Shown here: positions 1-34,060 of the stretch, piece by piece
Layout of the letters: each line of letters begins with the position of its first letter
How positions within the stretch are numbered: position 1 is the first letter of the stretch
From: a virus
Direction: 5' to 3' (one strand)
IMG/VR virus record: IMGVR_UViG_3300010883_000192
Location: 1 to 34,060 of that record
DNA: 34,060 nucleotides
Position numbers and translations under genes: made by a program
The notes under the pieces: generated by a model
Told to the model about the DNA's origin: nothing
Database searches by the model: none
Seen by the model: the letters and a program-made list of their open reading frames with translations, nothing else

Positions 1-40
1 CGTAGTGCCCCTATGTCAACACCTTATTTCAATTTAATCA
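1..40 (-). promoter_or_regulatory. Sigma-70-like promoter, cut by the left edge
   Basis: On the minus strand a TTGACA (-35) lies at 19-14, followed by TAGGGGCACTACG running to the window edge. The -10 would fall outside the window. An A/T-rich block precedes the -35, as in the complete copies near 394-422, 6631-6659 and 22129-22157. It should drive a gene just left of the window. Its upstream A/T block overlaps the end of the 24-353 gene. Confidence 0.7.
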
Positions 41-353
41 CGCTATATTCAAAGGACGCTATTTTTGACAACCTGCTTCGTTTTACAGCAGATGGCACCT
101 GTCTAATTTGTAGGTATCTTGATGCTAGTCTGTCGGCTACTTCTTCAAAGGCATTTTTGCGAATTTTATCAAACTGCGAAAAAGGTTCTTCAATGTTAAG
201 CACTTTGACAGAAAATCCAGAGGCGTATCTTTTACCCTCCCAGTTGCTATAGCCATTCACAAAGTACCCTTCGGACGCTTCGTTATCTACTTCACACAAA
301 AATTCTAAGGATTTTCCATCTGATTTTAGTATCATTTTAAATTTCTTAATCAT
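24..353 (-). CDS. Hypothetical small phage protein (109 aa) in a promoter cassette
   Basis: I do not recognise this protein. It is a soluble mixed-charge 109-residue product with no signal peptide, membrane segment or cysteine motif. The start is well supported, with AAGGAGATC six bases before ATG and a strong promoter at 394-422 reading into it. Immediately downstream begins another promoter of the same family. The gene is therefore a stand-alone transcription unit, an arrangement typical of small phage genes expressed early against the host. That functional reading is inference only. Confidence 0.8.
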   Translation of the reverse strand: MIKKFKMILKSDGKSLEFLCEVDNEASEGYFVNGYSNWEGKRYASGFSVKVLNIEEPFSQFDKIRKNAFEEVADRLASRYLQIRQVPSAVKRSRLSKIASFEYSVIKLK

Positions 354-393
354 GGTGATCTCCTTAAGTTGGTTTTTCTTGACTTCGGGTGTT

Positions 394-422
394 ACTTTAT
401 AGGGGTAGTGACACTATGTCAA
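394..422 (-). promoter_or_regulatory. Strong promoter with TAGTGnCACTA operator-like palindrome
   Basis: The minus strand reads TTGACA (422-417), a 17-base spacer, then TAAAGT (399-394). The spacer starts with TAGTGTCACTA (416-406), an odd-centred perfect palindrome abutting the -35. Upstream is an A/T-rich block, about 432-444, that resembles an UP element. The transcript leader contains AACACCCGAAGTCAAGA and an AAGGAGATC Shine-Dalgarno, both repeated in the sister cassettes. Confidence 0.85.
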
Positions 423-464
423 CACCTTTTTCAATTTATTTTTAGGCTGTATGGGGAGGGGTTT

Positions 465-478
465 TGAACTCAAGTTCA
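465..478. repeat. Near-palindrome TGAACTCAAGTTCA
   Basis: This is a 14-base dyad related to the TGAACTTAAGATCA copies at 5888-5901 and 21802-21815. It overlaps the TGA stop of the 476-664 gene and lies about 42 bases upstream of the -35 of the promoter at 394-422. It is a candidate regulator-binding site. Confidence 0.5.
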
Positions 479-664
479 CGAATGAGGGATGCTCCCCATA
501 AGTTTAATCTGCCTCTCTAAAAAAATGAGGGCGGAGCGAGTCTTGCTCCATTGAAGCTGGGTCATAGAGTACAAGTCAACTTCATCCTTGTTGACTACTA
601 GCTCACCTGTGCGCCAGTTCTCAAATCTATTTAAGTCTCTAGTTTTTCTTCTAGGATTGCTCAT
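476..664 (-). CDS. Hypothetical protein (62 aa)
   Basis: This is a small basic protein rich in Arg, Lys and Trp, with the N-terminus MSNPRRKTRDLNRFENW. It has no recognised family. An AGGGG lies about six bases before ATG. It sits directly after the terminator-like hairpin that follows the virion protein gene at 726-1676, so it is probably expressed by read-through. No promoter of either local family precedes it. Coding potential is plausible but not strong. Confidence 0.55.
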   Translation of the reverse strand: MSNPRRKTRDLNRFENWRTGELVVNKDEVDLYSMTQLQWSKTRSALIFLERQIKLMGSIPHS

Positions 665-677
665 CCTGCGCCCCTAT

Positions 678-710
678 AAAAAAGTATCGGGGGGCCTGTA
701 GCGGCCCCCG
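678..710 (-). terminator. Rho-independent terminator after virion protein gene
   Basis: On the minus strand GGGGGCC / GGCCCCC (709-703 with 696-690) forms a 7-bp G/C stem with a six-base loop. It is followed after six bases by TTTTTT (683-678). It begins 16 bases after the stop of the 726-1676 gene. The displaced T run makes the terminator imperfect, so partial read-through is plausible. Confidence 0.75.
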
Positions 711-725
711 TCAACTAACGAGCTG

Positions 726-1676
726 CTATGCAGCATCACCAAGGTTGCCAGAAGCAACACAAGTCACTGTAGACGTTACGGCCCAGTCAGTGTCTCCTGC
801 GTTGTTAATAGTAACGACTGCGCCTGATCGGGCAATCGCTCCGTTGATAGCAATAGTAGCTCCAGTGGAAGTAGTCACCGCATAAACTTGTGCAGTGGTG
901 ACACTAAACGGGAACACAAAGCTCATGGTGCCGAGTGTAACCTCTGTCGCAGTGGGTACTCGTGAAACAACAGACATGGTGCTTTTTCCGGGCTGAACTC
1001 CTCCGCGAAATTTCGCATCAATAACATTGTTTCCGCCAGTCATACCTTCGGAGCAAGTTGTCTGAGTTCCGTCAGCGGCCCGAGATAGTACTACTGAGTT
1101 AACACTAATCTGCGTGGCTGTCACTCCCTGCGCTGCTGAACCTTCCGCGTTAACGGCCTTAACCAATAAAGGCGTTACGGCTGTAGGGGTCAGTGTGCCC
1201 GTGATGGGAACAGCTATACGTCCGGCAGCTACACTCTGCACCGCCTCGTCTAACTGCTGCGCGTTTGCGTGAGTAGCGGCAGTAGAACCTGCGTACCCTC
1301 TGCGTACTGTTAAAGCTGTGTTAGCTGCGCCTATAGACTTGCCTGTTACGAGCATGTACTCCGCTTGGCAAAGCAGTACGTCACCGACTGCAATAGACGT
1401 GGCTTTGGCGTTAACCAAAGTTAGAGTATTAGCCACAACTCCTGTAGCCATCTCGCCAGCAACTACCTCACCTATGTTGTGGGTAGTGTCAGTTGCGACT
1501 ACGTTAAACTCAAAAACATCAGTGCCCAGAGTAATGATTTCTTGATCAACCACGTTAGCTGCCATACGTAGACTTGCTACTTGGTTGCATCCGCCTACGG
1601 CCCCTTTTACTAAATCCCTGATCGCTGCGCCTTTTATCGTAGCGTCAGAAACATTTGCTAATTTTGATGCGTCCAT
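726..1676 (-). CDS. Putative virion structural / decoration protein (316 aa)
   Basis: This is a soluble protein rich in Ala, Thr, Val and Gly with few charged residues, as in beta-rich virion proteins. Around residues 105-140 it carries a segment with EYMLVT, then LTVRRGYAGSTAATHA. Patterns of this kind recur in phage structural proteins. It lies just downstream of the terminase large subunit, has GAGGAT seven bases before its ATG, and ends at a strong hairpin, which suits a highly expressed particle protein. It does not look like an HK97-type major capsid protein, so a decoration, head-fibre or tail-sheathless structural role is more likely. The exact role is unknown. Confidence 0.65.
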   Translation of the reverse strand: MDASKLANVSDATIKGAAIRDLVKGAVGGCNQVASLRMAANVVDQEIITLGTDVFEFNVVATDTTHNIGEVVAGEMATGVVANTLTLVNAKATSIAVGDVLLCQAEYMLVTGKSIGAANTALTVRRGYAGSTAATHANAQQLDEAVQSVAAGRIAVPITGTLTPTAVTPLLVKAVNAEGSAAQGVTATQISVNSVVLSRAADGTQTTCSEGMTGGNNVIDAKFRGGVQPGKSTMSVVSRVPTATEVTLGTMSFVFPFSVTTAQVYAVTTSTGATIAINGAIARSGAVVTINNAGDTDWAVTSTVTCVASGNLGDAA

Positions 1677-1763
1677 TTTAAATCCTCAGAAGTTATCCAT
1701 TGTAGGGTTATCCGACCCGTTAGTTCATCCTTGAATTTTAGGTTATCACTATCAAAGCCTCTG

Positions 1764-3662
1764 CTACCTATGTACCTCTGCAATAACGTCTACTTGAGAC
1801 TTATCTTTTCTATCAGTTTCGTACGCCATCCTGTCAGAAGTTTTAACGACCACCTGCTTAATAACCTCGGGAACTTCACTAGGCGATATGTTGTGCATTG
1901 CATATATCTCTCTACGCATCATCAGTCCGAAAACCACTCCTGCAACAGAGTCTGCCACGTCCTTTGAGAAATTTGGCGGGTGATCTACTTTGCCTTTGTT
2001 TTGATTGCCTCGTTGGTTTAGTTCCAAAGATGCGAACTCCTTTTTTAGAAACTCGTTTTGTGGGAACCTTAGCCGCCCATCCATTAAAGCTGATTTTGTT
2101 TGGTCATAAGGCATCATGTCCGTATCGACTGACTGCTTTAAAACTTGGAAGCCCCTGCTTGCTAAAATTTGCAATGTGTCTACGGACTGAAACGCATCAC
2201 AAGAAACCCACTTAATGTTTAACCCTGACTCCCGCAAAAGGTATAGCAGAGATCGTATTTTTTCAAAAATAATTTCTCCTCCTTGGGGGGGCGTGATTCT
2301 CAAGTTTAAATCAAACCGGATATGGTGCAGCATCTCGCCTCCGGTGGCGGCTCCTCGTGAAAACCTGCGGAACCCTTCTACAAAACCTATAGACAAGCCT
2401 GCGGCATCTCCGGTAGTTGCAAGGTCAATGTGCGCCCATCGTGGAATAGTTGGCTTGTAAAAACGTCGGGGGTATATGCTGGGTATTGTTCGTAAAAAAT
2501 CTGTCTCGTTCAAGGATAAAATTGACTCGTGGTGCCCGAAACATTCGGAAACTTTTCCGGTATTGCTAATGTACGGGTGCTTTGCCAGAGTACTAATTCC
2601 TGCCACGTCCCGCAGTGCTTGGTTCATGTCGTTTTTAAAGTTATCTCTGAACTCTTCAGGTATATCTACCACCAGTCCTGCATCCTCGGGGGGTAGCTGC
2701 TCGTCCTCTTCTAGCATTCGGGCATGCTTGCTTAGATTGCCCGTGAAAACTTTAAACCACTTGCCTCCGTACCTGCTAGCGTCGTGTATATCCCACGACC
2801 TTTTATCGTAAATGTATATCGTAGTCCTGCCTGCTTTCTCTAGCTCCTCTTTGGCCTCAGTTTCTTTTTTGTCTGTAAACTGGCCGGGGTACCTTCGAGA
2901 AGACACTAAATTTAGAATGCCCGGCTGCTTTCCGTTTTGCATAAATCGGTTTTTACGACGAAGGGCTAAGGCGTTATAGTTTGCCGTAGCTTGGTCATAC
3001 TGCTCCCCGTCGATAGACTTTTTTGACTTCTCAATTACTGCCATATAATTGACCTCGTCAATCAGTCCCCCTATGACGTTTTCGCCAATGGTGGCCGTGT
3101 CGTGCCCCGAGACGGGCTTTACGATAACCCTATTCGGAAACATCATTTGAGACTCTTTGTTTTTGTCGTACTGGAAATACTCTTGAAAGTACGGGGACGC
3201 GTCAACCATGTTACGCATCCGATCAAACCCCACCTCTCTTGCCTTGGTCAGGTTAAGTGACTGCACAACAATTACAATTTCGGTAGAGGGGTCTAGCTTA
3301 AACTCTGCGTGAGGTGACACGTAACAGGACAGTAGGTACAACTGATAAACTTGTGTGTACACCGCTATGGTTGTCTTAGCCGAGCCAATCGAACCCGTAC
3401 AAATAACTTCTGTATACTTTCCGCTGTTCATTATCTCCAGTTCATCCATGACCTTGGGGTATACCAACCCTCTTGCATTCATGTAGTAAGGAGACTCAAC
3501 AAACTCTCTGATGCCTACGGGATTACGATGGTATTTGTACCTCTCTTCAACTAACTGCCGCGCTATATTTGTGGCGGCTTCCACAGATATCCCATGTTCC
3601 CGAGCAAACAAAACAAGCTCTTTGGGGTACTCACTCTTTGACTTCTTCTGCGGTTCCATCAA
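1764..3662 (-). CDS. terL: Terminase large subunit (TerL)
   Basis: This is the DNA-packaging motor, an ATPase plus headful or cos nuclease that works at the portal with TerS. The ATPase domain has a Walker A GSIGSAKTT at residues 90-98, with Ala where Gly usually precedes Lys. Its Walker B is GGLIDE at 198-203, with the catalytic Glu at 203. The RNase H-like nuclease domain shows the three expected acidic residues: D413 (HIDLATTGDAAG), D489 (VSCDAFQS) and D571 (FSKDVADSVAG). At 632 residues it is longer than many TerLs, with an N-terminal alpha-helical extension. Its start overlaps the end of the TerS gene by 32 bases, which suggests translational coupling. ATG codons occur at both residues 1 and 2. 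Confidence 0.95.
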   Translation of the reverse strand: MMEPQKKSKSEYPKELVLFAREHGISVEAATNIARQLVEERYKYHRNPVGIREFVESPYYMNARGLVYPKVMDELEIMNSGKYTEVICTGSIGSAKTTIAVYTQVYQLYLLSCYVSPHAEFKLDPSTEIVIVVQSLNLTKAREVGFDRMRNMVDASPYFQEYFQYDKNKESQMMFPNRVIVKPVSGHDTATIGENVIGGLIDEVNYMAVIEKSKKSIDGEQYDQATANYNALALRRKNRFMQNGKQPGILNLVSSRRYPGQFTDKKETEAKEELEKAGRTTIYIYDKRSWDIHDASRYGGKWFKVFTGNLSKHARMLEEDEQLPPEDAGLVVDIPEEFRDNFKNDMNQALRDVAGISTLAKHPYISNTGKVSECFGHHESILSLNETDFLRTIPSIYPRRFYKPTIPRWAHIDLATTGDAAGLSIGFVEGFRRFSRGAATGGEMLHHIRFDLNLRITPPQGGEIIFEKIRSLLYLLRESGLNIKWVSCDAFQSVDTLQILASRGFQVLKQSVDTDMMPYDQTKSALMDGRLRFPQNEFLKKEFASLELNQRGNQNKGKVDHPPNFSKDVADSVAGVVFGLMMRREIYAMHNISPSEVPEVIKQVVVKTSDRMAYETDRKDKSQVDVIAEVHR

Positions 3663-4263
3663 TATCCTTTAGACCGTCATCTTCTGAGGGCATGTTTGAC
3701 AGAAACTCTCTTAGGTTATCTGCCATTGATAACGCTTGCTGATGCTTCTCCATGTTGTCCCTAACACTCTCAAAGTTCGAGCCTGTTGCGGGCATTATAC
3801 CTATGTCAAAAGTGGTTGAAAATCCATACGCTTTCCGCTCCTGCTCCATGCCATCTCTCAAGGCCATTAACAAATCCTTATCGGAGAACTCTGAAAATTT
3901 TCGGGTCTGTAGTTCCGCTGCCGCCATAGTAACCTGCATGCGGGAAATAGACGCTTGCCTGACCCTAACAGCCGCTTCCTCCTCGGCCTCTAAGTTTATG
4001 ACAAGGTCTAAAGTCTTAAGAAACTTTTTGTCCTTAGCCCTGTCAAGCGCATCGTTCCACTTACCCTCTGCGGATTTGTTTCGCACTGTGCCAACTGCTA
4101 TACCCGATTCTTTAGCTAGCATGTCTAACGTGTATTTAGACGTGCGATCCGTTTCTAAATTCTTACGAATAAACAACTCCATTAACGCGTTCCAGTCGTG
4201 GTTTTTACTTCGCCCCTTTTTCTTAGACGGTTTTTTTGGGGGAGGAACTACTACTGTTTTCAT
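3631..4263 (-). CDS. terS: Terminase small subunit-like DNA-binding protein (TerS)
   Basis: This is the likely packaging-recognition subunit. A lysine-rich N-terminus is followed by a helix-turn-helix at about residues 25-75 (DWNALMELFI, then LDMLAKESGIAVGTVRNKSA). A long helical, acidic region comes next, and the C-terminus is acidic. This layout (HTH, oligomerising helices, C-terminal tail) and the position directly upstream of TerL are typical of TerS. Family assignment rests on context and the HTH, because TerS sequences are poorly conserved. Confidence 0.75.
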   Translation of the reverse strand: MKTVVVPPPKKPSKKKGRSKNHDWNALMELFIRKNLETDRTSKYTLDMLAKESGIAVGTVRNKSAEGKWNDALDRAKDKKFLKTLDLVINLEAEEEAAVRVRQASISRMQVTMAAAELQTRKFSEFSDKDLLMALRDGMEQERKAYGFSTTFDIGIMPATGSNFESVRDNMEKHQQALSMADNLREFLSNMPSEDDGLKDIDGTAEEVKE

Positions 4264-4266
4264 AGG

Positions 4267-4692
4267 CTAACCTACTGCGGGAAATTGTTTCATTATTCCA
4301 ACGGGTATGTGCAAAGGTGCTTTGTGTCCCCGCTGCCCTTGTGTAAAGATTTTATCGTCCAGCATAGCCACTGAGTCGAGGTCGTCAACTGCGACAATGG
4401 CTAGTCTGTCTTCGTACGACGCAACCAAAGTGGCGGGTAGTTTAAAATCTTCTTGGGCTTGCTTAATCGCGGTATAGGCTTTTGCGCTCAAGGATGTGGT
4501 GGTGCAGTCCGTAAACTTTTCCTTGTACGACGTGATGTACAACATCCTAACCGCCCTCCCCTTTAAATAAAGAATTGCGCTGGCAATCCCTTCTGAGGGC
4601 AGCATGATAACCTCCGAAGAGGCTATCTTGGCGACGGCTTTTGCGATAGCACTGTTGCGGGAGTTGCGTCCCCTAGAAACTTGATTAAGCAC
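4267..4692 (-). CDS. Hypothetical protein (141 aa) upstream of terminase
   Basis: Not recognised. It has a basic N-terminus followed by alternating hydrophobic strands (SAILYLKGRAVRMLYITSYK, then LVASYEDRLAIVAVDDLDSV). That suggests an alpha/beta fold with a central sheet, possibly a degenerate restriction-endonuclease-like fold, but no catalytic D-ExK set is evident. It overlaps the membrane-protein gene upstream by 8 bases and lies 3 bases from terS, so it belongs to the packaging operon. Confidence 0.7.
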   Translation of the reverse strand: MLNQVSRGRNSRNSAIAKAVAKIASSEVIMLPSEGIASAILYLKGRAVRMLYITSYKEKFTDCTTTSLSAKAYTAIKQAQEDFKLPATLVASYEDRLAIVAVDDLDSVAMLDDKIFTQGQRGHKAPLHIPVGIMKQFPAVG

Positions 4693-4942
4693 GGATCACT
4701 CGCTCTACTTTGGTGCCCACGTTTGTGGTACTTGGAATGGGTATGGGTATGAGAAAACGTATTAGCATTATCAAGTATACCGCGTCCCAATAGTCCAAAC
4801 CGACAACCCCAAAAACCCTTACTAGCATGTCATTCCATAACCAGAATACAGGGAACGCCAGAATCATACTAAGGAATAGTATGGTAGAAAAAGTTAGGGC
4901 CAAAAGGCCCATAATTTTTAAAATTTTCTCCGGTAAGCTCAT
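4685..4942 (-). CDS. Small two-TM membrane protein (85 aa)
   Basis: Two hydrophobic segments are clear, at about residues 10-36 and 55-72. They flank a short loop with FWLWNDMLVRVFGVVGLDYW. A pattern of Trp-Asn, then Phe-Gly, then Trp-x-Ala recurs in small bacterial and phage inner-membrane proteins of unknown role. The basic C-terminus is probably cytoplasmic. Its place next to the terminase genes parallels T7, where the holin gene precedes the terminase genes, so a class II holin is possible. The endolysin, however, lies 20 kb away and no sequence motif proves the role. Confidence 0.75.
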   Translation of the reverse strand: MSLPEKILKIMGLLALTFSTILFLSMILAFPVFWLWNDMLVRVFGVVGLDYWDAVYLIMLIRFLIPIPIPSTTNVGTKVERVIRA

Positions 4943-4944
4943 GG

Positions 4945-5763
4945 CTACGCCATTTTTTCGGGGATGGCAATTTGCAGGGTAATGTCCGGCCAGAGTTGAT
5001 CAAAAGTCTCCAGCACCTCAAGGTACCCTGCACCGTGCATCTGCGCTTTGAGGCTAGGCTCCCCTATGCTTGGCTGTTGGTCGCCTGTTAACGGCTGCGA
5101 GACAGTCGCCCCAGAAAGAAAGTTCTGGCAGATGCCGTCTAATGCTACCGAGTCGTACTCCGTATCCAGTTCGTGCTTGGCTTTGCCCAGCGCATCCAAA
5201 ACCACCTCCATCTGATCCTCGTGTAAAGAGAAATTTTTCTTCTTTAGGGGTTCAGAAGCCGTGGGGTCGGTGGGGCCGTTTGCCTGCTTTGACTCCTTGA
5301 TTTTGTCAAGCAACTCTAGCGTAGTGTTCTCCCTTGCTATCGTAATCCACTGGGCCGCGTTTGACTTGTCAATAACGCCCGCCAGCCGTGACAACTTAGT
5401 CCAGCCTATGTCCTTCACGTCTTCCCACTCTACCTCTGCCTCGATTAAAGCTACGTACATGTTCATTAAGTAGTTAGCTTTGCGGTACTCAATAGTCGGA
5501 AACTGCGCTTCAAGAAACTCTCGAAATTTAGAGTAGCCGTCGTCCTTGTACCATTTCTGTTCTTGCGCAACTGTTAGCAGTCCTCCAAGTTTAAAATCGT
5601 CAAAGGATTTGTTGTTTTGAACTTCGGATATTTGTGAATAAACTCCGTCTCTGTCGTCTTTCATTCCCTCTATTTGCTGCGCGATAGAAACGAGTTGGTC
5701 TTCGCCTGTGAGTGGTTTAGTCAGTAGTACGTCGCTGGGTGCCTTAGTTGTTACATTAGACAT
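4945..5763 (-). CDS. Phage DNA-binding-like protein of unknown function (272 aa)
   Basis: The central part at about residues 50-160 has KLGGLLTVAQEQKWYKDDGYSKF, then a helical run, then VKDIGWTKLSRLAGVIDKSN. That pattern recurs in phage and plasmid proteins that look like HTH DNA-binding adaptors (a GWxKL..(I/L)A motif). The C-terminal 100 residues are low-complexity and acidic. It has AGGAGATT seven bases before ATG, and a promoter of the GTTGAAAAA family at 5850-5879 drives it. It heads the operon that runs into the terminase genes, so a regulatory or packaging-adaptor role is conceivable. No function is established here. Confidence 0.75.
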   Translation of the reverse strand: MSNVTTKAPSDVLLTKPLTGEDQLVSIAQQIEGMKDDRDGVYSQISEVQNNKSFDDFKLGGLLTVAQEQKWYKDDGYSKFREFLEAQFPTIEYRKANYLMNMYVALIEAEVEWEDVKDIGWTKLSRLAGVIDKSNAAQWITIARENTTLELLDKIKESKQANGPTDPTASEPLKKKNFSLHEDQMEVVLDALGKAKHELDTEYDSVALDGICQNFLSGATVSQPLTGDQQPSIGEPSLKAQMHGAGYLEVLETFDQLWPDITLQIAIPEKMA

Positions 5764-5849
5764 TCTTAATCTCCTACAATATGCAGTCTAGCTGCTGATA
5801 TGCTCTGCCCGATCTCCGTTATGGCAGTGCGTGGGTGTTTCTACCAAGC

Positions 5850-5879
5850 ATAGTAACATCATGCTCTTTTATTTTTCAA
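5850..5879 (-). promoter_or_regulatory. Promoter, GTTGAAAAA class
   Basis: The minus strand reads TTGAAA (5879-5874), an 18-base spacer starting AATAAAAGAG, and TACTAT (5855-5850). The same layout occurs at 10920-10949 and 17715-17744. The leader to the ATG at 5763 is about 80 bases. Confidence 0.6.
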
Positions 5880-5887
5880 CTAGTTTG

Positions 5888-5901
5888 TGAACTTAAGATC
5901 A
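5888..5901. repeat. Near-palindrome TGAACTTAAGATCA
   Basis: This 14-base dyad lies 8 bases upstream of the -35 of the promoter at 5850-5879. An identical core is found 7 bases upstream of the -35 of the promoter at 21766-21794. It also overlaps the TGA stop of the small gene at 5899-6063. The surrounding 17 bases, TGTGAACTTAAGATCAT, recur exactly inside the gene at 17761-18759. Confidence 0.55.
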
Positions 5902-6063
5902 TACCTTCTTTGGGTTTGCCTCTGCTTGGAAAACAAAACCCTCTCCGCCCTGATCAAACTTAACAAACAACATAGTGCTTAAAACATCCACCACTAGTGC
6001 GTCAACTTGTTGCCCGTTCCAAGGTACCACCACTTTATCGTTAGGGCTAAACACTTTACTCAT
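5899..6063 (-). CDS. Small SH3/KOW-like hypothetical protein (54 aa)
   Basis: This short gene starts MSKVFSPNDKVVVPWNG and ends NPKKV. It has an excellent AGGAGA Shine-Dalgarno six bases before ATG and lies 8 bases after the stop of the 72-6263 neighbour upstream (6072-6263). The pattern xGDKVxVP, then VVDVLSTMLFVKF, is that of a small five-strand barrel (KOW/Tudor-like). Such barrels often bind nucleic acid or protein partners. Function unknown. Confidence 0.7.
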   Translation of the reverse strand: MSKVFSPNDKVVVPWNGQQVDALVVDVLSTMLFVKFDQGGEGFVFQAEANPKKV

Positions 6064-6071
6064 AAATTCTC

Positions 6072-6263
6072 CTAGAGGTAAGAAACAAACTCCCCACCTT
6101 CGTCATAAATTTCTATCAAGGAAAATCCTATGCCCTTGGGATCATGTTTTACCTTATAGCTCCAATCGTCGTAGTGAGAGGAGTTCATCATTGCCGCCAC
6201 ACGGTCAACGTCATTAGGCGCAAACTGCTGCGCCTGAATGTTTAGTAGTGACCAGTCTTTCAT
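6072..6263 (-). CDS. Hypothetical protein (63 aa)
   Basis: The protein starts MKDWSLLNIQ. I chose this ATG because AGGGGAT precedes it by four to five bases. The longer frame would need a TTG nine codons upstream with no ribosome site. It is acidic, with an aromatic-rich middle (SSHYDDWSYKVKHD). It sits between two other small genes in a short operon started by the promoter at 6631-6659. Not recognised. Confidence 0.7.
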   Translation of the reverse strand: MKDWSLLNIQAQQFAPNDVDRVAAMMNSSHYDDWSYKVKHDPKGIGFSLIEIYDEGGEFVSYL

Positions 6264-6295
6264 TTTAATCCCCTGTTTTAAAAGTTGCAAAATGT

Positions 6296-6589
6296 TTAGT
6301 TGTAAGCGAACCCATGATCATCTAGTTGGCAGACTTGCAATCTAGGTTTTACGCAGCCTCGTAACCGTGGGCCGACAAGCCGTTTGCCCCAACGTACGAT
6401 GTTCTCGGAAAGTACGTTACCGTCAACGTATTCGATCATTCCGCAGTTACCTTGAACTACAATTCCGTTTTGCTCGCTCAATTCGATAACTATTCCTATA
6501 CATCCTTCGTTAATCATGCCGCAATCCTTCTCAACGGCAACGGGGTCGCCAACTAAAAGTGCTTGGCCTTCTTGGTCTCGGTATTTCAT
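6296..6589 (-). CDS. Hypothetical beta-rich protein (97 aa) in a promoter cassette
   Basis: AAGGAGATCGAC precedes the ATG, and a strong family promoter (6631-6659) starts the transcript. The first 60 residues look like a KOW/SH3-like barrel: GDPVAVEKDCGMINEGCIGIV, split here by related CGMI repeats (residues 23-26 and 49-52). A basic tail follows. It is the first gene of a short run with the 6072-6263 and 5899-6063 genes, the last of which also looks like a small barrel. Function unknown. Confidence 0.75.
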   Translation of the reverse strand: MKYRDQEGQALLVGDPVAVEKDCGMINEGCIGIVIELSEQNGIVVQGNCGMIEYVDGNVLSENIVRWGKRLVGPRLRGCVKPRLQVCQLDDHGFAYN

Positions 6590-6630
6590 GTCGATCTCCT
6601 TAAGTGGGGTTTCTCTTGACTTCGGGTGTT

Positions 6631-6659
6631 ACTTTACTGGCGTAGTGCCCCTATGTCAA
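6631..6659 (-). promoter_or_regulatory. Strong promoter of the TTGACA family
   Basis: The minus strand reads TTGACA (6659-6654), 17 bases, then TAAAGT (6636-6631). The spacer begins TAGGGGCACTAC, in which the left half of the TAGTG-CACTA palindrome is altered. The A/T block upstream (6660-6683) and the leader AACACCCGAAGTCAAGA downstream match the copy at 394-422. Confidence 0.85.
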
Positions 6660-6699
6660 CACCTTTTTTCAATTTATTTTTCCTTATAAAATCAGTAAG

Positions 6700-7119
6700 T
6701 TACAACTGACGCTGTTTGATATGCAAAATTTCTTGCTCTATTTTTTTACGAGAATGGGCCTGAGTAACTTCCTTAAGCCTTTTCTTCAATAGTTTGAGTC
6801 GTTTGTCGTCGTTAGTTTTAAATGATGGGTGCAAAGGGTTATGTGTAAAACTCTCATCCCACAAGTGCGCGACCTGCTTAACAAAAAACTGCGCGTCTTT
6901 TGATCGGGAAAACCTTGCTGCTCGTTTGATCAATCCTTCTGCTCGATTGCAGGATCGGTGTAAGGCAAACCGGATGTGTCCAGTCGTGTGGTCGTGATCC
7001 AGAACCGCGTCTGCCTTAAGTAGCTCAGTCTTGCAGAGTGGGCAAATGTTTTTCTGCGCGGCAATTAGTTTTTCCCGTAATTTTGGGATGTCTTTTTGCT
7101 TGAGTTTTTGTGTGCCCAT
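6700..7119 (-). CDS. Recombination endonuclease VII-like HNH nuclease
   Basis: This is a 139-residue member of the T4 gp49 endonuclease VII family, which resolves Holliday junctions and branched DNA before packaging. Visible motifs are CPLC at 26-29 (zinc knuckle), VLDHDHTTGHIR at 39-50 (beta-beta-alpha-metal core, His residues at 42 and 44) and LHRSCNRAEG at 53-62 (second zinc pair and the conserved Asn). The C-terminal half is helical and lysine-rich. The ATG has AAGGAGA seven bases upstream and lies inside the upstream gene (55-base overlap). It closes the recombination operon. Confidence 0.9.
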   Translation of the reverse strand: MGTQKLKQKDIPKLREKLIAAQKNICPLCKTELLKADAVLDHDHTTGHIRFALHRSCNRAEGLIKRAARFSRSKDAQFFVKQVAHLWDESFTHNPLHPSFKTNDDKRLKLLKKRLKEVTQAHSRKKIEQEILHIKQRQL

Positions 7120-7355
7120 GAACAGTTCTCCTTGCTGTAACCCTTTGCTTTAAGCCTTCGCCTAAACACGTAATCTTTTGATGGGGCAAGTCCCATCTCC
7201 GCAAGAAATCCGCTGAACTTTCTCCACTTAAAATCCACGTAACATTGCTCAGTGTGTACAGTGGACATCATCGTCTCCCAAGCTCGGTAGGTCTTAGTGC
7301 CTGACATGCCGTGATCAACTGGCCTACCGGATTTACGGGGTCGTTTCCGAGGCAT
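7065..7355 (-). CDS. AP2/HNH-associated DNA-binding-like protein (96 aa)
   Basis: The sequence KTYRAWETMMSTVHTE, then FSGFLAEMG, then GYSKENCSWA fits the DNA-binding module often fused to phage HNH endonucleases (YxSWxxM, FxxFxxDMG, GYxxxNCxWA). The HNH residues themselves are missing here. I prefer the second ATG because AAGGA lies eight bases before it; the first ATG is only two bases from the ribosome site. It overlaps the nuclease gene upstream (7333-8328) and the endonuclease VII gene downstream. It may target or assist one of these nucleases, or be a homing-endonuclease remnant. Confidence 0.6.
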   Translation of the reverse strand: MPRKRPRKSGRPVDHGMSGTKTYRAWETMMSTVHTEQCYVDFKWRKFSGFLAEMGLAPSKDYVFRRRLKAKGYSKENCSWAHKNSSKKTSQNYGKN

Positions 7356-8328
7356 ACTCATCTTCCTTAACTAATGTGTCGGAGGCGAGTACTTGAAGTC
7401 CCGTGTGTGCTGGCTGGCCCTCGCTGTCTACCCAAGTAATGTCTGAACTGTACTTTTCAGAAAAGCATACTTTTGCTACGGGGCAACTGCCTGCTCTTGT
7501 ACACATCATGTCGTTACAAATCCGTGCGGGGTACATCGGATTAGCTTCTTCAAAAACAGCACCGTCCGTGCTCTCTCTACTTATCTGCAATGCCCTAGCT
7601 TTTGATAAGGGCTGGCGAGTAACCTTGTCATCACGCTGCACAATAAATTCTTTGAATGGGCTAATAACTCCGTTGTCATCCTTGAACCCGTGCGACCTCG
7701 ACATGTACAAAATGTGTGCTTTGTCGGTGTTGATTTTGTGCCTGTGGGCGTTATCGGACTCTGCCACCATACGCAGGTATAGTTGAGTTCTAACTCGATG
7801 CTCCGATAAAGGTGCTTGCAGCTTTTTAAAATTTTCGCTCTTTATAATCTTGCACTCGGCAAGCATCAATTTAGGCTCCCCCACATCCAGCAAGATATCG
7901 ACTCCGCAGGACGCGCCTGAGTGCTTTAGTGTAAACCGAGGCTCCTTAAACTTAAAAGTCTTGCGACCACAAGCAGTACACGTAGCTGGCCTTGCTCCAA
8001 AATCAGAGCAGTGGTCGCAGGACAAACAGTCCCAGTACCCGTGCATGATGTCCCCCGCCCAATCGTTATTTAGTCGAGACTGCTTGTCGTTGCCTTCGTC
8101 AAAAGTGTATCGTAATGCTGCGGGTATAAATTGTTTTTTGGGGGGTATGCCTTGTTGTATTTGCAGGGCAATCTGGCGCGGGCAATACTCGTAGTCTTCT
8201 CGGGTTAGATCGGACGCGTGTACACGAGTAATCGGCCTCCCCTTTTGTGTAGTTGTCATTCTTTGCAGCAAAAGGTCTTTTATTAAAACAGTACTCTTTT
8301 TGTCTCGTACAGTTTTGAGAAACTTCAT
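7333..8328 (-). CDS. Cas4/AddB-like Fe-S PD-(D/E)XK nuclease with zinc-finger insert
   Basis: This is a predicted DNA exonuclease of the RecB/Cas4 fold. Motifs in order are REDYEYCPRQ with C49; a four-to-five cysteine knuckle C101, C104, C107, C117, C120; D144 in GVDILLDVG; E158-x-K160 (AECKI); and Q182 in RTQLYLRM. A C-terminal cluster has C271, C276, C282 and C288. C49 with the C-terminal cysteines is the pattern that holds a 4Fe-4S cluster in Cas4 and AddB. There is no CRISPR array or other cas gene nearby. In this operon, directly after recA and an Hjr-like nuclease, it probably processes ends for recombination-dependent replication. It overlaps the upstream gene by ATGA. Confidence 0.82.
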   Translation of the reverse strand: MKFLKTVRDKKSTVLIKDLLLQRMTTTQKGRPITRVHASDLTREDYEYCPRQIALQIQQGIPPKKQFIPAALRYTFDEGNDKQSRLNNDWAGDIMHGYWDCLSCDHCSDFGARPATCTACGRKTFKFKEPRFTLKHSGASCGVDILLDVGEPKLMLAECKIIKSENFKKLQAPLSEHRVRTQLYLRMVAESDNAHRHKINTDKAHILYMSRSHGFKDDNGVISPFKEFIVQRDDKVTRQPLSKARALQISRESTDGAVFEEANPMYPARICNDMMCTRAGSCPVAKVCFSEKYSSDITWVDSEGQPAHTGLQVLASDTLVKEDEYASETTP

Positions 8329-8696
8329 ACAGAGTCCTTGTCTATTAGCTCCTGAAAATCCCGCTCACTTACCATAACGTAAGACCCGTTCTTTAGTGGG
8401 TCTCCTTTTGCATCGGTGAACTGTATTGCAAGGGCTGGCCTCTTCGACCTGCCCAAAGCCTCGTGTGATATCTTTTGCAGCCACTGTAGCTTTAACGACA
8501 TTGATCCGTTAACCGTGCTTTTATTTTCTACAAGAAAGTCGTCAAGATCAATGTCGCCTTTAACCCCTATCATAGCTCCAGAGGCTGCGACCATTCTACC
8601 CCCTAGCCTCTTGCCTGTTTTAGTCTCAGCCACTCTCCCAACCTTACCTATACCCTTGAGTTTGTTCCTACGTAACTCGTAAAAGTCTTCCGGCAT
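8325..8696 (-). CDS. Holliday-junction-resolvase-like PD-(D/E)XK nuclease (123 aa)
   Basis: This small nuclease-fold protein contains SGAMIGVKGDIDLDDFLVEN followed by KST. It thus has a G-D-I...D...E-x-K active-site layout. A helix LQWLQKISHEALGRSKRPA and the strand LAIQF come next, as in archaeal Hjc/Hjr and related phage resolvases. Its likely substrate is branched DNA. It overlaps both neighbours by one to four bases (TAATG and ATGA), so it is translated in step with recA and the Cas4-like nuclease. It could instead be another PD-(D/E)XK enzyme. Confidence 0.7.
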   Translation of the reverse strand: MPEDFYELRRNKLKGIGKVGRVAETKTGKRLGGRMVAASGAMIGVKGDIDLDDFLVENKSTVNGSMSLKLQWLQKISHEALGRSKRPALAIQFTDAKGDPLKNGSYVMVSERDFQELIDKDSV

Positions 8697-8944
8697 TAGA
8701 GTGTCGTTCTCCTTAGTTTTTCGGGGATGTAAACGTAGCTGTCCTCATTCAACGTGGCTCTATGGTTTACTGCGTAACCCCAGTCCAGAAATTCGAGGTA
8801 TTCGTTCGCTACTCTGTCGGCATCGTCACACCCTTGCAGGTTATGGCCTCGCTCGTAACGCTTTGCGCGAATGCCGTGAACTTTAGCTGTCCAATAAGAG
8901 CAACCATCAACTCCTGTTTTTGCTGTGACTATTACTGCTCTCAT
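8696..8944 (-). CDS. Hypothetical protein (82 aa) between recA and resolvase
   Basis: It is a small protein, with an opening strand MRAVIVTAKT and a region RVANEYLEFLDWGYAVNHRATL. It has no family I recognise. ATGA overlaps the end of recA and TAATG leads into the resolvase-like gene, so it belongs to the tightly coupled recombination operon. It may be a recombinase or nuclease accessory factor, on position alone. Confidence 0.7.
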   Translation of the reverse strand: MRAVIVTAKTGVDGCSYWTAKVHGIRAKRYERGHNLQGCDDADRVANEYLEFLDWGYAVNHRATLNEDSYVYIPEKLRRTTL

Positions 8945-10026
8945 ACGTCGAGTAGCTCGGTTGTGTACACTAGCTCAGTCGGATTTAGTAACTCTTGAAA
9001 TATTAAGCCCTTAACTCTTGAGTCAAACTCGGGGTCATTTCTCATCTGCTCTTTGATCTCGTCTTGCACATTGTAAGTAATAACTTCTTTGGTATCTGTA
9101 AATGTTAGCTCCCAACCTTTCTTTCCTTTTGACAGCCAGCCTAAGTCCTTTAGGTAATGGAGAACCGTATTCCAAGAGTACGTGTCTCCTATATTTAATC
9201 CGTGTTTTGCATTCGGTTGTAACGCTACCATAATCTCCGCAGCGGTGTTAAGTATTCCAACTTTCTGCTTAACCACTTTAACAGAGACGTTCTTAAATGC
9301 AGGCAAGCCGACATTGGGTGCGTCCTTATTAAACTCATCCTTGCCTGACACTCGCACAGTTAGCGACGACGCGTACCTAAAAGACCTTCCCCCCGGCTGA
9401 GTTTCGGGCGAGCCGTACATAACCCCAACCTTCTCTCGTATCTGGTTTATGCAGAGCAACGTAGGGTACAGTCCTTTTGCTTTTGCTTGGGAAAGAGACC
9501 TAGAGACCCTTCGGTAGAACTTGTTAATTAGTATTCCTTGGGTGCCCACCATAGCCTTTCCCACTTCGCTAGAAAGCTCGTGTCCAGTAACAAGTGCTGC
9601 CAGTGAGTCGCATACGACAACAGAGATATCCTTTGTGTAGAGTAACCCTTCAACCATTTCGACAAAACTCTCGGCAGTGTCTGGTATTATGTACCCCATA
9701 ATGTCGGTGTTTACCCCGTTAATTTTTGCCCAGTGCGCGTCGAAGTGCCCCTCGATATCCACAAAGACTGCTTTTTTGTCTGGGTACTTTTTTTGGGCTG
9801 CGGCAATAACCCTCAACGCTATTGTTGTTTTCATCGCCCCCTCTGTCCCAAACACAACAGAGCACCGCCCTTCTGGAAAACCTCCGCCCAATGCAAGGTC
9901 TAACGAAAACCAGCCCGTAGCTAGTCGGGGGACGGGGGTACTACTCATTCCCAGCCTTGCAATATCGGGGTCGTTGTAATCTTTGCAGAACTCTTGCAGC
10001 ATCTCCTTTACGCTTTTTGACGACAT
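8941..10026 (-). CDS. RecA/UvsX-type recombinase
   Basis: It is an ATP-dependent strand-exchange protein that forms filaments on single-stranded DNA. Walker A is GTEGAMKTT at residues 60-68, with Met where RecA has Gly before Lys (T4 UvsX has Phe there). The catalytic-Glu region is VDIEGHFD, with E92. Walker B is SVVVCDSLAAL with D140. The L2 region reads NQIREKVGVMYGSPETQPGG, close to bacterial RecA. At 361 residues it matches RecA length. The C-terminal acidic region is degenerate. It begins a run of coupled recombination genes and has GAGG eight bases before its ATG. Confidence 0.95.
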   Translation of the reverse strand: MSSKSVKEMLQEFCKDYNDPDIARLGMSSTPVPRLATGWFSLDLALGGGFPEGRCSVVFGTEGAMKTTIALRVIAAAQKKYPDKKAVFVDIEGHFDAHWAKINGVNTDIMGYIIPDTAESFVEMVEGLLYTKDISVVVCDSLAALVTGHELSSEVGKAMVGTQGILINKFYRRVSRSLSQAKAKGLYPTLLCINQIREKVGVMYGSPETQPGGRSFRYASSLTVRVSGKDEFNKDAPNVGLPAFKNVSVKVVKQKVGILNTAAEIMVALQPNAKHGLNIGDTYSWNTVLHYLKDLGWLSKGKKGWELTFTDTKEVITYNVQDEIKEQMRNDPEFDSRVKGLIFQELLNPTELVYTTELLDV

Positions 10027-10029
10027 ACG

Positions 10030-10425
10030 TTAACCCTCGCCTAATTCTGCAACTATTTCTTCCATTTTTTTATTCGCCCAAGACTCTACTTGAATAAACA
10101 TTTCGTCCACTCCAGCTACGGTGGGCGTACAGGGCATGTGGCAAGAAACTGAAACCTTAGCTGCCTCGTAGTTCCCTAGATTTTTGGTGTACCCTAACGT
10201 AATGCCCACGTTAGCTAACGGCTGATTTGTTATGATTGGATCACCTACGTTTTGCTCACTAGAAACTTCGGCATAAGCCTTGCCCGAAGAAACCTCTTGC
10301 ACGGACATAGTGCCCTTGCCTTGTTTCTTATCTAAGGGTAGTACCTTATCGTTGTCGATCTCTACTGCATGATGCGTCTTCATCGTGCCTTCATTTTCTG
10401 CAATCGTTACAAATTTTATAGCCAT
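10030..10425 (-). CDS. Hypothetical protein (131 aa) upstream of recA
   Basis: I chose the ATG reading MAIKFVTIAENEG because GGAGG lies eight bases before it. An upstream in-frame GTG would sit inside that ribosome site. The protein is soluble and acidic at the end (MEEIVAELGEG), with a strand-rich middle and two cysteines (CHMPC). Not recognised. It overlaps the MerR-like gene by 10 bases and lies 3 bases before recA, so it is co-translated with the recombinase and may be a partner of it. Confidence 0.75.
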   Translation of the reverse strand: MAIKFVTIAENEGTMKTHHAVEIDNDKVLPLDKKQGKGTMSVQEVSSGKAYAEVSSEQNVGDPIITNQPLANVGITLGYTKNLGNYEAAKVSVSCHMPCTPTVAGVDEMFIQVESWANKKMEEIVAELGEG

Positions 10426-10895
10426 GTTGACCACCTCCTAGCGATCTCAATGCAGTTGTCCTGCATTAAAAAATTAAATGCTTTACGAGGCATATCCCTC
10501 TCAAGCAGTTCTTTGTACAGCGTTACAACTTTTTTTATCTCTATCATTTGCCGCTTTGTATAGAGCCTGTGGTGCTCGGTAAACAGTGGACGTGGTATCC
10601 ACTTTCGTCGTTCAAAATTGATTAACATTTGGGTGTACGTCCCTGCGCTATCTGCAACGTAACCGATAGAGTAAGTTTCTACATCCTTGCCGTTAAAATG
10701 GCGGTGGTAAACTCGCTCGACAACTGCTCCGGCTTTGCGCTTTTCTCGGTAGTCCTTTGATCTTGCGATCTTGAGTTCACGAACTAGAGGGTCAGACTGG
10801 TAGTCTTTTTTTAACTTCTTACTGGTAATACCTGCATTGGCTAGGTACCAATCTCTAACTCGTTTTTTGGGATCGACACCTACCATAGGAACCAT
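10416..10895 (-). CDS. MerR-type HTH protein (159 aa)
   Basis: Residues about 75-125 read YSIGYVADSAGTYTQMLINF, then ERRKWIPRP, then HHRLYTKRQMIEIKKV. This matches the MerR DNA-binding module: IGEVA, a recognition helix, W..G.IP.P, and (H/R)RxY plus the next helix. A basic N-terminus precedes it and a short helix follows, with no effector domain. It is the first gene after the promoter at 10920-10949 and precedes recA. It could be a transcription factor for one of the repeated phage promoters, or an excisionase-like architectural protein. Confidence 0.7.
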   Translation of the reverse strand: MVPMVGVDPKKRVRDWYLANAGITSKKLKKDYQSDPLVRELKIARSKDYREKRKAGAVVERVYHRHFNGKDVETYSIGYVADSAGTYTQMLINFERRKWIPRPLFTEHHRLYTKRQMIEIKKVVTLYKELLERDMPRKAFNFLMQDNCIEIARRWSTWL

Positions 10896-10919
10896 CTCTG
10901 TTATAAAAAATGATTATTG

Positions 10920-10949
10920 ATCATACAGTAAAACCTTTTCGTTTTTCAA
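10920..10949 (-). promoter_or_regulatory. Promoter, GTTGAAAAA class
   Basis: The minus strand reads TTGAAA (10949-10944), an 18-base spacer starting AACGAAAAGG, and TATGAT (10925-10920). It overlaps the last codons of the helicase gene and would start transcription of the MerR-like and recA operon. Confidence 0.65.
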
Positions 10950-12319
10950 CTAATATTCTTAACAGGTGCGCCTATTTCCGTGTACCACTTAAACCTAGAG
11001 CCTGCATACGCGTTTAAAACTTTTGACCCGCTATCCAAAGGGTCAAAAACTACGGGCTGCTTTTTGCTGGGAAAATCCCTTCTAATTCTACCGACAATCT
11101 GGTTAACGTCTCCACGAGGAGTTCCCAGTACAGCACAGTCTAACCGTGGGATGTCGGTTGCCTCTGATGCCATCTTGTACGTAGCCAGTATTATTCTTTT
11201 TTCTTTGGCTTGTTGTCGTACCGCTTCCTTCTCACTTTTACCGCCTTTGTAGTACGTCAGTCCTACATAGAAGCCCATTTCCTGCTTGTCAATTCCGTAG
11301 TCCTTAACCAACATCTTGTTTAAGTTTTCGAGGTGCTCGGTTGTGTCGCAGAACACAATAATATGTCTGCCCTTGTTGTACGCGGCATCAATGAACCTAC
11401 ATAAAATGTGATTTCGTTTTGAGCTGTTAGCCATGTGCTTTACAAGCCCCATGATTCTCCCGAAGTCGTGAGGTACTGGTACCATAACTCCGTAGCGATT
11501 TACCATAGGGATTTCCCAGTGGGTATGTGTACGTATCACAGAGGGAACCATAGACTCTTGTGTGCCTACCACTTGAACGCTTCCGATATGCGCAGCAAAC
11601 ACTGCGTCCCTTCCGTCTTTGCGGTAAGGAGTGGCGGACAAACCTAGCCGTAGCTTTGCGTTTAAGTGCCACATTGCTTGGGAGAACTGCTCCGCTCCCA
11701 TTCGGTGAACCTCATCAGGAATGACTAAACCAAACCCGTCAAAGGTCTCTTGGTCGTACCTAGCTGGGCCTTTCAGCGCAGACTGTACTAGCATGATAAC
11801 AAAAGGCTTACCTGCGCTTGAGTTCACGTCCCCCTGCACGTAGCCAATGTCCTCATCCCGCAGCCCCAGAACAGCCTTAGCTGCGTCAGCCCACTGCTTA
11901 ATAATGTCCTGCTTGGTGGTAATTACGCAAGTTCTTTTTCCTATGTGAGCCGCTGCTGCACACCCTACATAAGTTTTTCCAAACCCCGTCATGGCCTGAC
12001 AAATATGGCTAACGTCCCCCTCTAACAATGCGCAAACTTCTTTGACTACCCGCACTTGTTCTGCGCTGCGGGGCACAAAGTTGTTTTCAAAAAATACATC
12101 TTCTCCTGCGTCCCTATAGTCAGTGCTTCCCCCTAGTACAGGTGAGCAATTTCTAGGTAGCATTAGATGGGGCTGGTTGTTGTATACAACCTCGCGGTAC
12201 ATCACAAACGGCTCTTTGTACTTATCTAAAAAAGAGTACTTTTTGCGTAGCTCTTTGCAGTCTTTGTACACTGACCCCGCCCAAATACCGACAGGTTCTT
12301 GTGTCATAATTAAACTCAA
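10946..12319 (-). CDS. UvsW-like superfamily 2 DNA helicase
   Basis: This is an ATP-dependent helicase or branch-migration enzyme. Motif I is QAMTGFGKT (about 108-116), motif II PDEVH (201-205), motif III GLSATPYRKDG (226-236) and motif VI QIVGRIRRDF (about 408). The layout follows UvsW/XPB-like SF2 enzymes, which regress forks and process recombination intermediates. The start looks like TTG at 12319: AAGGAG lies seven bases before it, while the first in-frame ATG four codons later is too far from any ribosome site. A 56-base hairpin lies in its leader. Confidence 0.9.
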   Translation of the reverse strand: MSLIMTQEPVGIWAGSVYKDCKELRKKYSFLDKYKEPFVMYREVVYNNQPHLMLPRNCSPVLGGSTDYRDAGEDVFFENNFVPRSAEQVRVVKEVCALLEGDVSHICQAMTGFGKTYVGCAAAAHIGKRTCVITTKQDIIKQWADAAKAVLGLRDEDIGYVQGDVNSSAGKPFVIMLVQSALKGPARYDQETFDGFGLVIPDEVHRMGAEQFSQAMWHLNAKLRLGLSATPYRKDGRDAVFAAHIGSVQVVGTQESMVPSVIRTHTHWEIPMVNRYGVMVPVPHDFGRIMGLVKHMANSSKRNHILCRFIDAAYNKGRHIIVFCDTTEHLENLNKMLVKDYGIDKQEMGFYVGLTYYKGGKSEKEAVRQQAKEKRIILATYKMASEATDIPRLDCAVLGTPRGDVNQIVGRIRRDFPSKKQPVVFDPLDSGSKVLNAYAGSRFKWYTEIGAPVKNIS

Positions 12320-12341
12320 AAATTATCTCCTTAAAATTGGA

Positions 12342-12397
12342 GGCTCCCCCCTTTTTGCTACCGCTTGTGGCAACAGCAAAAAAATTGCAGGGGAGCC
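12342..12397 (-). other. Long nested hairpin between SSB and helicase genes
   Basis: GGCTCCCC (12342-12349) pairs with GGGGAGCC (12390-12397). Inside it TTTTTGCT (12352-12359) pairs with AGCAAAAA (12375-12382). No T run follows on the minus strand, so it is not a classic terminator. It probably stabilises the 3' end of the SSB message or attenuates the helicase. Confidence 0.65.
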
Positions 12398-12405
12398 GAT
12401 ACTGC

Positions 12406-13131
12406 TTACAACTCTTTGTCGTAACTTCCGACAGCGGCAGGTTCTGAACCTGCGGCAGGGCCTCCCGAAGAGTTACTTCCAAAACCTAACTTAATTAAAT
12501 CAGCGCGACTAAAATCAGGCACGATGTCGGTATAGTCGTGAGGGTAAACGTCTTCTGCATTAAGGTTGTACGCCCCTGCAAACTCAGACATGTCTTCCCA
12601 CTTCTTAGTAAAATCAAAAGTGTCCCCGACGTTTTCGGAAGTGTCGCCTAGACGAGAAACATCAAAAGTGACTCCGGCCAGACCCCCGCGTTTTGTTGCT
12701 AGCTGGCGTAACCGTTTTAAAACACCCTTCTTGCAGACAAAAAGTTTTTTCTGGTCTTTAAAAGTTTTGCCTTTTGACTTGCCCTTTTTAGACACCCACT
12801 CGCTGTGGTCTATAATTGTGAAGATCGCAACCAGTGAACTCTTGTACTCCCCGTCTTCGCAAATTGGGCACTTCTCCTCACCCTGAATGCACGGATACCA
12901 ATTACGCCAGTCTCCTCCCATTTTGACTTGGTGCTCCCAGTACGTCAGCTCGTCGAGCATGCCGTTACCATCAAGGTCGCCATCAAGGAAAGTGATTGAG
13001 GTAGTGCCGTTTTCAGGTATCCAAAAACGTGTCGTGTAAGAAAAGTCTGTGTTCTTTTTGGCCTCTTGCTCGGCCTCGACTTTGTCAACTGCTTGGTGGG
13101 ATGCAGCACCCTTCAAAAATGTAATACCCAT
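12406..13131 (-). CDS. gp32-like single-stranded DNA-binding protein
   Basis: This is a 241-residue replication and recombination SSB. It has the basic/aromatic OB-fold region of phage SSBs, with a zinc knuckle candidate at about residues 80-92 (YPCIQGEEKCPICEDG). Basic segments (KKGKSKGKTFKDQKK, about 114-128) probably line the DNA cleft. An acidic stretch and a Gly/Ser/Pro/Ala-rich linker end in VGSYDKEL. Near residue 52 a dockerin/EF-like loop DLDGNGMLDEL occurs, which is unusual. The start has GAGGAGT upstream. It sits between the methyltransferase and UvsW-like helicase genes, which suits a replisome role. Confidence 0.8.
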   Translation of the reverse strand: MGITFLKGAASHQAVDKVEAEQEAKKNTDFSYTTRFWIPENGTTSITFLDGDLDGNGMLDELTYWEHQVKMGGDWRNWYPCIQGEEKCPICEDGEYKSSLVAIFTIIDHSEWVSKKGKSKGKTFKDQKKLFVCKKGVLKRLRQLATKRGGLAGVTFDVSRLGDTSENVGDTFDFTKKWEDMSEFAGAYNLNAEDVYPHDYTDIVPDFSRADLIKLGFGSNSSGGPAAGSEPAAVGSYDKEL

Positions 13132-13165
13132 ACTACTTACTCCTCGTCGCTTAGGACGTTGTTAT

Positions 13166-13207
13166 GCTCCAATCAGGAGCGAATATTTTGACGCTTATTG
13201 TCAGCGT
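13166..13207. other. Two short hairpins in the gap before the SSB gene
   Basis: GCTCC/GGAGC (13166-13180, five-base loop) and ACGCT/AGCGT (13191-13207, seven-base loop) occupy the 97-base gap 13132-13228. The second lies 22 bases after the methyltransferase stop. Neither has a good T run. No promoter of the two local families is visible here. Confidence 0.4.
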
Positions 13208-13228
13208 AAGGGGGACTGTACACGATAA

Positions 13229-14332
13229 TTACTGTCGTTGCCACACCCACATTGGTTCTGCAAAAATTCCTTCTTTATTTTTCAGTGCTCCACTGTTAGG
13301 ACGCTGCCTCATCTGGTACCCAATGCACCCCACGTAGTTAGAATCTGGGAGGCTTAAAATGAAGTCATTCATCTCATCACAAATTTTATTGACCGTGTGG
13401 TTGGAGTACACGTCGCTAATATTGATAATCATGTGCCCTCCCTTATCCAAAACCTGCCACGCATTAGACAGGGCGCGGTGCAGAAAATTTTTGTTCCAAT
13501 CATCAATCTTCCGATACCTCTTGAACGACTGATCGTCCTCCTGTGTGTACCGCTCAATGTTGTAGTACGGGGGTGAGGTAAATACCAAATCGTAACCATG
13601 AGGTTCCAGCGGCATGTCCTCAGAGCAACCTTGCAGCATGTTAATCGTTTGGTGCTCGGGCCTAAATATTAACTGATCCTTGTACCCAGAGATGAGTTGT
13701 TTATTAGGATCGACTCCAGTGTACAGGCTTCCCCCTGTTGCCATGAAGCCTGACAGCCTATCGCCCCATCCAGAGGAGAAGTCCAGCACCCTGTCAGCCT
13801 TGAACAATTCGTACACCCCTTTCGCTGTACTAGGTCGGAATTGGCTGGCAATGTACTTGCGCAATCCAATGATGCTACGCAATTCTTTTGACGTAACCTT
13901 TGTGAGTTTCATAGACCACAGCGCGTTGAATAACGTCAGCCTAAATTTCTCTACTGTCCATGATCTATACGGGGAGGGCGAGTTGATACTGTCACAGTGC
14001 CACCTGCTCTCTTGGTGAAAATAATCGCTCGACAGGTTGCCCGTCGTATCAGAAGGAAAATACAAATCATTAAGAGGGTACTGATCACTGTAATCGTATC
14101 GTGTAAACCACTTCCCCTGTACAGGGTTGCAGTCCCTCTCTCGTAGTTTTAGGTGGGAATCCCTTGCGTCATTAAGTGATATCTCACGCATCGGCATCGG
14201 CACGTTGTTTTGCTCAATGGTGTCGGAGATGAATTGTTTAATATCATCCCTGCTCATCATCTCGTTTAGGTCGCTCCACAAGGTCTCGGATATTTCTATC
14301 TCGTTGGCCCCGTTCAGAATGCAGTACCTCAT
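13229..14332 (-). CDS. DNA methyltransferase, orphan (SPPY motif)
   Basis: This is a predicted SAM-dependent DNA methyltransferase of 367 residues. Motif I is VLDFSSGWGDR (182-192) with D208 ending the next strand (YTGVDPN). Motif IV is FTSPPYYNIE (251-260); SPPY is usual for N4-cytosine and some N6-adenine enzymes. The first 170 residues have no recognised domain and may carry target recognition. No restriction enzyme gene is nearby, so it may protect phage DNA from host restriction. It overlaps the primase gene by ATGA, an odd coupling that may link modification to replication. Confidence 0.85.
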   Translation of the reverse strand: MRYCILNGANEIEISETLWSDLNEMMSRDDIKQFISDTIEQNNVPMPMREISLNDARDSHLKLRERDCNPVQGKWFTRYDYSDQYPLNDLYFPSDTTGNLSSDYFHQESRWHCDSINSPSPYRSWTVEKFRLTLFNALWSMKLTKVTSKELRSIIGLRKYIASQFRPSTAKGVYELFKADRVLDFSSGWGDRLSGFMATGGSLYTGVDPNKQLISGYKDQLIFRPEHQTINMLQGCSEDMPLEPHGYDLVFTSPPYYNIERYTQEDDQSFKRYRKIDDWNKNFLHRALSNAWQVLDKGGHMIINISDVYSNHTVNKICDEMNDFILSLPDSNYVGCIGYQMRQRPNSGALKNKEGIFAEPMWVWQRQ

Positions 14333-15303
14333 ACAGGAGTTCCCATCGGCAAAAAAAACTCCAGTGCCTCAAACATTTGTTGGCAGGTCATGTCGCCCGC
14401 GTCTTTGCATCCTTCTGATGGGAGCAGGTGAGTGATGATCGCATCGGGAAAATACAAGTCAATTTTATTCCGTGCCTTATCTCCCCCCTTGCCCAAATCA
14501 AACATAGTAACAATCTCGCTACACTCAGAAACTCGATAGGCACAATCCCTACTTATCCCTACAGACAGAGGGGCTATGACGTTCTTATACTCCCGATACG
14601 CACTAGCCAAATCAAAAACAGACTCGACCATAAGGACAGGCTCGTCAGGGTTAAGCCACTCCTCCCCGTACCAAATATTCTTTGTGTATTTTTTCTCTCC
14701 AGTTTTGTAAACATGGTATCTAGGCGCGTCCCCTTGAGGGTCTATCCTTCTTCCTCGAACTTGTGCCAGTTCCGCATTAGAGTTGCGTATCGGAAACACG
14801 ACAATGTTGCGGTGCCCGTCGTATCTGATATCAAGTTCATTTATAATCTTGTCCGTTAAACCCCTGCCCCTTAAATAGTTGCGGGCAACTTCAACGGTCA
14901 CAGCAGGCTTAAAATTTTTCTGCCACCAAATCTCTGAGTACAACGTGTCCGGTGCATTGTACGTTGATACATCGTCTGAAAAACTTAAAACGATGTCATC
15001 GGTCATTTCAGCCTCGCAGATTTTTAACGCGGTAACATAATCGTATCGGTTAGCCCCTTTTGATCTGTCGCGCAGTTGGTACACTAAATCGACAAGGTCG
15101 CCAGACTCGCAAGAGTAACAGTGAAAAAAGCTCTCCTTGTTAGCAAGAACTTTAACCCCAAAAGAGGGGCTTGAGTCTTTGCCTGAATCATGCGTCCACG
15201 GTGCAAGTACGCAAGGGCACCGTACCCACTCGTCCCCGTCCACCATGTCTGCATGAGGTACTCCAAGGGATGACAAGTACTGCTTAATGCGCTCCCGATC
15301 CAT
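14329..15303 (-). CDS. DnaG-type DNA primase (zinc finger plus TOPRIM)
   Basis: It makes RNA primers for lagging-strand synthesis. The N-terminal zinc finger has cysteines at 29 and 31, H38, and C62 and C65 (FFHCYSC). The TOPRIM core has E227 (PVLMVESVFD) and D269 (VTMFDLGKGGDKA). The usual second Asp of DxD is Gly271, although D275 follows close by. A KDAGDM motif near 300 matches the third TOPRIM-end motif of phage primases. It is 324 residues, compact and without a fused helicase. The helicase is a separate gene upstream at 15801-17063. It directly abuts the 15304-15747 gene. Confidence 0.88.
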   Translation of the reverse strand: MDRERIKQYLSSLGVPHADMVDGDEWVRCPCVLAPWTHDSGKDSSPSFGVKVLANKESFFHCYSCESGDLVDLVYQLRDRSKGANRYDYVTALKICEAEMTDDIVLSFSDDVSTYNAPDTLYSEIWWQKNFKPAVTVEVARNYLRGRGLTDKIINELDIRYDGHRNIVVFPIRNSNAELAQVRGRRIDPQGDAPRYHVYKTGEKKYTKNIWYGEEWLNPDEPVLMVESVFDLASAYREYKNVIAPLSVGISRDCAYRVSECSEIVTMFDLGKGGDKARNKIDLYFPDAIITHLLPSEGCKDAGDMTCQQMFEALEFFLPMGTPV

Positions 15304-15747
15304 CTAGCTCTTAACCTTGAGTCTACGCGCTCCAGAGTTTCGATACGTACAAACTTTGTCGAACTCCTCGGGCGTGAGGTAACGCTTTAGCTCAGTGATA
15401 CCAATTTTAGCTACAGCTAAAAACGTCTCAACATCTAGCTTCTCGTAGATCACATCTACAGCGGCCAGCTCACCTTCTTTGTATTTTGGAGACGCGACTA
15501 TTGAGTGCATAAAACCTTCGAGAACACGCTCGTCTTCGGGGGCCGTATGTTCGTCAACGTACTCAAATAAAGTTTTCTTAGCTGCGGCTACCCTAGCCTT
15601 CAACGGTTCAAGCTCTTTAAGTGCCATGTCGTACGCGTTTTTGTCCTCAACGTAGTCATCTATCGCCTGAGTAACATTTGCAATATTTACCGCATCTACA
15701 TCATGTACTACAGTATTTTTAATGCCTGATAAGAATTTTAAAGCCAT
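15304..15747 (-). CDS. Hypothetical coiled-coil protein (147 aa), replication operon
   Basis: Residues about 30-70 form a probable coiled coil (KNAYDMALKELEPLKARVAA), and a basic tail (SGARRLKVKS) ends the protein. The region LKRYLTPEEFDKVCTYRN recurs in phage proteins of unknown role. AAGGAGAG lies five bases before ATG. It lies between helicase and primase genes and has its own promoter with a perfect inverted repeat (15776-15804), so it is probably regulated separately. A primase/helicase accessory function is a guess. Confidence 0.75.
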   Translation of the reverse strand: MALKFLSGIKNTVVHDVDAVNIANVTQAIDDYVEDKNAYDMALKELEPLKARVAAAKKTLFEYVDEHTAPEDERVLEGFMHSIVASPKYKEGELAAVDVIYEKLDVETFLAVAKIGITELKRYLTPEEFDKVCTYRNSGARRLKVKS

Positions 15748-15775
15748 TGTGCTCTCCTTAGTTAATGTTGTGGTA

Positions 15776-15804
15776 ACACTACATTAAACGTAGTGTCATG
15801 TCAA
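15776..15804 (-). promoter_or_regulatory. Promoter with ACACTAC/GTAGTGT inverted repeat
   Basis: TTGACA (15804-15799) is followed after 17 bases by TAGTGT (15781-15776). A perfect 7-bp inverted repeat ACACTAC, 7 bases, GTAGTGT (15776-15796) covers the spacer and the -10. This is a wider-spaced relative of the TAGTGnCACTA dyad of the other TTGACA promoters. The -10 is weak, so the inverted repeat may be more significant than the promoter. Confidence 0.55.
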
Positions 15805-17063
15805 TAATAAAGTTTGCCATCCTGTACGGAATCCATCTCCCCAAACTGCAACCAGTTTGGCCCATTTTGAAACTCCCAGCGAATATTGAAGCTCCCAGTT
15901 TCGCCAGAACGTCCCTTCATTATTGTGACTGCTCGTGTGTCGATAAGATGATTGTCTTCGATCTTTTCGGCTTGTAAAAGTGCCATAACTAACGAGCTGA
16001 TTTGCCCCACGGAATCTGTTTGTGCGATATCCTCAACGCCCAATTCATCTTCCTTACCTTTGTTTATTTTCTTTTGTGCCTCTCGATTTAACTGATGGCT
16101 ACAAGCAACAGGAATGTCTAGCCCTTCGGCAAGAACCGACTTCATATCCTCCATATTTTGCGTGGCCCTATCCCATCGACCTAACCGCTTATCTGGGTGC
16201 CGAAGTAGGTACGCTGCGTCGATCAAAACTATGTCGGGTCTGAGCTGCTGCGCCTGTAAAGTAATGTCTTCGATTGTCGAACTCAACGCTCCGTCGAGAA
16301 TGTGGAAGGGGTGCTTGCCCGTAATGTCTTGAAGCCCCGTACTCATGCTGTTGTATAACTCCGTTGGCAACGTACCTGTCACTATGTTTGTAAGAGGTAA
16401 ATTTAACATCATTGCTGTTAGCCGTTGCATAATTGGGAGGGGCTTCATCTCCATTGAAACGAACAACGGCACCTTTCCCTGCAACCAACAATTTAACGCA
16501 ATGTATAACATCATAAAAGTCTTGCCTGCCCCGGGCCTTCCTACGATCGTGGCTACGTCACCTCCATGTAGCCCTCCGGTCATCTGGTCGGGAGTATTCC
16601 ACCCTAACCTTACGCCTTCGTTGTCTGGAAGTTGGGCATTGGCGTACGCGGCCAACACCGCAGAATTTCCTTGCTCGATATAGTTAACTAATTTGTTTGG
16701 CTGCTCTCGGTGGTACAGTGCTGCGCACATCCCGCTTAGTAGCTTAAGTCCCTCGACATAGTCTTTGTTGTTGACCATGTCTGACGCTTCTATCATGGTT
16801 TTTTTCATCTCGACTTTCATGTATCTGTCGATGACTTGGTCGTAGTAATAACTGGGGGGTTCTTCGGTGCTTGGCAGTACAATGCCCTGCTCTAAAAATG
16901 CCTCCCCCGAAGGATAGACCCCGTGCTTTAAGGCATGCTCAGTAGCGAACGTGTAAACGTCTACCTCCTTTCCGCCTACAAACAAGTCCTCAGACAAATC
17001 GAACTTAGATAAGTCTCCCACATTCTGAATTGACCCCAGTAATTTAAGTCCAGCGGATGCCAT
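15801..17063 (-). CDS. DnaB-type replicative helicase
   Basis: It is a hexameric 5'-3' helicase of the RecA-fold. Walker A is GRPGAGKT at 175-182 and the catalytic Glu is E205 (FVSMEMK). Walker B is VLIDAAYL with D282. Motif H4 is SHQLNRE with Q324, and the arginine finger is R385 in KGRSGETG. The N-terminal 150 residues are helical, as in DnaB/gp41. GGAGAT precedes ATG closely. It lies next to a degenerate helicase-loader-like gene upstream and the primase downstream. This is the order of a compact phage replisome. Confidence 0.93.
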   Translation of the reverse strand: MASAGLKLLGSIQNVGDLSKFDLSEDLFVGGKEVDVYTFATEHALKHGVYPSGEAFLEQGIVLPSTEEPPSYYYDQVIDRYMKVEMKKTMIEASDMVNNKDYVEGLKLLSGMCAALYHREQPNKLVNYIEQGNSAVLAAYANAQLPDNEGVRLGWNTPDQMTGGLHGGDVATIVGRPGAGKTFMMLYIALNCWLQGKVPLFVSMEMKPLPIMQRLTAMMLNLPLTNIVTGTLPTELYNSMSTGLQDITGKHPFHILDGALSSTIEDITLQAQQLRPDIVLIDAAYLLRHPDKRLGRWDRATQNMEDMKSVLAEGLDIPVACSHQLNREAQKKINKGKEDELGVEDIAQTDSVGQISSLVMALLQAEKIEDNHLIDTRAVTIMKGRSGETGSFNIRWEFQNGPNWLQFGEMDSVQDGKLYY

Positions 17064-17092
17064 ACAATCTCCATACGATTAGTTGGTTATAG

Positions 17093-17674
17093 TTATGTTT
17101 CGATAATACAAAAATTTTGCTGAATGTGCTCGGCAAAAACATCCCCGAACTGCACTCTTAAAGACTTAAAATCTCGAACGTACAAAAAAGTCTGCAAACC
17201 TTTACTCACCCTCATCAGGAGAATTGAGTACAAACGCTGCTTAAGCCAGTCGGACACCTCCCCGTTATCAGGGATCGAGAAGTCTGGCACGAATAGGCAG
17301 TCTTTGTCGATAGGCTCCTCAGATTTAATCATGTCGGAAAGTTCGTGCAGAGTCCTTAGCTGTACCCTTTTTTTATTTCGTATAAGCATGCCCGAAAGCC
17401 CAATCATACGCTTGTACACCTCAGTAGATGACATAGAGGTAAATGCCAAGCCGTACAAGTTGTCATCTACTAGGCTTGGGTAGTTTAGTACGTAATCTAG
17501 CTCTGCGGTTTTGGCATACATCCTGCTGTCGTTCAACAGTGCTGCCATAGGAATGTTGGCACCTCGAACAACCGCGTCTACGACACGCGTAAGCCCTACA
17601 TGGTACGGGCAATCCGCCACTAAAACCTTGCTGTCAAACGCCTCGTCCAAGGTTTTATTCATTGACATATTCAT
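17093..17674 (-). CDS. Helicase-loader-like protein, P-loop apparently lost (193 aa)
   Basis: I start it at MNMSMNKTLDEAFDSK, where GGGAG lies six bases before ATG. An upstream TTG ten codons earlier lacks a ribosome site. The C-terminal half reads CLFVPDFSIPDNGEVSDWLK, then RLYSILLMRVSKGLQTFLYV. This resembles the DnaC/IstB pattern (LLxxDDxG, W...QLYxLLxxR, G.xTIxTxN), but the paired Asp and the Walker A Lys are absent. The N-terminus (KVLVADCPYHVGLTRVVDAV) sits where a P-loop would be. Its place immediately before the DnaB-like helicase supports a loader or adaptor role. Confidence 0.6.
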   Translation of the reverse strand: MNMSMNKTLDEAFDSKVLVADCPYHVGLTRVVDAVVRGANIPMAALLNDSRMYAKTAELDYVLNYPSLVDDNLYGLAFTSMSSTEVYKRMIGLSGMLIRNKKRVQLRTLHELSDMIKSEEPIDKDCLFVPDFSIPDNGEVSDWLKQRLYSILLMRVSKGLQTFLYVRDFKSLRVQFGDVFAEHIQQNFCIIET

Positions 17675-17714
17675 AGTTTTCTCCCTTGTCCTATAAATTC
17701 GCAACTCATGGCGT

Positions 17715-17744
17715 ATGATACATCTTTATCTTTTGCTTTTTCAA
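17715..17744 (-). promoter_or_regulatory. Promoter, GTTGAAAAA class
   Basis: The minus strand reads TTGAAA (17744-17739), an 18-base spacer starting AAGCAAAAGA, and TATCAT (17720-17715). It lies in the short gap between the winged-helix gene and the loader-like gene, and would transcribe loader, helicase and beyond. Confidence 0.65.
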
Positions 17745-17760
17745 CCCCCAAATGCTGTGC

Positions 17761-18759
17761 TTATTGAGGCTCTGCCGTTCCTGAGTACTTCGATGCCTTT
17801 GCGTTTCCGGCAAATTCGGAGGCACTAAAATCTTCGGACGGTGCTGTGCCGCTAAGGGTAAACTCTAAAGCTAAAGCTCGGTGCTGGAGTATCACCCACA
17901 AAATCGGGGTATCCCCTGCGGATGGGAGGGAGGATCGAGTTTTTACAAAGCCCAAAAAAGCCTTCCAGTTATTAACTACGTAGTGCAGTATTTCTGCTAA
18001 CTGCTCCTCGCCTCCAAGACCCTGATCGACTAACTCGGTACGAAACACTTGCAGCTTTTTTATAATGCCTAGGCTCGGTGCTTGGTACATCTCCCCGAGT
18101 TCAGCAGGTGCGTACTGTGAACTTAAGATCATTTCTTTCCAGAGATTACTAATCTTTTCGTAAGGCAACTTCTTAGAAGACCCCCTGACTTTGATAAGTA
18201 TATCTAGGGCTTTATCCTCAAGTGTAACTTTTGATTTTGATTTTGATTTTGAATTTGCTAGGTACTCATCAGCTTTTACGTGCTTCAATGTTTTCTTATC
18301 ATTCATACTAAAATTCTCCTCTAAGGCATCCATGTTAATTTTGTCTTGCGGAATACTTTCCGCTTTATTCTTTGATTTATTCTTTGATTTATTCTTTGAT
18401 TTATTAAGGTGCTCCTCCGGCAAGCCTTGATTGCTTTTACGGCAAGTCTTGATTGCTTTAAACGCATCTAAGACTTGCGTTTCTAGCATGTGGTACTTGT
18501 TCTTTTTTTGGGGGTTATCCTGTCTTGTGTACTTCGATATTCGGATAATCCTGCGAGCCTCTAAGGATTTTATTGCTCGGTTAACCGTAGATACAGAGTA
18601 CCCCGTAGCTTTTGCTACTCGACCTTGGCTAGGCCACGAGTCCCAGTTGGTGCTGCAATGACTCACGAGAGTTAAGAGGACTAACTTTTCAGTGGGAGAT
18701 AAGTCGCTACGACTTTGAAGTATTATCTTAGTAAGCTCGTACCCTGTGCCCACACTCAC
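17761..18759 (-). CDS. Replication initiator-like winged-helix protein (332 aa)
   Basis: The N-terminal 85 residues form a winged HTH of the helix_36 type (LSPTEKLVLLTLVSH, then WPSQGRVAKATGYSVSTVNR, then LEARRIIRISK), as in lambda-O-like initiators. The middle is low-complexity, with NKSKNKSKNKSKNK (about 118-131) and SKSKSKSK (about 170-177), encoded by short DNA direct repeats. The C-terminal 150 residues are helical and could contact helicase or loader. The start is GTG, overlapping the previous gene by GTGA, with AAGGTG upstream. Position before loader and DnaB supports an origin-binding role. A transcription regulator is the alternative. Confidence 0.65.
   Translation of the reverse strand: MSVGTGYELTKIILQSRSDLSPTEKLVLLTLVSHCSTNWDSWPSQGRVAKATGYSVSTVNRAIKSLEARRIIRISKYTRQDNPQKKNKYHMLETQVLDAFKAIKTCRKSNQGLPEEHLNKSKNKSKNKSKNKAESIPQDKINMDALEENFSMNDKKTLKHVKADEYLANSKSKSKSKVTLEDKALDILIKVRGSSKKLPYEKISNLWKEMILSSQYAPAELGEMYQAPSLGIIKKLQVFRTELVDQGLGGEEQLAEILHYVVNNWKAFLGFVKTRSSLPSAGDTPILWVILQHRALALEFTLSGTAPSEDFSASEFAGNAKASKYSGTAEPQ
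18229..18252. repeat. Four TTTTGA hexamer repeats inside the initiator-like gene
   Basis: TTTTGA occurs four times head to tail, encoding the SKSKSK stretch. Very A/T-rich. Together with the 12-base repeats at 18364-18405 it resembles the origin of lambda-type phages, which also lies inside the initiator gene. Confidence 0.7.
18364..18405. repeat. 12-base tandem repeats (3.5 copies) inside the initiator-like gene
   Basis: The unit TTTATTCTTTGA repeats with a strict 12-base period for about 42 bases. On the coding strand this gives the NKSK repeats of the protein. Copies are identical at DNA level. They are candidate iterons for the protein's own winged helix. Confidence 0.75.
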
Positions 18760-19049
18760 GGGTTACACCTTGAGGGCTTTACGACCAAGCGCAGCATAGA
18801 GCCGCACGAGCCTTGCACTACCTTAACCGACAAATAGCCTTTGCCCTCCAACGACTCAAGGGTAGACATAAGCTCTTGGTAACTCATGTGTCCTGCGTGA
18901 TGCTGTATCGTAGAGGTCTTTACATAGCTTTCTCCTGCACCCTTTATCAGTAATGCTGGTAGGGTCATCAAGGTGTACAGGATAAGTTTTTCGATTGCGG
19001 ATATACGGTTATCAAACAGGACATTGCTGTACTCGTTTGGGCAGGCCAT
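18756..19049 (-). CDS. Small winged-helix-like protein (97 aa)
   Basis: The pattern ISAIEKLILYTLMTLPALL, then VKTSTIQHHAGHMSYQELM, then LEGKGYLSVKVVQG is a compact winged helix. It is similar in layout to the N-terminus of the next gene (SPTEKLVLLTL, GYSVSTVNRAIKSLEARRII). It may be a truncated paralogue that modulates the initiator or binds the same DNA. The ATG follows GAGGCG and overlaps the previous stop (TAATG). The end overlaps the initiator start. Confidence 0.65.
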   Translation of the reverse strand: MACPNEYSNVLFDNRISAIEKLILYTLMTLPALLIKGAGESYVKTSTIQHHAGHMSYQELMSTLESLEGKGYLSVKVVQGSCGSMLRLVVKPSRCNP

Positions 19050-19597
19050 TACGCGCCTCTAACCTTTTCATTTTGAAATCTAAACACTTGGTTGATTGCC
19101 GAATGTACCATCATCTTTTCGTCAACTGTCTCCCCTGTCATCTCCTCGAAATTAGAAATAAACATCTTAGATAACTTGGTACAATCCAGTACCCCCTTTT
19201 TGTAGTACTCGGGGTCTCCCATAGCTATTGGTTGCCCGACTTGAATCTTTGCCCGCACCGCGTTAACTTCAACCCAACGTATAGGTTTTTTGGAGCACTC
19301 TAGCAAAGACTCAGCGCGAAATTTTAAGTGCTCGGAAGTCATTTTATTTAGCTTGCCGTCCATATAGCCGGACTCGTTTTCGTAGTAGTCGTCGTACGCT
19401 AACCTTATCTTGCCTCCAACAAGTATGCCCTGCTCAGTTAAAATACAAAAAAGCCTAACAGCATAGTGCATGTCGTTATCAACGCGTTTAAGTACTAAGT
19501 AGTTGTTGTCTCCATCTAGTCCCCGCATGATAAAGTCCGCGTACTGCTTATCAAATCCCGCAGGCGTGGTGTCGCATATCTTAGGTTCCGTATCCAT
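19049..19597 (-). CDS. Hypothetical protein (182 aa)
   Basis: Soluble mixed alpha/beta protein with no family I recognise. Noticeable segments are NYLVLKRVDNDMHYAVRLFC, with strand periodicity, and a helical C-terminus. AAGGAGAT precedes ATG. It sits between the AAA+ ATPase and the winged-helix genes in the early/replication operon and overlaps the next gene by one base. It may be linked to replication initiation by context only. Confidence 0.7.
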   Translation of the reverse strand: MDTEPKICDTTPAGFDKQYADFIMRGLDGDNNYLVLKRVDNDMHYAVRLFCILTEQGILVGGKIRLAYDDYYENESGYMDGKLNKMTSEHLKFRAESLLECSKKPIRWVEVNAVRAKIQVGQPIAMGDPEYYKKGVLDCTKLSKMFISNFEEMTGETVDEKMMVHSAINQVFRFQNEKVRGA

Positions 19598-19606
19598 ACT
19601 ATCTCC

Positions 19607-20794
19607 TTAAATGTTTTGGTTTTTCAAAAATTCAATTTTAATCTCACCCATAACTTTCTGGGTAATCTCGGCATGACTATACTCGGTTAAATTCAAGCCG
19701 TAAAGTTTTTGCAATATATCTGCACGTTCTTTCTGACTCATTTCGTAAATATGTTTGAGGTTATCCGATAAAATTTCGATAAAGGAATCTGCCGAATCTC
19801 TGCTTAACTTTTTAAACTCGATTGCGTAGTCGATACGTCCGGCCCGATAAAGTTCTGGGGGTATCGTACCCTCATCGTTAGTGGTCATTACTACAAATAC
19901 GTTTTCTTGATGCTCCTGTAGCCACCATAGCAAGTGAGATAGTAGACGCTGCATGGTGCCTGACTCGTCGTTAGATTGAAATATTTTTTCAACTTCGTCA
20001 ATTAGGAGAATGCAGGGTGCCGCGTTCTCGGCTTGGGCAAGGCATCGCATTAGCTGTTTTTCTGATTCGGAAAAATACTTAGACGACAACGACCCAATGT
20101 TTAGGAGGTACAAAGGTAAATCCAATGTTATAGCCAAATGCTTTGCTCCTAAAGTCTTGCCCGTCCCCGGTGGCCCTGTAAAAAGTAGCCCTCTTGGTCT
20201 CAATTCTTTTGGGGCGGAAGGGTAGAGCATAATGGCCCCGTCAACTTCCAACCATTCGTTTAGTTTTTTGTTTGGAAAATAAAAAGGTACGTCAAGTATG
20301 ACTTGCTCAAGGCCGTCTACTATCCCAAAAAATTGCCGCCTAACAGCCTGTACTCCTTGGTGCGTTAAAGAGCCAAACTGGGCAATGGTCAACTTGGCTA
20401 CTTCGACGATATCTTTGTACGACATACCTCCAAAACTAGCCACCAAATTTTCAGGGTACTCCCCCCCGTAATACTTTTCTGCGAACCGCTCGATCATAGT
20501 TCTAGGGGTAACTAGCTCGCCCCCGTCAAACAGCAAAGCAGACACACTAGTGGTGTTAACCAGCACTAGAGTTGCGTCAGAGTTTGAGAACTGCTTGTAC
20601 CATTTAATGTCATGTACAACTGCCGGATTTACGATGTAGTGGATCGACCCTTGAATTGCTGTTCTGAAACCTTCTAGCAGGGGCAGGCAGTCCTCTTGAG
20701 ATATCTCGTCTAGTACCGCGCCTATGTTAAGGGTGTCGTCTGTCTCGACGCGTATAAGGGGTATTCTGGCTGTCAGGGCTAGGGCTAGCTTCAT
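19607..20794 (-). CDS. AAA+ ATPase (FtsH/Ycf46-like module)
   Basis: The C-terminal half is a classic AAA module. Walker A is GPPGTGKT (207-214), Walker B CILLIDEVEK with D266 and E267, and sensor 1 is VVMTTND near 302-307. The arginine-finger segment is ELYRAGRID with R317 and R320. The N-terminal 190 residues resemble the degenerate N-terminal domain of Ycf46-type ATPases, with no protease domain, so it is probably a remodelling ATPase. Targets could be host proteins or the replication complex. AAGGAT precedes ATG. The start overlaps a 34-residue gene by ATGA. Confidence 0.85.
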   Translation of the reverse strand: MKLALALTARIPLIRVETDDTLNIGAVLDEISQEDCLPLLEGFRTAIQGSIHYIVNPAVVHDIKWYKQFSNSDATLVLVNTTSVSALLFDGGELVTPRTMIERFAEKYYGGEYPENLVASFGGMSYKDIVEVAKLTIAQFGSLTHQGVQAVRRQFFGIVDGLEQVILDVPFYFPNKKLNEWLEVDGAIMLYPSAPKELRPRGLLFTGPPGTGKTLGAKHLAITLDLPLYLLNIGSLSSKYFSESEKQLMRCLAQAENAAPCILLIDEVEKIFQSNDESGTMQRLLSHLLWWLQEHQENVFVVMTTNDEGTIPPELYRAGRIDYAIEFKKLSRDSADSFIEILSDNLKHIYEMSQKERADILQKLYGLNLTEYSHAEITQKVMGEIKIEFLKNQNI

Positions 20795-20895
20795 GTCGTA
20801 TCCTTTGTCGAGTATCTGGCGTTAGGGTCTAGCTTTAACCCGTAATCCCGTACGGGGTAGCTGCCGCAATCAGTTCTTATAAAAAATTTACGCAT
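20791..20895 (-). CDS. Very small protein (34 aa) coupled to the AAA+ gene
   Basis: The frame begins MRKFFIRTDCGSYPVRDYGL and ends KDTT, with AGGAG five bases before ATG. Its stop overlaps the ATG of the AAA+ ATPase gene (ATGA) and its start overlaps the end of the 20888-21490 gene. Ribosome site plus tight overlaps on both sides make it likely real despite its size. It may be a leader peptide that couples translation of the ATPase, or a small partner. No family recognised. Confidence 0.6.
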   Translation of the reverse strand: MRKFFIRTDCGSYPVRDYGLKLDPNARYSTKDTT

Positions 20896-21490
20896 GCTTA
20901 CTCCTAGCCCTGTTTAGTACGCGGTGTGTTGTTGGCGTGTGTGCCTGCCTGCGTGGTGGGTGCGTGGGCGTGGCCGTGGCTTGTTTGCTGGCATCAGTAA
21001 AATTAACAAATTGCTGATGGTCAGGTAAAGGTCGAGGCTTGTCGATACCCGCAAGGTCTGCGTCTACCCACTTCTGATCGCGCCACACCTGCACCTGCAA
21101 CTCAGCTAAGGGCACAGCGTCTAAAGTGCCAAACCATTGCTCCGGCTTACCTTTCTGCGCTCTCCCCGCTTGCTCCATTTTCCTGCGAATTTTTGCAGGG
21201 GTCTTAGCCTGTTTACAGGTTGACTGCCAGCCTGACAAGTGACGTTTCGAGATTAGCTTAAATCGAAAAAGTTTAAAAAGTGACTGGTACGTTTGCCAGT
21301 TAGGGTACTCTATTTGGCCTGCTTTAATTATTGGCTTAATGCAGGTAGGCTCATAAAGTTTGTTGCCGCTAAACCAGAGCACTTGTTTTTCTCGTGGTGC
21401 TAGTGCAGAGCCTGTTGGAATTAGTCCCCCACTATCCAAAATCAAAGACACCTTACCCTCGATAGTGTAGTGGTATTTAGTACCGCTCAT
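20888..21490 (-). CDS. Unknown protein with ADP-ribosyltransferase-like N-terminus (200 aa)
   Basis: The N-terminus reads YHYTIEGKVSLILDSGGLIP, then EKQVLWFSGNKLYEPT. The order LxHYT, ILxSGxIxP, WFSxN, (W/Y)EPT recurs in small proteins that look like the ADP-ribosyltransferase fold (His of a first strand, a Ser/Phe strand, then a Glu). This is pattern reading, not an established assignment. The C-terminus is basic and low-complexity (repeats of TP and R), which could bind nucleic acid. Phage ADP-ribosyltransferases such as T4 Alt modify host RNA polymerase, so a host-takeover role is conceivable. It overlaps its upstream neighbour by ATGA. Confidence 0.5.
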   Translation of the reverse strand: MSGTKYHYTIEGKVSLILDSGGLIPTGSALAPREKQVLWFSGNKLYEPTCIKPIIKAGQIEYPNWQTYQSLFKLFRFKLISKRHLSGWQSTCKQAKTPAKIRRKMEQAGRAQKGKPEQWFGTLDAVPLAELQVQVWRDQKWVDADLAGIDKPRPLPDHQQFVNFTDASKQATATPTHPPRRQAHTPTTHRVLNRARSKHA

Positions 21491-21729
21491 TGTTTTATTA
21501 TCTTAGCGAGCAAAGCCAACGACGCGTCGAGTTCAGAGCTGTCGATCATCTCGTTGCTTATTGCGAGATCGTCAAAAAACTTATCGTCGCCATACACGGA
21601 CGCATCAACTATGCGTAAGTAATTGTTAGGCTTGGCAACGGACGCGGGTAAGCCCTTAGAAAGAACTATGTTAATTGCCTCCTCCCTTACTCGCTCGTAC
21701 TCGTAATCCATTTGATCTTCGTAGCTCAT
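21487..21729 (-). CDS. Hypothetical acidic protein (80 aa)
   Basis: First gene of the operon started by the promoter at 21766-21794, with AAGGAGAT five bases before ATG. It is a helical, strongly acidic protein (MSYEDQMDYEYERVREEA at the start). Small acidic early phage proteins often mimic DNA or bind host enzymes, but there is no motif to support a particular target. Overlaps the next gene by ATGA. Confidence 0.75.
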   Translation of the reverse strand: MSYEDQMDYEYERVREEAINIVLSKGLPASVAKPNNYLRIVDASVYGDDKFFDDLAISNEMIDSSELDASLALLAKIIKQ

Positions 21730-21765
21730 TTGTATCTCCTTACGTTAATTTAATTTTCGATAAAC

Positions 21766-21794
21766 ACTGTATGTCGTCGTGACACTATTGTCAA
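21766..21794 (-). promoter_or_regulatory. Promoter of the AAA+/replication operon
   Basis: TTGACA (21794-21789), a 17-base spacer, then TACAGT (21771-21766). The spacer carries TAGTGTCACGA (21787-21777), a one-mismatch copy of the TAGTGTCACTA dyad, shifted by one base compared with the cassettes. A TGAACTTAAGATCA element lies 7 bases upstream of the -35. Confidence 0.8.
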
Positions 21795-21801
21795 TATTTT
21801 T

Positions 21802-21815
21802 TGATCTTAAGTTCA
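21802..21815. repeat. Near-palindrome TGATCTTAAGTTCA
   Basis: This is the same 14-base element as at 5888-5901, in the orientation TGAACTTAAGATCA on the minus strand. It is placed 7 bases upstream of the -35 of the promoter at 21766-21794. That is where a class II activator or a repressor could bind. Confidence 0.6.
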
Positions 21816-21816
21816 T

Positions 21817-21845
21817 AAAAAAGGGGGAGCGTATTAGCCCCCCTT
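21817..21845 (-). terminator. Rho-independent terminator after the 21853-22080 gene
   Basis: On the minus strand AAGGGGGGC, a TAATAC loop, GC, a bulged T, CCCCC, then TTTTTT forms a strong G/C stem with an immediate T run. It isolates the 75-residue cassette gene from the operon that begins at 21729. Confidence 0.88.
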
Positions 21846-21852
21846 GGATTGG

Positions 21853-22080
21853 CTAGCGAAGGTGGCAACCTTCCCAATCGACTGACAACATCATGCGCTT
21901 AGGCTTGTAGCCATCAGCACTCACGATTACGTCCGAAGACCACCAGTACGCGTTGTTGAAGTCTTGGCAAAGTGCGGGCTTGCGGCCCCATTTTACTTCG
22001 ACGTTTACAAGGCCCGGGTTGCCAGCTTTAAGCATGCGTTTTGCCATCGCTAGATTGGGCTTTTTGTTGACTACGTTCAT
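21853..22080 (-). CDS. Hypothetical basic protein (75 aa), stand-alone cassette
   Basis: Has AAGGAGATC before ATG, a perfect-consensus promoter 50 bases upstream and a strong terminator 8 bases downstream, so it is a single-gene unit. The protein is basic, with a helical start (NLAMAKRMLKAGNPGLVNVE) and aromatic residues around AYWWSSD. No family recognised. The expression set-up suggests abundant early product, perhaps aimed at the host. That last point is inference. Confidence 0.8.
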   Translation of the reverse strand: MNVVNKKPNLAMAKRMLKAGNPGLVNVEVKWGRKPALCQDFNNAYWWSSDVIVSADGYKPKRMMLSVDWEGCHLR

Positions 22081-22128
22081 GGCGATCTCCTTAAGGATTG
22101 GGGGGTAGTTCTCTCGACTTCAGGTAAT

Positions 22129-22157
22129 ATTATAGTACCGTAGTGCCCCTATGTCAA
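22129..22157 (-). promoter_or_regulatory. Perfect consensus sigma-70 promoter (minus strand)
   Basis: TTGACA (22157-22152), exactly 17 bases, TATAAT (22134-22129). The A/T block upstream (22159-22180) resembles an UP element. The spacer starts TAGGGGCACTACG. It is the strongest-looking promoter in the window and drives the 21853-22080 gene. It is placed divergently from the promoter at 22241-22269. Confidence 0.92.
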
Positions 22158-22258
22158 CACCTTTTTTAATTTATTTTTTAGTATAGGTATCAAAGACTTA
22201 GGGCTATGTAGCGCGTACAAAAAATAAATTAAAAAAGGTATTGACATAGTGTCACTAC
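22138..22258. repeat. Large imperfect inverted repeat formed by two divergent promoter copies
   Basis: The arms 22141-22180 and 22217-22257 are near-complementary because the same promoter block (A/T stretch, -35, start of spacer) is present in both orientations. The centre is about 36 bases of unrelated sequence. It forms the control region between minus-strand and plus-strand transcription. Confidence 0.8.
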
Positions 22259-22269
22259 TCATTTAAAGT
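22241..22269 (+). promoter_or_regulatory. Promoter of the plus-strand operon
   Basis: TTGACA (22241-22246), a 17-base spacer with perfect TAGTGTCACTA (22247-22257), then TAAAGT (22264-22269). The leader repeats AACACCCGAAGTCAAGA and ends in an ACGGAGATC ribosome site before the ATG at 22314. It is the only family promoter on the plus strand. Confidence 0.88.
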
Positions 22270-22313
22270 AACACCCGAAGTCAAGAAAAAAACAACTTAC
22301 GGAGATCAAAAAA

Positions 22314-22589
22314 ATGAAAAGCCAAGTTCAAGAAAGGGCGGTACTAAAGGCTCAAAAACTTGGCTATGAAATAGTGGCTAAGGACGACAAGATTTACATT
22401 GTAAAAGGTTTCGGAATTGTATTGCACTGGGAGGTCGCAAAAGACGGGAACAAGTTACTTGAAAAAGTAGAGCTAGGTTTTGCAGGCAAAGCTAAGTTTA
22501 AAGTTCAAGGGGACTACGAGCAGTACCACCCAGCACGTCAATCGAGAGGTGGGTATGTGCCCTCGTCGGGTTTCAATTCCCCGTCCTAG
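22314..22589 (+). CDS. Hypothetical protein (91 aa), first gene of plus-strand operon
   Basis: GGAGATC lies about seven bases before ATG, behind a strong promoter. The protein starts with a basic helix and continues with strands (YEIVAKDDKIYIVKGFGIVL), then a Gly/Ser/Pro tail. No domain recognised. It is on the opposite strand to almost everything else in the window, which marks the unit as separately controlled. Confidence 0.75.
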   Translation: MKSQVQERAVLKAQKLGYEIVAKDDKIYIVKGFGIVLHWEVAKDGNKLLEKVELGFAGKAKFKVQGDYEQYHPARQSRGGYVPSSGFNSPS

Positions 22590-22626
22590 TAAATTAAAAA
22601 ATTCAATTATTTTTAAGGAGATTAAA

Positions 22627-22782
22627 ATGAGTTTAGAAAATATTGTACGAGAGTTGGCAGGTGCTGCCGGACTATCTGTTCGAGCGTACCTTGCGGGGGT
22701 TGAGTTGGCTGATGCTAAAGAGCCTGCCGCCCCAAAAAAAGACATGAGCGAATTAGCTAAAAAAATGGGGAGGGAGCAATAG
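22627..22782 (+). CDS. Hypothetical protein (51 aa), plus-strand operon
   Basis: AAGGAGATTAAA precedes the ATG. The protein reads MSLENIVRELAGAAGLSVRA and ends with a Lys-rich helix (SELAKKMGREQ). A longer frame from an upstream ATG would run through the end of the previous gene without a ribosome site, so I use this start. Alpha-helical and charged, of unknown role. Confidence 0.65.
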   Translation: MSLENIVRELAGAAGLSVRAYLAGVELADAKEPAAPKKDMSELAKKMGREQ

Positions 22783-22787
22783 AAAAA

Positions 22788-22979
22788 ATGAAAAAAGAAA
22801 TCTTGTTAGATGTTATGCTTTTAGGTGACGAGAGGCCCCTAGAGACGCGGTGCTACGCTTCACTTAATGTTGTTAGTGGGCAGGCAACCTTAGTAGTCTT
22901 TTACGAAGAGACTGACTGTGACATTGTGGGTAAGCTCACGGCCAAGCAGAAGCGCAAATGTTTAGCTTTATGTAAATAG
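22788..22979 (+). CDS. Hypothetical protein (63 aa), plus-strand operon
   Basis: Third gene of the operon, six bases after the previous stop. The product starts MKKEILLDVMLLGDE and contains a strand-rich centre (GQATLVVFYEETDCD) and a Lys-rich end (KQKRKCLALCK). AGGGAG lies about 12 bases upstream, which is a weak ribosome site, so translational coupling is likely. Its TAG stop is directly adjacent to the TAG of the convergent gene at 22980-23228. No terminator lies between. Confidence 0.65.
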   Translation: MKKEILLDVMLLGDERPLETRCYASLNVVSGQATLVVFYEETDCDIVGKLTAKQKRKCLALCK

Positions 22980-23228
22980 CTACTCCTCATCATCCCAAGT
23001 TTGGAGGGCTGCAATCTGAGAAAATTGAACTGCGGCTGCTGCTCCTGCAATTTGCAGATCGTCTAAGTTTTCAGTCACCGCAATAAGCTCTACTTCGTTT
23101 GTTGGGCCTATGGTGACTACAAATAACCCGTACCCTTCTGGGTGCTCTTTGATAATTTCATGGGCACTACCTAATGTCTCAATCATATCTTGAGTTGTGC
23201 TTTTTCGGATGGGTGTCGGGTCAACCAT
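22980..23228 (-). CDS. Hypothetical protein (82 aa), downstream of phosphoesterase
   Basis: Small acidic protein with a probable alpha/beta fold (GYGLFVVTIGPTNEVELIAV) and an acidic tail (TWDDEE). It overlaps the phosphoesterase gene by 8 bases, so the two are translationally coupled and may interact. The stop abuts the stop of the convergent plus-strand gene. Not recognised. Confidence 0.7.
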   Translation of the reverse strand: MVDPTPIRKSTTQDMIETLGSAHEIIKEHPEGYGLFVVTIGPTNEVELIAVTENLDDLQIAGAAAAVQFSQIAALQTWDDEE

Positions 23229-24399
23229 TGCCCAACATGCCTACGTCAACTCGGTGTCTCTCAACTTCACCATGATCTTTATGGTGCATGATACAAAACA
23301 TGTCTCGACCTGAACGGTATCCCTTTGCTGAGTGCCACGCGTCTTTTCCTGCTAGCGTTTTAAAACTTTCCCAGATTACTCCCGCGTATTCTTTCTGGTT
23401 CTGGGAGTGGATGTGGCCCGTGTACCAGTATCGGTGCTTCGTACTGCCCCACTTAACAGGCTCATCTGCTGCCATGATGTTAGGCAGGAGGTCGGGCTTT
23501 GCGGTGTCGCCATGCCCCGCGCCAATCAAGACGTTATGAAACTGGTAATACCAAAATTTTGAGGGTGATATGTCTACGGTCACTCGTTTGTCTTTGTGGA
23601 AAAAGGCGTTTAAGGCTAACGATAATGCTTGCGAGGTATGGTCATCGTGGTTGCCTATTAAGTTTTTAACGATTACATTTTTGTGCTTGCGCCTTGCCTC
23701 ATCAACGCATTGAATCATTGCTTGAAAGCCTATCTGAAAGACTTTCCCCCAGCGCGAATCAACATCTAATACATTGCCGCTTCTAGCGGTGGTATTTGAA
23801 CTGTTATCTGCGTGGAAAAAATCTCCTAAGTTCAAAATAATTGCCGTATCAGCAGGCTGGCTGCAACCAATTAGACGGGTGGTTGCTTCTATCAAGTTTT
23901 TTTCTGCAATACGCAAATCGAAGTCTTCGCCCGATTCTGCTCCCCAGGCGTACATGCCTATGTGCGGGTCGCCCATAGGGTAGACGGCAAGCATATCTTT
24001 CTGGGTACGGGCAGGGGCCTTCACTTCGCCACCAATTCCTTGGTAGCCTTGAATTGATTCCTGTAAAAACTCTGCAAGTTCAGCGGCTGTTATTTGGTCT
24101 GCTTGGGACTTAACCCACTGGGCCTTGGGGTTCCCTTCTGAATCGTAGTAGGTTGATACGCCCTTGACATGAAACCCATCAGGGACGGTGTGCTGCATAT
24201 CATGTTCTGGTGAGTGTCCGTGCCTCACTGCTCTACGCTTTAGGCTTGCTATGGCCTTACGTGCGTTACCTGACTCAACTCCTAAGTTAGTCTGAATCCA
24301 CGCCCAAGATTTTCCGTCAATTCGTGCTTGGCATATCTCTTTCTGTTTAGGTGTGGCCCACTTTACTAGAGAGGCTAGCTCCGAGTTTTCGATTCCCAT
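23221..24399 (-). CDS. Calcineurin-like metallophosphoesterase with N-terminal HTH
   Basis: Metal-binding motifs in order are GDPHIG (D144, H146), LGDFFHADN (D193), GNHDDH (N250, H251), GAGHGD (H296) and GHIHSQ (H329, H331). This is the full di-metal phosphoesterase set. The first 60 residues look like an HTH (SWAWIQTNLGVESGNARKAI), a fusion seen in phage phosphoesterases of unknown substrate. It might act on nucleic acid ends, nucleotides or a signalling nucleotide. It lies downstream of the endolysin and a zinc-ribbon gene. Ribosome site weak. Confidence 0.85.
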   Translation of the reverse strand: MGIENSELASLVKWATPKQKEICQARIDGKSWAWIQTNLGVESGNARKAIASLKRRAVRHGHSPEHDMQHTVPDGFHVKGVSTYYDSEGNPKAQWVKSQADQITAAELAEFLQESIQGYQGIGGEVKAPARTQKDMLAVYPMGDPHIGMYAWGAESGEDFDLRIAEKNLIEATTRLIGCSQPADTAIILNLGDFFHADNSSNTTARSGNVLDVDSRWGKVFQIGFQAMIQCVDEARRKHKNVIVKNLIGNHDDHTSQALSLALNAFFHKDKRVTVDISPSKFWYYQFHNVLIGAGHGDTAKPDLLPNIMAADEPVKWGSTKHRYWYTGHIHSQNQKEYAGVIWESFKTLAGKDAWHSAKGYRSGRDMFCIMHHKDHGEVERHRVDVGMLGNG

Positions 24400-24401
24400 T
24401 A

Positions 24402-24575
24402 TTATAATCCAGTAAGATGTTCTCGACCTACGGCCTTAGTCATGGTGCGGCACTTCTTGCAGTACCACCCCCTACGCATTTTAACCGCTGCGTGTATAAC
24501 TTCCTTGGCAACTTCCCCGCAAGGGCAAGCTCTTTCTTTTAAACTGTCGGTACTCCCTTGTGCGCTCAAGTTCAT
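24402..24575 (-). CDS. Small zinc-ribbon protein (57 aa)
   Basis: This short frame starts MNLSAQGSTDSLKER one base after the amidase stop and ends two bases before the phosphoesterase ATG. It has a CPCGEV knuckle and WYCKKCRT about 22 residues later. The pairs C-x-C and C-x2-C suggest a one-zinc ribbon. Tight packing between two genes supports reality, though the ribosome site is poor (translational coupling). It could be a DNA- or protein-binding adaptor. Function unknown. Confidence 0.65.
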   Translation of the reverse strand: MNLSAQGSTDSLKERACPCGEVAKEVIHAAVKMRRGWYCKKCRTMTKAVGREHLTGL

Positions 24576-24576
24576 T

Positions 24577-25110
24577 TTACTCGCAGGTCGTTAGTTGGGG
24601 CATAACTTCGCTGACGTTAAAGCAAGGACAGGCTTTTACCCATTCGTGGCTTTCTATGATTCCGTCCCCATCAAGGTCTTTACTAAGATCACGATGACCG
24701 ACTACTTCCGTGATACTTGGGAACTTAGAACGGTAAAAATCAATCCTACTCTTGAGGACACAAAGCTGAGTACTGTTAAAAGTATTGCTAGGCTCCCCGC
24801 TACTATCGAGACCACCCACCAAACAAATACCAATGCTACGGTAATTATGGCCTCTGCTATGCGCCCCAACGGTATGCAAAGGTCTGCCACTTTCGACTGT
24901 GCCATCAATGCGAATGATTTCATGGTACCCGCACGAGAGCGTATCATTGCCCCAGCCTCTTCTCTTATGCCAATCATTGATTTCTTCCAATCCAATGTTC
25001 ACACCTTCTTTGGTTGCGGAACAATGCACAACAATAAGATCGGTAACTTTTCGTACAGAAAAACCAAGATTATCGACGGGTTTTTTGTGCTCGCAAGTAC
25101 TACCTGCCAT
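24577..25110 (-). CDS. N-acetylmuramoyl-L-alanine amidase endolysin (T7 lysozyme-like)
   Basis: This is a cell-wall amidase that cuts between muramic acid and L-Ala at lysis. Zinc-ligand candidates are H29 (IVVHCSAT), H139 (VVGHRDL) and C161 or C163 (KACPCF). Y62 (GYHEIIRIDG) and the fingerprint GRPLHTVGAHSRGHN (76-90) match T7-type lysozyme. Between His139 and the Cys lies a canonical EF-hand loop (D145, D147, D149, G150, I152, E156), implying calcium binding. No signal peptide, so it needs a holin. The gene overlaps the previous one by 11 bases. Confidence 0.93.
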   Translation of the reverse strand: MAGSTCEHKKPVDNLGFSVRKVTDLIVVHCSATKEGVNIGLEEINDWHKRRGWGNDTLSCGYHEIIRIDGTVESGRPLHTVGAHSRGHNYRSIGICLVGGLDSSGEPSNTFNSTQLCVLKSRIDFYRSKFPSITEVVGHRDLSKDLDGDGIIESHEWVKACPCFNVSEVMPQLTTCE

Positions 25111-25414
25111 CGTGATTTTCGCCTACAAGCAAAAATCTTTGTACCGTGACTAGAGAGGTTAATTTCACCGCTGTTACGTGAGCGGTCAGGACATCGGAAT
25201 GCTTGTCTGCACCGCCCCCGTCTATCAGTGCTGTCCATGCGTAAGGGCTACCCGCTAGTGCCGCAGAGGGTAAGTCGTAAGTAAAGTCTACGTCCGCTGT
25301 CCCGCCCGAAGTAAAATCATGCACTACTCTAACAGTGCCGACACCCGCAGGTATAAGCTCGATAACGGGAGTCCCTACTGCGGGTTTAATTTCTTTAATC
25401 CATTTTTTAGCCAT
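25100..25414 (-). CDS. Hypothetical beta-rich protein (104 aa) before the endolysin
   Basis: Mostly strands and turns, with few charges after the N-terminus: GVGTVRVVHDFTSGGTADVD, then a GGGAD loop. It looks like a small virion or fibre-associated domain. No hydrophobic segment, so not a holin. AGGGGAT precedes ATG, and it lies 11 bases after csrA. It overlaps the amidase gene, so the three are likely one message. Function unknown. Confidence 0.7.
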   Translation of the reverse strand: MAKKWIKEIKPAVGTPVIELIPAGVGTVRVVHDFTSGGTADVDFTYDLPSAALAGSPYAWTALIDGGGADKHSDVLTAHVTAVKLTSLVTVQRFLLVGENHDGR

Positions 25415-25425
25415 TCGTGTATCCC

Positions 25426-25605
25426 CTATTTATTCTGATGGTTTTTATCTTCTTTTTCCGCCACTTCAAATCTCTCTATGCGGATGCCGTTAGGGGCCTC
25501 GAATCCTAGACGAACAATCTTCCCCGTGACTGAGAGCACAGTGACCTTAATCACCCCGTCAGCTATACTCAGTTTTTCGCCTTCTCTTCTTGCTAAGACT
25601 AACAC
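25426..25605 (-). CDS. csrA: Phage-encoded CsrA/RsmA-type translational regulator
   Basis: A 59-residue RNA-binding protein. I start it at GTG, because the result MLVLARREGEKLSI lines up with MLILTRRVGETLMI of E. coli CsrA and AGGAGA lies eight bases upstream. A TTG two codons earlier would be too close. Conserved features are the N-terminal strand, R6-R7, GxKVxVTVLxVxGxxVRLGF, the AP turn and the RxER region (IRIERFEV), whose last Arg matches R44 of CsrA. CsrA dimers bind GGA in mRNA leaders. Its own leader has two GGA motifs, one inside the Shine-Dalgarno. Probably redirects host or phage mRNA. Confidence 0.93.
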   Translation of the reverse strand: MLVLARREGEKLSIADGVIKVTVLSVTGKIVRLGFEAPNGIRIERFEVAEKEDKNHQNK

Positions 25606-25647
25606 CTCCAAACTCTCCTAATTGCAATTCTTCAATTTGGAACTTGA

Positions 25648-25669
25648 CCTTACGTTAGGTACCGTAAGG
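25648..25669 (-). promoter_or_regulatory. Hairpin in the csrA leader
   Basis: CCTTACG (25648-25654) and CGTAAGG (25663-25669) form a perfect 7-bp stem with an 8-base loop, between the previous gene's stop and csrA. The next bases toward csrA contain GGA-bearing AGGAGA and TTGGAGG. The structure could expose or hide these sites. Confidence 0.5.
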
Positions 25670-25701
25670 CGTACTGCCGTAGCGAGTCAGAACTAGACTA
25701 C

Positions 25702-26139
25702 TCACGGTTCTTCATCATTTTGCCAGCTATTTGAGATTTCGTCAGCCCGTTCTTGTGTCAGAACGCCAAGCGTTACAAAATTAGGCAGCGCAATTTCTGT
25801 CACTTTTGGGCTGCTCATATCAACTTGACCTTGTAACTCAGCCACCTTGTAAAGTTGGGTTGTAATCGGGTCAATACCTATCAATGCCTCAACAGCCATA
25901 AATTCTGCTGGGGTGAATAACTCTACAAAATCTACAGTAGTAATTACAGGATTATAGATGATGTCAATTTCTGGAGGAGCTTCAAAAGAATCTCCGGATA
26001 AATAAATCCATCCAACTTGCACTTCAGGCTGGCTGGTTACATCAACAAAAGTTCCTTTATCGGGGCCAATTACTTCGGTACTTGCAAAAGCATAAATACC
26101 GATTACTTTGCCGTTTTCTATACTTGCGTATGTAATCAT
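25702..26139 (-). CDS. Tail-fibre-associated / assembly-like protein (145 aa)
   Basis: Starts MITYASIENGKVIGIYAFAS, as do many phage fibre-end or chaperone-like proteins. The later part, FTPAEFMAVEALIGIDPITT with LYKVAELQGQVDMSSPKVTE, resembles the recurring motif in short proteins downstream of tail fibres. AGGAGAT precedes ATG. It follows the glycine-rich fibre by 10 bases, which suggests it helps fold or decorates that fibre. Exact role unproven. Confidence 0.7.
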   Translation of the reverse strand: MITYASIENGKVIGIYAFASTEVIGPDKGTFVDVTSQPEVQVGWIYLSGDSFEAPPEIDIIYNPVITTVDFVELFTPAEFMAVEALIGIDPITTQLYKVAELQGQVDMSSPKVTEIALPNFVTLGVLTQERADEISNSWQNDEEP

Positions 26140-26149
26140 TTTTTATCTC

Positions 26150-27226
26150 CTAGTATTCGATTAGCACGTAACCGCTGCCGCCAGCACCTCCACTCCCGCA
26201 AGCGTATGTGGTGCTGGCGTTGCTGGTGTTTGTTTGTGTACTGGAACCGCCTCCTCCACCTGCTCCCGTATGAGTAGGCGCGGCTCCGCCATTCCCCCCT
26301 ACTGACGTTCCTGACGCGCCTCCTGTTCCACCATCACCTCGATACCCATGACCGCCTCCACCTCCACCTCCACCATAAGTAAAACTGCCTCCTGCCGTTG
26401 ACCCCTTATTGGCTCCGCTTCTTCCGTAATAATCAAGCGAACCGGATGGGTTCTGCCCATTCGGTCTGGAGGTTATGGCGGGTAGTTGAGTGCCTCCATT
26501 GCCTCCAGCGGAACCCGGCCCATAGCAGGGCTGATTACCCCAGAACGCAGCGGTATTGACCTGTCCGCCTCCCTTGCTTTGTCCAGCGGAATTGACGGAT
26601 TCGGTCGTACCTATCGCACCCCGCAACCCTCCTTTTCCTCCTACAGTTCTAAGAGTTATGCTATGAGTCCCGCCTTCAACATAGGTGTCTGTTCCCCCAT
26701 TACCGTCATCCCCAGATCGGTACGAGTTATAAGTAGTACCGCTTGGGGCATCACCACCCGCGCCTCCAGAACCGCCACTACCAACAAAAACAGCGATTGT
26801 AGCAAGAGGCGTGACTGCTAATGGGACTCTCATTGCTATTGAGCCAGCACCTCCACCACCACCTCCACCATACCCCTTACTGGAACCACTTGATCTCATT
26901 GTCCCTCCACCACCTCCACCACCTCCAGAAATCATAGTAACGTAGACCATGTTTACACCCGAAGGAACAGTGAAGGTACTCGCACCACCAGAGAGAAATT
27001 CTGTTTCTTTTCGGGTCGCAGCTAACGCATTAGTACTTATTGTGGGGATAGTATCTGTTTGAGCTTTGACTGCCGCTAATTCAGCGGCTTTTGCCACAGT
27101 GTTTTCTGCGGCTCGACTTAATATAGTCGCGTCTAGCTGTGTAGCATTAGCCGTAAAACCCGCAACAACTGTATCGCGTAAAGTCTTTAAGCTGCCTGTT
27201 ATTCCTGCAAATGGGCCAAGGCTCAT
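26150..27226 (-). CDS. Glycine-rich tail fibre / adhesin-like protein (358 aa)
   Basis: The N-terminal 75 residues are helical (an attachment or coiled-coil part). FTVPSGVNMVYVTMISGGGG then opens a C-terminal domain with many Gly runs (up to eight in a row). They alternate with polar loops and end in SGGAGGSGYVLIEY. This is the pattern of polyglycine-II-type adhesins, such as tail-tip adhesins of T4-like phages and glycine-rich fibre domains. Variable loops between Gly runs probably bind the receptor. AGGAG precedes ATG. It lies in the fibre operon next to its likely accessory protein. Confidence 0.8.
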   Translation of the reverse strand: MSLGPFAGITGSLKTLRDTVVAGFTANATQLDATILSRAAENTVAKAAELAAVKAQTDTIPTISTNALAATRKETEFLSGGASTFTVPSGVNMVYVTMISGGGGGGGGTMRSSGSSKGYGGGGGGGAGSIAMRVPLAVTPLATIAVFVGSGGSGGAGGDAPSGTTYNSYRSGDDGNGGTDTYVEGGTHSITLRTVGGKGGLRGAIGTTESVNSAGQSKGGGQVNTAAFWGNQPCYGPGSAGGNGGTQLPAITSRPNGQNPSGSLDYYGRSGANKGSTAGGSFTYGGGGGGGGHGYRGDGGTGGASGTSVGGNGGAAPTHTGAGGGGGSSTQTNTSNASTTYACGSGGAGGSGYVLIEY

Positions 27227-27242
27227 CTTCTATACTCCTGTG

Positions 27243-28367
27243 TTAACTCAAGTGCCATGTTGTTGTAGAAACAATCCCGTCATCCCCATAGTTTATAACA
27301 GCTCTGCCATATATAAATCTAGTAGAGCCACTATCTGTAGAATAACTGTAAGTTCTTTGTGTTGGGCAGTTAATTGACGGGCCAGAAGCACCGTAGGTGT
27401 TTATTATCTCAAGCTGTAACGCCCCTTTAGTATATCTCTCTGAGTATGGATTTGAGGCTGTCCCGAAATGCCTACTGTAATTCCAAAACGGCATAATATT
27501 CATTATCGCGCCATCATGCAAAGCGTTGAGATTATTTTTAATATCTACAATTATGTTATCCGCATCTGATTCAGTAATAATGGGTCTGTTATCTTCAAAC
27601 TGAGTATAGTTAGCGGGGGTTGACCAGATTGCTGTTGAGCAATAACCCTCTGAGGTATAAACAAAATTTATTGTGCCTACATTGTAATATAAACTGCCGC
27701 CATTATTTGATGTAACCCAAGAAATAGAAGTTACACTCTCATTACTATCATAAACAATAACACCTTTCATTATCGGGCGGCTTGCCGTTGGCTTGGATAA
27801 GTCAGACCAAAACAAATTTTGCGGCATTTGAGCTGAACCGTTACCAACAGTATAATAATACTTGTAGCCATGCCCAGCAGTTCCGATCAAATCATCTCGG
27901 ACAGCTAAAAGATTTTCCCGTATATAATCTATTGTTTGCAGGAAGGCATCCCCAACAACAGGCTTCTCTCTTTCAAACAACTCTATCGTGGGGCTTCCAC
28001 TCCAAGCAGACTGTATAAAATTGCCGTTAGCGTCCCAAGTAGTAGTCTCTGTTCCAATAGCAAGCGCAATTCCGTTTGAGGAATAAGTCCAAACTATAAT
28101 TGAAGCCCCGTAAGTACCCCAACTTGTTACGGTGGCTCTTATTGTGTGTATAACTCCGTCTATCGACTTATACCAATTATAAAAGTCAGGCTGAGAATAA
28201 GTGCCTTCTGCTGGGTTCATTGCCGCGCTGTTTGTATAGTTCCAGCCATACATAGCATCAACAGTGATAGCATCCCGCAAAGCATGAAGGCTGTTCTTCG
28301 TGTCAAGAACCAAGTCTGTGCCAGTTTGATCGGCTATCGGAAAATGAGCCTTAAAATAGTTATACAC
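27243..28367 (-). CDS. Tail protein with three internal repeats (374 aa)
   Basis: I start at GTG (VYNYFKAHF), where GGAGG lies seven bases upstream and the start overlaps the previous stop. Three copies of a ~105-residue unit are visible. Each begins with a helix like (L/I)xTK(N/E)xLxAL(R/H)D, then an aromatic-rich segment such as GWNYT or FWNYS, then strands ending in TTTW or AIWS. The third copy ends the protein. Presumably a receptor-binding or spike extension of the tail tip. Not assigned to a named family. Confidence 0.7.
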   Translation of the reverse strand: MYNYFKAHFPIADQTGTDLVLDTKNSLHALRDAITVDAMYGWNYTNSAAMNPAEGTYSQPDFYNWYKSIDGVIHTIRATVTSWGTYGASIIVWTYSSNGIALAIGTETTTWDANGNFIQSAWSGSPTIELFEREKPVVGDAFLQTIDYIRENLLAVRDDLIGTAGHGYKYYYTVGNGSAQMPQNLFWSDLSKPTASRPIMKGVIVYDSNESVTSISWVTSNNGGSLYYNVGTINFVYTSEGYCSTAIWSTPANYTQFEDNRPIITESDADNIIVDIKNNLNALHDGAIMNIMPFWNYSRHFGTASNPYSERYTKGALQLEIINTYGASGPSINCPTQRTYSYSTDSGSTRFIYGRAVINYGDDGIVSTTTWHLS

Positions 28368-29376
28368 CTTCAAACCTCCAAACAAAACCGTCACCAGAGA
28401 GCTGCACTCCCGCTGGGTCGAACATATATACATCAAACGTGTTTGGTGTAGCAGTAAAATCTACCGCATCAATGACGCAGTAAGCAGCAAGCGCACCGTT
28501 CCCTATTGGTGTGGCGGTTATAACTTTAAAAGCACTATAGCTTCCTTCTAGCTCAACCGTTTTCCCGCCAATAGCAGCTTCGTCCGACTTCGTTTCATTT
28601 CTTGTAACAGCATCAACTCTATATATCTGCTTGGACAAGTCTATTCTTACAAGACCCAATCCCACGTACTGCTGGAAAGTATTCCTCGCCTTTGTTTGCA
28701 CAGAAGCAGCATCGTAAAGGGTAAAGGAAGCAGCGGCAGATAGCTTCAATCCCTGCTTAGTTGCCACAGTCCCGCCGTAAACAGTAGCGTCATGTGTTGA
28801 CCTCCAGTTACCAGAAATGTCAGTAGCGAAAGTGACTACAGCACTACTATGCCGGAAGTTTGAGGTTGGGACAGCTTGCTTAGAAGCAATGGCCCCTGCT
28901 GCGGGCAACTGACTGCCTCCAAATAAAGCAGTCCAAGTCTGACTGGAAGTATTCGTGTAGATTATTTCAAAAGTGCTGCACCGAACCTCTTTTGTTCTGT
29001 GTACTAGAAGATCATCTGTTGTGAGGTCGGGGTATGTTCCGCTTCCAACAAGCAAACTTTTCTCGTCTAGTGTCACTTCAACTGAGTTAACTCTTTTTGT
29101 ACCAACCCCGTCATCTCCCCCTGTGGTTGGATACAGCCCAACGGAATCTCTTGGCTTTATCATAAAATCGTAAGTGCCAATTGGTATGTCATTCGTGACA
29201 TAGCGTAAAGAGGATACCCTGTTTAAGATTTGTGCTGATGCGGGGTCGTCATCCCAAACAACATTTGCTGGCCCATATTGAATCTCATAATCAACAATAT
29301 CCAAGTCAACCGCTGCCCCCCAAGAAAGCCTAACTTGACCACCAACCTCAAAAACGTCAAAAACTGTTACGGGCAA
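28360..29376 (-). CDS. C-terminal part of tail hub protein, split by frameshift
   Basis: The open frame actually extends to about 29454, encoding LYEGAVASVIATPNGKTIPP before the TTG of this frame. Residues 1-80 form a fibronectin-III-like domain (GQVRLSWGAAVDLDIVDYEIQ), followed by strand-rich virion sequence to FEGV. No ATG and no ribosome site are found in frame. The upstream sequence reads naturally as a continuation of the 699-residue hub if one base is added near 29448. Hence it is a fragment of one protein, or a sequencing error. If independently translated, the start is unclear. Confidence 0.55.
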   Translation of the reverse strand: MPVTVFDVFEVGGQVRLSWGAAVDLDIVDYEIQYGPANVVWDDDPASAQILNRVSSLRYVTNDIPIGTYDFMIKPRDSVGLYPTTGGDDGVGTKRVNSVEVTLDEKSLLVGSGTYPDLTTDDLLVHRTKEVRCSTFEIIYTNTSSQTWTALFGGSQLPAAGAIASKQAVPTSNFRHSSAVVTFATDISGNWRSTHDATVYGGTVATKQGLKLSAAASFTLYDAASVQTKARNTFQQYVGLGLVRIDLSKQIYRVDAVTRNETKSDEAAIGGKTVELEGSYSAFKVITATPIGNGALAAYCVIDAVDFTATPNTFDVYMFDPAGVQLSGDGFVWRFEGV

Positions 29377-29441
29377 AGGTGGGATTGTTTTACCATTTGG
29401 AGTTGCAATGACAGAGGCAACAGCCCCTTCGTATAAAGACG

Positions 29442-31541
29442 TTACCGCGACACCTCAATCTGGTAAGGCACATCTTCTTCTAACGGGCCGTAGGCAGTTT
29501 CTAAGCCTGTCTCGCTAATTGAAGCAATAACCACTCCGCCTTTTTTAACCCTGACAACATAGTTTCTAGTGTAGGCAGAAATAGATTTTGTCCAATTGAT
29601 GCGGAATCTATTGTCGTACTCACCGTTTTTCCTTTGGTATATTTCCTCGGATACCGTCAAACCCGTTACTGCTGGAGGCGGTGCGTGAACAGGAAGCTGG
29701 GTGTCTGGGAAGGAAGGGCTGCTTTCAACGTCAGTAGAAAAGAACAAGGGGTCGTATTCTTCAAGTTCCACGTTCCAATAACCCGCCGACCTCTCAGAAA
29801 CAGAAACAACCTCCATCAGCTTATTAGTAAGTATGTCGGAATAGGTTATCGAGCAAACTTCCCCGACTAAAACTTCAATTCCCTCATCGAATAGTTGAAC
29901 ATTCACTCTTAAATCCGAAAGAGTGCTTCTGTTATATCTTTCTACGGCTTCCCTTTTTGCAAACTCAAAATTGTTGCAACCAAGGAAAGAAATCTTTGAA
30001 ATCCTAACTGGCAAGGTAGAGTCGGGGTTAACGACTATCGCTTCTTCGACTGCAAAATCATTTTCTTTGTCTGTATAAGAAACAACATACCTAGTGGGAA
30101 CTTCTTTTGATTTAGACTTACCTATGTTTATCCTTTCAACATGGTTATCATTAAACGTGTGTGAAGTAACCCGCGCCTCTTGCTTTAAGTAGTAGACTAC
30201 TCCGCCATCGTAAGTCAAAGAGCAGCCAGTGTATGCCCTAAAAAATTCAAGAATACTCGAAATTTTCCCTACGCTATCAATAGTAAATCCCATTGATCGC
30301 CGGGGGCTAGTGCTATAAGGAAGAACTTCATTGTTCCAGCTCGATGCCTCTTGAACAGAATTAGCATCTAGTGTGCTGCCAGATTGCTCTAAAAGATGTG
30401 CGTGAATATCAATAGGGTTGTCGGTAAAGACGGGTACTGCAAAAAAATTATAGGTAATATTATCTACTTGTGCGCCATAGACAAAAACATTTTCACCCGA
30501 AACAGAACTTTGCGGCCCCATATAAAAATAGACGGTATCGAGATAAGAAAGGGGAGTATAAACTGCCCTAAAAACACGGTAAGCCCCCAAGGAATGATCG
30601 GATAAAACAGTAAAAGTTCCCGAAGTAGTTGGGTTAGTTCCCTGTGTAGGCAATGAACCAATATCTCCTGAAATAATAGATGATACGTTTTTGGTTTGAT
30701 TGAGAACTTGAAATCGAACTTTCCCTGAAGTTCCGGCCTTATAATAAATCGTTATGCCATAGAAAAAAGCACCTACAGTGGCTCCCGCTATAATCCTAGT
30801 TTTTGCGCCAGTTGAGCCTCCGCTAGTTACAGTAGTTTCTTGAAAGAAGCCAATATTGTTTCCTGTGTCTTGGTGTGTCGCTCCATTCTGTACAGTCCAC
30901 AACATAGGATTAGCTGAATTTGGAACAAGATTAGTTCCGCTAGGGGTTGCTCCCGTTTCTACAAAAGGGTAATTAGCAGACCTTCTTCTTATCTTGAGTC
31001 CATCTATGTCTACTTCAACTCTAGGAAATCCATTCGAGATTCCTACAGGAACTTTTAAAACAATGTAGGCAAAGCCATCATATCTGTTTGTAAATCCCGT
31101 TACTGCCTCTGCAAGAAAAGTTGAGAGAGGCTGGTTTACTCCATTTCTTCCATAGTGATATTCTATTTCTCCGCCAGAATCTATGAAACCGTCTGTCTCG
31201 TTTATATCAACACCGTCTACGTAAACATTGTTGTACGCAGATATTCCTCTAGCTCCAGACCCGCCAAGATAATCGCCCTGTGGTGGGCCTCCCCAAGCTA
31301 CAAGATAAGGGACATATAAAATATCGTCTTTCGCAAAGGCATTCCACGGCTTTGCGAAAAACCTATCTCTGCCAAAAACAACGGGAGCAATATCATTAGA
31401 AGAAAGAATTGTTTCCTTGCGTATACTTTTGCTGGCCTCTGCTACCGCGTTTACAGTGCTGACAGATGCTTTTGGGGTTCTGTCACGATAATTCATCGTT
31501 ACATATTGACCTGAAGCGTTTTTGTACTTGAAAGTAGCCAT
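29442..31541 (-). CDS. Tail tip / hub protein, N-terminal part (J-like)
   Basis: This is a 699-residue tail-tip protein that links tube and fibres. Hub-like sequence at 1-190 (FAKDDILYVPYLVAWG, SAYNNVYVDG) and 370-620 (VFTDNPIDIHAHLL, then MGFTIDSVGKISSILEFFRA) is interrupted by a carbohydrate-binding-like insert at about 200-365 (NLVPNSANPMLWTVQNG to VFVYGAQVDN). From about 635 an FN3-like domain begins and stops abruptly at EVSR. GAGGTGG precedes ATG. The downstream frame continues it (see 28360-29376). Host recognition by the insert is a plausible role. Confidence 0.8.
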   Translation of the reverse strand: MATFKYKNASGQYVTMNYRDRTPKASVSTVNAVAEASKSIRKETILSSNDIAPVVFGRDRFFAKPWNAFAKDDILYVPYLVAWGGPPQGDYLGGSGARGISAYNNVYVDGVDINETDGFIDSGGEIEYHYGRNGVNQPLSTFLAEAVTGFTNRYDGFAYIVLKVPVGISNGFPRVEVDIDGLKIRRRSANYPFVETGATPSGTNLVPNSANPMLWTVQNGATHQDTGNNIGFFQETTVTSGGSTGAKTRIIAGATVGAFFYGITIYYKAGTSGKVRFQVLNQTKNVSSIISGDIGSLPTQGTNPTTSGTFTVLSDHSLGAYRVFRAVYTPLSYLDTVYFYMGPQSSVSGENVFVYGAQVDNITYNFFAVPVFTDNPIDIHAHLLEQSGSTLDANSVQEASSWNNEVLPYSTSPRRSMGFTIDSVGKISSILEFFRAYTGCSLTYDGGVVYYLKQEARVTSHTFNDNHVERINIGKSKSKEVPTRYVVSYTDKENDFAVEEAIVVNPDSTLPVRISKISFLGCNNFEFAKREAVERYNRSTLSDLRVNVQLFDEGIEVLVGEVCSITYSDILTNKLMEVVSVSERSAGYWNVELEEYDPLFFSTDVESSPSFPDTQLPVHAPPPAVTGLTVSEEIYQRKNGEYDNRFRINWTKSISAYTRNYVVRVKKGGVVIASISETGLETAYGPLEEDVPYQIEVSR

Positions 31542-31543
31542 TA

Positions 31544-31873
31544 TTAAACCACCTCAATTATGAAGACAGAAACATCATACCTTCCACCAAGAACGGGTTT
31601 TGCTTGTGGGGCTTTTTCAAACTGACAACTATACGTCACATTGTCAGCTTGATAAGTGAATGTAAAAGCTATGGATTTGTTGTCATTATAAAACGTCATC
31701 AAAGAGTCTAGCTCAGATTGGCTCAACTCGTGAACAATAGTACCCGTTCTCCAAACCTGCGAGAAATTGTTTCTTATTCTTGGCCTACCATTAATTGATC
31801 GGCTTACGACAGCCCCGCTTTCTTCGTTAAAACTGCTGCCTATAACTTGAGGCAAATTTATAGGATAAAGCAT
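31544..31873 (-). CDS. Minor tail protein (109 aa)
   Basis: Small tail-tip protein with the pattern SGAVVSRSINGRPRIRNNFS, then TIVHELSQSELDSLMTFYND, then FTFTYQADNVTYSCQFEKAP and GRYDVSVFIIEV. This matches the layout of short siphovirus tail-tip components (lambda M-like role) that sit between tape measure and hub. It is 2 bases from the hub ATG, and follows the 173-residue tail gene at once. Exact family uncertain. Confidence 0.7.
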   Translation of the reverse strand: MLYPINLPQVIGSSFNEESGAVVSRSINGRPRIRNNFSQVWRTGTIVHELSQSELDSLMTFYNDNKSIAFTFTYQADNVTYSCQFEKAPQAKPVLGGRYDVSVFIIEVV

Positions 31874-31874
31874 A

Positions 31875-32396
31875 CTAATTCACCAGTTCAAATTTCTCAT
31901 CGCCCCATTCAACGATAGTCCCAGATTTAGCTAAGTGAGTAGCCCCGTTGTCTTCGTTAAAGTACACCGTGGGGTAAAAGCTACTAAGCTCTGATTTTGG
32001 CAGAAGCGTTAGAGATACTTCTGAGCCGGATATTCTATCAGGTTCAAGAACACCTTGAGCAAGCATTACGGGGGTTGTGAAAGCCCCAGCAGAATCCCTA
32101 TAGACTAAGTACAGGGTACAGGGTACATCAAGAACTTTGTTCTGCAAGTAAACAGATATAATCCCGTTAGAGTAATCTAAAAGAGCAATATCTGCTCTTT
32201 CAAAACCAGCGGTTCCATATTTTATAGTACCTACAGATAAGCTACTGTCTAGGTAAGCATTCCCGCCAAAAGTAACTTCCGGCCCCTCTGAAACAAAAGA
32301 GGTCTGACTAGCAAACTCTATTTTTGCTATGTGAAAAGGCATCGTAGCAATTTTCGCTATCTCCGCCTGTACTCCTGAGTTTGTTGTTCTTGTCAT
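31875..32396 (-). CDS. Tail tip protein (173 aa, DUF2163-like position)
   Basis: Strand-rich protein with KIEFASQTSFVSEGPEVTFG, then a region on deviation from a beta sheet (LYLVYRDSAGAFTTPVMLAQ) and a C-terminal LTLLPKSELSSFYPT. It starts within the tape measure stop (ATGA overlap). In gene-transfer agents and many siphoviruses this place holds a DUF2163-type tail component next to the hub. That family assignment is by position and pattern only. Confidence 0.65.
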   Translation of the reverse strand: MTRTTNSGVQAEIAKIATMPFHIAKIEFASQTSFVSEGPEVTFGGNAYLDSSLSVGTIKYGTAGFERADIALLDYSNGIISVYLQNKVLDVPCTLYLVYRDSAGAFTTPVMLAQGVLEPDRISGSEVSLTLLPKSELSSFYPTVYFNEDNGATHLAKSGTIVEWGDEKFELVN

Positions 32397-34060
32397 CCTG
32401 TTACATTCCCGCCGTCAACATCAACCGTAACCGTAACATCACTGTTAGCTGCAAAGACACCAACCGCTGTAGTAAATGCTGTAGTGGCCGCCTTCAGACT
32501 AGCCGCTGCCGCTTCTTCTGCCGCTACGGTTGCAGTTGTAATCTTCTCAGTGCTTGCTGCAATAGTTGCAAGGTCTGTAGTGCTTATTCCAAGACCCGTC
32601 AATATAGTGTTTAAATCAATATTCTGTTCACCAATAGAAATAAGCAATCCTTCTATGTTGGTGTTCTGACCGTCCTGATGCGTTTCTATAGCGTCAATAG
32701 ACTTGGTTAGTTGCTCCTCGGCAATCCCCCCGATTCTCTCCGCGTTGACCGCAAACGCCTCACCAAACGATTTTAGCTCTGCACCCTCAAAATCGCCTTT
32801 TAAGCTGTCAAATATAGTCTTGGAAAGAGATGTGTACTCTTTCATTATCCGATCTATTTCTTCGGGAGAGGTTGCTTCTGAAAGCTCCTTCTCTAGCGTA
32901 CCTAGATCAATCAGCCGTTTTTTCAACAGTTGTTCTTCACTCATTACTGCTGTTCGGAAATAGTCTGCGCTTCCTTCGGTCAATCCCGCCATAGCATCTT
33001 TTGTCAAGATTAAAGCCGTGACTAGCTCGTAAGCTATGGCTCTATTTTCGGCAAATCTTCCGGTTAGCTCAGTAAGAGATGCAGTAGAGCCATCAAATTC
33101 TCCAGCTAAAATTGCAACTTCTTCTGACTGCGCGGCATACACATCAGTCATTGTCATCCCTGCTATTCGGGCTTGCTCGGTAATATTTTCCATCGCAAGA
33201 CCTATAATATCAGTCTCAAACATCGCATTTAAACTTGAAACAGCAGCAACATAAGGAAGAAGCTCATCGGTTGCACCATCAAAACCTGCAATTAACCCGT
33301 GAAGCATGTCGCTTACTTCGCCATCTTCGCCAAAAATAGCCATAAGGGTAGCTGCATAAGTTGCCGTTTCATCTGCTGTCCCATCAAAGGACATTAACAA
33401 GTCTTTTAAATTTGCGTCAAGGTGGCTTGCCCCTGCAAGAATATTTTTAAACAACACTTGAGTCATCTGGTCGGTATCTTCGTAGTCTTTCCCGTCAAGA
33501 TTGAATCCATCCCTAGCACTGACCGATACTTGCCCTGAGTAATCAGAACCGCCTATCATGTCAGAAAAGGCAAAAATCATTTCGGAATAAGCATCCACAG
33601 CATCTTGCTGTGGCTTGTGGTGTCCCTTGTCTGTGTAATAGGAACCTCCCCGATCTTCTGGGTCAGCCCTCAAATCAAGGTCTTGATATACCCTGTTGTG
33701 GCTTTCTTTTCCCCCAAATCCGAATATATCGCCTAAAACTTTCTCCAGACCTTCGCCAAGAAACGCGCCTATAGCCGCCCCCGGCACACCGCCAATTATA
33801 CCACCAGCTATTCCTCCGGCTCCTGCGCCTATTCCTGTTGTGCCTTCGTTCTGGAATACTTGTCGGCCTACATAAGCACCAGCAAAACTTGCCGCCATGC
33901 TCAATCCTACATTAGTCCAATCTATTCCCGGCTGCGCTGCTGCGGCTAGGTTTGCTCCTCCGTCACCAGCAACAGCGTAATTCAGTCCTTCAATTCCAGT
34001 AGAACCGACACTAGCAGCGTTAAAAGCCCCGTTAAACCCACTTTGCTGATAACCCTGAAC
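32393..34060 (-). CDS. Tape measure protein, C-terminal portion (partial)
   Basis: The frame is open to the right edge, so the gene continues beyond the window; at least 555 residues are seen. It has an Ala/Gly-rich hydrophobic section (GAGAGGIAGGIIGGVPGAAI), a long acidic helical region and a coiled-coil-like C-terminus with many Ala and Thr (TATVAAEEAAAASLKAATTA). This is the tail-length ruler or chaperoned core protein. It ends four bases into the next tail gene. The true start lies outside the window. Confidence 0.8.
   Translation of the reverse strand, partial: VQGYQQSGFNGAFNAASVGSTGIEGLNYAVAGDGGANLAAAAQPGIDWTNVGLSMAASFAGAYVGRQVFQNEGTTGIGAGAGGIAGGIIGGVPGAAIGAFLGEGLEKVLGDIFGFGGKESHNRVYQDLDLRADPEDRGGSYYTDKGHHKPQQDAVDAYSEMIFAFSDMIGGSDYSGQVSVSARDGFNLDGKDYEDTDQMTQVLFKNILAGASHLDANLKDLLMSFDGTADETATYAATLMAIFGEDGEVSDMLHGLIAGFDGATDELLPYVAAVSSLNAMFETDIIGLAMENITEQARIAGMTMTDVYAAQSEEVAILAGEFDGSTASLTELTGRFAENRAIAYELVTALILTKDAMAGLTEGSADYFRTAVMSEEQLLKKRLIDLGTLEKELSEATSPEEIDRIMKEYTSLSKTIFDSLKGDFEGAELKSFGEAFAVNAERIGGIAEEQLTKSIDAIETHQDGQNTNIEGLLISIGEQNIDLNTILTGLGISTTDLATIAASTEKITTATVAAEEAAAASLKAATTAFTTAVGVFAANSDVTVTVDVDGGNVTG

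Follow-up and report, generated by a model that had tools for sequence, protein, structure and literature searches.

Endonuclease VII in the place of RuvC within a conserved RecA-Hjr-Cas4 recombination operon of phages

In the stretch of DNA analysed here (the window: positions 1-34,060 of IMG/VR record IMGVR_UViG_3300010883_000192, a 34-kb fragment of a phage genome), RuvC appears, from gene content and order, to have given way to an endonuclease VII resembling podovirus enzymes, which is seated between the same flanks that enclose RuvC in related phages. The swap suggests that the virus needs a second junction-cutting enzyme whatever its origin. The operon is understood as the recombination arm of phage replication, working in a manner similar to the UvsX-dependent replication of T4 and with a second resolvase exchangeable between protein folds, a reading to which we assign a probability of roughly 0.6.

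All four genes that a prior sequence-only reading had placed at 6700-10026, namely RecA, an Hjr-like resolvase, a nuclease and endonuclease VII, were recovered on the minus strand with profile E-values far from chance (Table 1), together with two ORFs of 82 and 98 aa that it had overlooked. Successive ORFs from RecA to endonuclease VII overlap by 4, 1, 4, 29 and 55 nt, the first of these being the overlap of the 82-aa ORF start with the RecA stop. At the last step translational coupling, as proposed for the array, is possible but not needed, the endonuclease VII having its own ribosome site (AAGGAG) inside the 98-aa ORF. For the 82-aa ORF the best phrog match had an E-value of 0.061, and neither Pfam nor the fetched loci gave a match. 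A replicative helicase and a primase were also matched in the window, beside the UvsX/RecA, SSB and SF2 helicase genes; the RcZahn gene that occupies the same order as the probable SSB of the window is annotated as T4 gp32-like. The Rfam search of the window returned no match, positions 1-20000 had no close DNA match among phages, and the promoter and terminator scan gave 17 and 13 sites, compared with 11.2 and 9.4 in shuffles.

Table 1. Features of the minus-strand recombination array and its surroundings in the window
Feature	Position	Strand	Evidence
phrog_17202 protein, 272 aa	4945..5763	-	phrog_17202 4.3e-57; conserved flank beyond the RuvC place
Endonuclease VII, 139 aa, T4/podovirus type	6700..7119	-	PF02945 4e-12; phrog_423 6.8e-29
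98-aa ORF, shortened HNH-type relative	7065..7361	-	phrog_8790 1.2e-9; phrog_3377 2.4e-9
Cas4-like nuclease, 331 aa	7333..8328	-	phrog_2506 'exonuclease' 1.3e-39; fold; conserved residues
Hjr/Hjc-like PD-(D/E)XK resolvase, 123 aa	8325..8696	-	phrog_2002 'Holliday junction resolvase' 3.5e-22
82-aa ORF	8696..8944	-	without significant relative; between RecA and Hjr-like
RecA/UvsX-like recombinase, 361 aa	8941..10026	-	PF00154 2.4e-49; phrog_97 UvsX-like recombinase 4.3e-54
SF2 helicase, XPB-like	10946..12319	-	PF04851 3.7e-21; XPBII 5.2e-11 in PDB
Probable single-strand DNA-binding protein	12406..13131	-	phrog_17226 1.8e-44 (unknown function); phrog_14578 SSB 7.2e-6

The sequence-only reading had proposed a comparison of operon order across related phages, and there the order RecA-Hjr-Cas4-RuvC-phrog_17202 recurs, its parts co-occurring as one conserved succession of SSB, XPB-like helicase, regulator, 134-aa protein, RecA, Hjr-like, Cas4-like, RuvC and phrog_17202 genes. 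The recombination operon that this reading described, with two types of resolvase and a Cas4-like nuclease, is supported. A pair of resolvases is the norm of the group, usually Hjr plus RuvC, and the unusual part is the endonuclease VII in the RuvC place. Profiles detected the RecA-Hjr-Cas4-RuvC order in 10 of 10 named phages, with phrog_159 found independently in all 10 records. RuvC follows Cas4 in 74 of 77 loci, and phrog_17202 is present in 74 of the 77. A further 70 loci were fetched through phrog_17202, 65 of them carrying Cas4 (Hjr and RecA in 64 of these 65) and five having no Cas4 nearby (L112, L126, L146, L154, L155). In one of the five, L155, endonuclease VII was matched at a distance of 5.7 kb from phrog_17202. 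Of 90 clusters (143 loci), 86 have RuvC in the place after Cas4, two have endonuclease VII there (the window and L123, the latter obtained from the phrog_17202 scan only) and two have neither enzyme. Up to an E-value of 1, the window gave no match to RuvC (phrog_159), nor was RuvC found in the 41.5-kb record of L123. Whole-record searches for RuvC and endonuclease VII covered 52 records from the 77 loci, the other 25 being contigs up to 51 kb. In L021 and L045, RuvC lies elsewhere in the record, away from Cas4. In L078 (89-kb record) the place holds neither enzyme, and RuvC, RusA and endonuclease VII were not found in the record; a second resolvase may therefore not be strictly needed.

The window fills the place between its Cas4 and phrog_17202 flanks with a T4-type endonuclease VII and a shortened HNH-type ORF. 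The endonuclease VII scores 46.3 bits against PF02945 (cut-off 23.6), and the T4 endonuclease VII structure 1e7d matches it at 2.2e-5 over residues 14-113. Its CPLC, DHDH and CN motifs align with the T4 enzyme, at positions that we take to be the zinc ligands and the catalytic D-H-x-H and N residues. His stands in for one zinc Cys of T4, as it does in RIO-1 and KZY1 and in 54 of the 80 proteins matched (the 80 best among 174 relatives), the other 26 being off-pattern. The nearest relatives occur in podovirus replication regions, next to genes for 5'-3' exonuclease and DNA polymerase: the Zobellviridae (RIO-1, KZY1) and autographivirus enzymes belong to the same subfamily (phrog_423) and align by tblastn with 42-43% identity across 72-74% of the query, yet they sit in those replication regions and the window protein sits in a RecA-Hjr-Cas4 operon. 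The IMG/VR scan, limited to the best 80 of 174 relatives and with many of these 80 loci short, gave 53% identity for locus L157 and no RecA, Hjr, Cas4, RuvC or phrog_17202 nearby. A KZY1 HNH gene considered as source of the 98-aa ORF was set aside, being by eye of another HNH type and located on the opposite side of endonuclease VII. A chimaeric contig is likewise disfavoured, given that the genes on either side of the place are those usual for the group and that G+C is even (0.44-0.49) across the genes examined. Repeats around the RuvC place comprised only two short two-copy families. In another related record, G008, endonuclease VII was matched below the cut-off only.

That endonuclease VII and the 98-aa ORF might instead constitute a selfish or homing HNH cassette lodged beside Cas4, with RuvC moved or lost and no working resolvase gained, we consider unlikely. 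The idea draws on the relationship of the 98-aa ORF to HNH-type phage endonucleases, on the related record G034 with three endonuclease VII-like copies plus RuvC (G030 has one copy), and on the relocation of RuvC in L021 and L045. However, the two proteins of G034 and G030 that were scanned (L079, L080) belong to another subfamily, phrog_2914, are located at a distance from Cas4 and occur alongside RuvC, whereas the window protein is of the T4/podovirus type with relatives at replication genes; the middle part present in the HNH-type relatives of the 98-aa ORF is missing from it (alignment with L054, L074, L078 and L116); and RuvC is absent from exactly the filled place, twice. Displacement of RuvC by an endonuclease VII that would act as the working second resolvase is the preferred interpretation. 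Two separate swaps, in the window and in L123, are favoured from the sequence comparisons because the endonuclease VII of L123 is of a different subfamily and because L089, the tree sister and nearest relative of the window, has RuvC; grouping the window and L123 as a single clade was not rejected (AU p 0.207). RuvC may lie elsewhere in either genome, since the two contigs with endonuclease VII are only parts of genomes (34 and 41.5 kb), and for the window also because L021 and L045 keep RuvC away from Cas4.

The constant companion of the exchanged enzyme is the Hjr-like protein, which has no significant Pfam match and only a marginal profile match to Hjc 1gef (E 0.16). Its AlphaFold2 model (pLDDT 88) retrieves archaeal Hjc as top Foldseek matches, at best with E 0.033 and probability 0.98. 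All 88 rows have residues E24, S39, D48 and K59, and 86 of them have E57; presumably these are the active-site Glu, Ser, Asp, Lys and (E57) second Glu of Hjc. It is conceivable, if rather improbable, that the protein is another PD-(D/E)XK nuclease (e.g., an end-processing partner of Cas4), with RuvC or endonuclease VII as the sole true resolvase. The weak similarity to Hjc would accord with this, as would the listing of tRNA-splicing endonucleases among the Foldseek matches and the location of a second resolvase next to Cas4 in 88 of 90 clusters, as expected if the Hjr-like protein cannot do the job. Against it stand archaeal Hjc/Hje chains in 10 of the 11 top Foldseek rows, the near-invariant Hjc-type residues and the PHROGs family name, Holliday junction resolvase.

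The 331-aa nuclease has no significant Pfam match, and a single-sequence search with it retrieved nothing in IMG/VR and nothing in PDB. Its structure model (pLDDT 90.8) nonetheless finds SSO0001 Cas4 as best Foldseek match (E 1.1e-5, with low TM-scores of 0.29/0.42) and human EXO5 (2e-4), TM-scores being low overall (0.29-0.44). In fold comparison, MGME1 (Z 12.3, rmsd 3.3, 153 aligned) and SSO0001 (Z 11.2, rmsd 5.0, 173 aligned) lead. Of the designation 'Cas4/AddB-like' the first half is hence retained, and AddB is too specific, the best folds being stand-alone Cas4, EXO5 and MGME1 nucleases. The PD-(D/E)XK residues E158 and K160 are present in 90 of 90 rows and D144 in 89, with one gap. The cysteines read earlier as an Fe-S set plus a zinc knuckle are there: Cys49/271/282/288 form the candidate Fe-S set and Cys101/104/117/120 the knuckle. 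Cys271, Cys282 and Cys288 are conserved in 90 of 90 cluster representatives and Cys49 in 87, its gaps falling in an interrupted gene (L029) and at contig edges (L075, L077). From this conservation we infer an Fe-S cluster. The last three cysteines are spaced x10, x5, different from the spacing of x2, x5 that we assume for Cas4. The sequence-only reading suggested a dedicated pathway of RecBCD-like end processing, in which the Fe-S nuclease would supply the nuclease function. This is very improbable: the enzyme shares a fold with RecB/AddA/AdnA nuclease domains (further down the fold list, Z about 6 to 8) and adjoins RecA, but it is a stand-alone protein, the helicase of the operon is of the XPB-like kind, and no UvrD/RecB/AddA-type helicase was matched up to an E-value of 1 in the 34 kb of the window, nor a UvrD-type one in 44 of 45 related records, only G029 giving a match (E 2.0e-4, over the family cut-off, with neighbours in frame).

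In the proposed working of the operon as a recombination arm of replication, the Cas4-like Fe-S nuclease would trim single strands or the ends of DNA, allowing SSB and RecA to load; RecA would invade a homologous copy, thus starting replication and repair; the XPB-like helicase would move branches, in a role perhaps similar to that of UvsW; the Hjr-like enzyme would cut four-way recombination junctions; and the second resolvase, which is RuvC in related phages and endonuclease VII in the window, would debranch DNA for packaging in the manner of T4 gp49. The latter is described in PMC9958956 as freeing packaging stalled at branched DNA. If the job of the second resolvase is needed without being bound to a particular fold, RuvC could give way to an endonuclease VII recruited from the gene pool of podoviruses. 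More tentatively, and with somewhat less than even odds in our estimate, the place after Cas4 may be a socket that takes a debranching resolvase of the packaging type, for which the Hjr-like enzyme is no substitute; endonuclease VII would have been plugged into it on two separate occasions, RuvC being lost each time. Duties would then be split, with Hjr handling recombination intermediates and RuvC or endonuclease VII handling the DNA that enters the packaging motor. A constant Hjr-like protein combined with an exchanged second resolvase offers a natural experiment on why phages keep more than one junction-cutting enzyme, separating the duty attached to a position in the operon from the enzyme carrying it out. 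The Cas4-like Fe-S nuclease family, moreover, can now be assigned to proteins that many public records label hypothetical or 'rubredoxin-type fold protein'.

The closest known systems are those of Rhodobacter phage RcZahn, Stenotrophomonas phage DLP_5, Vibrio phages SIO-2 and LV6, Rhizobium phage RHph_TM16 and Agrobacterium phage JP1, whose RecA-Hjr-Cas4 genes agree with those of the window in kind and order; in all six RuvC comes last, whereas the window has endonuclease VII and the 82- and 98-aa ORFs. The RcZahn and JP1 records are already labelled Cas4 exonuclease, and some records label Hjr as Holliday junction resolvase. A phage-borne Cas4-like protein, as in the window, is known from a Campylobacter phage, and PMC4283603 discusses it in connection with CRISPR spacer uptake. 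With the UvsX-dependent replication of T4 the window has in common a UvsX-like recombinase, an SSB, an SF2 helicase and endonuclease VII; unlike in T4, the nuclease is Cas4-like and an Hjr-like enzyme is present. In the open-licence literature we found no paper describing an exchange of RuvC and endonuclease VII at this operon place. Complementarity of the two is already published for jumbo phages, where, according to PMC7824862, RuvC, endonuclease VII and RusA occur in complementary patterns and RusA is described as displacing RuvC. Compared with that account, the exchange seen here takes place within one group of smaller phages, at a single operon place and with the Hjr-like enzyme constant.

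Judged from sequence, two resolvases appear to be the rule in the phage group to which the window belongs, and the novelty of the window appears to lie in the swap of RuvC for endonuclease VII. The window is a virus record of 34,060 bases, and its replication and recombination genes form one minus-strand array, with DnaB at the start and endonuclease VII at the end. Successive genes overlap throughout the stretch between RecA and endonuclease VII (by 4, 1, 4, 29 and 55 nt), and endonuclease VII has its own ribosome site within the 98-aa ORF.

Features of the window (coordinates in nt; aa, amino acids)
Feature	Coordinates	Strand	Remarks
392-aa protein	23221-24399		phrog_704 'DNA repair exonuclease' 1.5e-106
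AAA-family ATPase	19607-20794		upstream in same array; PF00004 2.9e-29; phrog_10401 2.2e-69
DnaB	17063-15801	-	
Primase	15303-14329	-	
DNA methyltransferase	13229-14332		PF01555 3.8e-8; between primase and SSB
Probable SSB	13131-12406	-	
SF2 helicase	12319-10946	-	
Regulator	10895-10416	-	
134-aa protein	10434-10030	-	
RecA	10026-8941	-	
82-aa ORF		-	between RecA and Hjr-like gene
Hjr-like resolvase	8696-8325	-	
Cas4-like nuclease	8328-7333	-	
98-aa ORF	7361-7065	-	
Endonuclease VII	7119-6700	-	

Ten named phages all have RecA, Hjr, Cas4 and RuvC consecutively by profile; these profiles were built mostly from the same ten phages, and phrog_159, a RuvC profile, independently finds RuvC in 10/10 records. 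Together with 67 IMG/VR loci obtained using the Cas4 alignment they make 77 loci, 74 of which have RuvC after Cas4 (-20 to 1327 bases past the Cas4 gene end, start codons being script-chosen) and 74 the flanking phrog_17202 gene. A second scan by phrog_17202 alone, using neither Cas4 nor RuvC, returned 71 loci. Of these, 70 were new fetches, though many lie on contigs already in the first set. Cas4 was present in 65 of the 70, together with RuvC in 63, with endonuclease VII in one (IMG/VR locus L123) and with neither in one (L138, on the contig of L078). All sets combined, the window included, hold Cas4 in 143/148 loci; given that contigs are partly redundant, these were reduced to 90 clusters at 90% Cas4 identity. 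The place after Cas4 is occupied by RuvC in 86 clusters, by endonuclease VII in two (window, L123) and by neither in two (L021/L045 and L078/L138), counts that derive from motif scans and not from a random sample.

In the window, Cas4 and phrog_17202, the two genes that bracket RuvC elsewhere, enclose endonuclease VII together with three small ORFs that have no relatives within the 77 loci. No RuvC match was found in the window at E up to 1, and none in the L123 record. The window and L123 contigs, of 34 and 41.5 kb, are both incomplete genomes, and RuvC could possibly be elsewhere in the two, as in the records of L021 and L045, which have it at another location. At record level RuvC is found in 51/52 records tested, the exception being the 89-kb record of L078 (G042), which gave no match to RuvC, RusA or endonuclease VII; a phage of this group may thus be without the usual second resolvase. 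The L078 record has two HNH-type genes akin to the 98-aa ORF. PF02945 endonuclease VII matches 3/52 records, two over cut-off, and all three have RuvC too. The record of L062 (G034) carries, alongside RuvC, three endonuclease VII-like HNH genes (L079, L082, L083), the one scanned (L079) being of the phrog_2914 type, which suggests mobile genes.

The window enzyme is of the T4/podovirus type (phrog_423; T4 enzyme 2.2e-5), and its nearest counterparts are encoded in the replication regions of podoviruses (RIO-1 and KZY1 of the Zobellviridae; IMG/VR locus L157 at 53%). It has His in place of a zinc-ligand Cys of the T4 enzyme, as do RIO-1, KZY1 and 54 of the best 80 of 174 relatives, the other 26 being off the pattern used. 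The L123 enzyme belongs to a different subfamily (phrog_307 4.6e-35; phrog_423 1.5e-14, core only). A 28-row RecA+Hjr+Cas4 tree unites window, L123 and L089 in a single clade (100/99), within which the sister of the window is L089 (96/86), a locus with RuvC; a wider quick tree of 85 rows supports this pairing at 81, without a star. Because the sister has RuvC and the subfamilies differ, separate acquisition of endonuclease VII in the window and L123 is favoured, but the AU test does not reject a tree that groups window with L123 (p 0.207).

The AlphaFold2 model of the Cas4-like nuclease (mean pLDDT 90.8, 56-sequence alignment) has SSO0001 Cas4 (1.1e-5) and human EXO5 (2e-4) as top Foldseek matches, with low TM-scores and only four rows at E 0.001 or better. 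VIA-align places MGME1 (Z 12.3, rmsd 3.3 over 153) and SSO0001 (Z 11.2, rmsd 5.0 over 173) ahead of lambda exonuclease, Dna2, RecB and other PD-(D/E)XK nucleases. E158 and K160 are conserved in 90/90 cluster representatives and D144 in 89/90 (one gap). Of the predicted Fe-S cysteines, which were not among the peptide patterns used to fetch the first 67 loci, Cys271, 282 and 288 occur in 90/90 and Cys49 in 87/90, the gaps being an interrupted gene (L029) and contig edges (L075, L077). The zinc-knuckle cysteines follow at 87/90 (Cys101), 88/90 (Cys104) and 84/90 (Cys117), Cys120 being aligned in only 54/90. The knuckle can go while the Fe-S set stays, since the nearest relative (L089:4536-5384) has V, C, I and H at 101, 104, 117 and 120 and keeps all four Fe-S cysteines. 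The RcZahn and JP1 records already label the nuclease Cas4 exonuclease.

In the Hjr-like protein, E24, S39, D48 and K59 are present in 88/88 rows and E57 in 86/88. Archaeal Hjc/Hje make up 10 of the top 11 Foldseek rows of its model (pLDDT 88); as the best fold matches are at E 0.03 or worse, resolvase activity is no more than likely. The 98-aa ORF, akin to phage HNH-type endonucleases and without the central segment common to its relatives in L054, L074, L078 and L116, probably represents a remnant or acts as a DNA-binding accessory. No significant relative of the 82-aa ORF was found in Pfam, PHROGs or the fetched loci, nor of the methyltransferase among the 77 loci. The 392-aa protein matches in 2095 phage records and matched nothing in Pfam at 0.01. 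Double-length RecA genes of 691-731 aa (L019:3486-5591, L055:2804-4996, L070:3138-5210) match Intein_splicing (1e-7, 2.6e-7 and 2.5e-9, L070 alone passing the Pfam cut-off) and LAGLIDADG_2 (above its cut-off in two of the three), and probably carry inteins. The RecA match falls in two overlapping frames in SIO-2 (L004:6325-7409; no gene annotated there), L024 and L028, possibly by frameshift, sequencing error or a programmed event.

The sequence-only reading had proposed a RecBCD-like end-processing pathway with an Fe-S nuclease and two resolvases. Such a pathway is not favoured: the 34-kb window has no UvrD-type helicase, a match occurs in one of 45 related records, and the operon helicase matches XPB. 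By the families present, the operon is most likely an arm for recombination-dependent replication of the T4 kind. In such a scheme, SSB and RecA would load on single-stranded tails that the Cas4-like nuclease makes or trims, junctions arising in recombination would be cut by the Hjr-like enzyme, and endonuclease VII (RuvC in relatives) would debranch DNA ahead of packaging, as T4 gp49 is reported to do (PMC9958956).

In jumbo phages, RuvC and endonuclease VII are already described as occurring in complementary patterns, and RusA as displacing RuvC (PMC7824862, section 3.4.2). The open-licence literature searched yielded no account in which the exchange happens at one set position of an operon while an Hjr-like enzyme stays constant. 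What appears to be new here is that the exchange sits at one operon place while the Hjr-like enzyme is unchanged. As far as that section goes, complementary use of unrelated resolvases is shared with jumbo phages, whereas the fixed place beside a constant Hjr-like enzyme distinguishes the window group.
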